A stretch of 64,000 nt of DNA from Planctomycetota bacterium (GTDB taxonomy: Bacteria > Planctomycetota > Phycisphaerae > Phycisphaerales > UBA1924), in the NCBI GenBank assembly GCA_024276195.1, contig JAJRXR010000054.1:84836-148835 (forward strand), given 5' to 3'. The position numbers and the translations under genes are program-made. Below the pieces are notes generated by a model, which did no database searches, was not told the DNA's origin, and was given only the letters and a program-made list of their open reading frames with translations. This document shows positions 1 to 64,000 of this stretch, piece by piece (within the stretch, counting starts at the first letter, position 1; the number at the start of each line of letters is the position of its first letter).

Positions 1-3000
1 GGCGAAGATCTCGCCGAAGCGTTCGCGGCTGGCGATGTTGAGGCGTTCGATGAGGGTGCTGAGCTTGATGCGGGCCTCGTCGATGTCGCGGACCTGGGAG
101 ATGAGCGCGTCGTTGCGCTGTTCGAGGTTTTTCTCTTCCTCGATGGAATCGACGTTGACGTTGCCGAGCTTTTTGATCTCAGCGCTAAGCACGTTCACAC
201 GGGCCGAGGCGTCCGGAGCGTCGATGCGTTCGACATCTCCCGGGGCCATGACATATCGGTATTCCTGGTACTCGCGACAGACATCGAGGCCGATCTCGTC
301 GAGGGTGCGCTCTTCGATGCTCTCACGCTTGACCTCGAGCTCACGGCGCGACATTTCGAGGCTGGACCAGTCGCGCTCGACGATCGTGGCGAGCTTGCGG
401 GCGCCGGTGAGGCGTTCGGTGTGCTGGGCGACGCTCGCGGAGGCGCCTTCGAGGGCGGCGCTGTCGCGTTGGATCTGGCTCGCGAGGGTTTCGCTCTCCT
501 GGCGTGCGCTTGCGGCTTGCTCGAGCGCTTCGCTGACGGTCTGCTCGTGCTGCTGGGCGCGGATCGTGGTGGACTCGACCTGGCGGGCGGTCTCTTCACG
601 TCGGCGGATTGAGGCGTCGCGTTCGATGTTCAGGCGCGCAAGTTCGCGCCGGGCGGCGCCGGCCTGCTCGTTGAGCGCGGTGCTAGCGACACGGGCCGAG
701 GTCATCGCCTCGCTGGCGGTCTCGACGCTCGATTCGAGCCCGGCGAGCTCCTGGGTGAGCAGGGCGAGCGACTCGGTCCGCTCGGCGCGGAGGCGTTCGA
801 GGCGCTGGGCGCGTTCGCGGAGCTCTTCGCGGTCGCGTTTGATGCCGGCGGCGCGTTCGGAGAGCTGTTCGAGTTCTGCCCGGACATCGGCGCGTTCGCG
901 GTCCACGCGGGTCTGGTCGGCGCGGAGGCGGTCGAGGCGGATCTGCTCGCCCACGAGCCCGCGCTCGTGCTGGGCGAGCTCGCCTTCGAGGCGGGCGCGT
1001 TCGGCGCTGACACGGGCGACGTCGGTATCGACGCGCTCGAGGGTGGCGCGTTCGCCCGAGAGCGTGTGCCCGAGCTGGATCAGCGAGCTTTGGAGCGCGG
1101 TCAGCTCGCTGCGCCGCTGGATGAGGCCGGCGCTTTGTTCGGTGGCGAAGGGGCCGGCGACGACGCGACCGTCGGACTCGTACAGCGCGCCGTCGCGGGT
1201 GACGAAGCGGGCCTCAACACCCCGCAGCGGGCCGGCGGCCAGCAGCAGGGCCGCGTCGAGGTCTTCAACGAGTGTGGTGCGCCCCAGAAGGCGGTCGAGC
1301 AGGGCCGAGACCTGGGCTTGGCGTTCGGGTTCAAGGTCTGTCCGCGCCCTGGCGAGGGCGCGGACGGAGGCGACGCGCGCCCCGCTGATGGCCGCGACAC
1401 GGAACGGGTCTGGCTGAGGCTCGCCCGCGCCTCCGCGCAGCGGGATGAACGTGACGCGCCCGGGCAGGGCGTCGAGCTCGTCGGCGCTGGGCATCGTCAG
1501 CATCGCCTCGACAACAATCGCGGTGAGCGTTTGCCCGAGCGCGGCCTCAACCGGCCCGGCCCACTCCGACGCCACCTCGATCAGCTCGGCCAGCGGTGCA
1601 ATAACGCCCGCGTACCCGTCCTTGGCTTCAGCCCGCTCCATCACGAACCGGGCGGCTTCGCCCAGGCCCTCGCGCGAGCGGACCATCTCGTCGAGCGTGG
1701 CGCGCCGTGAGTCGCGACGGACGTGCTCCTGTTCGAGCCCGTTGACTCTTTCTCCGAGCACGCGCCGGTCTTCGCTGAGCGAATCACTCGAGCGTTGGCG
1801 TTCGTTGCGTTGGGTTCCGAGGCGCTCGATGAGGGTTTGGCGCTCGCTGAGGGCGCTCTCAAGGGCTGCGGACTGCTCGCTCGCGCTGGCGTGCTCCTCG
1901 TCGAGCTTGGTCAGGCGGGCCTCGCACGAGACGCTCTGCTCGCGGAGGGTTTCCAGGCGGCGTTCGTCGCCCTCGATGGACGCGAGCAGCCCGGTGCGCT
2001 CGCGCTCGATGCCCTCGGCCTCGTGCCTGCGCTCGCTCAGCGCGGTCCGCTTCTCACTCGCTCGCTCGAGCGCCTTGCCCCGGGCGCTCGTGGCGCTGTC
2101 GAGCGCTCGCTCGGCGTCGCCCACACCCTCGCTCAGGCGGGCCAGCTCCTCGCTCTGCTCGGTGATCTGCGTGTCGAGGCTCTTGATCTGTTCCTCGGCC
2201 TCGCGCAGGCGGGTTTGCTCGCCCTCGACCTGCTCGCGGGCCTCCTCGATCGCCCGGCGCGCCATGCCCAGACGCTGCTCGGCGCTCTCGCCCCGGTGCT
2301 TGGCGCCGACGAGGGCCTCTTCCAGGCGACGGTGGGCGGCGGCGAGCTCGTGGCGGTGCAGCTCGGCGTCCTGACGCTCCTGCTCGAGTTCCGCGACGAC
2401 CTCGTGCGTCTCGTCGCGCTTGCTCTGGAGCGCCTGCACCTGGCTGGTGAGCCCGTCGAGTCGCTGGCGGATCTCGTCGTACTGCTCGAACGCGAGCGCG
2501 AGGCGCAGGGCGTTGTGCTCGTCCTCGAGATCTTGGAACCGGCGCGCCTTGGCGGCCTGCCCGCGGACCAGGCGCAGGCGGCGCTCGGTCGAGTCGAGCT
2601 GCTCGCGCGTGCGGACGAGGTTCGACTCGGCCTTGTCGAGCTTGCGCGACGCCTCGATGCGCCGCTGCTTGTACTTGGCGATGCCCGCGGCTTCCTCGAA
2701 AATCACGCGCCGTTCCATCGGGCTGGCCAGGAGCATCGCATCGACCTTGCCCTGCTCGATGATCGAGTAGGCGTCGGCGCCGATGCCGGTGTCCAGGAAC
2801 AGATCGCGGATGTCGCGCAGGCGGGCGAGCTTGGCGTTGATGAGGTACTGGCTCTTGCCGTCGCGGTAGAGGCGGCGCTCGACCTCGACAACATCTGTAT
2901 CCACCGGCAGCGCGCGCCGGACTCGCCGGTCCACGAGCGAGGGCGCCTCGTCGAGCGTGTCGTCGAGCGGCTCGTGCGGGTGCTCACTCAACCCCGCGTC

Positions 3001-3363
3001 GTCGGCTCCCTTGGCCAGCTGGCGGATGATCGGCGCGGCGTCGGTGATCGGGTTGTCGAACCGGAGCGTGACCGAGGCCATGCCCGCGGGCTTGCGCCCG
3101 ACGGAGCCGGCGAAGATGACGTCGATCATCTCCTTGCCACGCAGGGATTTGCTTGACCGCTCGCCCAGGACCCACTTGATGGCGTCCACGACGTTGGACT
3201 TGCCGCACCCGTTGGGGCCGACGATGCCGGTGACAGCGTCGTCGAAGGTGAAGGTGGTCGTGTCGGGGAAGGACTTGAAGCCGCAGAGCGTCAGGGCGCG
3301 GAGGCGCAGGTTTGTTGCAGCGCCAGCGCGCGCGATGGAATCGGTGTGTGTGGGCCTAGTCAT
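1..3363 (-). CDS. smc: Chromosome segregation ATPase SMC (partial, C-terminus outside window)
   Basis: SMC dimers act with ScpA/ScpB in compacting and segregating the chromosome. About 1,121 codons are visible, reading leftwards off the window edge. From ATG at 3363 the protein shows the opening strand LTLCGFKSF (24-32), Walker A GPNGCGKS (49-56), VVDAIKWVLGE, the segment IIEQGKVDAM, and FEEAAGIAKYKQRR, which marks the start of the first coiled coil. The remainder is Glu/Arg/Ala-rich coiled coil with room for a central hinge. The last visible residues, SRERFGEIFA, precede the ABC signature and Walker B, which are therefore missing here. GGAGG lies 10 bases upstream of the ATG. I saw no in-frame stop where I checked. 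An extra acidic stretch of about 40 residues sits near 107-150, before the ERRLYRDG strand, and is longer than in usual bacterial SMC. Confidence 0.95.
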   Translation of the reverse strand, partial: MTRPTHTDSIARAGAATNLRLRALTLCGFKSFPDTTTFTFDDAVTGIVGPNGCGKSNVVDAIKWVLGERSSKSLRGKEMIDVIFAGSVGRKPAGMASVTLRFDNPITDAAPIIRQLAKGADDAGLSEHPHEPLDDTLDEAPSLVDRRVRRALPVDTDVVEVERRLYRDGKSQYLINAKLARLRDIRDLFLDTGIGADAYSIIEQGKVDAMLLASPMERRVIFEEAAGIAKYKQRRIEASRKLDKAESNLVRTREQLDSTERRLRLVRGQAAKARRFQDLEDEHNALRLALAFEQYDEIRQRLDGLTSQVQALQSKRDETHEVVAELEQERQDAELHRHELAAAHRRLEEALVGAKHRGESAEQRLGMARRAIEEAREQVEGEQTRLREAEEQIKSLDTQITEQSEELARLSEGVGDAERALDSATSARGKALERASEKRTALSERRHEAEGIERERTGLLASIEGDERRLETLREQSVSCEARLTKLDEEHASASEQSAALESALSERQTLIERLGTQRNERQRSSDSLSEDRRVLGERVNGLEQEHVRRDSRRATLDEMVRSREGLGEAARFVMERAEAKDGYAGVIAPLAELIEVASEWAGPVEAALGQTLTAIVVEAMLTMPSADELDALPGRVTFIPLRGGAGEPQPDPFRVAAISGARVASVRALARARTDLEPERQAQVSALLDRLLGRTTLVEDLDAALLLAAGPLRGVEARFVTRDGALYESDGRVVAGPFATEQSAGLIQRRSELTALQSSLIQLGHTLSGERATLERVDTDVARVSAERARLEGELAQHERGLVGEQIRLDRLRADQTRVDRERADVRAELEQLSERAAGIKRDREELRERAQRLERLRAERTESLALLTQELAGLESSVETASEAMTSARVASTALNEQAGAARRELARLNIERDASIRRREETARQVESTTIRAQQHEQTVSEALEQAASARQESETLASQIQRDSAALEGASASVAQHTERLTGARKLATIVERDWSSLEMSRRELEVKRESIEERTLDEIGLDVCREYQEYRYVMAPGDVERIDAPDASARVNVLSAEIKKLGNVNVDSIEEEKNLEQRNDALISQVRDIDEARIKLSTLIERLNIASRERFGEIFA

Positions 3364-3603
3364 GTGGAGCCAACCTCCGTGTTGCTCCCAGTGGTCCGCC
3401 CGCCCCGCGCCGATCCATGGCGAGAGAAGACTGCGGCAGTGCCGGCCGGCGCCCGCCAGCTGACGGGGACGGCCAAACGGACCGACCCACAGGGTACCGG
3501 GTTCCGCGAGGGAGCGTCGGATTGTTCACACACCGATCGCCCGGGGCGCGCCGGCTCTGGGGGCGCCCGCCTCTGGAACACACGGATCGTGCTGCGCCGA
3601 TGC

Positions 3604-5664
3604 TCACTGCCCGGTGTCGCCCGCCTCGCCCTCGCCCTCGCCCTTGCCCTCGCCGTTTTCTTCGGGCGGGGGTGGGGTCAGCGGCACGAGCAGGCCCTCG
3701 CGACGGGGCGCCCGGCGTTGTTCGCTGGGTGTTCGCAGGCGGGGCGAATCGAAGACGACGAGGCGCTCCTCGCTGCCCGGCGTCGCCGGGCGGACCGTGA
3801 TCTCTTCCGCTTTGGACGAGCGGATCAGCTCGGCCAGCAGGCGGTCCTGCTCGGTCGAGAAGGCCGCCTCGAACCCGCCGTCGTTGTAGATGTTGTACAC
3901 GGCGCCGACCGTCTCGGCGTATGTCAGGCCCAGGCCCGTGCGCGGGTCGGTGGGCGACTGGTCCCGGGCGAACATCTTGATGAGCTTGTCGAGCTCTTCC
4001 TCGGCGTCCTGCACGATCACACGCCCGGTCCGCTGGTCGCGATAATACAGCCGGACGGGGTCGGATTCGCTGTCGGCCGAGAGCATCAGGCGGTTTTCCC
4101 AGGCGGTCACGAGCGAGGGCTTGGTGAGCTTGATGTCCCCGCCGAAGAGGACGATCCGCGGCTCGCCCTGCTGGGTGACGTACACGAGCGGATCGCCCCC
4201 GGGGACGCGGTCGAGAAAGAACTTGCCGGCGACAAGCTCGCGGCTGATGCCCTGGATGGAGCCCCGGGGCAGGCTCATCCGGGCCATCGCGTCGAGGCCC
4301 GTGCGTGTCAGGCGGAAGGCGCCGGGGCCGGTCTCGCCCTCGACCATCCGCATCAGGCGTCGGCGTTGGGCCTTGATGGCTCGCCCGACGAGCGCCTCGT
4401 AGGCCGCGACCCGGATGGTCAGCTCGTTCGAGGCGAGCAGGCCCTTGAGCGTCTGGTCAACGGTGGGGCCAGCGTTGAGGCGCCCGAGCAGCTCGATCGC
4501 CTCCGGGCGGAGCGTGTCTGGACCGTCGAGGGCGATTTGCTTGAGGAACGGGGCCGCTCGCGCATCGCCCAGGCCCACGCCGGCGCGCAGCGCCGCCAGG
4601 CGCGGCGCCGCCTCGGGGTGCTCGTACAGATCGCGCACAAACGGCTTGGCCGCTTCGCCGATCGCTTCGAGGCACCAGCCCATGTCGTCGGCCAGGTACG
4701 GCTGGGCGTTCATCGTCCGGGCGTAGCGCTGGGCGTACAGCTCCGGGTAGGTCCGGTCGATCTGCAGATGCATCACAAGCTGGAGGAACTCGGCCGGGCG
4801 GTCCTCGAAGCGCCGGGGCACACGGACGCGCACGAGCGTGTCGTCCTTGCCCCGGGCGAGGGGGCCGTCGTCGCCCGTGCGCTCGGGGAATCGTGAGTTG
4901 ATGGCGCTGGTGATGCGCCGGGCGCGCGAGTGGGAGGGGTTGTCGAGCAGGATCTCGATGAGCAGGTCTTCGTGGACGACTCCGCCGTCGAGGATGCGCC
5001 CGACGTCGCGCGTCACGCCGTCGGTAGTGGAGCCGGGATCGGCGAAGGGGTTGATAAAAATAGGCCCTTTGGCGTCGCCCACGACGAGGGTTGTGTCGCC
5101 CCCGAACGCGGTGGGGGGGCCGGGGCGGAGCTTGGTGGTATAGAGGCGCCCGCCCTCGAGGCTCGTGGCGTTGACAGCACGGATATACAGGTCAAACGAC
5201 GTCCCGGCGCGCGCGCCGGGCGGGATGGCGCCCTGGACAATGACGACGGCGGTGTTCGGGTCGTTGAGCAGTTGTCGGGGTGATTTGCCCCGGAACGCGG
5301 TGCCCTCGATATCGTTGGCTCGCCCGATGCCGCCCAGGCCCATCTCGCGCTCCATGGTCGCGGCGTACTCCTCGGGCATGGGCAGGCCGCCCGTGCCATC
5401 GAGCCCGACGACATAGCCGATGCCCGAGACGAGCAGCGGCGCGATGCCGCGCACCGAAGCCTCGGCGCCGATCGTGCCCCGCAACGATCCCGGCACGTCG
5501 CGGCTGATCGCGGGCGCAACCGATCGTGCGCGCGGCGGCGCCTTGCGGTTGCGCATGCACCCGGTGCTGAGCATCAGGCTCGCGAGCGCGAGGCTCAGCA
5601 CACCGACCCGGGCCAGCCGCGCTCTGCGGACACCTTGCTGCTGCGCACACCCTGACCTGTTCAT
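3604..5664 (-). CDS. FlgI-domain lipoprotein with HEAT-like region
   Basis: A 686-aa predicted lipoprotein. I chose the ATG at 5664 because it gives a clean lipoprotein signal: a basic N-terminus, a hydrophobic stretch, then LSTGC with the lipidated Cys at 36. Residues about 60-300 match the N-terminal part of the flagellar P-ring protein FlgI: VRGIAPL, GYVVGLDGTG, IPPGARAGTSFDL, SLEGGRLY, and an ITSAINSRF segment followed by VRVRVP. Residues about 330-450 look like helical HEAT-type repeats (RPEAIELLGRL, IRVAAYEALVGRA). The C-terminus (LDKLIKMFARDQ...) I do not recognise. Canonical FlgI is about 370 aa, periplasmic and not lipidated, and no other flagellar gene is in view. A flagellar role is therefore uncertain; a ring or scaffold role at the outer membrane is an alternative. 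The next gene on this strand is smc, 240 bases downstream. Confidence 0.75.
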   Translation of the reverse strand: MNRSGCAQQQGVRRARLARVGVLSLALASLMLSTGCMRNRKAPPRARSVAPAISRDVPGSLRGTIGAEASVRGIAPLLVSGIGYVVGLDGTGGLPMPEEYAATMEREMGLGGIGRANDIEGTAFRGKSPRQLLNDPNTAVVIVQGAIPPGARAGTSFDLYIRAVNATSLEGGRLYTTKLRPGPPTAFGGDTTLVVGDAKGPIFINPFADPGSTTDGVTRDVGRILDGGVVHEDLLIEILLDNPSHSRARRITSAINSRFPERTGDDGPLARGKDDTLVRVRVPRRFEDRPAEFLQLVMHLQIDRTYPELYAQRYARTMNAQPYLADDMGWCLEAIGEAAKPFVRDLYEHPEAAPRLAALRAGVGLGDARAAPFLKQIALDGPDTLRPEAIELLGRLNAGPTVDQTLKGLLASNELTIRVAAYEALVGRAIKAQRRRLMRMVEGETGPGAFRLTRTGLDAMARMSLPRGSIQGISRELVAGKFFLDRVPGGDPLVYVTQQGEPRIVLFGGDIKLTKPSLVTAWENRLMLSADSESDPVRLYYRDQRTGRVIVQDAEEELDKLIKMFARDQSPTDPRTGLGLTYAETVGAVYNIYNDGGFEAAFSTEQDRLLAELIRSSKAEEITVRPATPGSEERLVVFDSPRLRTPSEQRRAPRREGLLVPLTPPPPEENGEGKGEGEGEAGDTGQ

Positions 5665-6402
5665 CGTCGCCCCGGATCTGAGAGGTGGTCGTCGCCCGGC
5701 GCGCCCCTTCGGGGGCGACGCCCGGGCCGGGTGCTCGCCCCGGCCTTGTCCCGCGTGTGGGCACAGCCAGGCCGTGCCGCGCGGGATGGTAGCGGCCCAT
5801 TCGCAGACGCCGGGCAGGCGTTCCAGGCGTGCTGGAGACGCCGACCAATCAACCGACAACATGCCCTGACGCGCCGTTCTGGGCGATTTTGAATACGAAC
5901 CACCACCCGTAGTAGGTCGAGCGCGTAAACTGGATGAAAATGCCCAGATATGGGGTGTGGACAGCTTCCGTGAAGATCATCAAAATCGCTAAGGGCAAGC
6001 GCCGTCCGAGCTTGCACGCAAGCGACAGGTTTTCAACGTCGATCTACTTCATTTTGGGAGATGATGGGCTACACACCACCATTGGTTGTGGTATTGTTCT
6101 CTCCCGTCACGCCGAGCGAAGTACTCGTCGGGGCAGGATCGCAAGAAGCTGAGGCCAGGGACAGGCCGAATCGCCCGGATGAGGGCGAAAAAGCAGGATG
6201 GCAGGCCCGGGTCGCCGGTGGGCGGGTCGGGAGGATTGCGGGGGTCGCGGGTTGGCCTCCGGATGGGATGTCCGGGTTCGCCGGGCATGGGTTGGGGCTT
6301 TCTGGCCCCGAGAACATCGACGGGATGTGTCCGACACCGGTCCGGGGGATTTCTCTCCGGGCGTCCGCGATCGGTGCGTCCCAATGCAGCGAGGGGCACG
6401 CG
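5665..6402. other. 738-base intergenic region between divergent genes
   Basis: No convincing gene. It separates the divergent FlgI-like lipoprotein gene and dcd, so it should hold both promoters. The stretch 5880-6110 is less GC-rich than its surroundings and contains the imperfect inverted repeat ACCAC-CATTGGTT-GTGGT near 6078. From about 6200 to 6310 the top strand is rich in runs of three or more G, followed by a small hairpin GGGGC-tttctg-GCCCC near 6294. Short open frames here lack ribosome-binding sites and recognisable sequence. Confidence 0.5.
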
Positions 6403-6975
6403 ATGGGCGTGTTGTGCGACACACAGATCCGCGAACTGGTGGGTATTGAGCCGTTCGCCGAGGCGAAGAAGCGCGAGGGGATCGTCTCCTACGGCGTCTC
6501 GAGCTACGGCTACGACGTGCGCGTCGGGCCGGTGTTCAAGCTCTTCACCGCCACGCCCCGCTCGGGCGGCGTCTGCGTCGTCGATCCCAAACACTTCACC
6601 GATGACCTGATGGTGACGATCGACACGCGCGAGACGGGCATGGACCACGTCGTGATCCCGCCGAACAGCTTTGCGCTGTGCGAGACGATCGAGACGTTCG
6701 ACATCCCGCGCGATGTGCTGGTGCTGTGTGTCGGCAAGAGCACCTACGCCCGGTGCGGGCTGATTGTGAACGTGACGCCGCTCGAACCCGAGTGGCGCGG
6801 CAAGGTGACGCTCGAGATCAGCAACACGACGCCCCTGCCGGCCAAGGTCTACGCGGGCGAGGGGATCGCGCAGTTCGTGTTCTTGAAGGCCGACCGGGTG
6901 TGCGCCGTGAGCTACGCGGACAAGGCAGGGAAGTACCAGGACCAGGCGGGGCTGACACTGCCGATGGTGGATTGA
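6403..6975 (+). CDS. dcd: dCTP deaminase
   Basis: Deaminates dCTP to dUTP, feeding dTMP synthesis. Some family members also hydrolyse dUTP. The 190-aa length matches the family (about 190). Visible family features are the [10 protein letters not shown] strand near the N-terminus, the nucleotide-binding motif [10 protein letters not shown] (usually G[RK]SSxxRxG) in the middle, the [14 protein letters not shown] segment, and the C-terminal YxxQxG-like element KYQDQAG. The frame is open further upstream, but I chose the ATG at 6403 because GAGGGG lies just before it and the family homology begins there. It is a single gene on the plus strand. Whether it is the monofunctional or bifunctional type cannot be decided by eye. 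Confidence 0.93.
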
Positions 6976-7068
6976 ATCAACTGAGAGGAGAAAGCAATGT
7001 TTTTGATCAAGACAGGGCGCGACGAGTGTTCGTGTCCGATGCAACCGCCATGAACAAGGAGACTTTCC

Positions 7069-7380
7069 ATGGCAATCACCGTTTTAGACGTTTCGTTCGA
7101 GGGTCCTTTCACTGACACCGCAAATCTCAAACCTGTCGCAGGCGTTTATGTCATCGTTGATGATCGTAGCGTCGGCGGGTACGAGCCAATAGATGTAGGG
7201 GAATCGAGTGACATTCGATCGAGAATCGAGTCACACGATCGCCGAGACTGTTGGATCCGGAATAGGCAAGGGACACTGAACGTAGCGGTCTACTACACAC
7301 CGGGCTGGACAGCTCAACAAAGACGAGAGTTGGAAAGCCAAATCCGAGGGTCGTTCAACTTCGCTTGTGGAATCATGTGA
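7069..7380 (+). CDS. Small GIY-YIG-like protein
   Basis: A 103-aa protein with AAGGAG 7 bases before its ATG. The opening GVYVIVDD followed by a spaced IDVGES corresponds to the GIY...YIG core in degenerate form (GVY/DVG). It is followed by SRIESHDRRDCW, with an Arg and His where the nuclease helix carries its catalytic Arg, then GTLNVAVYYTP and a C-terminal FNFACG. Similar short proteins of unknown function occur scattered in bacteria; nuclease activity is not established for them. The local base composition is less GC-rich than the neighbours, which hints at an acquired gene. It could also be an inactive GIY-YIG-fold protein. Confidence 0.6.
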   Translation: MAITVLDVSFEGPFTDTANLKPVAGVYVIVDDRSVGGYEPIDVGESSDIRSRIESHDRRDCWIRNRQGTLNVAVYYTPGWTAQQRRELESQIRGSFNFACGIM

Positions 7381-7422
7381 GTGGGAACGAACGGCCACAC
7401 TAATTCCTGATGGGAGATGAAG

Positions 7423-7539
7423 ATGAAGCTGGATCTCAAGTGCTCCTCTGAAACTCAACAGAGGTCTGAGAGAAAGCAGGCAGTTGCGCATGAAAGTGCG
7501 CACCTGCCATTGTCACCTGACCAAGAGACCGAGGTGTGA
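7423..7539 (+). CDS. Possible 38-aa hydrophilic small protein
   Basis: A short frame starting at ATG 7423, with GGGAG ending six bases upstream, and stopping at 7539. The peptide (MKLDLKCSSE...DQETEV) is highly charged and has no membrane segment. It starts 43 bases after the GIY-YIG-like gene on the same strand and could share its transcript. There is no recognisable family. An in-frame ATG at 7417 is too close to the GGGAG to be the start. The reading frame could be fortuitous in this lower-GC patch. Confidence 0.25.
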   Translation: MKLDLKCSSETQQRSERKQAVAHESAHLPLSPDQETEV

Positions 7540-7598
7540 TGTCCCCTGCGAGGACCGCGGCGGGTGGGTGTACACGGGTCAGTGAGCGTTGAAGATTC

Positions 7599-7958
7599 AT
7601 GAGCAACCACGACAAGATCAACTACGTCGAGTTCCCCTGCCGCGACATGGACGCGACCAAGGCGTTCTTCGCGCAGGTCTTCGGCTGGTCGTTCACGGAC
7701 TACGGGCCGGACTACACGTCCTTCGAGGGCGCCGGGATCGACGGCGGGTTCTTCAAGTCGGACAAGGTCGCCCGCGTGGACACGGGCAGCGTGCTGATCG
7801 TGTTCTACAGCTCGGATATCGAGGGCACACAGGGCAAGGTCGAGAAGGCGGGCGGGGAGATCGTCAAGCCGATCTTCTCGTTCCCGGGCGGGCGCCGGTT
7901 CCACTTCACGGAGCCGAGCGGCAATGAGTTCGCGGTTTGGACGGACGTTGGGGAGTAG
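7599..7958 (+). CDS. VOC (glyoxalase/bleomycin-resistance-fold) family protein
   Basis: A 119-aa single-domain VOC protein. It begins INYVEFPCRDMDATKAFF with the FGWSFTDYG segment typical of small VOC proteins, carries the second beta-alpha-beta module at GSVLIVFYSSDIEGT, and ends with FHFTEPSGNEFAVW, where the family places a metal ligand or its remnant (the Glu of EPSGNEFA). The substrate cannot be deduced. It lies 77 bases upstream of nrdJ on the same strand, with no terminator visible between them, so co-transcription is possible. The start is the ATG at 7599; only a weak GAAG precedes it. Confidence 0.8.
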   Translation: MSNHDKINYVEFPCRDMDATKAFFAQVFGWSFTDYGPDYTSFEGAGIDGGFFKSDKVARVDTGSVLIVFYSSDIEGTQGKVEKAGGEIVKPIFSFPGGRRFHFTEPSGNEFAVWTDVGE

Positions 7959-8035
7959 CGCGTCGCGCACGGAAACGCGGCGGCGTGGTTCTCTCGGTTG
8001 GGCTTTGGTTCTTTCACAGCTGGGTAATGCAACTG

Positions 8036-11667
<3,632 letters not shown>

Positions 11668-12211
11668 CGAGCTTTGTGCGGTCGGCGCGCCAGGGCTGAT
11701 CGAGTGAATGAGATTGAAGATTCGCGCCGCGAGCGGCGCAACAGGAGGTGACGAACACTGAGGACAACCGGAGGGACGCGGCGGGCGGTTCGATCGCCCG
11801 GCGGACCCTGCGAGAGAGCGGGCGAAAAGGGTCGGAGCCGGATGGAACTGGCGCCGGGACGGGGCACGCACGGTGGTGTGCCCGCCCTTCACTCCGCCGA
11901 GGCGAGGCGAACGCCCCTTGTGGGCAAGGAACGTCCGAGCCTTGGCGTCGTCCGCACTCTCGCTTGGTCGGCCACGACGGGCCGCCCGCGTCCACCGGCC
12001 TTGTCTTCACGAGTGCTTCAGGATCACAACCCGGGGCTCGGCTTTGCCGGGCCCTGGTCTGTCCGTGAAAGCGGCAGACCACTGCCGGGGTCGGAGGCTC
12101 CCATCCCTGCCTCCCACTTGCTTCCGACCCCGTGCCTCCCAGCCCCCGGGTGCGTCCACCACCACCCGGGGGTGTTTCTTTGCGCTCGCTGATTGTGGGG
12201 TTGGACACGAC
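11668..12211 (+). ncRNA. 545-base gap: candidate structured RNA or long nrdJ 3' UTR
   Basis: This lies between convergent nrdJ and the K+ channel gene and shows no convincing protein. On the plus strand it holds a run of hairpins: GCGCCG-cgag-CGGCGC (11724-11739), CGGGCG-gttcgat-CGCCCG (11782-11800), CCTTG-tggg-CAAGG (11916-11929), a 9-bp stem with a TTT loop at 12034-12054, GGTCTG/CAGACC (12056-12080), and GGGGTCGGA/TCCGACCCC (12087-12131). It closes with an intrinsic terminator. I could not match it to RNase P RNA, tmRNA, 6S or SRP RNA by their conserved motifs. A stable structured RNA or a long structured 3' UTR both fit. Exact ends are unknown. Confidence 0.35.
12143..12181 (+). terminator. 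Intrinsic terminator, plus strand
   Basis: A 10-bp stem CCCCCGGGTG/CACCCGGGGG (12143-12152 with 12163-12172) is followed by TGTTTCTTT. The T-rich tail is only on the plus strand, so it ends plus-strand transcription 476 bases after the nrdJ stop. Confidence 0.7.
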
Positions 12212-13231
12212 CTAGGCGGCGATTCGGGCGCCCGCGGCGTGGTCGAACTCGACGAGCGCGTCGGGCTCGCCCGCGACGATGACCTCATCGCCGATGCGGA
12301 TGCGGTAGTCCGGGCCTGGGCGGGCGCGGGGGGCGCCGTCGGCGGGGTGGACGGTGACGAAGACGATCGAAGGGTGTTCGGAGCCGAGGTCGCGCACCAG
12401 ACGACCGGCGATGGGCGTCTCGGCTGTGATCGTGAACTCATGCAGGCGGACGGGGGCGGTGCTCAGGTCGGAGGTTTCGAGCAGCGGCGAGGCGGTCGGG
12501 TGGAGCAGGACATCCGAGATGCGCTTGGCGCCGACCCAGATGGGGGAGATGACCTCGGAGGCGCCCGCCCGCTGGATCTTGCGGACGGTGCTCGGATCGT
12601 CGGCGCGGCTGATGATGCGGACGTTCGGGCACAGGTCGCGCACGGTCAGCGTGGTGACGATATTGACATTGTCGGAGCTGGTGGCGCAGACAACGGCCCG
12701 GGCGCGCTTGATGCCGCACAGGATGAGCGAGTCGTCCTCGGTCGCGTCGGCGCGGTAGGCGAGCCAGCCACTCTCGCGCGCTTCGGTGACGAGATCATCG
12801 TCTTGTTCGATCACGACGAAGGGCGTGTCGGACTGCGCCAGCTCGCGGCAGACGATGCGCCCGATCCGACCGAGCCCGCAGACGACAACATGGTCTTTCA
12901 GACGTTCGATCTGGTCGATCATCTTGCGCTCCGTGTTCAGTGACAGCTCGATGCTTGTCTGGATGACCTGCGACGCGGTGTAGGTGAGCACGCCGATTCC
13001 GATGAGCATGAGAGCAATGGCGAACCGCTCGCCGGCGACCGTGATCCCGTAGTCACCGTAGCCGACGGTGGTGATGGTGACGAAGGTGAAGTAGAACGAC
13101 TCCCACGGGCCCCAGCCCTCGACGAGCATGAAGCCGATGGTCCCGGTGCAGACGACAAGGGCCAGCATCAGCATCGGGAAACGCAGGTGGGCGAAGTGCG
13201 AAAGGGCTGGGACTGAGCGCGGCGGCCTCAT
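12212..13231 (-). CDS. Potassium channel with RCK (TrkA-N/TrkA-C) domain
   Basis: A 339-aa inner-membrane K+ channel subunit. Residues 18-38 form the first transmembrane helix. The pore loop carries the K+ selectivity filter TTVGYGD (54-60), and a second helix follows at about 68-90. After a linker comes an RCK domain starting DHVVVCGLGRIGR, with the Rossmann GxGxxG at 119-124 and the Glu of VVIEQDDD at the end of the second strand. A TrkA-C-like lobe (EFTITAETPIAGRLVRDL... EVIVAGEPDALVEF) ends the protein. This two-helix-plus-RCK plan matches MthK-type channels, which are gated by ligand binding in the cytosol. It converges on nrdJ. No clear Shine-Dalgarno precedes the chosen ATG, so the start is less certain. 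Confidence 0.9.
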   Translation of the reverse strand: MRPPRSVPALSHFAHLRFPMLMLALVVCTGTIGFMLVEGWGPWESFYFTFVTITTVGYGDYGITVAGERFAIALMLIGIGVLTYTASQVIQTSIELSLNTERKMIDQIERLKDHVVVCGLGRIGRIVCRELAQSDTPFVVIEQDDDLVTEARESGWLAYRADATEDDSLILCGIKRARAVVCATSSDNVNIVTTLTVRDLCPNVRIISRADDPSTVRKIQRAGASEVISPIWVGAKRISDVLLHPTASPLLETSDLSTAPVRLHEFTITAETPIAGRLVRDLGSEHPSIVFVTVHPADGAPRARPGPDYRIRIGDEVIVAGEPDALVEFDHAAGARIAA

Positions 13232-13335
13232 ACCCGGTTATCGGCGAGGAACCGCCTCGCATGAAGGCGGAGCCGCGAGAGATTGTGCGGGATCCGGATC
13301 CCTTCAGATCCGCCTCCAGAGGGCGTCAGCGGGGC

Positions 13336-14529
13336 TCAGGCGGCGTTCTCGCTGGGCGGGGAACCTTGCGATCCAGAGGCGGCCAGGCGTTCGATGACGC
13401 GGATGAGCTGGCGGATGCAGCTCATGGATTCCTTGGCCGAGGCCGAGGCGTTGACGGCGGTGAGTGCGGTATTGGCGACCTCGGTGAGCAGGGGGAAGCC
13501 GTAGCTGGCTCCTGAGTCTCGGATGGAGTCGCAGAGGTCGCGGGCGACATCGGTGTCGTCGGCTCTTGCGGCCTCTTCGAGGGTCTTGGCCATGGCCTGG
13601 ACCTGGGTGATGTAGGTGGAGACCCACTTTGCGGCGTCGTCGGCCGTCTTGAGCGTGGATTCGATGGCGCCGGTGCCGGAGACGGCGCAGGCGAAGTGCT
13701 CGATGGCCATGTGTATGCCCATGATGAACGAGCTCTGGCTGAGCGGCTTGAGGAGGGTCTCGTTGTACCCGCTCCGACGGAGGCTCTCGATTATGGTGGG
13801 GCCGGTATCGCGTGTGAGGGCGAGCAATGGGCCGCTGTATCCCTCGTCTTTGAGGCGCGACGGGACCGATTCCACGTCGATGTCGGTGTTGTCGGTGTCG
13901 ACGATGACGACGTCGAACCCGCCCGAGCGGACGGCGTCGAGGGCGCTCCCGCTCGAGTCGAAGGTGTCGAGTGTCGCGTTGCTCCCGCGCAGCAGCATCT
14001 GCACGAGCGTGCCCTGCATCGGGTCGTGGGTCAGAAGCAGGAGGCGCCCTTCAAGCGACTCGGTGGTCTGCGGGGTCTCGTGCTGGGAGAGCTCCAGCCA
14101 GACTCTCGGGTCCACAAAGTCCCGCGGCTGGATGGGGCTGTCCCATTCGAGCCCGGTGGTGTGATATTGCCCGCGGAGAAACTGGCACCAGGCCGTCGTC
14201 GCCTGGCTGCTGACAAGGGCGCCGTCAAAGGTCCGGAGTTCGAGCGTGCATTTGGTCGAGGGATGGAGGTATCCCCGGTGGATGATGCAGCACCCGCCAG
14301 CGCTGAGGTTGACCAGGATCACCTCGACATGGGCTGTGCCCCCGCCCGGGTGAGAAATGTCGATGGGCACGAGCATGTCATCGAAGTCGTAGCGCCGGTG
14401 GCGGCAGGACTGGTCCCTGGGCTGGGGCGCCGCTCTCCACTGCTCGAGCAGGCTCTGACGCTCGGCACGCCCGCCCTGGAACGTGACCATGCCGTTCTGA
14501 TTCTGTTCCGGAGAGTTGCTCGCCGGCAT
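13336..14529 (-). CDS. PilZ-receiver-HPt-like three-domain signalling protein
   Basis: A 397-aa cytoplasmic protein. I start it at ATG 14529 because GGGGTGA precedes it; an in-frame ATG at 14577 lacks a ribosome-binding site. Residues about 43-140 form a PilZ-like domain, with an Arg-rich entry (CRHRRYDF) and the NLSAGG motif, so c-di-GMP binding is possible. About 155-270 is a receiver-like domain: VVIVDTDN supplies the likely phosphoacceptor Asp, ALTRD the Thr, LLKPLS the Lys. About 290-390 resembles an HPt helical bundle (CDSIRDSGASYGFPLLTEVA), but the phosphorylatable His of HxLKG is absent, so it is probably a docking bundle rather than a phosphotransfer domain. It may connect to the receiver-GGDEF protein at 60.8 kb, though nothing in the sequence ties them together. 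Confidence 0.75.
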   Translation of the reverse strand: MPASNSPEQNQNGMVTFQGGRAERQSLLEQWRAAPQPRDQSCRHRRYDFDDMLVPIDISHPGGGTAHVEVILVNLSAGGCCIIHRGYLHPSTKCTLELRTFDGALVSSQATTAWCQFLRGQYHTTGLEWDSPIQPRDFVDPRVWLELSQHETPQTTESLEGRLLLLTHDPMQGTLVQMLLRGSNATLDTFDSSGSALDAVRSGGFDVVIVDTDNTDIDVESVPSRLKDEGYSGPLLALTRDTGPTIIESLRRSGYNETLLKPLSQSSFIMGIHMAIEHFACAVSGTGAIESTLKTADDAAKWVSTYITQVQAMAKTLEEAARADDTDVARDLCDSIRDSGASYGFPLLTEVANTALTAVNASASAKESMSCIRQLIRVIERLAASGSQGSPPSENAA

Positions 14530-14727
14530 GTTCACCCCGTGTTCCGGTCGCGCATCGCAATGAGCGTGGTGCTGCATGCGGCGCGCGACCTGTATTCATC
14601 GGAACAATGGGGCGCGTATATGCACTTGGGTATCTCATTTCATAGCGCGTGGCAGGACTCATGGCCCCCGACCCAGAAATGGCGCCGCAAGGCGTAAACG
14701 AATGCAATATTGTGCTCTTCGCTCCCC

Positions 14728-16173
14728 CTATTTGGGCGGGATGCGATCCAGCCCACCCAGATAGGGGCGCAACACCTCGGGCACGCTCACGCTCCCGTCC
14801 TTGTTCTGGAATATTTCTAAGATCGGGATCAGGATGCGCGGGCTGGCGGCGACGGTGTTGTTGAGCGAGTGACAGAACACCGTTTCACCCTTGCCCCCGG
14901 CTCCGCCCGGGCGGGTTCGCATGTTCAGGCGGCGGCACTGATAGTCGTACAGGCGGCTGGCGGAGTGGGTCTCGCCGAACTCGCCCGCAGGTGGGGTGTT
15001 GGGCGCGGTGGGGGAGTCGTCGGGCGCATCGGCTCGGAGAGCCGATCTACCCGGCATCCAGCACTCGATGTCGATCATGTCCGCGTTCTTCGCGCCCAGA
15101 TCACCCGTGCAGCACTGGAGCAGGCGGTACGGCAGGCCCAGCGACTGCACAAAGTCCTCGACGTACCCGAGCATCTTCTGGTGCCAGTCGCGTGATTCCT
15201 GCTCGTCGGCCCGGCAGATGACGACCTGCTCGACCTTGTCGAACTGGTGGATGCGGTACAGCCCGGCGGTGTCCTTGCCCGCGGCGCCGGCCTCGCGCCG
15301 GAAGCACGTCGAGACGGTGACGTAGCGCAGGGGCAGGTCGCCCTCGTCGAGGATCTCGTTCTGGTGCAGGCCCATGAGGCCGACCTCGCCGGTGCCAGTG
15401 AGGAACATGTCGGCGCCCCCGCCGCGGCTGGTCTCTTCGATGTGGTAGGCCTGGTCGCGCCCGCCCGGGAAGAAGCCGGTGCCGACCATGGCCTCCTCGC
15501 GCACCAGCACCGGGACGCTCATCGGTGTGAAGCCGTTGCGATCGACCATGAAGTCCAGGGCGTAGCGCAGGACCGCCTGGTGCAGGCGCATGCCCATGCC
15601 GGTGAGGATGTACGAGCGCGAGCCGGCGAGCTTGACGCCCCGAGGGAAGTCCGCGAGCCCGAGGTCGGCGCACAGCTCGATGTGGGTCTTGGGCTTGAAG
15701 CCACGGTTCTGCTCGAACGACTTCTCCCAGTCCCAGCCCTCGGGCGCCCAGCGGCGCAGCTCGACGTTGTCGTCGCTCGAGGCGCCGACGGGCACGTCGG
15801 GATCGGGCGGGAGTGGGACGCGCAGCAGGATCGACTCAAGCTGCGGCGTCACCTCATTGAGCTGCACTTCGAGGGCGGCGATCCGCTCTTTGAGCTTCGC
15901 GGGAGCCGCCTTGAGCTGGCTGATCTCCGCTTCGAGGGCCGCCCGATCGTCGCCCTGGGCGGACTTGAGCCTGCCCGAGAGCTGTCCGATTTTGGGTCCG
16001 GACTCCTTGGCGAGCTTTTTTTGCTCGCCCCGCAGGGTCTCGGCGCGCGACATCAGATCGCGGCGCTGGGTGTCCAAACGGAGGAGGAGGTCGATATCGA
16101 CATCCGAGTTTTTCTTCCGGCAGCCGTCCTTGAACCGCTCCGGGTCGTTGCGCAGGGCCTTGAGATCGATCAT
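14728..16173 (-). CDS. serS: Seryl-tRNA synthetase
   Basis: Charges tRNA-Ser (and tRNA-Sec where present) with serine. The 481-aa product has the N-terminal antiparallel coiled-coil arm (MIDLKALRNDPERFK onwards, residues about 30-110) that grips the tRNA long arm. A class II catalytic core follows: LTGMGMRLHQAVLRYALDF, TGTGEVGLMG, motif 2 at TCFRREAGAAGKDTAG, and motif 3 at the C-terminus (ASPRILIPILEIFQN). The start is ATG 16173, where family homology begins. About 20 residues around LRADAPDDSPTAP look like an insertion in the catalytic domain. It is divergent from the FHA-GspE gene with 71 bases between start codons. Confidence 0.95.
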   Translation of the reverse strand: MIDLKALRNDPERFKDGCRKKNSDVDIDLLLRLDTQRRDLMSRAETLRGEQKKLAKESGPKIGQLSGRLKSAQGDDRAALEAEISQLKAAPAKLKERIAALEVQLNEVTPQLESILLRVPLPPDPDVPVGASSDDNVELRRWAPEGWDWEKSFEQNRGFKPKTHIELCADLGLADFPRGVKLAGSRSYILTGMGMRLHQAVLRYALDFMVDRNGFTPMSVPVLVREEAMVGTGFFPGGRDQAYHIEETSRGGGADMFLTGTGEVGLMGLHQNEILDEGDLPLRYVTVSTCFRREAGAAGKDTAGLYRIHQFDKVEQVVICRADEQESRDWHQKMLGYVEDFVQSLGLPYRLLQCCTGDLGAKNADMIDIECWMPGRSALRADAPDDSPTAPNTPPAGEFGETHSASRLYDYQCRRLNMRTRPGGAGGKGETVFCHSLNNTVAASPRILIPILEIFQNKDGSVSVPEVLRPYLGGLDRIPPK

Positions 16174-16244
16174 GGGACGGGAGTCTAGACGCCCACCCCC
16201 GTCTGCTACGATCTGACCGACACACACGCGGGGGCTGACGACCG

Positions 16245-17891
16245 ATGAGCAAACTCCAGATCAGGCTCTCCGACGGGCGGGGGCGCCCAATCGGGCTCAA
16301 GGACGACCCGATCACCATCGGGCGGCACCCGGACAACCGCCTCCGCCTCAAGGACGACATGGCCTCGCGCCATCACTGTGTCATCGAGCCCGACCGCAAG
16401 GGCGGGCACCGTCTGCGCGACCTCGGCTCGCGCAACGGCACCAAGCTCAACGGGATGCGCGTCACCGAGTCCGTCTTGTCCCCGGGTGACACCATCCGGA
16501 TCGGGGCGATCGAGTTCGTGGTCGAGGGCAAGGGCTCGCCAATCCACGAGGGCGCCCACCCCAACGGCGGGGCGCCCGCAGGCGCGACCAAGGGCGCCGC
16601 CGCGTCAGCCCAGAGCGTTGAATGGGTCGGCGAGGTCCGGAGCGTCATCGACGCGCTGGCGGCGCCCGGGGTTGACGACGAGAACCTCCAGCTCGTCGAT
16701 GCCCGCGGGCAGAACACGTCCGCGCTGGCCGGGGCTGCGGACGGGCCTCAGGCGCTGCGCCTGCTTTTGCGGGCCGCCTCGCGGACCCGCGCGACAGACA
16801 TCCACGTCGAGCCCAAGGGCGACACGTTCAACGTGCGCGTGCGTGTGGACGGGCAGATGGTCTGGATCGTCGAGCTGCCGACCAAGGTTGGCGAGCTGAT
16901 GAGCGGGCTGATCAAGACGGCGTGCCACATGCACGCCGCCGCGCGCGACGCGGTGCAGGAGGGGCACTTCTCGTGCCGCTTCCCGGACCGTCGGTGTGAG
17001 TACCGAGTCAGCTTCACCCCCAGCGTCCACGGCCAAAAACTGGTCGTCCGCGTGCTCGACCAGCGCGGCGTGCCCATGGCGCTGTCGGACCTCGGCCTGA
17101 TCTCCTACATGGAGCAGCGCATCGACAGCGTCTGCAACATGGACGCGGGCATGATCCTCGTCTGCGGCCCGACCGGCTCGGGCAAGACGACGACGCTCTA
17201 CAACGCCCTGCGAGAGATCGACCGCGACACCCGCAACGTCATCACGATTGAGGATCCGGTCGAGTACCAGCTCGATGGTGTGACGCAGATCCCCATCGAC
17301 ACCAAGCAGGGCAACACCTTCGGGACGTTGCTGCGGTCGGTGCTCCGCCAGGATCCGGACGTGATCCTGCTCGGCGAGATCCGCGACGAGGAGACGGCCC
17401 GGGTCGCGATGCAGGCCGCCATGACCGGGCACCTCGTGTTCTCGACCGTCCACTCCAAGGACTCGATCTCGGCGGTCTTCCGCCTGCTGGATCTCAAGGT
17501 CGAGTCCTACCTGGTCGCCAACTCGCTCAACCTGGTCCTGGCCCAGCGTCTGGTGCGCCGCCTGTGCGACCACTGCAAGCGTGAGATCCCGGTCCCGCCC
17601 GGGCTCTCGACCAAGATGGGGCGGTTCCTGGGCAACAAGCGCACGCTGCAGCAGTCCGTCGGGTGCAAGCGCTGCCTCGGCACCGGCTACCGCGGGCGGA
17701 GCGCGCTGTTCGAGCTGCTGGACGTCAACGACGAGCTGCGCGATATGATCCTGACGAACCCGAGCATCCAGGCGATGAAGCGGGTGATCGCCGAGGGTCT
17801 GTTTACGACGCTGACGCAGTACGGCTACCGACTCGCGGCCGAGGGGATCACGTCGATGGACGAGGTCGAGCGTGTGACGGGGATGGGCTAG
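16245..17891 (+). CDS. FHA domain fused to GspE/PilB-type secretion ATPase
   Basis: A 548-aa hexameric ATPase of the type II secretion/type IV pilus family with an N-terminal phosphopeptide-reading FHA domain. FHA: ITIGRHPDN, SRHHC and DLGSRNGTKLNG, residues about 20-85. A linker leads to the N2-like domain (ATDIHVEPKGD, VRVDGQ) and the ATPase core: Walker A GPTGSGKT (308-315), Asp box ITIEDPVEYQ, Walker B LLGEIRDEETA, His box GHLVFSTVHSKDS. Two CxxC pairs (CDHC and CKRC, about 440-480) form the zinc site typical of GspE/PilB. The FHA fusion suggests control by Ser/Thr phosphorylation. No pilin or secretin genes are nearby. The stop overlaps the convergent hydrolase gene by four bases. Confidence 0.9.
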   Translation: MSKLQIRLSDGRGRPIGLKDDPITIGRHPDNRLRLKDDMASRHHCVIEPDRKGGHRLRDLGSRNGTKLNGMRVTESVLSPGDTIRIGAIEFVVEGKGSPIHEGAHPNGGAPAGATKGAAASAQSVEWVGEVRSVIDALAAPGVDDENLQLVDARGQNTSALAGAADGPQALRLLLRAASRTRATDIHVEPKGDTFNVRVRVDGQMVWIVELPTKVGELMSGLIKTACHMHAAARDAVQEGHFSCRFPDRRCEYRVSFTPSVHGQKLVVRVLDQRGVPMALSDLGLISYMEQRIDSVCNMDAGMILVCGPTGSGKTTTLYNALREIDRDTRNVITIEDPVEYQLDGVTQIPIDTKQGNTFGTLLRSVLRQDPDVILLGEIRDEETARVAMQAAMTGHLVFSTVHSKDSISAVFRLLDLKVESYLVANSLNLVLAQRLVRRLCDHCKREIPVPPGLSTKMGRFLGNKRTLQQSVGCKRCLGTGYRGRSALFELLDVNDELRDMILTNPSIQAMKRVIAEGLFTTLTQYGYRLAAEGITSMDEVERVTGMG

Positions 17892-18685
17892 TCTTCAGTC
17901 TGAGCGCGAATCAGGCGGACGTCTTTCCACGCCGGGAACTCGTCGCGCCAGGCGCCCACGCTGCTCGGGTCGATCTCGACGCTGAGCACCGCTTCCTCGC
18001 TGCCAAGTTCGCCCAGGATCTCGCCCGTAGGGCCGAGGGCGATCGAGCCGCCGATGTAGTTGAGGTGTGGGTCGCTGCCCGTCCGGTTGACAGCGAGGAC
18101 GAGGGCCTGGTTCTCGATGGCGCGGGCGATGAGCAGGGCGCGCCAGTGGCTCTGGCGGGTGTCGGGCCAGTTGGCGCCGAGCGCGAACAGCTCGGCTCCC
18201 CGGAGCATCCCGATCCTGAACAGCTCGGGAAAGCGCAGGTCGTAGCAGACGGCCGGGCAGACGCGGATAGTCCCGTCCGGGGCGGCCCAGTCGTACAGGG
18301 CGATTTCGTTGCCGCCCGTGAAAGATTCGCCCTCGCGTCCGTAAGAAAACGGGTGGATCTTGGCGTAGTCGCACAGGAGGGTTCCGCCGGGTGCGTAGGC
18401 GGTCATGTGGTTTGTGCCGTGCGTGGCGCCCGCCGCTCGCCTGGGCAGCCCACCCTGGACGCTGGCGCCAAGGTCCTTCGCCAGGACGGCGAGGAATCGC
18501 GCCGTCTCGGCGCTTGAACGCGCGGTTTTCTCGATGTTCAGCGAGAAGCCGACGGCGAACATCTCGGGCAGCACGATCAGATCCCCCGGGCTGACCGGGG
18601 CGCCCGCGAGCAGGTCTCGGACGCGCTGGAAGTTCTTCTCGGGATCTTCCCAGGCGATATCAAGCTGCACCAGGTGAGCACGCAT
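17888..18685 (-). CDS. Carbon-nitrogen hydrolase (nitrilase/omega-amidase-like)
   Basis: A 265-aa member of the nitrilase superfamily, which hydrolyses amides or nitriles. The Glu-Lys-Cys catalytic triad is visible: LPEMF (Glu), YAKIHPFSYG (Lys), and VCYDLRFPELFR (Cys). The spacing and the FSYGREGESFTGG segment fit the omega-amidase/YafV branch better than N-carbamoylputrescine amidase, but the substrate is not certain. I use the ATG at 18685, where homology starts (MRAHLVQLDIAWEDP), rather than an upstream in-frame start. It is divergent from maf and converges on the FHA-GspE gene. Confidence 0.88.
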   Translation of the reverse strand: MRAHLVQLDIAWEDPEKNFQRVRDLLAGAPVSPGDLIVLPEMFAVGFSLNIEKTARSSAETARFLAVLAKDLGASVQGGLPRRAAGATHGTNHMTAYAPGGTLLCDYAKIHPFSYGREGESFTGGNEIALYDWAAPDGTIRVCPAVCYDLRFPELFRIGMLRGAELFALGANWPDTRQSHWRALLIARAIENQALVLAVNRTGSDPHLNYIGGSIALGPTGEILGELGSEEAVLSVEIDPSSVGAWRDEFPAWKDVRLIRAQTED

Positions 18686-18775
18686 AGAACAAGCGTAGTG
18701 CGGCGAGGTTCTCGCAACCACGCCGATCGGGCTTGGGTATCAGCTTCGGCGGGGCGGAACGGGGGGGAAGGCGCG

Positions 18776-19444
18776 ATGGGCATGGGCGGTACAGCAAGCG
18801 GGGACGGCGAGGGGGAGCGGGCGAGCGCCGGCGGGCGCCCGAGGATTCTGCTCGCAAGCCGTTCGCCTCGCCGGCGTCAGTTGCTCCAAGAGCACGGGTT
18901 TGAGTTCGAGCTGGCCAGCGCCAGCGTGGACGATTCGCACCTGGTCCCGGGCCAGGCCGACGCCCGGGCGTGGGTGATGTCGCTGGCATTTCTCAAGGCT
19001 TCGGCCGCGGTGGGGGACGAGCGCGCCGACGGAGGGGGTGTGGTGATCCTCGGCGCCGACACGGTCTGCGCCAAGGACGGGCGCATCATCGGCCAGCCCC
19101 GCGACGAGTCCCACGCGCGCGAGATCATCATCACGCTGAGCGATGGCGAGCACCAGGTCCTCACGGGCGTGGCGCTGATCTGCCCGGGCACGCTCCGGCG
19201 CGATATCTACGTCGATCAGAGCACCGTCCGGGTCGGCGTCATCACCGACGAGCAGCGCGAGACGTACCTCGCCTCGGGTCAGTGGCGGGGCAAGGCCGGG
19301 GCGTACAACCTGCACGAGCGGACCGAAGCCGGCTGGCCCCTCGAGTGCCTGGGCGATCCGACCTCGGTCATGGGCTTGCCCATGAGCACGCTTGAGGAGC
19401 GCATCCGGGCGTTCTGCGATCGTGCGGGCGGCGCCGCGGCGTAG
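18776..19444 (+). CDS. maf: Maf-type nucleoside triphosphate pyrophosphatase
   Basis: A house-cleaning enzyme that hydrolyses dTTP/UTP or modified nucleotides to monophosphates. The 222-aa product shows the Maf signature SRSPRRRQLL near residue 30, then LGADTVCAKDG with the catalytic Asp, IIGQPRDESHA, and GKAGAYNLHE with the conserved late GxAGxY segment. A Gly-rich N-terminal extension of about 20 residues precedes the fold. I chose ATG 18776 because GGGGGGAAGG lies just upstream; an earlier in-frame start overlaps the divergent gene. Substrate class (dTTP/UTP against CTP type) cannot be settled by eye. Confidence 0.9.
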   Translation: MGMGGTASGDGEGERASAGGRPRILLASRSPRRRQLLQEHGFEFELASASVDDSHLVPGQADARAWVMSLAFLKASAAVGDERADGGGVVILGADTVCAKDGRIIGQPRDESHAREIIITLSDGEHQVLTGVALICPGTLRRDIYVDQSTVRVGVITDEQRETYLASGQWRGKAGAYNLHERTEAGWPLECLGDPTSVMGLPMSTLEERIRAFCDRAGGAAA

Positions 19445-19526
19445 ACCCGTCCGAGAACGCGGCCCACCCCCAGCCCAACCCCTGAAAGTCGCTCGTTGAC
19501 GGGGCGTTCGTGGGGTACGCTCGGGT

Positions 19527-19988
19527 GTGCACGACGCCTCGCCCATCGCCCCGACCTGGATCGTTCTGCCGCTGGCGGCGCTGACGGCGGTCGTGATCGC
19601 GGGGCATCTGATCGCGCTCGGCGAGGCGGCGCGCCGGGGCGATGTGCCCGCGAGCCGCTGGCGCATCCGCGCGTCCAACGGCGTGGTCATGCTCATCAGC
19701 GTCCCGCTGATCGCGTACGCGTTCGGCATCGCAACCCCGGATCGCCCGGGCGTGTTCATGCTCGCCTGGACGGGCGTGACGGGGCTGCTCTCGATCATCC
19801 TGGTGCTCGCGTCGATCGACATGCTCAACACCTGGCGCCTGCTCGCGGCCCAGCACAAACGCGAGCGGAGCGAGCTGCGCGAGGCGCGCCGGGTGCTGAT
19901 CGAGCGGGCGGTGGCGCTGGCGCGATCGAGGGGCGCCGATGGGCTACCCTTGACGCATGACGAGCCCGGCGAAACCGCCGATCGCTGA
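19527..19988 (+). CDS. Small membrane protein upstream of lpxK
   Basis: A 153-aa protein of unknown function with a GTG start at 19527. Hydrophobic segments lie at about 10-30 (VLPLAALTAVVIAGHLIAL), 52-68 (VVMLISVPLIAYAFGI) and 77-96 (FMLAWTGVTGLLSIILVLAS), followed by a charged, helical, probably cytoplasmic tail (QHKRERSELREARRVLIERAV). Its 3' end overlaps the start of lpxK by 32 bases, so the two are very likely translated from one message. That suggests an envelope-related role, but I recognise no family. Confidence 0.65.
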   Translation: MHDASPIAPTWIVLPLAALTAVVIAGHLIALGEAARRGDVPASRWRIRASNGVVMLISVPLIAYAFGIATPDRPGVFMLAWTGVTGLLSIILVLASIDMLNTWRLLAAQHKRERSELREARRVLIERAVALARSRGADGLPLTHDEPGETADR

Positions 19989-21045
19989 AGCGCCGGACGA
20001 AACCCCAGCGCAGACCACCCCGCGATCCGGCCCCGTGCCGGGCCTGTTCGGGCGTGCGCTGGCCCGGGTCTACCGGGGCGAGATCGGGCGGCGCAACCGG
20101 AGCTTTGACCGGGGCGAGGGCGTGGTCCGCCTGGACCGCCCGGTGATCTCGGTGGGGAACCTGAGCGTGGGGGGGACGGGCAAGACGCCGATGGTCGTGT
20201 GGATTGTGCGCGCGCTGCTCGACAGCGGGCGCCGCCCGTGTGTGGGCATGCGCGGGTACCGCGCCAAGGGCGGGATTTCTGACGAGGCGGCGATCTATCA
20301 GCGCCTGTTCATGGAGCTGCCCATCGTCGCCCAGCCTGACCGTGCCCAGGGGCTGCGCGAGCTGTTTGCACGCCCGGAGGGGCGCGAGATCGACACGGTT
20401 GTTCTTGACGACGGGTTCCAGCACCGGAAGATTGCGCGCGATCTGGACATCGTGCTGGTGGACGCCTCGCGCTCGCCCTTCGACGATGCGCTGCTCCCGG
20501 CGGGGTGGCTGCGCGAGCCGGTGGGTTCGCTCGGGCGGGCCGCCTGCGTCGTGCTGACCCACGCGGAGCTGGCCCCGCCCGGCGCGATCGAGGCGCTCGG
20601 GCGCCAGGTCGAACGCGCCGGCGGGCGCGCGCCAATCGCCGTGACGCGCCACGCCTGGACCGCCCTGGACGTGCAGCGACAGTCAGGCGAGGAGCATCAG
20701 GAGTTGGGCTGGCTCGACGGGCAGCGGGTGCTGGCGGTGTGCGCGATCGGCAACCCGGACGCGTTCCTGGCCGAGGCGCGCCGGGTTGTGGGCGAGCGAC
20801 TGGTGGACTCGATCGTGATGCGTGACCACGATTCGTACAGCGCTGCAGCGGTCAGACGCCTGCGCCGGCGCAGCCAGAGCGTCGAGGCCGATGTCATCCT
20901 CACCACCGAGAAAGATTGGGTCAAGCTCGCCCGAGCCCCGGCGGATGTGTGGCCCTGCCCCGTCGCCCGCCCGCGTCTGGATCTGGCGTTTGACACCGGC
21001 AAAGAGGATCTTGAGCGTCTCGTCCTCGCGTGCGTCCGTCCCTAG
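19957..21045 (+). CDS. lpxK: Tetraacyldisaccharide 4'-kinase
   Basis: Phosphorylates the 4' position of the lipid A disaccharide precursor at the inner membrane. The 362-aa protein has the LpxK P-loop inside VGNLSVGGTGKTPMV (about residues 66-80), then GYRAKGG, and the family motif VVLDDGFQHRKIARDLDIVL with its DDGFQH core, followed by LLPAGWLREP. The C-terminal half includes VIMRDHDSYS and LTTEKDWVKL, both typical. It overlaps the upstream membrane-protein gene and is followed 30 bases later by hldE, forming a lipid A/core biosynthesis group. The pairing supports an LPS-bearing outer membrane. Confidence 0.93.
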   Translation: MTSPAKPPIAEAPDETPAQTTPRSGPVPGLFGRALARVYRGEIGRRNRSFDRGEGVVRLDRPVISVGNLSVGGTGKTPMVVWIVRALLDSGRRPCVGMRGYRAKGGISDEAAIYQRLFMELPIVAQPDRAQGLRELFARPEGREIDTVVLDDGFQHRKIARDLDIVLVDASRSPFDDALLPAGWLREPVGSLGRAACVVLTHAELAPPGAIEALGRQVERAGGRAPIAVTRHAWTALDVQRQSGEEHQELGWLDGQRVLAVCAIGNPDAFLAEARRVVGERLVDSIVMRDHDSYSAAAVRRLRRRSQSVEADVILTTEKDWVKLARAPADVWPCPVARPRLDLAFDTGKEDLERLVLACVRP

Positions 21046-21075
21046 GATTGGCGCCCCCGCCTGCGGAACACACGC

Positions 21076-22561
21076 ATGGAAGATCTGCTCAGCGCTCTCA
21101 ACGACTGGAAACCCTTCCGCGCGATCGTTGTGGGTGATTTTATGCTCGATCGCCTCGTCCACGGCGAGGCCTCGCGCCTCTCGGCGGATGCGCCGGTGCC
21201 GGTCCTCAAGGTTGAGCGGCGTGAGGACCAGGCGGGGGGCGCCGCGAACCTATGCCTGAATCTCCGGGCCATGGGCGCGAGCGTGAGCGCTCTGGGTCTG
21301 CTTGGTGATGACACCGAGGGCGGGTTGCTCCGCACGATCCTCGCTGGCGAGGGCGTCTCGACGGACGCGCTGATCACGGACCCCACGCGCCCGACCACCT
21401 GCAAGCAGAACCTCATCGGGCTCGCGCAGGGACGCCACCCGCAGAAGATGTTCCGGGTCGATGTCGAATCGACCGAGGCGCCCGGCGAACAGATCGAGGC
21501 CAAGCTCCTCGCGGCGTTCGAGGCGGCTCTGCCCGACGCCGACGTTGTCTGTATCGAAGACTACAACAAGGGCGTGTGCGCACCGGCGCTGTGCATCGCG
21601 ATGATCCAGCGGGCGCGGAGCGCTGGCGTGCCTGTCTTTGTCGATCCGGCGTCGCTGAGCGATTTCAGCAAGTACCGCGGCGCCAGCGCGATCACGCCCA
21701 ACCGGACAGAGGCGGAACGGGCGACGGGCATGCCCACACACGCCGAGGCGTCGCCCGAGCACAATGTCAAGCTCGCGCGGGCCTTGCTCGACGCGCTGGA
21801 TCTCGAGTGTGTCGTGCTCACGCTCGATCGGCACGGGGCGCTGGTGCTGACCGGGGGCGACCCGACGCCGATCCCGGTCCCGACGATCGCGCGCGAGGTG
21901 TACGACGTGACGGGCGCGGGCGACATGATGCTCGCGGGGTTGGCCGCGGCCCGGGCCAACGGTGTCGGGTGGCGCGGCTCGGTCCGGTTCGCCAACGCCG
22001 CCGCCGGGCTGGAGGTCGAGGTCTTCGGCGTCGCCCCCATTCCGATCGAGCAGATCCACAACGAACTCCTCGCCCTGCACGCGGGCAAGGGGGGGGGCGC
22101 GCCGCTCGCTCGACGAGGCGCTCGTCCAGGTCCGGGCGGCGCGGAGCACGGGCAAGAAGGTGGTGTTCACGAACGGGTGCTTTGATGTGCTCCACGCCGG
22201 GCACGTACATCTGCTCGAACAGACCGCGGCTCTGGGCGACCTGCTCGTCGTTGGGCTCAACTCGGACGCCTCGGTCCGCCGCCTCAAGGGTGAGTCACGC
22301 CCACTCAATACCGAGGACGACCGGGCGTGCGTGCTCGGGGCGCTGGGCTCGGTGGACAGCGTGGTCGTATTTGATGAGGACACACCGATCAGGCTCATCG
22401 AGGCGATCCGCCCCGATGTTCTGGTCAAGGGGGGCGATTACACACGCGACGGTGTGATCGGCGCCGACATCGTCGAGAAGGGCGGCGGGCGCGTCGCGAT
22501 CATCCCACTCGTCGATGGCCTCTCGACGAGCGCGACCATCGCGAGGATGAAATCGAGCTGA
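21076..22561 (+). CDS. hldE: Bifunctional heptose-7-phosphate kinase/heptose-1-phosphate adenylyltransferase, frameshifted in a 9-G run
   Basis: HldE makes ADP-heptose for the LPS inner core. The kinase domain (PfkB fold) occupies the first frame: [31 protein letters not shown] and [12 protein letters not shown]. The adenylyltransferase domain ([40 protein letters not shown]) is in the +1 frame. The switch falls in nine consecutive G at 22089-22097. Eight G would join AAG-GGG-GGG-GCG into a single protein of about 494 aa, the usual length. The second part has no plausible start codon of its own before its conserved N-terminus, so two separate genes are unlikely. It follows lpxK by 30 bases on the same strand. 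Confidence 0.9.
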
Positions 22562-22601
22562 ACACCTGCAGCGCTTCGCCGCACTGGTCGATACTGCGGG
22601 C

Positions 22602-23051
22602 ATGGCTACGCAACGCCGTCCGGTTCATCTCGCGATCATTCATCAGTGCTATCTCGACGCGATCATGGCTGGCGACAAGACGATGGAGGCGCGCATCGCG
22701 CGCGTCCGGTGCGCCCCGTTCGGGCGCGTCGAAGTGGGCGATCGGATCTACTTCAAACAAACCGGCGGCCTGATCGGCGCGGCTGCGATCGTCACACATG
22801 TCCGCACCTTTGATGATCTCACACCTGCGGGCCTGCGCCAGCTCAGAGCGCGATGGAACGGTCAGATCCTTGGCACGCCCGAGTTCTGGCGTGGGCGGCG
22901 GGGCTGCCGGTACGCGACGCTGATCGAGCTTGGCGACGTGAACGCCGATGTCTCGGCTTCACTCGCAAGCGATCTGCTCACTCAGATCCCGCGCGGCTCC
23001 CGCTCGGGCTGGCACGTGATCGACCCGGCGCCACTCCGGCGCGCGGCCTAA
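22602..23051 (+). CDS. ASCH/PUA-fold domain protein
   Basis: A 149-aa protein whose first 100 residues fit the ASCH fold: HLAIIHQCYLDAIMAGDKTMEAR near the start (the K-x-EaR element), VEVGDRIYFK, and a strand IGAAAIVTHV. ASCH proteins are thought to bind RNA or modified nucleotides, and a few cleave N4-acetylcytidine, but no specific function can be assigned here. The C-terminal 45 residues are unlike anything I recognise. It starts 40 bases after hldE and may be read through from it. A palindromic repeat lies downstream and could end its transcript. Confidence 0.65.
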   Translation: MATQRRPVHLAIIHQCYLDAIMAGDKTMEARIARVRCAPFGRVEVGDRIYFKQTGGLIGAAAIVTHVRTFDDLTPAGLRQLRARWNGQILGTPEFWRGRRGCRYATLIELGDVNADVSASLASDLLTQIPRGSRSGWHVIDPAPLRRAA

Positions 23052-23105
23052 CGCCTGTCGTTGGGGCGTGAGCGTTGCGGGTGATCCTGGGATCTCGAAG
23101 ACGGG

Positions 23106-23224
23106 ATTGACCACAGAGGCACAGAGGACACAGAGAGTGAATCATGTTTTCAGGACGAAAATCCTGGGCTTCTCAATACATGAATCCGTCTTCTCTCTGT
23201 GATCTCTGTGCCTCTGTGGTCAAT
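23106..23224. repeat. Long palindromic intergenic repeat (ACCACAGAGGCACAGAG type)
   Basis: Two 32-base arms, 23106-23137 and 23193-23224, are reverse complements with two mismatches, separated by 55 bases. The arms begin with ATTGACCACAGAGGCACAGA. The element fills almost the whole gap between two convergent genes, so it could serve as a two-way transcription barrier. Its base composition differs from the flanking genes, and the arm sequence looks like a dispersed genomic repeat, though only one copy is in this window. Confidence 0.8.
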
Positions 23225-23234
23225 CCATCCGGTC

Positions 23235-24281
23235 CTATCGCCAATCAATCACAATCTTGCCAAACTGCTCGCCCGCCTCGAGTCGTTGGTAGGCCTCAAC
23301 ACACTGGTCTGGCTTGAAGACCTTGTCCACGGCTGGCGCCAACTTCCCGGCGCGGAAGAGCGACGCGGCCTCAGCAAACTCCTGGTTGGAGCCCATGGTC
23401 GAGCCGAGGATCCGGAGTTGGTTCCAGAAAATGCGCGCCAGGTCGGTGGTCGCGTCGGGGCCGGAGGTGCACCCGGGGGTGACGTAGGCGCCGCCGCGGG
23501 CGAGGGACTTGATGCAAAATAGATGCGTCGCCTTGCCGACGGAATCGACGCACAGGTCCACGCCGCGTTTGTTGGTCCACGAGCGGATCTGGCGTGACCA
23601 ATCCTCGCCCGTGTCGAGGACGCCCAGGTCGGCGCCGAGGGCGAGGGCCTGGTCCAGCTTCCATTGGTGTCGGCTCGTGACGGCGACCGAGCAGGCGAAA
23701 TGTTTGGCGATGGCGAGGGCCGTGGTCGCGACGCCGCCGCCGATGCCGGGGATGAGGACGGACTGCCCCGGGCGGAGCTGGCCCTTGGTCGCCATCATCG
23801 ACCACGCGGTCAGGGCGCACAGCCCGAAGGCCGCGGCTTGAACGGGATCAGCATCACCCACGTCGGCGATGTTGGCAACGGGAACGTTGAAGCGTTCGCT
23901 GTGCGCGCCGGGGGAGTGGTGCTCGCCGATGAGCTCGTAATCCGGCGCCAGCGTGGACGCGGGCGGATCGCCCGGGCGCGCTCGGTTCGGGATCTCGATC
24001 GCGGCGTTGAAGATCACACGCCTGCCGACCCAGGACTCGTCCACGCCTTCGCCGACGCTGGCGACCTGGGCGCAGGCGTCGCACCCGCTGACGCGGGGGT
24101 AGGTCAGGTCAACACCCGGGATGCCGCGCCCGACCCAGAGGTCCATGTGGTTGAAGGCGGAGCAGAGCGTGCGAAGCTGGACCTGCCCGCTGGCGGGCGC
24201 TGGCGGGTCGGGGAAGTCGGGTTGAAGCTCGATGTTCGCGGCGACGGGGGCGCCCTGGCTGGTGACGACTACTGCTTTCAT
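23235..24281 (-). CDS. MDR-family (zinc-type alcohol dehydrogenase-like) oxidoreductase
   Basis: A 348-aa medium-chain dehydrogenase/reductase. The GroES-like N-terminal half shows FNHMDLWVGRGIPG, PRVSGCDACAQV and VGRRVIF. The Rossmann half has VLIPGIGGGVATTALAIAKHF and AVTSRHQWKLDQALALGAD, then GVDLCVDSVG. The ALNHLDLW-type motif places it near the AdhP/quinone-reductase-like branch. The four-Cys structural zinc lobe of classic alcohol dehydrogenases is not visible, so it is more likely a zinc-independent NADPH reductase. The substrate is unknown. The downstream palindrome separates it from the convergent ASCH gene, and its start lies only 23 bases from that of a divergent gene. Confidence 0.85.
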   Translation of the reverse strand: MKAVVVTSQGAPVAANIELQPDFPDPPAPASGQVQLRTLCSAFNHMDLWVGRGIPGVDLTYPRVSGCDACAQVASVGEGVDESWVGRRVIFNAAIEIPNRARPGDPPASTLAPDYELIGEHHSPGAHSERFNVPVANIADVGDADPVQAAAFGLCALTAWSMMATKGQLRPGQSVLIPGIGGGVATTALAIAKHFACSVAVTSRHQWKLDQALALGADLGVLDTGEDWSRQIRSWTNKRGVDLCVDSVGKATHLFCIKSLARGGAYVTPGCTSGPDATTDLARIFWNQLRILGSTMGSNQEFAEAASLFRAGKLAPAVDKVFKPDQCVEAYQRLEAGEQFGKIVIDWR

Positions 24282-24304
24282 GCGATGATGCTAGCCTTGC
24301 ACAC

Positions 24305-24919
24305 ATGTTTCGGAAGAAGACTCCCGACAGCATCTGGACCGAACAATCGAGAGCCCTCGTTGCGGGGCTCATGGGGCGCTCGCTCCAACAGGTGTGGTAT
24401 CTGGTTCCGGCGGTCTTCGAGGGCGCCCCTTGCACTTGGGCGCAAACGAACTGGCAGGGCGTCGAAGAAGTTGATCAAGCAGTTGGGTTGCGGTTTGACG
24501 GTGACCAGTGGCTTTGGCTCTGGTGGGATTGGCCTGCTCAGGTTGACGAGTATCAGGATTATTGCATTCGGCTTTCAGAGACCTGGCCTGAGCACGGCGC
24601 TGTCGTATGTGTCTCAGCTGACCGGTCATGGCAGCTAAAGCTGGGAACAAGGTTGTCGGGCGCGAGTCTGTATTTTGACATGTGCGAGGACTCAATTATC
24701 GACACAAGCAAGCCCAGCAAGACCTGGGGGTTGATTGACATTGCCTTGCGATTCGAGCGCTCACCACCAGTGGCCATTGGCTCGCGCCAGCTCCGGGAGA
24801 ACGGTCCCTCATCAGTTAACTCTGATTCATTGCTCGTCGTTCACGACGAACAACAGTGGCAGCCGCTGGGAATCGGACCCTACTGCTCATCCAAACCATG
24901 GCACACAGTCGATCTCTGA
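24305..24919 (+). CDS. Hypothetical protein
   Basis: A 204-aa protein with no family I recognise. It is Trp-rich (WLWLWWDWP), soluble, and has no signal peptide or transmembrane helix. A strand-rich middle (AVVCVSADRSWQLKLGTRLSGASLYFD) and a C-terminal VVHDEQQW suggest a small beta-rich fold of the kind seen in immunity-type or cargo-type orphan proteins, but that is only an impression. Base composition is less GC-rich than the surroundings. The start codon is 23 bases from the divergent MDR gene and lacks a Shine-Dalgarno, so a leaderless message is possible. A bidirectional terminator follows. Confidence 0.5.
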   Translation: MFRKKTPDSIWTEQSRALVAGLMGRSLQQVWYLVPAVFEGAPCTWAQTNWQGVEEVDQAVGLRFDGDQWLWLWWDWPAQVDEYQDYCIRLSETWPEHGAVVCVSADRSWQLKLGTRLSGASLYFDMCEDSIIDTSKPSKTWGLIDIALRFERSPPVAIGSRQLRENGPSSVNSDSLLVVHDEQQWQPLGIGPYCSSKPWHTVDL

Positions 24920-24935
24920 GAAGCGCACAAAAACG

Positions 24936-24965
24936 AAACGCCCGGGCGTTGTCGCCCGGGCGTTT
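24936..24965. terminator. Bidirectional intrinsic terminator
   Basis: A perfect 13-bp stem AAACGCCCGGGCG/CGCCCGGGCGTTT with a TTGT loop lies between convergent genes. On the minus strand the stem is followed by CGTTTTTGTG, a good end for rplS. On the plus strand it ends in CGTTTGTC, weaker but usable for the orphan gene. Confidence 0.85.
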
Positions 24966-25004
24966 GTCTCTCGATCGTCTCGGTTCTCTCGCCGAAACGC
25001 TGGG

Positions 25005-25397
25005 TTATCGCTGGATGGTGGGCATGCCCTTGACGTGCTTCATGCCGCGTCGGCGGTCGCGCAGGCGACGGCTCTTGCCCACGCGGTCGCGCAGGAAGTA
25101 GAGCTTGGCCCTGCGGGCGTCGGCACGGCGCACGACCTCGATCTTGGAGATCGAGGGCGAGTTCATGGGCCAGGTCCGCTCGACGCCGATCTCGTCGGAG
25201 ACGCGACGGACGATGATCATCTCGTTGATGCCGCGTCCCTTGCGCGAGATGAGCACACCCGAGAAAATCTGGATGCGCTCCTTCTCGCCCTCGCGGATGC
25301 GGACGTGGACGTTGATCGTGTCGCCCACGTCGAAGCGCGGCAGGTCCGTCTTCAGAGCGTCGGCGTTGATGGACTCGATCAGTTGCTGCGTGCCCAT
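25005..25397 (-). CDS. rplS: 50S ribosomal protein L19
   Basis: L19 sits at the 30S-50S interface of the ribosome. The 130-aa product has the family core FDVGDTINVHVRIREGEKERIQIFSG-like opening (residues about 22-45), then ISRKGRGINEMIIVRRVS, GVERTWPMNSPSI, and VVRRADARRAKLYFLRDRVGK near residue 100. GAGGAG lies before the ATG. A short basic tail (RRRGMKHVKGMPTIQR) extends past the usual end. It follows trmD by 90 bases on the same strand, the conserved order in most bacteria, and ends before a strong terminator. Confidence 0.97.
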   Translation of the reverse strand: MGTQQLIESINADALKTDLPRFDVGDTINVHVRIREGEKERIQIFSGVLISRKGRGINEMIIVRRVSDEIGVERTWPMNSPSISKIEVVRRADARRAKLYFLRDRVGKSRRLRDRRRGMKHVKGMPTIQR

Positions 25398-25487
25398 GGC
25401 GGGGGCTCCTCATCTACGGACAAATCAGTCCCCCGGGGCGATCGCCTCTCGGGGACGGGAAGGGTAGGCAGGGAGACCTCGCGGGGT

Positions 25488-26345
25488 CTAGACGCCCGGG
25501 TTTGACCCTGGGTTTGGCTCTGGGTTTGGCTGGGGCGGAGGCTCGAGCAGGTCCGGGCGGCGGGCGCGGGTTCGCTGGGCCATCCGCTCCAGGCGCCAGC
25601 GGGCGACAGCCGCGTGATCGCCCGAGAGCAGGGCCTCGGGGATCTCGGCGCCCTCCCAGACCCGCGGGCGGGTGTAGTGGGGGCAGTCGAGCAGGCGGGC
25701 GCCCTCGGGGATGCCCAGTTCGCCTTTGAGCGTGGCGAGGCGTTTGGGGTTGAGTTCGCAGCCGTCGGGGTCGGTGGTGGGGGGAAAGCCGAAGCTGTCT
25801 TGGACAGCCGAGGCGTCGTCGCCCAGGACACCGGGCAGGAGGCGGGCGATCGCGTCGATGAGGACGAGTGCAGCCAGTTCGCCGCCCGAAAGCACATAGT
25901 CGCCGATGGAGAGTTCCAGCGGTTCGAGCTTCTCGATGACGCGCTCGTCGATTCCCTCATAGTGCCCGGCGATGATGAGCAGCCTTGGCTCGCCCGCGAG
26001 CTGTTCAACAAGGGCCTGGTCGAGGCGCTGGCCTTGGGGGGTCATGAGGATGCGTTTGGCGGGGCGCGGGTCCTGAGCCTCGGCGTGCGCGACCGCGTCC
26101 CAGACGGGCTGACACATCATGACCATGCCGGGTCCACCGCCGAAGGGTCGGTCGTCGGTTTTGTTGTGCTTGTTGTCAGCGAAATCACGGATGTTGGTGG
26201 CGCAGATTTCGAGGGCGCTGGCCGCCTGCGCGCGCGCGGGGATGGAGACCCCCAACACCCCCGGGGGCTCGGGCGCGAACATCTCCGGAAACGTGGTCAG
26301 CACGTCGATGCGGAGAGGGCGGGATGGACGCTCGGATGAGGGCAC
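25488..26345 (-). CDS. trmD: tRNA (guanine-N1)-methyltransferase
   Basis: Methylates G37 next to the anticodon, preventing +1 slippage on the ribosome. The 285-aa SPOUT-family protein shows IDVLTTFPEMF at the start, ATNIRDFADNKHNKTDDRPFGGGPGM in the N-terminal lobe, the knotted cofactor site LLIIAGHYEGIDERV and SIGDYVLSGGELA, and the C-terminal HYTRPRVWEG. The start is a GTG at 26345 with no clear Shine-Dalgarno. The last 20 residues are Pro/Asn-rich (PQPNPEPNPGSNPGV), a low-complexity tail not needed for activity. It is followed by rplS; rimM, often next to trmD, is not here. Confidence 0.95.
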   Translation of the reverse strand: MPSSERPSRPLRIDVLTTFPEMFAPEPPGVLGVSIPARAQAASALEICATNIRDFADNKHNKTDDRPFGGGPGMVMMCQPVWDAVAHAEAQDPRPAKRILMTPQGQRLDQALVEQLAGEPRLLIIAGHYEGIDERVIEKLEPLELSIGDYVLSGGELAALVLIDAIARLLPGVLGDDASAVQDSFGFPPTTDPDGCELNPKRLATLKGELGIPEGARLLDCPHYTRPRVWEGAEIPEALLSGDHAAVARWRLERMAQRTRARRPDLLEPPPQPNPEPNPGSNPGV

Positions 26346-26410
26346 GCGGGATTGTTGGGGGGGGAGAGGGCGAAGTCGCCGAGCACAGCCCGCTCAATCG
26401 CGCAAAGAAC

Positions 26411-26446
26411 AGGCCCCGTGACGGGTCGCGGGGCCTTTGGGATCAA
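26411..26446 (-). terminator. Intrinsic terminator between the dockerin gene and trmD
   Basis: An 8-bp stem AGGCCCCG/CGGGGCCT (26411-26418 with 26429-26436) has a 10-base loop. Reading on the minus strand it is followed by TGTTCTTTGCG. It lies 64 bases after the stop of the 593-aa secreted gene and 66 bases before the trmD start, and would separate their transcripts. Confidence 0.65.
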
Positions 26447-26500
26447 GCGTTTGATGTCGAGTCGAGGAGTATTCCTCGTGCGCGAGGAGCGGAGCAGGCT

Positions 26501-28282
26501 CTACGGGCAGCCTGCGCCAAAGGCGGTGAGGTGGGCCAGGACGTCGTCGAAGTCAAAGACGCCGAAGGCGGGGGCGAGATCGGCGCTGGGGTCCATGGCG
26601 TCGAAGGCGGTGAGGAAGGCCAGGACATCATCGAAGTCCAGCACGCCGAAGGGGATGGCGAGGTCGGCGATGTTGCATCCCCCTTCTACTTCGAACGTGA
26701 TCTCGGATTGCAAAAACAAGATTTCTGCAGATTGAACATAGGATTCGAGGCCAGCATTATTGCTTAGTGCATTGACAAAGACCCGTTCGAGACGGAGTAG
26801 ATACGAGCCGCCCATCGCGGGAGCGCTAAACACGCCATCAGCGATGATCTGGCCACCGAGCCCGGTCGCGATTCCTTCATCCACAACGATGTCCTCCCCA
26901 AGCCCGGTCGCGAGTACAACACCAAACGTATTCTGAGAACCACCAATCTCAAGCAAGTTCCCTGAAGCGGGTGTGCCGCGGTATCCGCCTGGGGGAGGGT
27001 TCGTGATTCCGAGCGGGCGATCGAAGCCGATCATCTCGGAGGGAGTTGCGATCGCGGGTGAGAGGAGGATCTGACTGGGATTAGATCCGTCGGAGATCAG
27101 GCTTCCGACAAACGCTGTAAGACCACGGCTATCGGCGTTGTCGATTTCAACAAGGATTTGCCAATCGATTGGGTCTCCGGGGCTGACCACGAGACCGCTC
27201 TGCGTTGACCCGAGCGTCACCGATGCGGTCGATTCCCCGGACAACCGGGTTGGTGGAATACCAGCTATATTGTCGAAGCCATCGGACCCTGCCGGGACGA
27301 GGGAGCTACGTGCTCTTGTCGGCGGGGCGCTTCGTGCGCTGTCCGTGATATTGATACTTCTTCGCACTCGGAAGTACTCATCCTGGCTTGCTCCGGGATC
27401 GAGTAAGCCGTATGCAACTAGAACGTCTGGAGTCGTGATAGGACGCTCGGACCTCGAACCTAACCAGTCGTTGGTCTTGGCGTTTACGACGTGACGGAAG
27501 TGGCCGTGCGAGTACGGGGTTCGATACAGCGAGGGATTATTCGAAGGAATGCCTCTCACGATGATGATCCAGGCTGGCGTCGGGCCGTCCGGCGTCATGA
27601 ATGGAGATAGTTCGCACATCACATAGTACGCAGTGATTTGGCGAGCAGTTCCAACTGCGCCGATCGGGGCCTTAGGGTTCGCTTCGCCCCAATCGGGCCA
27701 GAGGGCCTCAAGAAATCCGATCTTGGGCATACTACTTGGCAGAGCGGTCCAGGTCTCTGGTCCGTTCATTTGAAGCCAGCGAGTGGCGTCCGATCCTGAA
27801 AGGAATGGGAGGAGTTGTGGGGAGTCTTCTGCAAACCTTGTTTGTACCTTGAGCAATGCCCCGGACTCCGGGTCAATGAAGATATCGAGGATTCGTAGCG
27901 AGGCGTCGTTCTCCTCACCGAGCGTGCCGAGCCAGCCTGGGAGCGTTGTCGTGACGCGCCAGACCAGTCCGTGCGTGAGGGCTTCTGCCAAGAAGAAAGG
28001 GCTCGGATCCTTGGGGATCCGAATAAGCTCTACTGTAGGAGGTGCGAGAAGTGGAGCGATCCGGCGCGTACGGGTATCACCCAAGTAAGCAAAGGCAAGA
28101 CGAGTCGCGGACTCGGCGTCGGGTACTGCGATACTAACAGGCGGGGGGGAGTTTTGGGCGTAGGCACGCGAGGTCTGCGCCAGGAATACAAAAACGGCAG
28201 CAAGCGAGCAGAGTTCATGCAACGTGAGGCGTGTCATACACATGCCGAGCAGGGTTTGATCGCGGAATCGTTTCGATCGCAT
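26501..28282 (-). CDS. Secreted protein with C-terminal tandem GC-type dockerin-like modules
   Basis: A 593-aa exported protein. GAGGAGA precedes the ATG at 28282. A signal peptide (LCSLAAVFVFLAQTSRAYAQ, cleavage after AQ near residue 43) opens it. The long central region is beta-rich and unassigned. The last 59 residues hold two near-identical modules, ADLAIPFGVLDFDDVLAFL and ADLAPAFGVFDFDDVLAHL, each followed by a TAF turn, bracketed by GCN and GCP. This resembles the GC-type dockerin-like anchor found on many secreted Phycisphaerae proteins, whose partner is not well defined. It starts two bases after the preceding secreted gene's stop, so the two are co-translated. Base composition is lower in GC than the ribosomal genes around it. 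Confidence 0.75.
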   Translation of the reverse strand: MRSKRFRDQTLLGMCMTRLTLHELCSLAAVFVFLAQTSRAYAQNSPPPVSIAVPDAESATRLAFAYLGDTRTRRIAPLLAPPTVELIRIPKDPSPFFLAEALTHGLVWRVTTTLPGWLGTLGEENDASLRILDIFIDPESGALLKVQTRFAEDSPQLLPFLSGSDATRWLQMNGPETWTALPSSMPKIGFLEALWPDWGEANPKAPIGAVGTARQITAYYVMCELSPFMTPDGPTPAWIIIVRGIPSNNPSLYRTPYSHGHFRHVVNAKTNDWLGSRSERPITTPDVLVAYGLLDPGASQDEYFRVRRSINITDSARSAPPTRARSSLVPAGSDGFDNIAGIPPTRLSGESTASVTLGSTQSGLVVSPGDPIDWQILVEIDNADSRGLTAFVGSLISDGSNPSQILLSPAIATPSEMIGFDRPLGITNPPPGGYRGTPASGNLLEIGGSQNTFGVVLATGLGEDIVVDEGIATGLGGQIIADGVFSAPAMGGSYLLRLERVFVNALSNNAGLESYVQSAEILFLQSEITFEVEGGCNIADLAIPFGVLDFDDVLAFLTAFDAMDPSADLAPAFGVFDFDDVLAHLTAFGAGCP

Positions 28283-28284
28283 GG

Positions 28285-29259
28285 CTATCTCCTCACATCC
28301 CAGATATTGACGCGGCTGGCGCCGACGCGCTCAGCTTGATGCATCCGGGGCCTGGACGTGAAAATGTCGTTGTCAACGAACTGCTCGGGCATGAAGTTCC
28401 CGTTGTTCCCGATCTCATACTGGCAGTTACGGAATTCCGCCTTGTTGCTCGGCGTTCCTACCATCAAATCCCAGTGATTCATGGTTTCGCCGGAATACGT
28501 CACTGTAGTGCCGCGTTCGTTGGACCATAGTTCGTGCGAAAGGGTGCCGACGGGAACGTCCTCATAAGAAAACTGCCAGACGCCGAAAGTGGGTATGGAT
28601 TGCTCGCAGACGAAGGTGCGCCGTCCGGCCAGTGGCCCCCCATAATAGCCTGTATTGACCTCTTGGTTCGCTGCTCCATTGGAGGCGTCAGCGACCTCAG
28701 CATAGAGCGCAATAAATACATCGCCAGGGCTGACACCCTGCGGAATTACGCTTGGGTCAGTGAAGCGTCCTCGAACGTATCCGAACTGCGCCCATCGAAC
28801 AACTCTTGGCTCCCCCGAGACCACCATTTCCTGATTCACTCCAACGAAAGCACGGCTTGCCGCTTGCTGCAACACCATTCCTGGCTCTGCGCACAGTTCG
28901 GTTGTCTCGAAGTCAATGTCGGATGACACACCGGTCGCGAAGTTATGCAGCGTCGATGCAAATGCCCAGTATCTTACTCCATCAGGGCCACACTCGGTTT
29001 TCGGCGGGCCGTGAAAGCGAGATACGACAATAACGTCTTCCAAAGTAACGACGTCGTCGGTATCGTCCGGCTGGTCAAGTGCTATGCAACTCCCTGTTGC
29101 GGTGGTTCCGAGTGGACCCGCGAGGCAAGTCGGGATGAAAGCGATGTCGGAGTTGTCCACATCGCCGTCGTCATCAACATCGCCTACGAGTTGCGCAGGC
29201 GCCGCTGCCGTCAGAGTAGCTACGAAGGCGAATACGAACAGGTGGCGGGCATTCATCAT
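28285..29259 (-). CDS. Secreted protein with N-terminal dockerin-like calcium motif
   Basis: A 324-aa exported protein preceded by GGGAGAG. The signal peptide (residues 1-22, ending APAQ) is followed at once by a dockerin/EF-hand-like loop, DVDDDGDVDNSDIAFIPTC, and a possible second half at about 62-78 (DQPDDTDDVVTLEDVIVV). The rest (WAFASTLHNFATGV, GDVFIALYAEVADASN, WDLMVGTPSN) is beta-rich and has no recognised catalytic motif. The stop is two bases from the start of the second secreted gene. Together they sit between rpsP and trmD, where rimM or nothing is usual. Calcium binding at the loop is inferred from the D-x-D-x-D pattern. Confidence 0.7.
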   Translation of the reverse strand: MMNARHLFVFAFVATLTAAAPAQLVGDVDDDGDVDNSDIAFIPTCLAGPLGTTATGSCIALDQPDDTDDVVTLEDVIVVSRFHGPPKTECGPDGVRYWAFASTLHNFATGVSSDIDFETTELCAEPGMVLQQAASRAFVGVNQEMVVSGEPRVVRWAQFGYVRGRFTDPSVIPQGVSPGDVFIALYAEVADASNGAANQEVNTGYYGGPLAGRRTFVCEQSIPTFGVWQFSYEDVPVGTLSHELWSNERGTTVTYSGETMNHWDLMVGTPSNKAEFRNCQYEIGNNGNFMPEQFVDNDIFTSRPRMHQAERVGASRVNIWDVRR

Positions 29260-29351
29260 GATGACTCTCCCTTGCGTGATGGTCTCTGGCAGGTGACGAG
29301 TCTCGCCTCAGTCTACATCGTCCGATACGCATCCCAAGCCCCCAAGGCGCA

Positions 29352-29380
29352 AGAAAAAGCCCCCCGTCGGATGGGGGACT
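29352..29380 (-). terminator. Intrinsic terminator after rpsP
   Basis: Read on the minus strand, GTCCCCC-atccgac-GGGGGGC is followed by TTTTTCTTG. It lies about 85 bases after the rpsP stop and 90 bases before the first secreted gene, so rpsP is probably transcribed on its own. Confidence 0.8.
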
Positions 29381-29464
29381 CGCGTGAAAAACTCTGATTT
29401 GTGCGTTCATGCTCGCCAGAGCCCGATCCGGCGTGATCGGTCGAGGGAATCCACTTCCCCAGGA

Positions 29465-29851
29465 TCACCCCTCCGACGCGGCTTCCTCGGCGGGGGCCGC
29501 AGCTGCAGCGGCGGCGGCTTCGTCGGCTTTCTTCTGGGCGATCTTGGCGGCGACGCGCGCGTTGGCGTCTTCGCGGCGCTTCTCCCAGGCCCGCTTCATC
29601 TTGTCAGGAAGAAGGTCGTGCTTGGCCAGCAGGTCCTCGACCGTCTCGGAGGGCTGCGCGCCCTGGCTCAGCCAGTACTTGATGCGCTCGCCCTTGAGCT
29701 CGATCATCTTGCCCTCTTCGGTGGCGAGGGGGTCGAACCAGCCGAGCGGCTCGATGACTCGCCCGTTGCGCCGGGTGCGCTGATCGATCGCGTTGATGCG
29801 GTAGAAGGGTCGGTGGCGACGCCCGAGACGCTGCATTCGGATGCGAACCAT
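29465..29851 (-). CDS. rpsP: 30S ribosomal protein S16
   Basis: A small-subunit assembly protein. The 128-aa product opens VRIRMQRLGRRHRPFYRINAI-like (residues 2-22), then RNGRVIEPLGWFDP and LKGERIKYWLSQGAQPSETV, all characteristic of S16. Beyond residue 85 is an extra basic then Ala/Glu-rich tail (a run of Ala ending EEAASEG), common in high-GC lineages. AAGGAG lies 10 bases before the ATG. A terminator follows, after which two secreted-protein genes interrupt the usual rpsP-rimM-trmD-rplS order. Confidence 0.97.
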   Translation of the reverse strand: MVRIRMQRLGRRHRPFYRINAIDQRTRRNGRVIEPLGWFDPLATEEGKMIELKGERIKYWLSQGAQPSETVEDLLAKHDLLPDKMKRAWEKRREDANARVAAKIAQKKADEAAAAAAAAPAEEAASEG

Positions 29852-30081
29852 GATTCGGTCTCCTTCGATCAGCCCTCACACGGTTGGGGTGGGTGGGGCG
29901 GGTGAGCCCGGGGCTTGTCCCTCGACGCGGCGACCATCGGCGCGTCTGTGTGCCCTGGGGAGAGGATTGTTGGCCCCGCCCGGGTGAAGGTCCAGAGGGA
30001 GATTCACACAGGCAGCGGGCGATCCTAAACGCACGGGTCGTGCGAGAGGGGCGAGCCAAGAAGGCGTGCTCAGGATGAACG

Positions 30082-30166
30082 TGGGCCCGGAGGGACTTGA
30101 ACCCTCACTCCCTTGTGGGGAAGCGGATTTTAAGTCCGCCGCGTCTACCAGTTCCGCCACGGGCCC
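30082..30166 (-). tRNA. tRNA-Leu (anticodon UAA)
   Basis: An 85-base tRNA with a class II variable arm. The acceptor GGGCCCG pairs with CGGGCCC, the discriminator is A, the anticodon loop is CTTAAAA on a GCGGA/TCCGC-type stem, and the T loop TTCAAGT has a GAGGG stem. The anticodon UAA reads UUA and UUG. CCA is not encoded. Confidence 0.95.
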
Positions 30167-30432
30167 GTGATGAGAGCAGGGTATCCGCTCGGGGCGCACC
30201 GGCGAGAGCGGGGCGTCTGTTTCGGCGATATGGGATGGGCGAGATCGTTCAATCGGCGCGAGCGGGCGGCGTTGGGTAGGCTCCGCTGGCGCTGAGAGCG
30301 GCGTCATGGGTCGCAGCGGGGTGATGGCGGGGCGCCCTTCCTTATAGAGTGCTTCATCAAGTGCTTCGGCTTTGGGGTGCGAATGTGCAGGCCCCTGGAT
30401 CCGCGAGCGGGATCTGTGGGCAGGGAGGCGCC

Positions 30433-33400
30433 GTGAGCGTCGAGGAACACGGACAGAACGAGTTTGTGGGCGAGTACGCGCCCGAGGAGCTGCTGTGGGA
30501 GGCGCCGGGGCGGAGCGTGTACGCGGCCAGGGCGCCGCTGAGCGATCGGTGTGAGCACGCGCTCAAGCGCGTCTGGCCCGACCCGCTGGGTTTCGGGCCT
30601 GGGGGCGTTGAGGCTGAGCGGCTCCTTGACAGCGCTGCGGTCCAGTCGCGCTGCGCCGAGGCGGACCGGGGCGTCTGGGCGCGTGTACACGGCGCCGGCG
30701 AGCTGGGTGGGGACAGCGCGTATGTCGTGACGGACCTGCTGACGCGTAGCGCTGCGGATCTGGCCCGCCTGCGGGTCCGCCTGCGCGCCGGTGTGCTCGG
30801 GCGGATCGTCGGCGACGTGGTCCGGGGGCTGATCGTTCTGCGAGATTCCTGCGACGGACGGACGCACGGCGCCCTCTCGCCCGAGAACGTGCTTATCAGC
30901 GGAGACGACCCGAGCGGGTGGCGAGGTGTGCTGACCGACCCGGCGCCGGGCGCCCTGCTCGCGCTCGATCCTGAGCGCGCACGGCGCGAGGACCTGCGCG
31001 CTCTCGGGCGGTTGATCGCGCTGCTTGTCACACACCGCGAGGCGAGCGGGGGCAAGATCGGCGGGGCGGACGAGTGCTGGTCGCGCCTCGGGCGCGTCGG
31101 GCCGGCCTGGCGGACGCTGTGCGCCGAGCTGCTCGAAGCGGACAATGCGGGCGATCTTGACGAGCTGAGCGGACGGATCTCAACGCTGCGCCAGCGGGCG
31201 GAGCGCCCCAAACGCCGGCGGCGCATCGGCGCGGTGGTCGCCGGTGTTCTGGCGGTGGGGCTCGGGGCGGCGCTGGTGTTCGGGCTGGGTGGAGATCCGA
31301 CCAAGGGCGGCTCGACGCGGGCGCCGTTCGAGGAAGAGCCGTTCCGTGCCTGGTGCGCCGACGCGGAGATGTGGGTGCTGTATCTCGAGCGCGACGCGCT
31401 GGCGCGGCGCGATGAACTCGCGCTCGATCCGCATCTAGCGAGCGAACTCCTGCCCGTGCTCGACGAGGCGATCGAGCGAGAGATCGAGCTCGACCCCAGG
31501 ACGCTCGTGCGCGCGTCGCCCAGGTCCAGGCTCCGCCTGCCGGAGATGGTCGAGCCCGACGAGCGCAACAAGAAGCTCGGCGGGCGCACCGCCGAGGCGC
31601 TCGACATCATCGGGCGCCTCCGCGGCGCGATCGCCTCGTGGGACGCGGTCTCGGGGGCGAGCGAGCGGGCGAAAGAGTACACGCGGCGCGGCTGGCGCCC
31701 GCAGGGCGCCTTTCTTGAGCGCCTGAGCTCGCGGGTGCTGGCGCCCGAGTGGACCGACCCGGTCACGGGGTTGGTCAGTGTGCCCGAGACAATCGACGAG
31801 ACCTTCGGCCCGGCGCTGGTTGAATCGCTGGTGCAGCTGAGCGAGGCGTCGAGGCTCAGCGATGAGATCGACAGCGCCTGGGAGCGCACGCTCGGGCGTC
31901 TGGACACAATCAGCGGCGCGGGCGCGCCGGCGGACGAGGGCGACGCGCCGGACCCGCTGCTGGGCGCTTTTGCCGAGCTGCCCGCGCGCTACACGGCTTT
32001 CCGCGGGCTCGGGGGCGATCTGGATTCGCTGCGAACATTGCACGGGCGTGTCATGCAGCTCGACGCGCTCTCAGGGGCGATTGAGTCGTTCATCGGCGAC
32101 GGATGGGAGCGGGTGGACCGCCCGTTCTTCGCCTCACGATCGCAGGCGCTGCTGGCGTCTGACCCGGAAAGACCCGCACGGATCGAGGACTTTGAGCTGT
32201 GGCTCAGCGAAGCGTCCGACCCGGGCGTCACCAAGCTCGAAGCGCAGAGCGACCCACGCCTCGCGTACGGCGGGGCGGACGCGTTCGAGCCCCTGCCCGC
32301 CCAGATCGGGGCGCTGCGCGAGCGGTTCGGCGCGGAGCTGTTTACAGAACTGCTCAGCCAGAGCGATCTGGTCGAACGCACGCCCCGCCTGGTGCGCGAG
32401 GCGCGCGAGCTGGACACCATCTCGTGGCAGCGTCTGACGCAGGACCGGGTCGAGAGCGGCGCCGAGCGCCTGAGCGCTGCGCTCGAACGCTCGCGGAGCG
32501 AGCTGGCGAGCCTGAGCGAGAACCTGGAGCGGACGGCCAACGCGTACCTGGACGAGCTGCGCGCTAGCGATGGGGTTTCGGCGCTGGCGACTCCCTCGAT
32601 CGATAGCGCGTGGCGGGCGATGCGCGATGATCTGCTGGAGAGGTACGACGAGGACGGGCGTTTCGCGGAGCTGCGCCGGGCCGAGGCGCCGGCGCGGGAG
32701 CGGCTGCTGGAGATCGAGCGCCGCCTGGCGACGGGGTTGAGTTTCGAGCGGGCGCCGAGCGGGTTTGACGCCGATGCGCTGGCGCCCGTCCTGCGCGAGC
32801 GCATGGACGCGGCCTGCGCCCGGGGCGCCGCCCTGCTGACCTGGACCGGGCAGCAGTTCGAGACGCCCGCAGGCTTTGACGAGGCGATCGAGACCATCGC
32901 CCAGGGTGAACGCGAGTGGGGCGAGCGCCTGGGCGCGATGGTGAGCGACCACGCCCAGATCGAGCGTCTGCTCGATGACGCGATGCTGCTCGATGAGGCG
33001 GGCGAGGAAGGGCGCTCGGTGCGCGAGCTGGCGCTGGCGTGGCGCGATGATGATCTCCTGGGCGATGACCGGGTCCGCGCCTCGCTCGCCGGCGTGCTCG
33101 GGCGGGTCGAGCGCCTGGAATCGATCGAGCGTGAGACAGACCCGCAGCGTCTGGCAGCGATGGCGACGGATGATTCGATCGAGATCGCCGGGGCGCTGAT
33201 CGCGTATCTCGGGGTTGATGAGGCTGATGCAAGCTGGCCCGCGAGCGCTGCGCAGCTCGAAACCGAGCGCGTCGCGATGCGAGGGCTTGGCGAGCGCGTC
33301 GCGGCGCTGGGGAGCGAGGACCGGCGCGCGGCGGTTCTGTCTCGCGTGAGGGCTGAGGCGCGCGGGCGCTGGGCGCGGTTTGCGGGGGGCGCCGGGGATC

Positions 33401-34776
33401 TGAGCGAGGTGGACGCGGCGGCGAGCATGCGGGCGGAGTTTGGCGCTGACCTGGGCGGGCTGCGCCCAGCCGCGGCGTACAACATCCTGCTGCGCGAGTT
33501 CCAGACCTCGGTGGATCTGACTGTTGATGAGCAAACGCTGCGCGCGCGCGTCGAGCGCCTGCGCGATGAGCTGGCGCCGGTTCGGGCTGGGCTCAGCGAC
33601 GCGAGGGCGCGCCGGTTTGTCGATGAGATCGTGGACATCGCCCGCCCGCCAGACGACACCCGGCGCGTGCTCGAGGCCAGAGAGTTTGGCCCGGGCCAGC
33701 ATCGCTGGAACGCCTCGGACATCGACGGCGGCGAGACACTGGTCTACACATCGAATGGCGTTGGTGGGGCGCTGCGACTCGAGTTTGTGCGCATCGAGGC
33801 GGACAGCTCCAACGGGCTGAGGCGCGCGGCGTATGTGTCGAAGCGCGAGGTCTCGCTGGGCGTTGTCCGTGCGATGGGCGCGACGCTTGGGAGGGAGGAT
33901 GTGATCGCCGGAGCGTCGTGGTCCAAGCTGGCCGAGTCGTCGTGGACCATGCTGGCCGATGCGCAGCAGCGCGCGGGTGAGCCCGGCGGGCAGGAGTGGG
34001 CCGGCGCCCGGGTCTGGAGCTGGGACCGGACGAGCAACGCCCTGGTCCCAGCGGAGTCGTGGCTCCGGCGCCACCCGCAGATCACGCCCGAGTCGCCCGC
34101 GTACGCGCCGGGCCTGGGCGATCCGAACGACCCATTGCTGATCGCTGCGGCGCAGGGGCGTCCGGGCGATTCGATGCCGATGAACCATGTTTCGCCCCGG
34201 GCGGCCCAGGCGCTCGCCCAGGCGCTGGGCGCTCGCATCCCGACCGAGACCGAGTGGCGCGCAGCGCTGCGGCGGCAGGGCGGCGCCGGCGGGAGCGCAA
34301 ACCGTCGCGACGCGACGTTCGCGCGCCAGCGCGACTGGATCACACAGGTCGAGGCGAGGTTGCGTCAAGACGGGGCCGTCTCGCAGTTCTCGTACCCGGA
34401 CCGCGGCGCGTTCCTGCCTCGAAGCATCGGCGCCAGCACGGACGGGAACGCCGTTGCGCTCAACACCGACGATGGCGTGCTCTGGTTCACGCCCGTTGAC
34501 GGTGGCGGTGGCAGGGTGTTCAGCGACCTGATCGGGAACGTCGCGGAGATTGTTTCGGTCGGGGAGGGGTTCGGCGTGATCGGCGCCTCGGCCCTGTCGG
34601 CTCCCGAGATCGACCCGATGACGCTCTACCCGCTCAGGCGCGCACAGTACAAGCGAGGCGCCAGCTCGGACGTCGGCTTCCGCCTGGCCCTGGACATCCC
34701 CGACGGCGTCTTCCGCCAGACCGTCAACCGGCGCATAGAAAAGCTGCTCGCGAGAGCAGCGTGTGTGTTCGAATGA
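30433..34776 (+). CDS. Membrane pseudokinase with long helical region and FGE-sulfatase-like C-terminus, linked to T6SS-type genes
   Basis: A 1,447-aa protein. I use the GTG at 30433 because GGGAGG precedes it. Residues about 15-240 follow the Ser/Thr kinase plan, but key residues are lost. The ALK lysine is present (HALKR, about 42). HRDLKPEN is replaced by HGALSPEN (145 onwards), so the catalytic Asp is gone, and DFG is replaced by DPA. It should be a pseudokinase. A transmembrane helix lies at about 262-284 (AVVAGVLAVGLGAALVFGL). Residues about 330-1080 are charged helical repeats, probably periplasmic. The last 350 or so resemble the formylglycine-generating/SUMF1 fold: MPMNHVSPRAAQALAQALGARIPTETEW in pieces, GNVAEIVS, and SDVGFRLAL at the end. 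It heads the plus-strand run leading to tssL, tssM and tagF, and may replace the PpkA kinase that controls TssL in type VI systems. Confidence 0.7.
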   Translation: MSVEEHGQNEFVGEYAPEELLWEAPGRSVYAARAPLSDRCEHALKRVWPDPLGFGPGGVEAERLLDSAAVQSRCAEADRGVWARVHGAGELGGDSAYVVTDLLTRSAADLARLRVRLRAGVLGRIVGDVVRGLIVLRDSCDGRTHGALSPENVLISGDDPSGWRGVLTDPAPGALLALDPERARREDLRALGRLIALLVTHREASGGKIGGADECWSRLGRVGPAWRTLCAELLEADNAGDLDELSGRISTLRQRAERPKRRRRIGAVVAGVLAVGLGAALVFGLGGDPTKGGSTRAPFEEEPFRAWCADAEMWVLYLERDALARRDELALDPHLASELLPVLDEAIEREIELDPRTLVRASPRSRLRLPEMVEPDERNKKLGGRTAEALDIIGRLRGAIASWDAVSGASERAKEYTRRGWRPQGAFLERLSSRVLAPEWTDPVTGLVSVPETIDETFGPALVESLVQLSEASRLSDEIDSAWERTLGRLDTISGAGAPADEGDAPDPLLGAFAELPARYTAFRGLGGDLDSLRTLHGRVMQLDALSGAIESFIGDGWERVDRPFFASRSQALLASDPERPARIEDFELWLSEASDPGVTKLEAQSDPRLAYGGADAFEPLPAQIGALRERFGAELFTELLSQSDLVERTPRLVREARELDTISWQRLTQDRVESGAERLSAALERSRSELASLSENLERTANAYLDELRASDGVSALATPSIDSAWRAMRDDLLERYDEDGRFAELRRAEAPARERLLEIERRLATGLSFERAPSGFDADALAPVLRERMDAACARGAALLTWTGQQFETPAGFDEAIETIAQGEREWGERLGAMVSDHAQIERLLDDAMLLDEAGEEGRSVRELALAWRDDDLLGDDRVRASLAGVLGRVERLESIERETDPQRLAAMATDDSIEIAGALIAYLGVDEADASWPASAAQLETERVAMRGLGERVAALGSEDRRAAVLSRVRAEARGRWARFAGGAGDLSEVDAAASMRAEFGADLGGLRPAAAYNILLREFQTSVDLTVDEQTLRARVERLRDELAPVRAGLSDARARRFVDEIVDIARPPDDTRRVLEAREFGPGQHRWNASDIDGGETLVYTSNGVGGALRLEFVRIEADSSNGLRRAAYVSKREVSLGVVRAMGATLGREDVIAGASWSKLAESSWTMLADAQQRAGEPGGQEWAGARVWSWDRTSNALVPAESWLRRHPQITPESPAYAPGLGDPNDPLLIAAAQGRPGDSMPMNHVSPRAAQALAQALGARIPTETEWRAALRRQGGAGGSANRRDATFARQRDWITQVEARLRQDGAVSQFSYPDRGAFLPRSIGASTDGNAVALNTDDGVLWFTPVDGGGGRVFSDLIGNVAEIVSVGEGFGVIGASALSAPEIDPMTLYPLRRAQYKRGASSDVGFRLALDIPDGVFRQTVNRRIEKLLARAACVFE

Positions 34777-34799
34777 TGGCGCCCCGGAGCGAGGTGGGA

Positions 34800-35051
34800 T
34801 TACTCGATGGGCACGGAGGCGAAGGTGTCGCCCGCCGGGCTTTGCGCGGCTTTGTAGTAGGCGATGACCATGGGCTGGTGGAAGCTCGACGAGCCGAGCG
34901 AATCGCCCACGCCCGGGCTGTACCGCAGCGCGGTCGGGTTGCAGGGCATCGGCTTGCTGGCCCGGTTGGCCCCCGACGAGCACCCGAAGCCCGTCAGGGC
35001 GAGGGCGGCGAGCGAGGCGGCGGACAGAACGGTGCGGCGGCGGATGGTCAT
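34800..35051 (-). CDS. Small lipoprotein inside the T6SS-like locus
   Basis: An 83-aa predicted lipoprotein on the strand opposite to its neighbours. The N-terminus MTIRRRTVLSAASLAALA leads to a lipobox LTGFGC (Cys at 24), then a short mature part (CNPTALRYSPGVGDS...). TTGGGGA precedes the ATG at 35051. It overlaps nothing and fills the gap between the pseudokinase gene and the next plus-strand gene. TssJ of type VI systems is also a small outer-membrane lipoprotein, but TssJ is about twice as long and I see no shared motif, so that link is only positional. Confidence 0.55.
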   Translation of the reverse strand: MTIRRRTVLSAASLAALALTGFGCSSGANRASKPMPCNPTALRYSPGVGDSLGSSSFHQPMVIAYYKAAQSPAGDTFASVPIE

Positions 35052-35320
35052 GGCGTGTCCCCAAGAGGTGCTGTGTACTCGGGGGACGGTGCGGTACAGA
35101 TGCTGGAGCGGGCGAACGATCTGGCGTGCTCGCCCGCGCCGCGGGGACGATCCAAGACTCCAAAGCACGCAGACGTTGCAGGCCCGAGCGCCGAGCGTCC
35201 GAGAGCATGTGAGAGAGCGTTCCCCGGAGCGGGGCAGACAGGGGCGCCGCCCCGTATCATGCTCCTCAATGACCGGCGCGCCGTCGGCGCGATCCGCACA
35301 GAAAGGACGATCGGCACACG

Positions 35321-35899
35321 ATGAGCACCGACCCCGAGACCCTGACCGCGCGGGCGCACGAGCGCATCCGTGAGATGCTCGGGCTCGAGGCGGGCGCCGT
35401 GCTCGATCAGGCCCGCCTGGGCGATGTGCTGGCGATGGTCCTCAAAGAGTTCATCGGCATCGACCAGGTGACGACCGGCGCCTGGGGCCAGATGGCGCCC
35501 GCCTCCGACGCCCGCAGCGCCTCACGCATCGGCGAACTCGCGGGCGCCTACCTGAAATCAGGCTCGGACGAGGACCGCGCGGCCCTGCTGGGCGATCTGG
35601 AGGCGGCCCGCCTGCTGGGCGTCTGCCTGCTTGCCGCGACGCCCCGGGCCGGGCAGGTCTCGTGGAGGCACGTCGCTCGCCTGGCGCCCGAACGCCTCGA
35701 GGGCGTCGCCAAGGCGGAGAAGAAGTGGAACGAGAGCCTCGAGTTCGCCTGCTGGCGCAAGTACAAGGAGCTGGCGGGCGAGATGGACTCGGCGGGCTTT
35801 GAGGACGAGGTCATGAGCGCGATCGGCTCCTACGTCCAGACCCTGCTCGACAAGCGCCAGCACGTCACGGATGCAGCGGATGCGGGGGGCGGGTCGTGA
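35321..35899 (+). CDS. T6SS-locus protein, possibly like the C-terminal domain of FHA protein TagH
   Basis: A 192-aa soluble, mostly helical protein with no signal peptide. Its last 80 residues (EKKWNESLEFACWRKYKELAGEM...VMSAIGSYVQTLL) resemble in pattern the helical C-terminal domain that follows the FHA domain in type VI TagH/Fha1 proteins, where a K-x-x-LWExY-type helix precedes a final F-x-x-AY helix. No FHA domain is present. The similarity is by eye and weak. It ends GTGA, overlapping the GTG start of tssL, so the two are translationally coupled and the product very probably works with TssL. Confidence 0.5.
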   Translation: MSTDPETLTARAHERIREMLGLEAGAVLDQARLGDVLAMVLKEFIGIDQVTTGAWGQMAPASDARSASRIGELAGAYLKSGSDEDRAALLGDLEAARLLGVCLLAATPRAGQVSWRHVARLAPERLEGVAKAEKKWNESLEFACWRKYKELAGEMDSAGFEDEVMSAIGSYVQTLLDKRQHVTDAADAGGGS

Positions 35900-36579
35900 C
35901 GACTCTGCCAGAGCTGTGCGAGCAGTTGTTCCAGTACGTCTGCCGGTTGAGCCGGTCGGCGCGCAAGGGCGTGGCGCTCGACGCGGGGCTGGTCCGGTCG
36001 GACGTGCGCGCGCTGATGGGCGAGCTGGGCTCGCGCGCCCGGGGCGAGACGGGGATGACGGTGCTGGTGGACGATGTGCGGGTGGCGCTGGCGTTGTTTG
36101 TCGATGAGACGGTGCGGACGAGCGTGCCGGGTGTGGGCGAGTCGTGGGGATCGATCGCCGACGAGATGGAAGGCTTCGAGGTGGACCCGTCGCGGTTCTT
36201 TCAGACGATGGAGGACGCGCTCGGGGACATGAGCCAGGGCGGGTTGCAGCGCGTCGAGACGCTGCAGATCTGTCTGGGGCTCGGGTTCACCGGCGGGCGG
36301 ACACCCGGCGAGGTGGCGTCGCTGATCGAGCGAGCTGGTGAGCGTCTGGGCGGGCGGATGGACGCGGACCCGATGGCGCGGGTCTGCCCGGAGGCGTATG
36401 AGCATGTGGACACGAGCGACCTGATCCAGCCCGCCGGGCGGAGCGTGGTGGGGATCGGCGTGGCGCTCGTGGCGTTGATTGTTGTGGTCGTGGTGGGCAA
36501 CGCGCTGATCTACAAGAACGCGTCGGGCGAGCTGCGGGCGGCGCTGCGCGGCATCGAGCACGCGATCGGAGCCGATTAG
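35896..36579 (+). CDS. tssL: Type VI secretion-type inner-membrane protein TssL (DotU family)
   Basis: TssL/DotU pairs with TssM in the envelope-spanning complex of type VI secretion systems. The 227-aa product begins LPELCEQLFQYVCRL, as DotU proteins do, with LFVDETVRTS and ESWGS in the middle (the conserved FVDE element), FEVDPSRFFQTMEDAL, and ETLQICLGLGFTGG. A single transmembrane helix sits near the C-terminus (about 182-204, SVVGIGVALVALIVVVVVGN), the tail-anchored topology of the family. The start is a GTG overlapping the previous stop. tssM follows nine bases later. A peptidoglycan-binding extension, seen in some TssL, is absent. Confidence 0.85.
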   Translation: MTTLPELCEQLFQYVCRLSRSARKGVALDAGLVRSDVRALMGELGSRARGETGMTVLVDDVRVALALFVDETVRTSVPGVGESWGSIADEMEGFEVDPSRFFQTMEDALGDMSQGGLQRVETLQICLGLGFTGGRTPGEVASLIERAGERLGGRMDADPMARVCPEAYEHVDTSDLIQPAGRSVVGIGVALVALIVVVVVGNALIYKNASGELRAALRGIEHAIGAD

Positions 36580-36587
36580 GAACACCC

Positions 36588-39500
36588 ATGCAGCTTCTTC
36601 CCGCCAGCCTGATGAACCTGCCCCGGGCGATCCGCCTGGTGCTGATTGTCGCTGCGCTCGGGGCGATCGCGGGCGGGGTGGCGTTGGCGCCGTCACCGGT
36701 CAACTGGTTGATCCTGGCGCTGGTGGTTGTGGGCGTGCTGGTGCTGGCGTTGTACGGGATCACGCTACGGGCGCTCGACAAACGCCGGGTCAGCCCGTTC
36801 CAGATGAGCCTGGGCGAGAACACCGGAGCGTCGCCCAAGCAGGTGCGCGACCCGGAGGCGCGGGCGCGCATCGACGAGCTGCGGACCAAGTTCGAGGAGG
36901 GCGCGAGCGTCTTCCACCAGCACGGCAAGGACCTGTACTCGATCCCGTGGTACCTGATCGTGGGCGAGCCGGGCTCGGGCAAGACCGAGGCGGTGCGCCA
37001 CTCGGGCGTGGGCTTCCCGCCCGGGCTGCAGGACGAGTTGCAGGGCGCCGGCGGCACGCTGAACATGAACTGGTGGTTCACCAACCACGCGGTGATCCTC
37101 GACACCGCCGGGCGGTTGCTGTTTGAGGAGGTCGAGGCGGGCTCGACGAGCGAGTGGCGTGAGTTCCTCAAGCTGCTGCGCAGCGCCAGGCCCAACTGCC
37201 CGGTCAACGGGATGCTGCTGGTGATCCCGGCCGACAGCCTGATCCGGGACACGGGCGAGGAGATCGAGACCAAGGCCGGGCGGATCGCCGAGCAGCTCGA
37301 CCACATCCAGCGGGCGCTGGGCGTTCGCTTCCCGGTGTTTGTGGTCATCACGAAGGCGGACCTGATCAACGGGTTCCGCGAGTTCTTTGACGACATGACG
37401 GACCCGTCGGTCCAGCACCAGATGCTGGGCTGGTCCAACCCGGCGCCGCTCGACTCGGGGTTTGACCCCGAGGCGGTCGAGGAGCACCTGCGCACGGTCC
37501 GCGAGCGGCTGCTGCGCCGGCGCCTGCGCCTGCTCGGGGCGGCGGGCTCGGGCGTGGAGAGCGGCATCGACCGGGCGGACGCGATGTACGCGTTCCCCGA
37601 CAGCATGATGAAGATGGCGCCGAGGCTCAGGCGGTACCTCGAGATGGTGTTCGTCCAGGGCGAGTGGAGCACGCGCCCGCTGTTCCTGCGCGGGATCTAT
37701 TTTACAAGCTCGATGCGTGAGGGCTCGGCCCTGGACCAGGATCTGGCCGAGGTTCTGGGCGTTGATGTCGAGAGCCTGCCCGAGGGGCGCGCCTGGGAGC
37801 GGGACCGGAGCTACTTCCTCAAGGACCTGTTCCTGAGCAAGGTGTTCAAGGAACGCGGGCTGGTGACGCGGGCCGCCAGCACCTCGAAGACCAAGCGCCG
37901 GCGTCAGGCGGCGGTGCTCAGCGCAGGCTTCCTGATGGTCGTGGGGGTGGGGCTGCTGACGTGGCTGGGTGATCGCCAGCTCCGCGAGGCGATCATCGGT
38001 CCCAGCGAGTTCTGGACGAGACTCAATGACACGATGCGCGACGATTCGGGCGCCGTAAGTGCCGGGGTGGAAGATATCGAGATTGTCTATTACGACAACA
38101 TTGACGACCAGCACATGTACGCTGGCGAGAACCCCACCGGCCTCGGCTCGATCGGGTCGCTCTCGATGGTCGAGATGCACACCGAAGCGCGCCGGCGTTC
38201 GACCGAGGCGCCCGACCCGCCCGCGATCTTTGGGCCGGTCGCCAAGCTCTGGGGCGATCCGTTCGAAGAAGCGCCCAAGGTGCAGCGGGAGCTGTTCGAG
38301 AAGAGCGTGCTTGATCCGCTTGTCACGCGCACGCGGGCGTTGATCGGGCGCGAGGACGAGCCCTGGTCGGACGAGGCGACGGACGCGCTGGGCGAGTTGA
38401 TCGGCATCGAGCTCGCGGCCCGGGACACGGGCGACACACGCCCTGCGCTGGATCTGGACCGCCTGCTCGCGTTTGTACTTGCGGGGAACGAGGACGTGAG
38501 CGCCGAACGCCGGACGCTCGACGCCCAGGCGCTCCAGCGTGTGCTCGAAAGCTCGTACACGGACACATCCGCGTGGCCCCCCGCGGGCGTGCGCGGCGTG
38601 GAGGGGGTCTCGGGGCGGATCGTTCGCGTTGGTGTGGATCGGTTTGTCGAGCACTGGACGGATCGCGGCGGGGTGGACAGCCGCACGCTGGGCGAGATCG
38701 TCGCGCTCGGGCTCGCGTGCGAACGGTTCAGCGACGCGGAGAAGGCGATTCTCGCGCTCGGGCCTGGGGCGCTGACCGACGAGCGGTGGGGCGGAGCGTT
38801 CGCCGAGCTTGTCGCGGCCCGCGACGCGCTCGATGAGGCGGTCGAGCAGGGCGGGGCGGCGCGGTCGCTGGGCGCGGAAGAGCTTCAGAACCGGGTGCGC
38901 GATGAGTCGCTGGAAGCGGCGCGCGGCTCGTACCAGTCGCTCCTGCGCCGCCTGGCGTCGGATGACGAAGGACCAGGGGACGACCCGTTCCGCGATGATC
39001 TGCGGACCAAGATCGAGGGCTCATGGAACGGGCTGGAGCGGTCGATCGACCGGCGCCTGAGCGACGCGCGCGATCGGGTGGCGCGCCACGAGGGCGCGCT
39101 GCTGGGCGTTGCTGGAGCGGGAGAGGCCAAGTACGTCATCCGGAGCGTGATCTTCGAGACGATGGACCGGGCGCGCCGGGGCGGGGTCAGCGACACCGAT
39201 CTGGTGACGCTGGGCCAGACGATCAGATCGATCGACGCGACGTACGAGCGCGGGGCGGCGTCGCTCGATGAGCTGGGTTCGCCCGGCGTCGGGGCGCCGC
39301 GCCGGACGGTCGCGTTCGCGCGGGAGGCGCTCGCGCAGCTGCGCCGGGCGCAGAGCGGGCGCGCCGTTGACGCGGCCCTGGCCCAGATCAGCGCCGAGGC
39401 GGGCGCGCCCGAGGCGTTTGTCGAGCGGCGCGGGGTGGAGCTGGGCGTTGTCGAACGCCCGAGCATCCCGCTGACGCGCCTGGACGGGGGCGAGTTTGAC

Positions 39501-40940
39501 CCGCGGTATCACGCGGAGGCCGCCGGGGAGATGTTCGCGGGTGTGGGCGCGGCTCGGGCGCTTGCTGAGGGCGACGACGCGTCGAGCGTGCTGCCCGATC
39601 CTGCGCGTGTGCGCCGGGAGCTCGACGAGCTGGATCGGCGCTTAGAGGCGTACGGGCGGGCGTATCTGGCGTACTGGGCGGGGACGGTGGTCGAGGACGC
39701 GCAGGTGTATCTGCCGGCGGACTGGGGCAAGAGCTTTACGCTGCTCGGGCGGGTCGATCCGCTGGACGTCAACCCGCACCTGGGCGAGCTGACGCGCCGC
39801 CTGATCGAGGCGATCGACGCCATGCCCGAGCGTGTGGTCGCGGGAGATGCGCGCGCGATGCGTCTTGCGCGGGTGCTCGCTGATGAGCTTGCCGAGCTGA
39901 GCGACGGGCGGTTCGGGCTTGAATGCGGGCGGGCGATCGACCGGTGGCGCCTGCTCTCGCCCAGTGTGGAGCAGGCGCGTTCGATCGTGCTGGTCCTCAC
40001 GCCCGGGGCGTTCAAGCGGGAGTACCTGCTGCTGTACAAGCGGTCGGGGCTTGGCCCGGGGCTGGGATACTGGAGCGAGGTGCAATACCGGGCGCTGGTG
40101 GCGCTGGCGCAGAGCGCCTCGGACCGGGCGTCGGACGCGCGGGACCGCCTGATCCGCGAGCTGCGCGGGTTCCCGCTGTGTCTGGATTGCGCCGAGACAC
40201 TCTCGCCCGTCGCGGTGCGCCAGGGCGTGGCGTTGATGGGGATGATCGATCTGCCGAGCAATCTGGAGACAGGGGGGCGCAACCGGATCGGCAGCGGCGA
40301 CTTCGGCAGCCTCGATACCCAGGTCCAGGAGCAGCTCAAACGCCTTCGCGGCGATCTGATCTGGGCCAGCGCCGAGCAGCGGCGCTGGTACGAGCGACTG
40401 CGCGAGGCGCTGGTGCTGTTCGATGCGGGGGGCGGGGCGTTCGAGCAGGAGCTCGTCATCCTGCGGGGTGAGTCGCAGGAAGACCCGTCGATCGTGAGCC
40501 GGTACCCGTTCATGGAGATCTACCTGGGCACTCGGCGCCTGCCCGTCGATGGCTCGGGCACGCTGGTCCCGACCGGGGCGCTCAACACGCGGACGGGGCT
40601 GCGCCTGCCCGTCCCGATCGAGTCGGGGATCGAGCTTCGCCTACGTTCGAGCGCGGGGGGGGCGGTCGAGGCGATCGCGCGTCTGGATGAGCCCTGGGGG
40701 GGGCTCGAGGCGGTGCGATGGAGCACGGGGCCTCTGGACCCGGATGATGTCTCGCCCGAGGGGCTGCCCGTGACGGGCGTGTGGCGTCTGCCCATTGAAC
40801 TCACAACGCCCGACGGGCGCCCGATCCGCTCTGCGGGCGGGGCGGCGGTGCGCTACACCCTGGGTGTGCGCTTCATCGGGCGCCAGATCCCGGACCCGAC
40901 GACCTGGGCGACCGAGCGGGCCTGGCCCAACGCAGAGTGA
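36588..40940 (+). CDS. tssM: Type VI secretion-type membrane protein TssM (IcmF family)
   Basis: TssM spans the envelope and links TssL to the outer-membrane part of the complex. The 1,450-aa protein has two N-terminal transmembrane helices (about 16-34 and 38-60), a cytoplasmic P-loop domain with Walker A GEPGSGKT (126-133) and VILDTAGRL (169-177), TKADLINGFREFF, and the family strand FVQGEWSTRPLFLRGIYFTS. A third helix is at about 441-463 (AAVLSAGFLMVVGVGLLTWLG). The remaining 980 residues are periplasmic and helical, ending in a beta-rich domain (GTRRLPVDGSG... WRLPIELTTPDG). It is longer than usual TssM (about 1,100-1,200). AGGA precedes the ATG. Intact ATPase motifs argue that this is a working protein. 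Confidence 0.9.
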   Translation: MQLLPASLMNLPRAIRLVLIVAALGAIAGGVALAPSPVNWLILALVVVGVLVLALYGITLRALDKRRVSPFQMSLGENTGASPKQVRDPEARARIDELRTKFEEGASVFHQHGKDLYSIPWYLIVGEPGSGKTEAVRHSGVGFPPGLQDELQGAGGTLNMNWWFTNHAVILDTAGRLLFEEVEAGSTSEWREFLKLLRSARPNCPVNGMLLVIPADSLIRDTGEEIETKAGRIAEQLDHIQRALGVRFPVFVVITKADLINGFREFFDDMTDPSVQHQMLGWSNPAPLDSGFDPEAVEEHLRTVRERLLRRRLRLLGAAGSGVESGIDRADAMYAFPDSMMKMAPRLRRYLEMVFVQGEWSTRPLFLRGIYFTSSMREGSALDQDLAEVLGVDVESLPEGRAWERDRSYFLKDLFLSKVFKERGLVTRAASTSKTKRRRQAAVLSAGFLMVVGVGLLTWLGDRQLREAIIGPSEFWTRLNDTMRDDSGAVSAGVEDIEIVYYDNIDDQHMYAGENPTGLGSIGSLSMVEMHTEARRRSTEAPDPPAIFGPVAKLWGDPFEEAPKVQRELFEKSVLDPLVTRTRALIGREDEPWSDEATDALGELIGIELAARDTGDTRPALDLDRLLAFVLAGNEDVSAERRTLDAQALQRVLESSYTDTSAWPPAGVRGVEGVSGRIVRVGVDRFVEHWTDRGGVDSRTLGEIVALGLACERFSDAEKAILALGPGALTDERWGGAFAELVAARDALDEAVEQGGAARSLGAEELQNRVRDESLEAARGSYQSLLRRLASDDEGPGDDPFRDDLRTKIEGSWNGLERSIDRRLSDARDRVARHEGALLGVAGAGEAKYVIRSVIFETMDRARRGGVSDTDLVTLGQTIRSIDATYERGAASLDELGSPGVGAPRRTVAFAREALAQLRRAQSGRAVDAALAQISAEAGAPEAFVERRGVELGVVERPSIPLTRLDGGEFDPRYHAEAAGEMFAGVGAARALAEGDDASSVLPDPARVRRELDELDRRLEAYGRAYLAYWAGTVVEDAQVYLPADWGKSFTLLGRVDPLDVNPHLGELTRRLIEAIDAMPERVVAGDARAMRLARVLADELAELSDGRFGLECGRAIDRWRLLSPSVEQARSIVLVLTPGAFKREYLLLYKRSGLGPGLGYWSEVQYRALVALAQSASDRASDARDRLIRELRGFPLCLDCAETLSPVAVRQGVALMGMIDLPSNLETGGRNRIGSGDFGSLDTQVQEQLKRLRGDLIWASAEQRRWYERLREALVLFDAGGGAFEQELVILRGESQEDPSIVSRYPFMEIYLGTRRLPVDGSGTLVPTGALNTRTGLRLPVPIESGIELRLRSSAGGAVEAIARLDEPWGGLEAVRWSTGPLDPDDVSPEGLPVTGVWRLPIELTTPDGRPIRSAGGAAVRYTLGVRFIGRQIPDPTTWATERAWPNAE

Positions 40941-40958
40941 GAGGTGGTCGAGCGAGCG

Positions 40959-41939
40959 ATGAAGATCGGGTTCAAGCGAAAGCAGGGCGGGGGCGAGCGG
41001 GTCTGGCTCGGGGCGTACGGCAAGCACCCGGCCTGGGATGATCACGTCTACTCGTCCGGGCTCGATACCTCACGCATGACCCAGCTCCGCACCACGCTCT
41101 ACAGCAAAGGCATCGGCGGGCGGATCGACTCGGGCGTCTGGGACAAGCTCGACGACGACGAGCGCGTCGAGGGCTTCGCCCACACGCTCGTGTGGCGGAC
41201 GATCGACGGGCTTGTTGTTGCGCGATTGATTGACTCGGTCGATGGCAAGGGGCGGGCGCGGTACCCGCTGGTGGTGTGCGCACAGATCCAGGGCTTGGCC
41301 GGCGCCTGGGTGTGCGGGCGCGTGGTTGAGCGGTTGGTGCATACCGCGGCGGCGTGCCGGGCGGAGACCACGCAGGAGGGGTTCACGGGCGAGATCGAGC
41401 TGGCACGCAGCGAGCTGCGCGCCGAGGCGCAGCTGCTCAATGACGCGGGCGAGTGTGCCTCGGGCGAGGCGGCGGCGTCGAGGCTGGTTGAGCGGGCGGG
41501 CGACGAGGCGATCGAGCGTGTGCTGTACCAATGCCGGCGCGATATGCGGGTGTTTCTTCGCGGGCATGTGCGTGGGGAGAAGACCTCGTCGCGGACGATT
41601 GATACCTCGGCCAAGCACTGCCGAGCGCCGGCGTGCGCCGCGAGCCCGGGCGAGAGCTGCGAGCTGTGGCTGCGGACGCTGGACCATCTGGTGGGGGACA
41701 CGGCGCCGGTGATGGTGGCGGTCCCGGATTCGCTGGAGTTTGCGGATCTGATCGTGGGCGAGCCGGAGGCGAGGCAGTTTTATTGTCTGCTGGCGGGCGC
41801 CCGGGCGTTGCCGCTGGCCAGCGAGATCCCGTTCGAGATTGATCCGGAGAGCCGGGCGTGGGGGCGGGAGTTTCTGAGCCAGAGCCGGTCGGGGGAGATG
41901 AAGGATCGTGATCCGGGGTGGGTGGGATCGAGGCGGTGA
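40959..41939 (+). CDS. tagF: TagF-like type VI secretion-associated protein
   Basis: TagF proteins hold type VI systems off until a kinase pathway relieves them. The 326-aa product begins, after a short basic leader, with WLGAYGKHPAWDDHVYS, matching the TagF opening YGKLPxxGDFV, and continues with a mixed fold (ERVEGFAHTLVWRTIDGLVVARLIDSVD in parts, RYPLVVCAQ). The C-terminal 200 residues, Ala/Glu-rich then FLRGHVRGEKTSS and LVGDTAPVMVAVPDSLEF, are longer than minimal TagF. I use the ATG at 40959; a GTG at 40944 is also possible. It starts 18 bases after tssM and ends the secretion-type run. The adjacent pseudokinase makes the same regulatory pathway a fair guess. Confidence 0.7.
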   Translation: MKIGFKRKQGGGERVWLGAYGKHPAWDDHVYSSGLDTSRMTQLRTTLYSKGIGGRIDSGVWDKLDDDERVEGFAHTLVWRTIDGLVVARLIDSVDGKGRARYPLVVCAQIQGLAGAWVCGRVVERLVHTAAACRAETTQEGFTGEIELARSELRAEAQLLNDAGECASGEAAASRLVERAGDEAIERVLYQCRRDMRVFLRGHVRGEKTSSRTIDTSAKHCRAPACAASPGESCELWLRTLDHLVGDTAPVMVAVPDSLEFADLIVGEPEARQFYCLLAGARALPLASEIPFEIDPESRAWGREFLSQSRSGEMKDRDPGWVGSRR

Positions 41940-42103
41940 GCCCCAGGGAATGCGCAGATTCCGCGCGGCCCCTGTGATGGGGAGGAGCCGGGGCGCTTGA
42001 TGGCGGGGCGGGGCTCTGTTAGTGTTTGTGCTAGTAGCGTCGCGTTTGAGTGCGCATGGGGGAATCTCCGCCAGGCGGCGCGGCGGGCAGAAAAGCAGGC
42101 ACG

Positions 42104-44134
42104 ATGCTCGGATTGATTGGGGACGGGTGCGTCAGCGAGAGCGGCGCATGGGGAATCTTCGCACGGCGGGCCGCCGCGACGCTGGTCGTGTGCGCCCTGG
42201 GCGGCGCGTTGGCGCAGGATAACCCGGCGAGCGTCGAGGCTGAGAATCCATCGGCACAATCGGCGCCCGAGCAACAGGCGCAGGCGGACGAGGCCCCGGC
42301 GGGCGACGAGGCCCCGGTCGATCCGGACGGCAATGTCTTCGATATCGGCACGCTCACGCTGAGCTATTTCCGCGAGCACCCGCGGCAGCCGGCGCTGGAC
42401 GAGCTCGGGGCGCTCGAGGTGACGCTGGGCGTGCGGGGGGACGGGTTCGTCTCGCCGCGAGAGGGGATCGAGACGCGGACGCTGAGCCTGGCCCAGCTCG
42501 GGGACGGCACGGTGCGCCGGATGTACGCCTCGGCGATCACCGAGGTCATGCGCGTCGTTGTCAAGGACTTCAAGTCGCGCACCATCATCGGCGTGTTCGT
42601 CGCGCCGGACCCGACCCAGATCATCCTCCGCGAGGGGGGGATTGATTACCGCGAGGGGCAGACGGGGCTGACGCTGGTGATTTACACGGCGCGGGTGACG
42701 CGCGTCCGGTCGATCGCGTCGGGCAAACGGGTGTCTCGGGATGAGCGGATCGACAACCCGCTGCACGCGCGGATCCGGGATCGCTCACCCATGCGGGCGT
42801 ACGACGAGTCCGAGCCCGAGGAGGACCGGCGGGACCTGCTGATCAAGAGCGAGCTGGACCGCTACGCGCTGCGCCTCAACCGCAGGCCGGGGCGCCGGGT
42901 GGACATCGCGGTGGCGCCGGCGGAGGGGATCGGCAACGCCGAGCTGCAGTACCTCGTCCAGGAAAACAAGACCTGGAGCGCGTACTTCCAGCTCTCGAAC
43001 ACGGGCACAAAGAGCACGGACGAGTGGCGCGAGCGGTTCGGATTCCAGCACACCCAGCTCACGGGCAACGACGATACGTTCTTGATCGAGTACGTCACGG
43101 CGGGGTTCAGCTCGTCGCACATCGTCTCGGCCTCGTACGAGCGACCGATCGGCGCGTCCGACAAGCTGCGCCTGCGTGTGGACGCGAACTGGAACGAGTT
43201 CGAGGCGTCGGACGTGGGCATTTTGCGTGAGCTGTTCACGGGCGACGGCTGGGGCGTGGGCGGGGAGCTGATCTACAACGTCTTCCAGAAGCGCGAGCTG
43301 TTTGTGGATGTTGTGGGCGGGGCTCGGTTCCAGCACATCGGCGTCGTCAACCCGGGGCTGCCCGGGGGGGGCGTGGGCGAGGAGGATCTGTTCCTGCCGC
43401 GTGTGGGCATGCGCGTCGAGCGCCAGACGGACCGCAACAGCCTGGCGGGGTCGGTGATGCTCGAGTGGTCGCAGTCGAGCGTGACGGCGGCGTCGGTGCG
43501 CGACCTGGAGCGTCTGGGGCGGATCGCGCCGGACAAGGACTGGGCGGTCTTGCGCTGGGACTTCCAGACGAGCGTGTTTCTGGAGCCTTTGTTCAACGCG
43601 AAGGGTTGGGCGGATGTTTCGACGCCGGAGAGTTCGACGCTGGCGCATGAGCTGGTGCTGGCGTTCCGGGGGCAATACGCGTTCAACCGACGCCTGATCC
43701 CGCAGCAGGAGGCGGTGCTGGGCGGGCTGTACACGGTGCGGGGGTACGACGAGTCGGTGGTCGCGGGCGACACGACGATGATGGTGTCGGCGGAGTACCG
43801 GTTCCATGTGCCCAGGTCGTTTGATGTGAACCCGGAGCCGGGGGCGACGTTCCGTGGCAAGCCGTTCAAGTGGGCACCGCAGCAGGTGTACGGGAGGCCA
43901 GACTGGGATCTGGTGCTGCGGGCGTTTGTGGACGCGGGGTGGACGTGGAACAGCCAGCGGTTGCCGTTCGAACGGAATGAGGCGTTGCTGGGCGCCGGGG
44001 TGGGGGCGGAGCTGCTGGTGTTGAGCAACCTGTCGGTCCGAGCGGACTGGGGGTTTGCGTTGTCAGATTTGAACAACGGGCTCGGGGAGCGGGGGGATAG
44101 CCGCCTGCACTTCGTGCTGACGCTTCTGTTCTAA
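42104..44134 (+). CDS. Two-partner secretion outer-membrane transporter (ShlB/FhaC/HecB family)
   Basis: TpsB-type pore that moves its large TpsA partner across the outer membrane. The 676-aa protein has a signal peptide with a twin-Arg-flavoured basic patch (FARRAAATLVVCALGGALAQ). An acidic Ala/Glu linker follows. Then come POTRA-like segments (RTIIGVFVAPDP, LTLVIYTARVTRVRSIASGKRV) and a 16-strand-type barrel region ending VLTLLF with a terminal Phe. The family barrel motif VRGYDES is present (GGLYTVRGYDES), corresponding to the loop 6 VRGY. I prefer ATG 42104; ATG 42056 would add 16 residues. The adjacent tpsA begins 46 bases later, so the two are an operon. They follow tagF by about 160 bases with no terminator that I could see. 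Confidence 0.88.
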   Translation: MLGLIGDGCVSESGAWGIFARRAAATLVVCALGGALAQDNPASVEAENPSAQSAPEQQAQADEAPAGDEAPVDPDGNVFDIGTLTLSYFREHPRQPALDELGALEVTLGVRGDGFVSPREGIETRTLSLAQLGDGTVRRMYASAITEVMRVVVKDFKSRTIIGVFVAPDPTQIILREGGIDYREGQTGLTLVIYTARVTRVRSIASGKRVSRDERIDNPLHARIRDRSPMRAYDESEPEEDRRDLLIKSELDRYALRLNRRPGRRVDIAVAPAEGIGNAELQYLVQENKTWSAYFQLSNTGTKSTDEWRERFGFQHTQLTGNDDTFLIEYVTAGFSSSHIVSASYERPIGASDKLRLRVDANWNEFEASDVGILRELFTGDGWGVGGELIYNVFQKRELFVDVVGGARFQHIGVVNPGLPGGGVGEEDLFLPRVGMRVERQTDRNSLAGSVMLEWSQSSVTAASVRDLERLGRIAPDKDWAVLRWDFQTSVFLEPLFNAKGWADVSTPESSTLAHELVLAFRGQYAFNRRLIPQQEAVLGGLYTVRGYDESVVAGDTTMMVSAEYRFHVPRSFDVNPEPGATFRGKPFKWAPQQVYGRPDWDLVLRAFVDAGWTWNSQRLPFERNEALLGAGVGAELLVLSNLSVRADWGFALSDLNNGLGERGDSRLHFVLTLLF

Positions 44135-44179
44135 GTTGCGCGTGGGCGCGAAGAGGGCGAGAGCCTTCGGAGGTCGGTG

Positions 44180-47100
44180 ATGGGCGCACGAGAGATTGCC
44201 GGGATCGCGGGCGGTGTGGTCGGACGCGGGCGCGTCAGGCGGGCGCTGCGTCACAAGGGGATGATCCCGGTGGCGCTGAGCGCTGCGGCGATGTTGACGC
44301 CGATGGCCCAGGCCGGGCCAGAGGGCGAGAATGTTGTCTACGGCTGGGCGGAGTTCTACCGCGACGGCGTTTGGACGACGATCACGGTCAGCGATCTGGC
44401 GATCATCAACTACAGCTCGTTCAACATCGAGTCGTGGGAGATGGTGCGGTTCATCCAGCCCGACGGGTCGAGCCGGGTGCTCAACCGGATCGACGGCGCG
44501 ATGCCGACGTTCATCAACGGGCAGTTGTTCTCGAACGGGCAGGTGTTCTTTGTGAACCCGGCGGGGATCTACTTCGGCGAGGGCGCCGTGATTAATGTCG
44601 GCGGGATTTACGCCGCCGCCGGGCACATGTCCGACGCGGACTTCCTATCGGGCACGAACCGGTTCACGGGGTTGTCGGGGGCCGTGGTCAACCACGGGCG
44701 GATCCAGAGCGAGGGCAGCGTGGGCATGGTCGGGCGGCGCGTCGCCAACTTCGGCTCGGTCATCGCGGGCGACGTGGTTGTCATGGGCGCGGGCGACGAG
44801 GTGCTCATCGGCGAGCGCGGCGGGCACGTGTTCGCACGCATCTCGGGCGGGGGAACCAACACGGGCGGCGTCGCGACGGACATGGGCGTCCAGAACGGCG
44901 GGATCATCCGGGCCGGCTCGCAGGTGGTTCTGGGTGTGGGCGATCACTTTGCGCTGGCGCTGTACGACACGAGCGAGATTTACGCGCAGGCCGTGGATAT
45001 CAAGGGCAAGTACGGGTCGAACATCCGGGTTGCCGGGACGATCGACGCGACGGGCGAGACGGGCGGGCGCGTCCACATCACGGGCGATTACATCGAGATC
45101 GACAACGCGAACATCGACGTCTCGGGCGATTTCGGGGGCGGGGCGATCCGCATCGGCGGCGCCATGCAGGGCTCGGGGTCGATGTGGCGCGCCAAGGGGA
45201 CGTGGATCGGCGCCAACACCGTTCTGCGGGCGGATTCAATCACGCAGGGCGACGGCGGGCGGATCATCGTCTGGGCCGACGGCGCGACGGGCTTCCGCGG
45301 GACCATCAGCGCCCGCGGCGGGCTGCTCGGGGGCGACGGGGGCTTCAGCGAGGTCTCGGGCAAGGGCTGGCTCTCGTTCAACGGGAACGTCGATCTGACC
45401 GCGCCCCTCGGCGTCAAGGGCACGCTGCTGCTCGACCCGACCAACATCCGGGTCTTCGACGGACCGGCTGGCTCGGGCGATGTTGACGGATCGGCGACGA
45501 ACGCGGACTTCATCTTTGCCGCCGCCGACGCGGACCCGGGCGACATGGAGACCTCGATCAGCAACACGGACCTCGTCACGCTGCTCGACACGGCGGACAT
45601 CATCCTCCAGGCCAACAACGACATCATGTTCACCGGCTCGGTGGACGCCTCGGCCAACACGGGCGACCGCTCGCTGACGCTCAACGCCGGGCGGAGCATC
45701 CTGATCTCGGACAACGTCGAGATCCTGCTGCGCGGCTCGTTCAGCGCGACGGTGAATGACATTTTGGCCAATGTCGATCGTGGCGCGGGCGCGGGCGTGT
45801 TCTCGATGGGCACGGGCTCGCGGATCGTCACGACCTTCGGCGCCAGCGACGGGTCGATCACGATCGTGAGCCAGGACGGGCGCACCGGCGCCGAGCTGGG
45901 CGGCGACTTCACGCTCGCCGAGCTCGACGCGGGCTCGGCGATGATCTCGCTGACCGTCACGGGCGACGACGGCTCCGTCTCGTTCGTCGGCGCCCCGGGT
46001 GGCGCGACGCTCACGGGCGGGACGATCGAGCTCAACAATGCGATGGTCGCGGGCGATATCGGCGCCGTCGGCGCTGCGCTCGTGCTCAACGCGACCACGT
46101 TCGCCGCAGCGTCGTCTGGCGACGTCGTCCTCTCGCTCGGCGGTGTCAGCGAGGTCGGCGCGGTCGGCGGCACAACAGGCGTGTCCTCGACCGGCGGGTC
46201 GGTCGAGATCACCAGCGCCTCGCTGCTGACGGTCAGCGAGACCATCTCGATCGCAGCCGATGGCGAGAGCATCGCCCTGGACGTGGGCGATCTCGCGATC
46301 GACTTTGCGGGCGGCGCCGAGATCACCACGGGCGCAGGCTCGAACCGGACCGTTTCGATCACTGGCGGCGGGGGCATGGTCAGCCTGGGCACGGCCGTGG
46401 GCGGGCTGGCGCTGACATCGTCCGAGCTGGCCCAGATCACGGCCAACACGATCCGATTCGGCAGCGCCACAACAACGCAGTTGACGGTGGGGACGGTCAG
46501 CGCGCTGGACTTTGGTGGCGCGGCGATCGAGCTGCGCGCCATGGGCGCAGGCGGGATGATCAGCTTCGCGCCTGGCGTCGCGACGACGTTCGAGTTCGCC
46601 TCGCTCGACGCCCGGGCGACGAGCGAGATTTCGTTCGGCGCCAACGCGGTCGGGATCATCGCGACCGGGGCGGGGTCCATCTTCTTCGACGCGGGCAGCG
46701 GCGACGTCACGATGGCCGAAATGATCTTTGCGCTCGGGCAGGCGGGCAACACCATCACCACGGCCAGCGACCTGATCTCGGTGCTCGGCTCGTTCACGAT
46801 CGTTGGCGATCTGGTCGTGGATAGCCTCGCCAACCCGGAGCTGCGCCTCATTGCGGGCACGGGCGTGACAATCCTGGGCTCGCTAGACACCATGGGCGCC
46901 GATCTGCTGGCGATCAGCGGCGCCGGCGCGTTCACGGTCGGGGGCGCTGGGTCTGTCACGACCGGCGGGGGCGACCTGACCATCTTCGCGACAGACCTGA
47001 GCCTCGCGGGCACGCTCGACGCGGGCGCGGGCGATGTCACGATCGACTCGTCCAGCGGGATCGAACTCGGCATCGCCAGCGGCGGCGGTGGTGTGATGGT

Positions 47101-50100
47101 GATCGATAACGCGGAACTGGCGCTCATCTCGGGCGCCTCGCTGACGATCGGCTCAAGTGCGAGCACGCCGACGATTCGTGTCGAAGGCGTTGACGGCTCG
47201 AGCGCCGGCGCTGATGTGTTCGCCGGGCTCGGGGGTGGGGCGATCACGCTCCTGGGCGACGCGATCACGTTCGTCGGCGCTTCGAGTGTGTTCACAAACC
47301 TGGGCGTGGTTGGCGATGTCAGCGTGGCGCTGACGACCGACCTGACGACCGAGATCGGCGGGATCTCGATCGCGGCGCCGACGATCGACATCGGGCTCGG
47401 GCTCACGATCGACAGCGCCGCGGCGCTGGCGCTGGGCGATCTGACGCTCTCGGGCGCGGGCGGCGTTGTCACGCTCATCAGCGGCTCGGACATGGGCATC
47501 ACGCTCGCGAGCGTCATGAGCAGCGCCGGCTCCGGGCTGACGGTGATGAGCGCCGATTCGGTGGTCGCGGGCGCGATCAACTTGGGTGCGGGCGATCTGA
47601 TGGTGACCGTCGACACGGGCGCCGACGGGACAACCACGAGCACGTTCGCTGCGATCACGGCCGGGTCGGTGAATGTCACGAGCAGCAACGACGCGACGCT
47701 GGATTTCAACGGGCTGGTCTTGACGAGCGCGGGCGGGATCACGCTCGACGCGGGCGCGGGCGGCGCGGTCAATATCAACGCGGGCGGGCTGACGTCTGTC
47801 GGAGGTGGGATCGACCTGACGGGCGCGACGACGACGCTGGGCGCGGACCTGATGTCCACCGGCGGTTCGATCGCGATCACTGGGAACCTGTCCATCGGGC
47901 TCGGACGCACAATCGCGTCCGGCGGGGCGTTTAGCGTGACGGGCGCGACCACGCTGACAGGCGCCGGCGGCACGGTGCTGGTGAGCAGCGCGGACGGCTC
48001 TTCGATCAGCTTCGCCAACATCACGAGCACGGGCGGGTCGGGCCTGACGGTTCTCTCGGGCGACATGGTCGCTCTCGGGACGCTGAACCTTGGGGGCGGG
48101 GCTCTCGGTGTCACGATCGACCAAGGCGCCGACGGAACAACGACGAGCACGTTCGGCGCGATCACCGCTGGGTCGGTGAGCATCACCGGCGCCAACGACG
48201 CGACGATCAATCTCAACGGGCTCGTTGCGACAAGCGCGGGCGGGATCACGCTCGACGCCGGTTCGGGCGGGATGGTCAACGTCAGCGCGGGCGGGCTCGC
48301 GGCGGTCGGCGGCGGGATCGATATCACGGGAACCGCGACGCTGCTGGGGAATGTCGCCACCCTGAGCGAGTCGATCACGTTCTTTGGTGATGTCGTGCTC
48401 GGGGGCGCGGGAGCGCGGACCATCAGCATTGTCGGCGGCAACGCGGGCGATCTGATCGACTTCCGCGGGAGCATCACGGCTTTGGCGGGCCAGGGCCTGA
48501 GCCTGGACGCGGGGACCGGGAGCATCACGCTCGGCGACAGCGCAGCCGACACCGTCGGCGTGGGCGGCGCCCTGGGCGACATCCTCGTCACCAACGCCGA
48601 CACGCTGACGATCAACGGCTCCGTCCTCGCCTCGTCGCTTACCGCTGGCGTGGGTGGCACGGTCGGCAGCGTCCTGTTCAACAACGTTCCCGGCACGAAC
48701 ACCATCACCCTTACCGGGCAGAACGCCTCGGGCCTGGCGCTCGAGATTGACGCTACGACGGCGGTGAACCTGAGCAGCGCGATCAGCGCCACGAGCATCG
48801 CGGCTGGTGGCGGGGGGATCAGCGTTGACGCGGGCGCCGGCTCGATCACCTCCTCGGGCGATCTGAAGATCGACACCACCGGCTCGCTCGTGTTCGCCTC
48901 GGACGTGCTCTCGGGCGGCGACATCACGCTGACGCTCGATACCGCGGCCCTCGGCTCCAAGACCGCCTCGCTCATGGGGCTCTCCGGCGCCGACATCTCC
49001 GTCATCACAGGCGGCGGGGCCATCGGGATCACGCTCAACGGCGCGATCGCCTCCAGCGGCGCCGGCGGAGTGGTGCTCGATGCGGGCGGCGCAGGCTCGC
49101 TCACGTTCAACGCCGGCTCCTCGATCACGACCACGGGCGGGACGCTCGCGGGCGAGGGCGGCGTGCTGCTCATCGGGGGCGTGACCCTCGCGACCGACCT
49201 GACGATCGATACTTCGCTCGCAGGATTGAGCGGCGGCCCGATCGAGATCCGCGGCGCGACCAACGCCGATGTCGCCGGCACGCGGGCGCTGATGCTCCTT
49301 GCCGGTGATGGCGACGTCACCCTCGGGAGCGTGGGCGATCTGGTCCGCCTCGATTCACTGACCATCGACGCGGGAACGGGGACCATCGCCTTCCGCGGCA
49401 CGACGTACAGCGCCGAGTCGCAGAGCTACACCGCCGCGATGTATGACATCGACACGCTCGCCGGCGGCACGGTCGAGGTGCTCTTCACGGGCAACGCGGC
49501 CCAGGCGGGCGACATCACGTTCACGGGCGGGACAATCGCGCTCGCCGCCGGACACAACCTGACCGTCATCGCCCCCATGGGCAGCGTCACACTCGTGGAC
49601 CTGACCGGCGCGGGGCGAGACCTGACCGTCATCGCCTCGGACACGGTGACGCTCGGCTCGGTCGGTGTCGGCGTGGCGCTGAGCGACATCTCGATCACAG
49701 CCGACGAGATCAACCTGACGGGCGCGGTCTTCGGGACGGGCGATCTGACGCTCGAGCCGTTCACGCTGAGCCGCGATATCGAGCTGGCCGGGGGGCTCGA
49801 CGCCGGCGCCGGGTTCTTCGATCTGACCATGGCCGAGCTGACCTTCCTCATGGACGGGTTCAACTCGATCACGATCGGGCGGGCCGGGGGCACGGGCGCT
49901 CTGGGCTTCCACGGCTTTACCTTCCTCGACGATGTCTCGCTCATCACCAGCGGCGCCATCCTCATCGACGGGGTTCTTGCCAACACGGGCGGATCCATCA
50001 CCATCGGCGACGCCGGCAACCCGACCGCGACCGTCACGCTCGATGTGGGCGGCAGCACAATCACGACCGTCGGTGACGACATCACCATCCACGGCGACAC

Positions 50101-53100
50101 CGTCCTGATGCAGGACTCGACCATCAGCACCGGCGCGGGCGCCGGCGCGATCACGATCACGGGCCTGACCAACGCGAGCGTTTCGGGCGGGTCGTCGCTG
50201 ACGGCGATCTCGGGAACTGGCGCCATTGATCTGGGCAAGATCGGCTCCGTCACGGCCCTGTCCGCGCTGACGCTCACGGGCGCCGACATCACGCTCGACG
50301 GCATCGGCACGCTTGGCGCTCAGGGCGTCACGGGCCTGACCGATGTCACAGCGACCGGCGTCCTCACGCTCGGCGGGGGCGTCTACCACGGCGCCAGCCA
50401 GAGCTACGACGCGACCGGGGGGTTTGTCGCCGCGAGCGATCTCGTGTTTGACGCCCAGGGCGCGGGCGCATCGCTCATGTTCACCGGGGGCGACTTCCTG
50501 CTCTCCGGGTTCGGGCTCAGCGCCATGACCGACGGCGGGGATGTCACGTTCGGGGCGCGGATTCTTGGCTCGGGTATGACCGGCGAAATCCTGGCGATCG
50601 ACGCCGGGACCGGCGCCGTCGTGCTTGCCGATGTGGGCACGCCCGGCGCCCGCCTGGCGCAGGTCAGCGTGACGGGCGCGACGATCTCGCTCATGGATGT
50701 CTACACCGCCCCTCAGGGCGGGGCCGCGACCGGCGACCAGAGCTACTTCGGCGCGATCACGCTCGACGGCACATACGACTCCATGGGCGGCGACATCCTC
50801 TTCGATGGCGACATCACCGGGCTCAGCGCGGTGATCGCCAACGCCGCGGGCGGGACGATCACGTTCACTGGCGAGACGATCACGGCGCCATCGTTCGACC
50901 TTACCGCCGCGTTCTACGACTTCACGGGCATGACGCCCTTCATGACCGCGACGGCCGGAGATATCGACTTCAACGGCGGGAACATCCGCCTGCTCGGCCC
51001 GACGGATATCACGTTCAGCGCCACGGGCGGGGCCTCGACCAACATCACGCTCGCGACGATCACCGGCTCGGGCTCCGAGCGGATGGTCGCGACGGCGTCG
51101 GGGTTCATCCAGCTCAACGGTGTCGGCACAAACAGCGCGACCGGGCTGGACGACATCGTGCTCACGGCTAGCGATATTTTCTTCGCTGGCGCCGTCTGGA
51201 CCGATCAGATCACGTTCCGACCGTTCGCTGCGGGCGGCGACATGCTCGTCGGCGCCGGTTCGAGCGCGACGACGCTGGACATCACCGACGCCATGCTGTT
51301 TGCGCTCCGGGGCAACAACCAGGTGTTCGTCGGACGCCTCGACGGGTTCGGCTCGATCACGCTCGGCGCCTTCAGTCTCAGCGCCGATCTGGAGGTCCGC
51401 ACGCCCCTGGCCGGCGGCGTTATCACCGTCATTGACACGGTCAACATCACGGGCGGGTCCGACATCTGGTTCCGCGGCGATTCGCTCGTGCTCGATGGGA
51501 ACGTGCTGACCCAGGGCGGGAACATCACGAGCGATTCGGGCGCCAGCGTCACGGGCAGCGTGCTTCTTTCCACCCTTGGCGGCGACGTCAACTTCGCCGG
51601 CTCGTTCGATGGCCTGAGCGATGGCGATGGCGACCTGACCATCAACTATGGCTCGGGCGACATCAACTTCACCGCCGGCGCCCCCGGCTACGGCGTCACC
51701 AACCGACTCGCCTCGCTCTCGCTCACCGGCGACCAGATCAACCTCACAACCGTCCGCACGACCGGCGACCAGACCTACAACGGCATGATCCTGCTCGCCA
51801 ACGCCCCCACGCCCAGCGTGCTCGACAGCGTCATGGGCGACATCACCTTCAACGGCGGTGTCACGGTCCTGGGCGACTCGCTCGTCCGCACCGGCGCCAG
51901 CGGCGTCATCCGGTTCCTCAGCGCGGTCGATGGCTCGGGCACGGGGATGGACATCCTCCGCCTCGACGCCGGCGCTGCTGGGCGGGTCGTGCTCGCGAGC
52001 GTGGGCACGGTCGGCAAGAACATGGAGTCGCTCATCATCGACGCCATGAGCACGACCTTCCGGGGCGACGTGTATGTCGCCGACCAGATCACGATCAACA
52101 GCGCGTCGGTCCTCGACGCCTCACTCCAGGCGGACTCGGTCCTGACGTTCTGCGGCGCTGATGTGCTGTTCAACGGCGCCCTGACCTCGAGCGTCATGGG
52201 CGCCTCGGGGCTGCTGGTCTTGTCCCCGGGCGTGACAACATTCGCCGGCCCGGTCGGCGACGGCGCCGGACGCCTGTTCTCCCTGACGACCGACGGGCCG
52301 GGGACGACGGTCATCATGGACGACATCACGAGCCAGCTCGGGATGACGTTTGGCGATGATGTGATCATCGCGGGTGACACGACGCTGCGGACGTTCGACC
52401 CGACCGCCGCGGGCTCGATCCGGTTCCTCAAGACGGTCAACGCCGACGGGACGCCCGGGCGCAAGCTGACCGTCCTCACCGACCTGACCCTGGGCGATCT
52501 GCTCGGGGGTTCGCCCAACCCGGACGTCGCGGTCATCCAGTTCGTGGGCGATATCGGCACAGCGGTCGGCGGGATGCTCGCGGAACTCAACCTCAACTAC
52601 AGCACCGCGCTCGGGATCGACGGGCATCTCGTCATCCCCGTCAACGCGACGATCATCTTTGGCGACGCCGGCGCCTTCCTCGCCAGCGGCGCCACGCGAG
52701 ACTTCACCGTCAACGTCGGGCAGTTCAACATGGGCTTTAACGAGAAGCTCAGCGTCCTCGGGGCGCTGCACCTGACCGCGAGCGTCAGCGCCCGCCTGAG
52801 CGATATCACCTCGGTCGGCGATATGTTCGTCACCACGCCGCAGGTCACGTTCCTGCTCCGCGGCATCGGCGAAGTCTTTGACCCGATGAGCGGGACCGCC
52901 GCGTTTGACGAGGGGCTCGACTTTGTCTCCGGCGGGACGCAGATCGTGTTCACGACCGGGACGATCAGCTTCCTGGGCGCTGGCGCCAACCCGATCTTCG
53001 CCGTCGCGGGGGGCAACGTCACCATCAGCGCCCCGCTCGAGATCCGCTCGTTCGACTCGACAGTCCCCGGGCTCATGTCGGGCTCGATCGTGCTCGATGT

Positions 53101-53812
53101 CCGCTCGCTAGGCCCGACGAACACCAACGTCGCCGAGGCGATCGCGGGCGCCGTCCCGCGCGAGAGCCAGTCGGGCGTCGTCCAGCAGGACACAACCGTC
53201 GGCCTCGCGGCCCAGGAAACGCTCCGCGAGCTGGGCATCTATCCGCGGGCGACCCTGCTCGACCCGCGTCTGACCGAGGAGCAGCGGACGGCCCTGTTCG
53301 AGTCCGTGCTCGAGTCGCTGCTGGGCATGGCGATCTACAACGACATGCCGGGCGAGTCGGCCCCCGAGTACACCGAGGTCACGGTCGATCGCCTCGAGCT
53401 CGAGCTTGTCGACGAGATCCTGGCCGATTACCGGGGCCTGTTCCGCACCGAGACAATCGACCCGGAGACGGGCGAGACGGTCGTGGAGGACCGCAGGACC
53501 GTCATCCGCGACGCCCTGGGCGACGCGATCGACGGGTACTTCGAGGCGCTCGACCCGGAGGACTTCGACGCCGACCAGTTCATCGCCTTCCTCCAGAGCA
53601 GCGGCGACCAGACCGCCGACGCCCTGGGATATGTCATCGAGCTCCAGCGTCTGTTCGAGCGGATCCAGCTCCTCGGGCTCTCCGCGTTCGAGGTGGCCGG
53701 GGTCAAGAGCGCCCTGTTCGGAGCCGTCCGCCCGGCGGACCTGACCGCCTCCGAGCTTGAGGCGCTGCTCGACCGGGCGCCGATCAACGCCGGGCAGGGC
53801 GTTGTGGAGTAA
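44180..53812 (+). CDS. Giant TpsA-type exoprotein with filamentous-haemagglutinin N-terminal domain
   Basis: A 3,210-aa secreted beta-helix protein, probably a surface adhesin or released filament, exported by the adjacent TpsB. GGAGG lies seven bases before ATG 44180. A long signal peptide (about 1-46, ending MAQAG) leads to the TPS domain: IINYSSFNIESWEMVRF, INGQLFSNGQVFFVNPAGIYFG (in two halves) and INVGGIYAAAGHMSDADF, the haemagglutination-activity pattern. About 2,700 residues of Gly/Ala/Thr/Ser-rich beta-helix repeats follow (recurring SAGGITLDAGAGG, GDVTI, GTITF units). The last 220 residues (53140-53812) change to a charged, helical, repeat-free domain (TEEQRTALFESVLESLL... VIELQRLFERIQ). 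No catalytic or toxin-type domain (PT-VENN, HNH and the like) is recognisable at the C-terminus. Confidence 0.9.
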   Translation: MGAREIAGIAGGVVGRGRVRRALRHKGMIPVALSAAAMLTPMAQAGPEGENVVYGWAEFYRDGVWTTITVSDLAIINYSSFNIESWEMVRFIQPDGSSRVLNRIDGAMPTFINGQLFSNGQVFFVNPAGIYFGEGAVINVGGIYAAAGHMSDADFLSGTNRFTGLSGAVVNHGRIQSEGSVGMVGRRVANFGSVIAGDVVVMGAGDEVLIGERGGHVFARISGGGTNTGGVATDMGVQNGGIIRAGSQVVLGVGDHFALALYDTSEIYAQAVDIKGKYGSNIRVAGTIDATGETGGRVHITGDYIEIDNANIDVSGDFGGGAIRIGGAMQGSGSMWRAKGTWIGANTVLRADSITQGDGGRIIVWADGATGFRGTISARGGLLGGDGGFSEVSGKGWLSFNGNVDLTAPLGVKGTLLLDPTNIRVFDGPAGSGDVDGSATNADFIFAAADADPGDMETSISNTDLVTLLDTADIILQANNDIMFTGSVDASANTGDRSLTLNAGRSILISDNVEILLRGSFSATVNDILANVDRGAGAGVFSMGTGSRIVTTFGASDGSITIVSQDGRTGAELGGDFTLAELDAGSAMISLTVTGDDGSVSFVGAPGGATLTGGTIELNNAMVAGDIGAVGAALVLNATTFAAASSGDVVLSLGGVSEVGAVGGTTGVSSTGGSVEITSASLLTVSETISIAADGESIALDVGDLAIDFAGGAEITTGAGSNRTVSITGGGGMVSLGTAVGGLALTSSELAQITANTIRFGSATTTQLTVGTVSALDFGGAAIELRAMGAGGMISFAPGVATTFEFASLDARATSEISFGANAVGIIATGAGSIFFDAGSGDVTMAEMIFALGQAGNTITTASDLISVLGSFTIVGDLVVDSLANPELRLIAGTGVTILGSLDTMGADLLAISGAGAFTVGGAGSVTTGGGDLTIFATDLSLAGTLDAGAGDVTIDSSSGIELGIASGGGGVMVIDNAELALISGASLTIGSSASTPTIRVEGVDGSSAGADVFAGLGGGAITLLGDAITFVGASSVFTNLGVVGDVSVALTTDLTTEIGGISIAAPTIDIGLGLTIDSAAALALGDLTLSGAGGVVTLISGSDMGITLASVMSSAGSGLTVMSADSVVAGAINLGAGDLMVTVDTGADGTTTSTFAAITAGSVNVTSSNDATLDFNGLVLTSAGGITLDAGAGGAVNINAGGLTSVGGGIDLTGATTTLGADLMSTGGSIAITGNLSIGLGRTIASGGAFSVTGATTLTGAGGTVLVSSADGSSISFANITSTGGSGLTVLSGDMVALGTLNLGGGALGVTIDQGADGTTTSTFGAITAGSVSITGANDATINLNGLVATSAGGITLDAGSGGMVNVSAGGLAAVGGGIDITGTATLLGNVATLSESITFFGDVVLGGAGARTISIVGGNAGDLIDFRGSITALAGQGLSLDAGTGSITLGDSAADTVGVGGALGDILVTNADTLTINGSVLASSLTAGVGGTVGSVLFNNVPGTNTITLTGQNASGLALEIDATTAVNLSSAISATSIAAGGGGISVDAGAGSITSSGDLKIDTTGSLVFASDVLSGGDITLTLDTAALGSKTASLMGLSGADISVITGGGAIGITLNGAIASSGAGGVVLDAGGAGSLTFNAGSSITTTGGTLAGEGGVLLIGGVTLATDLTIDTSLAGLSGGPIEIRGATNADVAGTRALMLLAGDGDVTLGSVGDLVRLDSLTIDAGTGTIAFRGTTYSAESQSYTAAMYDIDTLAGGTVEVLFTGNAAQAGDITFTGGTIALAAGHNLTVIAPMGSVTLVDLTGAGRDLTVIASDTVTLGSVGVGVALSDISITADEINLTGAVFGTGDLTLEPFTLSRDIELAGGLDAGAGFFDLTMAELTFLMDGFNSITIGRAGGTGALGFHGFTFLDDVSLITSGAILIDGVLANTGGSITIGDAGNPTATVTLDVGGSTITTVGDDITIHGDTVLMQDSTISTGAGAGAITITGLTNASVSGGSSLTAISGTGAIDLGKIGSVTALSALTLTGADITLDGIGTLGAQGVTGLTDVTATGVLTLGGGVYHGASQSYDATGGFVAASDLVFDAQGAGASLMFTGGDFLLSGFGLSAMTDGGDVTFGARILGSGMTGEILAIDAGTGAVVLADVGTPGARLAQVSVTGATISLMDVYTAPQGGAATGDQSYFGAITLDGTYDSMGGDILFDGDITGLSAVIANAAGGTITFTGETITAPSFDLTAAFYDFTGMTPFMTATAGDIDFNGGNIRLLGPTDITFSATGGASTNITLATITGSGSERMVATASGFIQLNGVGTNSATGLDDIVLTASDIFFAGAVWTDQITFRPFAAGGDMLVGAGSSATTLDITDAMLFALRGNNQVFVGRLDGFGSITLGAFSLSADLEVRTPLAGGVITVIDTVNITGGSDIWFRGDSLVLDGNVLTQGGNITSDSGASVTGSVLLSTLGGDVNFAGSFDGLSDGDGDLTINYGSGDINFTAGAPGYGVTNRLASLSLTGDQINLTTVRTTGDQTYNGMILLANAPTPSVLDSVMGDITFNGGVTVLGDSLVRTGASGVIRFLSAVDGSGTGMDILRLDAGAAGRVVLASVGTVGKNMESLIIDAMSTTFRGDVYVADQITINSASVLDASLQADSVLTFCGADVLFNGALTSSVMGASGLLVLSPGVTTFAGPVGDGAGRLFSLTTDGPGTTVIMDDITSQLGMTFGDDVIIAGDTTLRTFDPTAAGSIRFLKTVNADGTPGRKLTVLTDLTLGDLLGGSPNPDVAVIQFVGDIGTAVGGMLAELNLNYSTALGIDGHLVIPVNATIIFGDAGAFLASGATRDFTVNVGQFNMGFNEKLSVLGALHLTASVSARLSDITSVGDMFVTTPQVTFLLRGIGEVFDPMSGTAAFDEGLDFVSGGTQIVFTTGTISFLGAGANPIFAVAGGNVTISAPLEIRSFDSTVPGLMSGSIVLDVRSLGPTNTNVAEAIAGAVPRESQSGVVQQDTTVGLAAQETLRELGIYPRATLLDPRLTEEQRTALFESVLESLLGMAIYNDMPGESAPEYTEVTVDRLELELVDEILADYRGLFRTETIDPETGETVVEDRRTVIRDALGDAIDGYFEALDPEDFDADQFIAFLQSSGDQTADALGYVIELQRLFERIQLLGLSAFEVAGVKSALFGAVRPADLTASELEALLDRAPINAGQGVVE
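47363..48376 (+). repeat. Tandem duplication inside tpsA (507-base period)
   Basis: Two adjacent 169-codon units, 47363-47869 and 47870-48376, align along their whole length at the protein level, for example GADGTTTSTFAAITAGSV against GADGTTTSTFGAITAGSV and TSAGGITLDAGAGG against TSAGGITLDAGSGG. The period is an exact multiple of three. The copies have diverged enough that the duplication is not very recent. Confidence 0.8.
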
Positions 53813-53969
53813 GCCCGCCTAGGCGTGGAACGGGCTGTGTGGGGGTTGGTGTGGAACCGGGGCTGTGGGAACTTGCCCGGGGCGAGTTGCACGCGATACT
53901 CCAGCAGGACTCGTGCGATCGGGCGGCGGTCGCCGTCGGTCTGGGCCATCGTTCCTTGCGGAGAGATCT

Positions 53970-56165
53970 ATGACGAGGGGCAGCGTCAGGGGCGAGGCCG
54001 TCGCGGCTTCAACCGAGTGGGAGATCAGCTCCGGGCGGTACCGGGCCGGGCGTGAGCGCGTGGACGAGATCTTCGCGCGCGACGTCTTCACGCTCCGGGT
54101 GATGCGCGAGCGTCTGCCCAAGGACGTCTACACGGCGGTCCAGAACGTGCTCGACAAGGGCGAGCGCCTGAGCGAGCGCCAGGCGGACATCATCGCCTCG
54201 GCTATGAAAGACTGGGCCTTGGAGCGCGGCGCCACGCACTTCACACACTGGTTCCAGCCGCTGACCGGGCTCACCGCCGAAAAACACGACTCGCTGATCG
54301 TCCCCGACGGGCAGGGGCACGTCGTCTTCGGGCTCTCGGGCAAGGATCTGGTCCAGGGCGAGCCCGACGCCTCTAGCTTCCCGTCGGGGGGCCTGCGCGC
54401 CACGTTCGAGGCCCGGGGGTACACCGCCTGGGATGTCACAAGCCCGGCGTTCATTGTCCACGGGTCCAACGGCGCCACGCTCTGCATCCCGACCGCCTTC
54501 GCCAGCTACAACGGTCAGGCCCTCGACAAAAAAATCCCCCTCCTCCGATCCATCGACGCCCTCTCGACCCAGGCGATGCGCCTGCTGCGGATCTTCGGCT
54601 CCGACGCGGGCGTGAAGCGCGTCGAGACCACGCTCGGCGCCGAGCAGGAATACTTCCTCGTCGATCGGAACCTCTACCACGCCAGGCCCGATCTCGTCAC
54701 GTGCGAGCGCACGCTCTTCGGCGCCCAGGCGCCCAAGCACCAGCAGCTCGACGACCATTACTTCGGCTCGATCCCCAACCGCGTGCTCGCGTTCATGTCC
54801 GAGATCGAGGACGAGCTGTACCGCCTGGGCGTGCCGGTCAAGACGAGGCACAACGAGGTGGCGCCGGGCCAGTACGAGCTGGCGCCCGTCTTCGAGGCCA
54901 CCAACGTCGCCTGCGACCACCAGATGCTCGTGATGGAGACCATCCGGCGCGTCGCGCCCCGCTTCGGGTTCGCGGCTCTGCTCCACGAGAAACCCTTCGC
55001 CGGCATCAACGGCTCGGGCAAGCACATCAACTGGGCCATCGGCGCCGACACCGGTGTCAACCTGCTCGACCCCACCGACGAGACCCACACCAACCTCCAG
55101 TTCATGACCTTACTGTGCGCCGTGATCCGCGCCGTCCACCTCAACAGCGACATCCTCCGCGCCTCGGTCGCCTCGATCGGCAACGACCACCGCCTCGGCG
55201 CCAACGAGGCGCCCCCCGCGATCATCTCCATCTTCCTCGGCGACATGCTCACCGATCTCATTACCCAGCTCGAAACCGGCGCCCCCCAACGCACCAAAAA
55301 CGGCGGCCTGCTCGACCTCGGCTCCCGCTCGCTCGCCATGCTCAAACGCGACCCGGGCGACCGCAACCGCACCAGCCCCTTTGCCTTCACCGGCAACCGC
55401 TTCGAGTTGCGCGCCGTCGGCTCGACCGCAGCCGTGGCATGGCCCAATACGGTTATCAACACCATCGTCAGCGAGTCGATCGACTTCATCGCGACCAAGC
55501 TCGAGAGCGAACTCGCCGGTGATCGTTCGCCCGAACGCCTGCAGGAGGTCGTCCTCCGCACGCTCAGCGAGATCGTGCGCGAGCACAAAAGTATCGTCTT
55601 CAACGGCGACAACTACGCCCAGGCGTGGCACGACGAGGCCGCGCAGCGGGGCTTGCCCAACCTCAAGCACACGGTCGAGGCGCTGCCCGCGCTCGACACC
55701 GAGAAAGCGCGGGCGCTGTTCGAAAAATACGGTGTCCTCGATCGCGCCGAGCTCGCCTCGCGCGTCAACGCCTTCATCGAGAAGTACATCACCCAGTGCG
55801 GCATCGAGGCCGGGCAGATGGCCTCGATCGCACGGACGATGATCCTCCCCGCGGCCCTCGAGCACCAGCGCCGCCTGGCCGAGACGGTCGCCGCGACCCA
55901 GGGCGCGGGCGTTGACGCCGAGCCCACCCGGGCCTCGCTCGAAGACTTTGTCGAACTGACCAACCGCTTCCGAGACCGCCTCGAAGCCCTCGAAGCGACG
56001 TCGGACCTCGCCCACAGCGCCCCGATGGACCACGCCCGGCACATCAAAGCCAGTGTCCAGCCGATCATGGACGAGCTCCGCCAAGCCGGCGACGAACTCG
56101 AACGCCAGATCAGCGACGACCTCTGGCCCCTGCCGACGTACCGGGAGCTGTTGACGATCCGGTGA
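53970..56165 (+). CDS. glnN: Glutamine synthetase type III
   Basis: Makes glutamine from glutamate, ammonia and ATP. The 731-aa length and motifs fit the GSIII class rather than the roughly 470-aa [23 protein letters not shown] near residue 95, [19 protein letters not shown] in the middle of the beta-grasp region, the Glu-rich site [27 protein letters not shown], and [10 protein letters not shown] followed by [15 protein letters not shown]. The start is ATG 53970 with GGAGAGA just upstream; longer in-frame starts lack a ribosome-binding site. It is 157 bases downstream of tpsA. In many bacteria GSIII is nitrogen-regulated, but I see no operator. It is a single gene with no amt/glnB nearby. 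Confidence 0.96.
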
Positions 56166-56340
56166 TGAAGCAGAATGTCCTGCGACACCCCCAGCTTTGT
56201 GTGAGAGAGTAATTCGTGGCAAGCCATATCGTGAATGGGTGCTACTGGCAACTGCTGGTCGTGACGCTTGCCCGTTATGGTATGCTACAGCTAATGGGAT
56301 GCAGACAATTGCCAGTTCAAGAGCGGCAGGACGTAAGAAT

Positions 56341-57396
56341 ATGAAGATCGCAGTATCTCGTTCTATAGTGGACCAAGTGTTTCTTGGAGACTGTCGTGAG
56401 CTGTTGGCTGCGTTGCCCGATCAATCAGTGGATCTGATTGTTTCTTCCCCACCGTATAATCTTGGCAAAGAGTACGAATCAAAGGTTGCGCTTGATCGCT
56501 ACATTGAGGAACAGGTGCCAGTGCTGGCGGAGTGTGCCCGAGTACTCGCGCCGACAGGTTCAATATTTTGGCAGGTGGGAGCTTTCGCAGATCGCGGGAC
56601 GCTCATCCCGCTGGACATTCGATTCTTCCCAGTGCTGGAATCGGTTGGATTGATCCCTCGGAACCGGATTGTCTGGGCAAGGCAGCATGGCTTGCACGCG
56701 AGGAAGAAGTTCTCCTGCCGGCACGAGACAGTGCTCTGGTTCACGAAAGGTGACGAATACACCTTTAACCTCGACTCGATCCGCGTGCCATAGAAATACC
56801 AGAACAAAAAGCATTTTCGAGGCGACAAGCACGGTGAACTCTCTTGCAACCCCAACGGAAAGAACCCGGGCGATATCTGGCTCTTCCGTAATGTCAAGCA
56901 CAACCACGAAGAACAGACGGTCCATCCGTGCCAGTTCCCGGAGGACATGATCTCGCGGATCATGCTCGCTACAACAAACGAGGGTGATCTCGTACTCGAC
57001 CCCTATATGGGAACCGGAACGGTTGCAGTAGTCGCACGCGATCACGGCCGTCATTTTGCCGGAGCCGAGATGGACCCGGGCTACCACCGTGTTGCTGAGC
57101 AACGACTGGCGGGCGAGCCGGGTGAGGATGGAGTCTTTCCCAACCTCAAGACTCTCCGCGACTACTGCGAGCGTACCGGCGAATCGGTTGAGAAGTACAG
57201 CTTTGCCGTACAGGTCGGGCGAAAGCCGACTGACCGCTCCAAGGCCAAGATTTACCCGGAACAACATCACCTCGCGGAGATGGAAGAGCGGATTGAGTAC
57301 GAGGAGTCGGCGTTCGCCGCTGATCTTCGTGGCGAAGAGCGGCCCGTTGACCAGAAGCTCAACGGCAAGAAGCGCGAGGCTCAGCTCTTTTCATGA
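56341..57396 (+). pseudogene. DNA methyltransferase of a type II R-M system, interrupted by an in-frame amber codon
   Basis: A beta-class (SPPY first) DNA methyltransferase that would protect the site cut by the convergent endonuclease. SSPPYN (35-40) is the catalytic motif IV, LWFTKGDEYTFNLD precedes the target-recognition area, and the AdoMet-binding motif DPYMGTGT is at 220-227. Codon 151, TAG at 56791-56793, stands where relatives have a Gln (VP-stop-KYQNKKHFRG). The frame is otherwise open to 57396 and the second half (GKNPGDIWLFRNV, HPCQFPEDM) is well conserved. One base change (CAG to TAG) would explain it. I use ATG 56341; an in-frame ATG at 56299 is possible. Base composition is lower in GC than the flanks, suggesting acquisition. 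Confidence 0.85.
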
Positions 57397-58065
57397 GTCA
57401 TCGAACTCGATCGTGCAGCGTGAGCCGCTTCTTTGCCCCGGGCGAGCTACGACCTGTCGTGTCTCGGTCTTTATGAGCGTGCGCGAGTAGCGAGGGTTGC
57501 TCCACTCATTGAATGCTGCGTCGAACGGCTCGTCTTTTGGTGCGAATAGCCCGATCAGACGCATGGGCACATCGAATGCCCCACTTTCGGCGAGCACGCC
57601 CAGTTGGTCTCTTGCCTGCTCGTAGTAGAGTGTGCTCTGAGATGCAGGGAACATATGAGCTTTAGTGATAATGACGGCAACTCGCATCGCCATTTTTGGC
57701 AAGGGCGTACCCTTCTTAAAAAATAGCTCTGCTCGCAGCAGGTTGTTGAGGAGGAATGGGTAGTTCGAGAACTGGGCTTCGACGAGCAATCCATTCGATA
57801 CAAAGTCGATGTCAGTGCCGAAGCATCTGAAGTTCTGCGGAACTGGGAACGCTGATTGGAATCCCTTTGCCTCCAGCATCTCCTTGATGCGGGCGTTGGC
57901 GCCCTTTGGGTCGAAAATTGGAACGCCTTGTATCCCTTTTTGGTCGGACGCTTTCAACTGAAGCGGCATATCATGGAGTGCCTCTTCAATCTTGATGCAG
58001 TCATCGCCATAGTGCTCTGCAAGCACGCCAGTTGCGTTGTTGAAGTCTGTGATCTCGACAAGCAT
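57391..58065 (-). CDS. Type II restriction endonuclease, BglII/BstYI-like
   Basis: A 224-aa endonuclease. The strand segment DFVSNGLLVEAQF gives D87, E96 and Q98 with the spacing D-x8-E-x-Q, the same as the metal-binding and catalytic residues of BglII (Asp84, Glu93, Gln95) and of BstYI. The following FLLNNLLRAELFF, MRVAVIITKAHMFPAS and MRLIGLFAP also follow the BstYI pattern. Relatives cut AGATCT or RGATCY, so a GATC-containing site is likely but not proven. It faces the methyltransferase gene tail to tail, with stops abutting at 57391-57396. The frame is complete and all three active-site residues are present. That is odd next to a nonsense-interrupted methyltransferase. Confidence 0.75.
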   Translation of the reverse strand: MLVEITDFNNATGVLAEHYGDDCIKIEEALHDMPLQLKASDQKGIQGVPIFDPKGANARIKEMLEAKGFQSAFPVPQNFRCFGTDIDFVSNGLLVEAQFSNYPFLLNNLLRAELFFKKGTPLPKMAMRVAVIITKAHMFPASQSTLYYEQARDQLGVLAESGAFDVPMRLIGLFAPKDEPFDAAFNEWSNPRYSRTLIKTETRQVVARPGQRSGSRCTIEFDDS

Positions 58066-58199
58066 CGGAGAAGGCTACGCCGGTGGCCGTCCGATGATCC
58101 AATTCTGTGTCTGCCGCGCGGCGGTGTCTCAGAAACGTGCGGCCTCAGAAGTAGGGCGAAATTGAAACACCCATGGGAGCTTTCCAGGGGCCTTCAAAG

Positions 58200-58273
58200 C
58201 ACGGGCGGAAGGATTCGAACCCTCAACCTCCTGATCCGTAGTCAGGTGCTCTATCCAGTTGAGCTACGCCCGC
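58200..58273 (-). tRNA. tRNA-Arg (anticodon ACG)
   Basis: A 74-base tRNA. The acceptor GCGGGCG pairs with CGCCCGT (a G-U pair at the end), the D arm is GCTCAACTGGATAGAGC, the anticodon loop CTACGGA is on CCTGA/TCAGG, and the T loop is TTCGAAT. The anticodon ACG would be edited to ICG and read CGU, CGC and CGA. CCA is not encoded. Confidence 0.95.
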
Positions 58274-58285
58274 GTGCAGTCGGCT

Positions 58286-58314
58286 ACGGTACGCCCGGCC
58301 CCGCCCAGCGGCAA
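58286..58314 (-). promoter_or_regulatory. Candidate sigma-70-type promoter for tRNA-Arg
   Basis: Read on the minus strand, TTGCCG (58314-58309), a 17-base spacer and TACCGT (58291-58286) lie 13 bases upstream of the tRNA 5' end. Confidence 0.5.
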
Positions 58315-58496
58315 GTGGGCGAGGCGCCCCGGTGGCAATTGCTCCGGTGTGGGTCAAAGGGGGTGGGCGGCCGGGCCGGGGCTTGATTTTTCGGTTGGCC
58401 CTGCGATGATTCGTGTCCTGCCCCGGGGCCGTGTTGGTCTGGGGGCTGGGTTGGAGCCGCGGGCGATCCCCGGGGCGACCGGAGGCAATCGAAGGT

Positions 58497-58766
58497 ATGG
58501 CTCACTCCTCATCCGCCAAGAAACGAATCCGCCAGAACGAGTCCCACCGGTCCCGCAACCGCTGGCGCCTGCGCACGATGCGCGAGTCGATCAAGGCGTT
58601 CGAGGAGAAGCTCGCCGCGGGCGATGCGTCGGGCGCCGCCGAGTGCTACCGGGCGTGCTCAGCCGTGATCGACCGGACCGCCCAGAAGGGTGTGATCCAC
58701 CGGAATCAGGCGGCCCGTCGCAAGAGCCGCCTGAGCGCCCGTCTCAAAGCGCTCAAGAACGCCTGA
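58497..58766 (+). CDS. rpsT: 30S ribosomal protein S20
   Basis: Binds 16S rRNA early in small-subunit assembly. The 89-aa product has the family opening AHSSSAKKRIRQNESHRSRN, then RTMRESIKAFEEKL and the C-terminal KGVIHRNQAARRKSRLSARL, all S20 features. The start is ATG 58497 with GGAGG and GAAGG upstream; an earlier in-frame ATG gives a non-family extension. It is a single-gene unit followed 39 bases later by the membrane-protease gene. Confidence 0.96.
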   Translation: MAHSSSAKKRIRQNESHRSRNRWRLRTMRESIKAFEEKLAAGDASGAAECYRACSAVIDRTAQKGVIHRNQAARRKSRLSARLKALKNA

Positions 58767-58805
58767 AGCAAGCCCGCCCGGTCGCCAGACCGTATATTCC
58801 GTGCC

Positions 58806-59603
58806 ATGGCGCGCCGGGCACGACAAGACAGCCAGACACCCGACGCCCCTGATCTTTCAGGGGCGTCGTCGCGCGCGGGGTACTTTGATCTCTCGCGTGG
58901 GGCGTGGCACTCGCTGCTGTTTGTGCTGCCCCTGGTGGTCCTGTTCGAGCTCGGCTCGATGGTGTACCTGACGGAGAGCACCGTCTCGGCGTTCCGCCTG
59001 ATCGGGCGGTTCTACTCCGCCCTGGGCGCCTACAGCATCCATCTGCCCGCGATCGCTCTCCTGACCGTGCTCCTGATCCAGCATGTGCTGGCGCACGCCT
59101 CGTGGCGGGTGCGCTGGATGGTCCCGCCGGCCATGGTGATCGAGTGCGCGATCTGGACGGCGCCGCTGCTCGTGCTCGCGCTGCTCTTCGGCCCCGAAGC
59201 CGCAGCTCAGCTCAGCGAGCCCGTCGAGGCGCCGGCCCAGGTCGTCCCGCTCGCGCAATGGCCCTGGCAGGCGAGGCTGAGTATCGCGATCGGCGCCGGG
59301 CTGTACGAGGAGCTGCTGTTCCGCATGCTGCTGATCGCGCTGGTCCACATGGTGATGACGGATCTGCTGCGTGTGAGATCGGGCATCGGCGCGATGGTCG
59401 CCCTGGTGGTGTCGGCGGTCGCCTTCGCGTTCTATCACGATGTCTTGACCGATGCCGGGGGGCTCGACGGGCCTCGCCTGGCCTTCTTCGCCCTCTCGGG
59501 GCTGTACTTCGGCGGGGTCTACCTGTTCCGGGGGTTCGGCATCGTCGTGGGCCTGCATGTATTCTACGACGTGCTGGCCCTGGTGGTCATCGGGCGGGTC
59601 TGA
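58806..59603 (+). CDS. CPBP-family intramembrane metalloprotease
   Basis: A 265-aa membrane protein with about six hydrophobic segments. The active-site motifs of the CPBP (Rce1-like, 'Abi') family are present in order: GAGLYEELLFRMLLI (EExxxR), AFAFYHD (second His), and GLHVFYDVLALVV (last His/Asp). Family members cleave or process membrane-bound prenylated or bacteriocin-type substrates. In bacteria the substrate is usually unknown, and it is unknown here. The N-terminal 30 residues are hydrophilic and cytoplasmic. It follows rpsT closely on the same strand, which is probably only proximity. Confidence 0.85.
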   Translation: MARRARQDSQTPDAPDLSGASSRAGYFDLSRGAWHSLLFVLPLVVLFELGSMVYLTESTVSAFRLIGRFYSALGAYSIHLPAIALLTVLLIQHVLAHASWRVRWMVPPAMVIECAIWTAPLLVLALLFGPEAAAQLSEPVEAPAQVVPLAQWPWQARLSIAIGAGLYEELLFRMLLIALVHMVMTDLLRVRSGIGAMVALVVSAVAFAFYHDVLTDAGGLDGPRLAFFALSGLYFGGVYLFRGFGIVVGLHVFYDVLALVVIGRV

Positions 59604-59661
59604 GCGGTGAATCGGGGGCCAGACGGACGGAACCCGGGCTTGGGCAAGAGGTTCTGGACGT

Positions 59662-59684
59662 TGGCGGGGTGAAAGCTCTATACT
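59662..59684 (+). promoter_or_regulatory. Possible promoter for the 99-aa gene
   Basis: A good -10 hexamer, TATACT (59679-59684), sits 126 bases before the start codon. A -35 match (near 59656-59666) is poor, so the call rests on the -10 alone. Confidence 0.3.
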
Positions 59685-59809
59685 TGAGCCATCGAGAGCC
59701 GACAATGATCGGTCAGGGGTGGGGTGTGCCCGTCCCGGGAGCGTCAGATTCGTTCCCCCGTCTCCGTGCTGCGGGGCTTGCAAGAGCATTTCACCCCGGA
59801 GAACAGGCC

Positions 59810-60109
59810 ATGGGCATCGACTTCGCCATCGACGAGCTGTACGCGAGCGGCTGGACCGCGCCGGACGCCGACTCGTGCCAGAAGCACCAGGACGGGCGCC
59901 CGTATCCGAGCCTGCCGAGCATCAGCGCCGCGTTCGACGAGGCGGGATTCGAGCTGTCGGTGCGTCACATCCAGTTGTTCGATTGTTATCGGGCCGAGTG
60001 GCGTGACGCCTCGGGCGCTGCTGGCGGGGCGGTGGTCGGACAGACCGAGGACGAGGCGGCGGTGTACGCCCTGAGCCAGCTTCGCCGGTCGCTCGTCCCG
60101 CACGCCTGA
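59810..60109 (+). CDS. Small conserved-looking protein of unknown function
   Basis: A 99-aa soluble protein with CGGAGA before the ATG at 59810. Sequence such as IDELYASGWTAPDADSCQKHQDGRPYPS, shown here only in its first part, is followed by IQLFDCYRAEWRD and a helix EDEAAVYALSQLRRSLV. The plan of two strands and two helices with a DGR turn looks like a compact single domain. I know no family for it. It is preceded by a 200-base gap with a promoter-like -10 and followed by the promoter of tRNA-Glu. Confidence 0.6.
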   Translation: MGIDFAIDELYASGWTAPDADSCQKHQDGRPYPSLPSISAAFDEAGFELSVRHIQLFDCYRAEWRDASGAAGGAVVGQTEDEAAVYALSQLRRSLVPHA

Positions 60110-60137
60110 ACAGCGCCTTATCGAGACCCGGCACGAC

Positions 60138-60165
60138 TTGACAGACGCCTGCGGCCCGATAGGGT
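60138..60165 (+). promoter_or_regulatory. Sigma-70-type promoter for tRNA-Glu
   Basis: A consensus -35 TTGACA (60138-60143), a 16-base spacer and TAGGGT (60160-60165) as a TANNNT -10, ending 22 bases before the tRNA. Confidence 0.6.
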
Positions 60166-60187
60166 TGTCGCGTCCAGATTCACAGCT

Positions 60188-60262
60188 GGCCCCATCGTCT
60201 AGTCTGGTCTAGGACACCAGGTTCTCATCCTGGTAACGGGGGTTCGAATCCCCCTGGGGTCA
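60188..60262 (+). tRNA. tRNA-Glu (anticodon CUC)
   Basis: A 75-base tRNA. The acceptor GGCCCCA pairs with TGGGGTC, the anticodon loop TTCTCAT is on CCAGG/CCTGG, the T loop TTCGAAT has a GGGGG stem, and the discriminator is A. It reads GAG. CCA is not encoded. Confidence 0.96.
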
Positions 60263-60266
60263 CTTT

Positions 60267-60301
60267 CACCCGGGTCATGATGGCCCGGGTGTTGTTTTTT
60301 T
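60267..60301 (+). terminator. Intrinsic terminator after tRNA-Glu
   Basis: Stem CACCCGGG/CCCGGGTG (60267-60274 with 60284-60291) is followed by TTGTTTTTTT, five bases after the tRNA. Confidence 0.9.
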
Positions 60302-60390
60302 GGAAGTATATCGATTGGTCCCCCCACAGGGGGTAATTCGGGTGAACTCTCTCCCCTGGGATGCCGATTTCCAGGGCAAGGAGACGCTCG

Positions 60391-60723
60391 ATGAGCAATG
60401 AGCAGGGGACACCCGAACATCAGCCGCTGGTCTCGGAGTTCGCGGGCGACCCGGACATGGTCGAGATCGTGGAGTATTTCGTCGGGGAGCTGCCCAGCCG
60501 GATCGCCGCGATCCGCAGCGCCGCGAGCGAGTCGAATGTCGCGTCGCTGACGACGCTGGCGCACCAGCTCAAGGGAGCCGCGCCCGGGTACGGATTCCAG
60601 TCGATCGGCGAGGCTGCGGGTGTGCTCGAGGCCTCGCTCCGGTCTTCGGAGGGATCGATCGATCGAGTCATGGGGCAGATCGAGGATCTGGCGAGCCTGT
60701 GTGAACGTGTGCGGATCAGCTGA
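60391..60723 (+). CDS. HPt-domain phosphotransfer protein
   Basis: A 110-aa single HPt domain. AHQLKGAAPGYGF supplies the phosphorylatable His in the HxLKG motif, within a four-helix pattern (MVEIVEYFVGELPSRIAAIR before it and ASLCERVRI after). Such proteins carry phosphate between a hybrid kinase and a response regulator. AAGGAG precedes the ATG at 60391. The receiver-GGDEF gene starts 49 bases downstream on the same strand, and its receiver is the obvious candidate acceptor. No histidine kinase is nearby. Confidence 0.85.
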   Translation: MSNEQGTPEHQPLVSEFAGDPDMVEIVEYFVGELPSRIAAIRSAASESNVASLTTLAHQLKGAAPGYGFQSIGEAAGVLEASLRSSEGSIDRVMGQIEDLASLCERVRIS

Positions 60724-60771
60724 GATCCGGGTGATGAGACCGAGTGACGCTGCTGAGGGATCTTGCCTGGA

Positions 60772-61725
60772 ATGACGCTGGGTGTAGAACATTTCCACGA
60801 GAGCACGCCGATCGTGCTTGTGATCGACGACTGCGCCGACGTTCACCGTCTGCTCACGGCTCGCCTGTGCAATGAGGTGATGGAGCTTGTCTGCGAGACC
60901 AGCGCTGAAGTCGGGCTTGAGCGCGCCCATCAGCTCGAGCCCACACTGATCCTGCTCGACCTGGACATGCCGGGCATCGACGGGTTCGAGGTGCTCCGGC
61001 GCCTCAAGGAGGAACAGAGCACCTCCGAGATCCCCGTGATTGTGCTCTCGGGTCTGCAGAGCCCCAACGACAAGGTGACGGCGTTCGACCTGGGCGCGGT
61101 GGACTACATCACCAAGCCGTTCGACCTTATGGAACTGCGTGTGCGCCTGCGCTCGGCGCTGAAGATGCGCCGCCTGATCCAGATGCTGGCCCAGCGGGCG
61201 CAGATCGACGGGCTCACCGGGCTCTGGAACCGGGCCCACTTCGACGATCGCTGGACCGAGGAAACCAAGCGCGCAGCGCGCAGCAGCAGCCCGCTCTCGC
61301 TGGCGATCTTTGATCTGGACAACTTCAAACAGGTCAACGACACCTACGGGCACCCGGCCGGCGACGCCGTCCTCCAGGGGGTCGCCAGGCTGATTCAGAA
61401 GATCGCGCGCCAGGCGGACATCGCGTGCCGCTATGGCGGGGAAGAGTTCGCCGTCATCATGCCCGACACCACCCCCGAGCAGGCCCTGAACCTCTGCGAG
61501 CGGATCCGCGCGGCGCTCGACGAGACCGACTGGCCCGGCAAGCCCAATCGCCACATCACGATCTCGGCTGGCGTCGCCGGGAGCGAAGGCCCGACCACCA
61601 TCGGGCGTGACGAGTGGATCGTGCAGGCCGACCAGAACCTCTACCGCTCCAAGAGCGAGGGTCGCAACCGGGCGAGCATGACCAAGGTCAACGGCGCCGG
61701 CCCGCGCCTGGCCGAGGCGAGCTGA
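60772..61725 (+). CDS. Response regulator diguanylate cyclase (receiver-GGDEF)
   Basis: A 317-aa cytoplasmic protein that would make the second messenger c-di-GMP under phosphorylation control. The receiver domain (about 12-130) has the acidic pair VIDDC, phosphoacceptor LLDLDMPG (about 62), VIVLSG and YITKPFD. The GGDEF domain (about 155-305) begins IDGLTGLWNR, and its active site is GGEEF at about 222. A product-inhibition I-site, RxxD (RQAD), lies five residues before it, so feedback control is likely. I use ATG 60772; a TTG at 60763 is also in frame. It is paired with the upstream HPt gene. A PilZ protein at 13-14.5 kb is a possible reader of its product. Confidence 0.92.
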   Translation: MTLGVEHFHESTPIVLVIDDCADVHRLLTARLCNEVMELVCETSAEVGLERAHQLEPTLILLDLDMPGIDGFEVLRRLKEEQSTSEIPVIVLSGLQSPNDKVTAFDLGAVDYITKPFDLMELRVRLRSALKMRRLIQMLAQRAQIDGLTGLWNRAHFDDRWTEETKRAARSSSPLSLAIFDLDNFKQVNDTYGHPAGDAVLQGVARLIQKIARQADIACRYGGEEFAVIMPDTTPEQALNLCERIRAALDETDWPGKPNRHITISAGVAGSEGPTTIGRDEWIVQADQNLYRSKSEGRNRASMTKVNGAGPRLAEAS

Positions 61726-61790
61726 GGGCGCCCCGCTCGCGCGCGTACGATCTCGCGCCCGACACACCGGGCCAGCAGCGAGGTCGACCC

Positions 61791-62042
61791 ATGAGCCCCG
61801 ATCCGAGCGACAACGTCCACGACCGGGTGACCCGCCTCGAAGAGACGGCGATGTTCACCGACCAGACCAACGAAGCGCTCAGCGATGAGATCCGGATTAT
61901 CGCCAAGTCGATCGAGACTCTGGTGCGCCGCCTCGGCGCGCTCGAGACGCGCCTGACGCAGATCGCCGACCGCGAGCAGGAGCCCGGGCTCGAGCCCCCG
62001 CCGCATAGCGCCGGGCCTGATATCTCGCGCGACCCGCTCTGA
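61791..62042 (+). CDS. SlyX-like small coiled-coil protein
   Basis: An 83-aa protein with GAGGT before the ATG at 61791. Heptad-like residues (VTRLEETAMFTDQTNEALSD, IRIIAKSIETLVRRLGALETRL in parts) and a C-terminal EPPPHSAG recall SlyX, which ends in PPPHY. Function of SlyX proteins is not known. It lies 65 bases after the GGDEF gene and converges on gpmI. Confidence 0.6.
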   Translation: MSPDPSDNVHDRVTRLEETAMFTDQTNEALSDEIRIIAKSIETLVRRLGALETRLTQIADREQEPGLEPPPHSAGPDISRDPL

Positions 62043-62057
62043 CCTGCGGCTCGCCTT

Positions 62058-63701
62058 TCAGCGCAGCAGAGAGCACCCAGTCATCTCGGGCGGCTGATCG
62101 AGCCCCATCATCTCGAGTGCCGTGGGCATGATGTCCGCCAGGCGCCCGCCCTCGCCCAGCGTTCTCCCCGCGAAGTCCTCCCCGACGACGATCAGCGGGA
62201 CGCGGTACGTCGTGTGCGAGGTGTGGGGAGAGTTGGTCTCGGGGTTCCACATCTGCTCGGCGTTGCCGTGGTCGGCCGTCACGATCAGCGACCCGCCCCT
62301 GGCCCGCGTCGCCTCGACGATCTTGCCCACGCACGCATCGACCGTCTCGCACGCCTTGATCGCCGCGTCGAGATTGCCGGAGTGCCCAACCATGTCGCTG
62401 TTGGCGAAGTTGACGATCAGCACGCCCTCACAGTCGGACGCGAACAGGCGCGCCAGCACCGCGTCACACACGCCCGAGGCGGACATCTCCGGCTGCAGGT
62501 CGTACGTCGCAACCCGGGGAGACTGGATAATCTCCCGGCGCTCGCCCTCGAACGGCTCGTCGCGCCCGTCGTTGAAGAAGAACGTGACGTGCGGGAACTT
62601 CTCGGTCTCGGCGCACCGGAACTGGGTGATTCCTCGCGAGGCGAAGTACTCGCCCGCTATATTGACCAGCTTGGGCGCCCTGGGGAACGCGACCGGCGCC
62701 AGCCCCGCCAGACGCTCTGAGTACGCGGTCATCAGCACAAACCGGAGGTCGAGCTTCTTTCCGCGTTCAAAGCCGCGCCGCCCGGTGTCGGGCGAGGGCT
62801 TGAGCTCGGTCGCGCCGTCGAACTCGGGCAGGAGGAAGGCGGAGCAGAGCTCGCGCGGGCGGTCGCCGCGGTAGTTGTAGTAGATCACGGTGTCGCCGTC
62901 GCCGATGCGTGAGGCCAGCGCCTCGTCCATGTCGGCGCCGATCATGGTGGGGGAGACAAACTCGTCGCCGCGCATCGTCTCGCCCGCGGGCTCGTCGTAG
63001 TACGCCCGGACGGCGTCGTCCGCGGTCGGCGAGAGCCCGACCGTCGCTCCCTCGACCCCGTGCCCGGTGAGGCACTCGAACGCCACCTGCACACGCTCCC
63101 ACCGGCTGTCCCGGTCCATCGCCCAGTACCGCCCGATGACCGACGCGATCCGCCCGAGTTCCAGCTCGCGCAGCTTCGCCTCGATCTGGGCGATGAACTC
63201 AACGCCCGCGAACGGACCCGTGTCCCGCCCGTCCATGAACAGGTGTAGCGCGACGTCGGTCGCGCCCAGGTCCTTGCACAGCTCGAGCAGCGCGTCGAGG
63301 TGTTCGAGCTGTCCGTGTACACCCGCGTCGGAGCAGATGCCCATAAGGTGGACGGTCTTGCCCGCGTCGCGGGCGCTGGTGATCGCGCCCACCAGTGCCT
63401 TGTTGTCCTTGAGCCGGCCCTCGCGGCACGCCCGCGAGATCCGCACCGCGTCCTGGTCCACGATCCGTCCGGCGCCGATGTTCTGGTGCCCGACCTCCGA
63501 GTTGCCCATCGTCCCCTCGGTCAGCCCGACGTCCTCCCCGCTCGTGGCGATGAGCGTGCTGGGGCAGTCACGCATCAATGCGTCCGCCACAGGCGTGTCC
63601 GCCAGCTTGATCGCGTTGAACGCGTCGTGCGAGTTGTTCGGGTTCCGTCCCCATCCATCGCGGATAATCAGGACGAACGGCGTGTTCTTCGGCTTGGGCA
63701 T
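62058..63701 (-). CDS. gpmI: 2,3-bisphosphoglycerate-independent phosphoglycerate mutase
   Basis: Interconverts 3- and 2-phosphoglycerate in glycolysis, using two Mn ions and a phosphoserine. The 547-aa length is normal. VLIIRDGWG opens the phosphatase-like domain with a metal-binding Asp, and MGNSEVGHQNIGAGR carries the catalytic Ser. VHLMGICSDAGVHG, LFMDGRDTGP and YYNYRGDRPREL follow. Metal ligands near the C-terminus are in FANSDMVGHSGN and IVTADHGNAEQM. ATG at 63701. It is divergent from a lipoprotein gene, with 30 bases between the start codons. Confidence 0.96.
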   Translation of the reverse strand: MPKPKNTPFVLIIRDGWGRNPNNSHDAFNAIKLADTPVADALMRDCPSTLIATSGEDVGLTEGTMGNSEVGHQNIGAGRIVDQDAVRISRACREGRLKDNKALVGAITSARDAGKTVHLMGICSDAGVHGQLEHLDALLELCKDLGATDVALHLFMDGRDTGPFAGVEFIAQIEAKLRELELGRIASVIGRYWAMDRDSRWERVQVAFECLTGHGVEGATVGLSPTADDAVRAYYDEPAGETMRGDEFVSPTMIGADMDEALASRIGDGDTVIYYNYRGDRPRELCSAFLLPEFDGATELKPSPDTGRRGFERGKKLDLRFVLMTAYSERLAGLAPVAFPRAPKLVNIAGEYFASRGITQFRCAETEKFPHVTFFFNDGRDEPFEGERREIIQSPRVATYDLQPEMSASGVCDAVLARLFASDCEGVLIVNFANSDMVGHSGNLDAAIKACETVDACVGKIVEATRARGGSLIVTADHGNAEQMWNPETNSPHTSHTTYRVPLIVVGEDFAGRTLGEGGRLADIMPTALEMMGLDQPPEMTGCSLLR

Positions 63702-63731
63702 CCGCGGTCTCCGGCGTGCGTACCCTCGGGC

Positions 63732-64000
63732 ATGATACCTGAGCGTAGCCGCAAGCCCGCCCGCCTGGCGTTGACCCTCACACTCGCCTCCGTCTCTCTC
63801 ATCGCCCTGAGCGCCTGCAACGCGGTGGGGGGGAAGGCCGCCAACAAGGCGAGCGATCGGCGCGCCATGGAACTCGGCCTCTCATCCGATGCACTGGACC
63901 CGACCGTCCGCGACAAGCGCGAGGGGTATGGGCGTTGGAAGCAGAAGCCGGAGCCGGAGGGATCGGTCAGCCCGCTTTCGCCGAAGCGAAGGCCGTGGGC
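63732..64000 (+). CDS. Predicted lipoprotein (partial, cut by window end)
   Basis: 89 codons are visible and still open at the edge. A basic start (MIPERSRKPARLA) leads to a hydrophobic stretch and the lipobox LSAC (Cys at 29), then a charged region (ASDRRAMELGLSSDALDP, RDKREGYGRWKQKPEPEG). I recognise no family in this part. The start lies 30 bases from the divergent gpmI start, and no strong Shine-Dalgarno is seen. Confidence 0.65.
   Translation, partial: MIPERSRKPARLALTLTLASVSLIALSACNAVGGKAANKASDRRAMELGLSSDALDPTVRDKREGYGRWKQKPEPEGSVSPLSPKRRPW

Follow-up and report, generated by a model that had tools for sequence, protein, structure and literature searches.

A tail-less derivative of the type VI secretion system beside a two-partner secretion pair in Phycisphaerales

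A MAG of the Phycisphaerales (3.04 Mb, 88 contigs, 91% complete) carries the membrane base and several regulators of a type VI secretion system (T6SS) in one gene run with a two-partner secretion (TPS) pair, and TssC, TssK, TssF, Hcp and VgrG, taken as markers of sheath, baseplate, tube and spike, were not detected in its genome. The explanation that best accounts for this arrangement, to which as a whole we give a probability of roughly 0.5, is a tail-less type VI derivative that was made by loss, was kept, and would now serve a TPS-linked task in the cell envelope. Its parts differ in strength: that the locus is a tail-less derivative of a T6SS, made repeatedly by loss and then kept, is very probable, and the TPS-linked task, argued from gene neighbourhoods and trees, is proposed tentatively.

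The DNA analysed, called the window here, is a stretch of 64,000 nucleotides (C43:84836-148835) whose end is also the end of its contig. The genes concerned are, in window coordinates:

30433..34776, plus strand: KIN, with a cytoplasmic pseudokinase domain, a TM segment, a long helical region and a C-terminal FGE-sulfatase (SUMF1-like) domain
34800..35051, minus strand: small divergent putative lipoprotein of 83 aa with a GDSLG motif, from the list of ORFs and by likeness to the copy in G321
35321..35899, plus strand: X192 (X in the gene orders below), a probable distant relative of T6SS FHA proteins in their C-terminal domain, from T6SS_FHA_C matches among family members
35896..36579, plus strand: TssL/DotU (PF09850), with one C-terminal TM segment as judged by eye
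36588..40940, plus strand: TssM/IcmF (PF14331), with the P-loop GEPGSGKT and the DTAG and TKAD motifs intact
40944..41939, plus strand: TagF, unfused in the window
42050..44134, plus strand: TpsB (PF03865), an outer membrane transporter of the ShlB/FhaC type
44177..53812, plus strand: TpsA (PF05860), an exoprotein of 3211 aa with an N-terminal TPS domain and a conserved C-terminal region

The original prediction described a plus-strand run of a pseudokinase, a 192-aa protein, TssL, TssM and TagF, and profile matches and the reading of motifs show this run to be real; past TagF it goes on into the TpsB/TpsA pair, which that prediction did not list. TssL and TssM, the membrane proteins of type VI systems, both exceed their profile cut-offs in the window (PF09850, E 2.6e-12; PF14331, E 3.2e-58), and TssL also matches TIGR03349 at 34.4 bits, below that model's cut-off of 89.95.

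Profile searches of a class sample of 248 genomes found TssM in 46, TssC in 41 and TssK in 39; in the 164 genomes of the window's family the counts were 79, 55 and 54. Both TssC and TssK accompany TssM in 54 of the 79 TssM-bearing family genomes, and the remaining 25, from 12 genera, have neither; in one family genome (G353) TssC is the only one of the three. These 25, together with G021 from another family, in which TssM is present, TssC absent and TssK reduced to a 78-aa fragment, form the sheathless set of 26 genomes; three class genomes of the same kind (G031, G068 and G176) were excluded, their neighbourhoods being different or cut. TssC, which served as the test for a contractile sheath, and TssK, which served as that for a baseplate, were absent from the window's own genome and from all 25 sheathless family genomes. 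Among the 26 sheathless genomes TssF was found in none, VgrG in one (G333) and Hcp in two, both weakly (G237 and G300), compared with eight of eight full-system controls for each; the window's own genome had neither VgrG nor Hcp. The absence of type VI sheath genes beside the TssL-TssM-TagF module, as originally noted, is confirmed for the window, and the genome-wide search with TssC, TssK, TssF, VgrG and Hcp profiles extends it, for these genes, to the whole of its genome. Since the searches for sheath, baseplate and tube all came back negative, the locus is classed not as a T6SS but as a derivative of one.

Gene order ties the reduced loci to the full ones. Loci were read in 25 full systems (24 of the family's 54, and G063), in all 25 sheathless family genomes and in G021. 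Two full loci that were read through (G185 and G309) run KIN, X, TssK, TssL, TssM, TagF, TpsB, TpsA, TssA, TssB, TssC, Hcp, one further gene, TssE, TssF, TssG and ClpV; G032 has a similar order with an insertion after TssA, and most other full loci were fetched only up to TpsA. The succession X-TssK-TssL is found in 24 of the 25 full loci, the divergent system of G201 having TssK-TssL without X. In all 25 sheathless family loci the gap from X to TssL is at most about 110 bases, often with an overlap of 4 bases as between X192 and tssL in the window, and no TssK match lies between the two genes, which are inside contigs. Two members of one genus, the sheathless G310 and the full-system G309, are collinear over seven genes and differ in TssK and in everything after TpsA. 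Downstream of TagF lies TpsB in 23 of the 25 sheathless family loci (G306 and G307 have it on a second contig) and in 21 of the 25 full ones; among the latter it is lacking there in G201 and G334, and the sequences of G319 and G394 stop at a contig end. TpsA was found in 24 of the 25 sheathless family genomes, in opposite orientation in G301, and was not seen in G302. Seven of the eight genomes seen in genus g13 keep the gene set, while in the eighth, G296, TagF-TpsB-TpsA and part of TssM lie at the start of a contig. The gene run of the window is what was inherited of a full type VI locus and was not put together independently. The expected recurrence of its order in genomes that lack the tail genes was indeed observed, with the proviso that KIN was matched by its profile in 18 of the 25 sheathless family loci and had no match in seven.

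On a TssM tree of 51 rows the sheathless label needs nine changes, seven of which are imposed by branches whose SH-aLRT is 95 or higher. A quick tree of 37 rows (LG+G4), from which long branches and near copies had been dropped, needs eight, and the hypothesis that all sheathless rows form one clade is rejected (p-AU 1e-64). The sheathless G310 groups with the full-system G309, and the sheathless G390 with the full-system G388. Most sister groups are common to the TpsB and TssM trees, which suggests that the locus was largely inherited as one. Loss is a simpler direction than gain, because the outgroups have full loci and a fragment of TssK survives in G021; from this we infer that the sheathless states arose by repeated loss.

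The regulators that remain also bear the marks of type VI ancestry. TagF of the window has the TagF fold, with the residues that bind Fha (GK and S-x-D-x3-R). Many full T6SS relatives have it fused to a region with a TM segment and an FGE-like domain, and its next neighbours in fold are longin and DENN proteins. Two papers (PMC5995506, PMC3953482) describe binding of TagF to Fha and of Fha to phosphorylated TssL. The T6SS_FHA_C profile (PF20232) matches six of 22 members of the X192 family weakly, the best at E 5.2e-4, and the window member taken alone gives nothing at E<=1; a profile search found no FHA phosphothreonine-binding domain in its 192 residues, and its AlphaFold model is all helical with a mean pLDDT of 94.3. 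KIN joins an N-terminal part, whose family profile matched StkP and other Ser/Thr kinases of the PDB at E 2.9e-9, to a C-terminal domain scoring 28.1 bits against PF03781 (cut-off 23.3), with a TM segment and a helical region between them as read by eye. It has HGALSPEN at the site of HRDLKPxN in kinases, and the catalytic Asp of HRD is replaced in 16 of 16 sheathless and four of four full-system copies with a legible motif, and in G310 as well; rows scored 'noHxD' are mostly copies truncated by the end of a stretch.

The small lipoprotein ORF is a component that the original prediction did not list. A strict pattern picks out such an ORF in the KIN-X interval of 36 among 50 loci, 21 of 26 sheathless ones and 15 of 24 full ones, and all 36 ORFs are on the minus strand; the pattern occurs in two of 677 control stretches of 1500 bases downstream of X, which are similar but not equal in size to the test interval. 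The window copy misses the strict pattern, by eye in one lipobox residue, and was assigned through its likeness to the copy in G321.

These parts could work together in the following manner: TssL and TssM would form an inner-membrane complex with a nucleotide switch, which would be set in the cytoplasm by TagF and the FHA_C-like protein and would receive signals from the parts of TssM and of KIN (FGE-like in KIN) that lie in the periplasm, perhaps also from the small lipoprotein. The complex would probably act on, or read, the export and display of the giant TpsA via TpsB, and the contact- and envelope-sensing front end of the old weapon would have been retained minus its harpoon. A bolder version, drawn by analogy and in our estimate doubtful, has a tail-less TssL-TssM-TagF nucleotide switch, which parted many times from type VI injectors and stands alone, controlling the two-partner-secreted giant surface protein as a regulated machine of the envelope; TagF would act on TssM (G1, DxxG and TKxD-like motifs) as small GTPases are acted on by longin and DENN proteins. 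As for the repurposed IcmF/DotU envelope machine originally suggested, its tail-less state is borne out and the repurposing is what we infer.

That the TPS pair is genuine follows from the profile matches of TpsB (PF03865, E 1e-13) and TpsA (PF05860, E 1.6e-20) and from the adjacency of their genes. A variable C-terminal toxin with an immunity gene, as in CdiA/CdiB, was not found: the C-terminal 350 aa of TpsA match those of 25 of the 29 other TpsA frames compared, and the next gene in the window encodes a type III glutamine synthetase. The TpsB profile is matched in at least 137 of the 164 family genomes, many of them without TssM (at most seven candidates were scored per genome). Of 20 stretches fetched around TpsB genes, 15 contain TpsB, with or without TpsA, and no match to TssL, TssM, X or TagF. 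Twelve of these come from 11 TssM-less genomes (G312, G313, G290, G248 twice, G119, G376, G262, G326, G265, G096 and G387), and three are second TPS loci in the TssM-bearing G201, G321 and G350. Two further stretches, one from G270 and one on a 5-kb contig of G316, have a KIN- or TagF-like gene and no TssM; the last three (G296, G306 and G307) are sheathless loci interrupted where a contig stops. The TPS stretch of G096 also carries a ClpV-like match. Since TPS pairs stand alone in this way, TPS is useful by itself, and TssLM is generally not needed for it.

The 11 TssM-less genomes accordingly favour the most serious alternative, a possible reading if a somewhat unlikely one: that the TssL-TssM-TagF-FHA_C complex owes its retention to a task unrelated to TpsA (detecting an attack or damage to the envelope, positioning cell-envelope enzymes, or export of another substrate) and the TPS pair is a neighbour with a use of its own. 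The TssM frame is just 758-937 aa long in the sheathless G333, G335 and G390, and the match to the window's TssM ends at residue 608-669; much of the periplasmic part therefore seems dispensable in these three, which suggests that the cytoplasmic switch outweighs the spanning of the periplasm. Sensing is suggested by the FGE-like domains that KIN and a TagF fusion carry, and TagR of P. aeruginosa reportedly has such a domain. Against an unrelated task stand the 23 of 25 sheathless family loci in which TpsB adjoins TagF across several separate changes (a contig end interrupts the locus in the remaining two), and the sister groups that the TpsB and TssM trees share.

A rather improbable reading is decay: the genes would be the last traces of a T6SS, or passengers of a selected TPS operon, without present function. 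It fits the series from full system through TssLM plus TPS to TPS alone, as in G387, which has TPS alone and is sister to the full-system G386 in the TpsB tree, and it fits the short TssM frames. Selection speaks against it. In the closest pair for each gene, dN/dS is 0.04-0.17 in g13, 0.09-0.23 in g12 and 0.19-0.37 in the window's genus (G000/G321), a range of 0.04-0.37 over three sheathless genera; in g218 five genes have 0.11-0.22 and TssL has 0.45, a value owed to a frame that was extended too far. More distant pairs within the window's genus go up to 0.81, their synonymous sites being almost saturated. Columns with a conservation of 90% or above were counted with sheathless rows thinned to at most 18 and full rows to at most 22, excluding G201, G063 and G334: the counts for sheathless versus full systems are 131 versus 154 in TssM (mean conservation 0.429 versus 0.437), 22 versus 32 in TssL, 27 versus 41 in TagF, 7 versus 7 in X192 and 111 versus 110 in TpsB. 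TssM is thus almost as strongly constrained as its full-system counterparts, and TssL and TagF somewhat less so, a point in favour of decay. The P-loop and DTAG are retained in all 26 sheathless TssM proteins, the same gene set was retained after several separate changes, and seven of the eight g13 genomes have it. The genes left in sheathless loci stay constrained, with dN/dS of the closest pairs mostly well below 1.

An ordinary T6SS spread over two loci, its remainder lost in assembly gaps, is highly improbable, even though the window's genome is a fragmented, 91% complete MAG and the window lies at a contig end. The suggestion that the window holds half of a split locus fails on the 25 of 79 TssM-bearing family genomes that agree in lacking TssC and TssK: 20 of them reach a completeness of 90% or more, G383 consists of one contig and G237 of four, TssK is gone inside contigs, and TssF, VgrG and Hcp are missing too, apart from one VgrG and two weak Hcp matches among 26 genomes. 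TssL-TssM normally docks a contractile tail, and the membrane base might on that ground serve another one (phage-like or an extracellular injection particle), a reading we give next to no credence since Phage_sheath_1 was matched in none of the 25 sheathless family genomes and once, partially, in G021 (34.1 bits), and the docking adaptor TssK is gone.

The component families of the locus are all already known, and no description of the tail-less locus or of its repeated origin was found in searches of open-licence papers. The prevailing view sees in type VI membrane complexes the base on which a contractile tail docks. If base and regulators have repeatedly been kept without the tail, some task of their own must exist, and the sheathless genomes isolate that task from the harpoon; sister pairs of full and sheathless genomes, such as G309/G310 and G388/G390, are natural deletion experiments. 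One paper (PMC6461901) mentions type VI systems in freshwater planctomycetes.

Four known systems invite comparison: (i) the type VI membrane complex (TssJ-TssL-TssM) shares with the locus the TssL and TssM families, gene order, the P-loop, and the surrounding TagF, FHA_C-like protein and kinase-fold regulator, but the window's genome has no detected TssK, TssC, TssF, Hcp or VgrG, and no TssJ was recognised in the window locus, which was read without a TssJ profile and has a lipoprotein of another kind; (ii) the T6SS threonine phosphorylation pathway (PpkA, Fha, PppA and TagF; TagQRST in P. aeruginosa) likewise has a kinase-fold membrane protein, an FGE-like domain, a protein like the Fha C-terminus and a TagF with Fha-binding residues, whereas the window kinase, like the four full-system relatives read, is without the catalytic Asp, no FHA domain was found on X192 and no PppA was recognised in the window locus; (iii) the IcmF/DotU proteins of type IVB secretion (Legionella type) belong to the same two families, but TssM of the window is much closer to the T6SS model TIGR03348 (E 1.4e-86) than to IcmF_IVB (1.1e-5); (iv) two-partner secretion (type Vb; FhaC/FhaB, ShlB/ShlA) is represented by adjacent genes for a TpsB with a ShlB match and a TpsA with an N-terminal TPS domain, the difference being that the window pair is joined to a TssL-TssM-TagF run and that its TpsA has a conserved C-terminus, whereas CdiA-type proteins have variable toxin ends. 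The steady TPS neighbourhood leads to a hypothesis, open to testing, on how contact with neighbours might be read or controlled by such a machine; if this TPS-coupled reading is true, the locus would be a secretion or display system that joins type VI membrane parts to type V export.

Between the genes for KIN, the pseudokinase membrane protein, and X192, a 192-aa FHA_C-like protein, lies a small gene on the opposite strand, whose product is a possible stand-in for TssJ:

34800-35051, minus strand, small divergent lipoprotein with a GDxLG motif, conserved

Apart from the locus, at window positions 16245-17891, a type II/IV secretion ATPase is fused to an FHA domain (PF00498 + PF00437).

Two further loci are candidates for tail-less types. 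In G031, which belongs to the class but is more distantly related, TssM is followed by a TagF-like protein (C7; L053 10794-16175), and neither TssC nor TssK was matched when the genome was searched for both; this is possibly another tail-less type, with no adjoining two-partner secretion (TPS) genes. A Humisphaera sp. MAG contig (L178) has the order TssL-TssM-TpsB-TpsA, with no match to X, TssK or TagF within the locus, where little upstream sequence is available, and may represent a sheathless case in a different taxonomic order (Tepidisphaerales). Phycisphaerales-type loci also occur in L144, L156 and L205, whose record titles name Acidimicrobiales, Cyanobacteria and Leptolyngbya; over the query part, L144 shares 95% identity with the window, and the three records are probably mis-binned or mislabelled.

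One sheathless genome carries a VgrG on its own (G333:C65:17227-18564, 257 bits). A second, divergent VipB/TssC-like gene (~80-230 bits), apart from the main one, is present in many full-system genomes, for example:

G189:C1:584846-585691, second VipB/TssC-like gene
G309:C1:1676703-1677569, second VipB/TssC-like gene

In G270:C64 (L234 1-7045), a KIN-like region is fused to TagF and adjoins TpsB and TpsA; TssL, TssM and X gave no match in a 20-kb stretch of this contig, and TssM is absent from the genome. In full-system relatives, which possess type VI tail genes (e.g. L108 11554-16221), TagF is fused to a region with a KIN-like FGE-sulfatase domain, whereas the TagF of the window lacks such a fused region.
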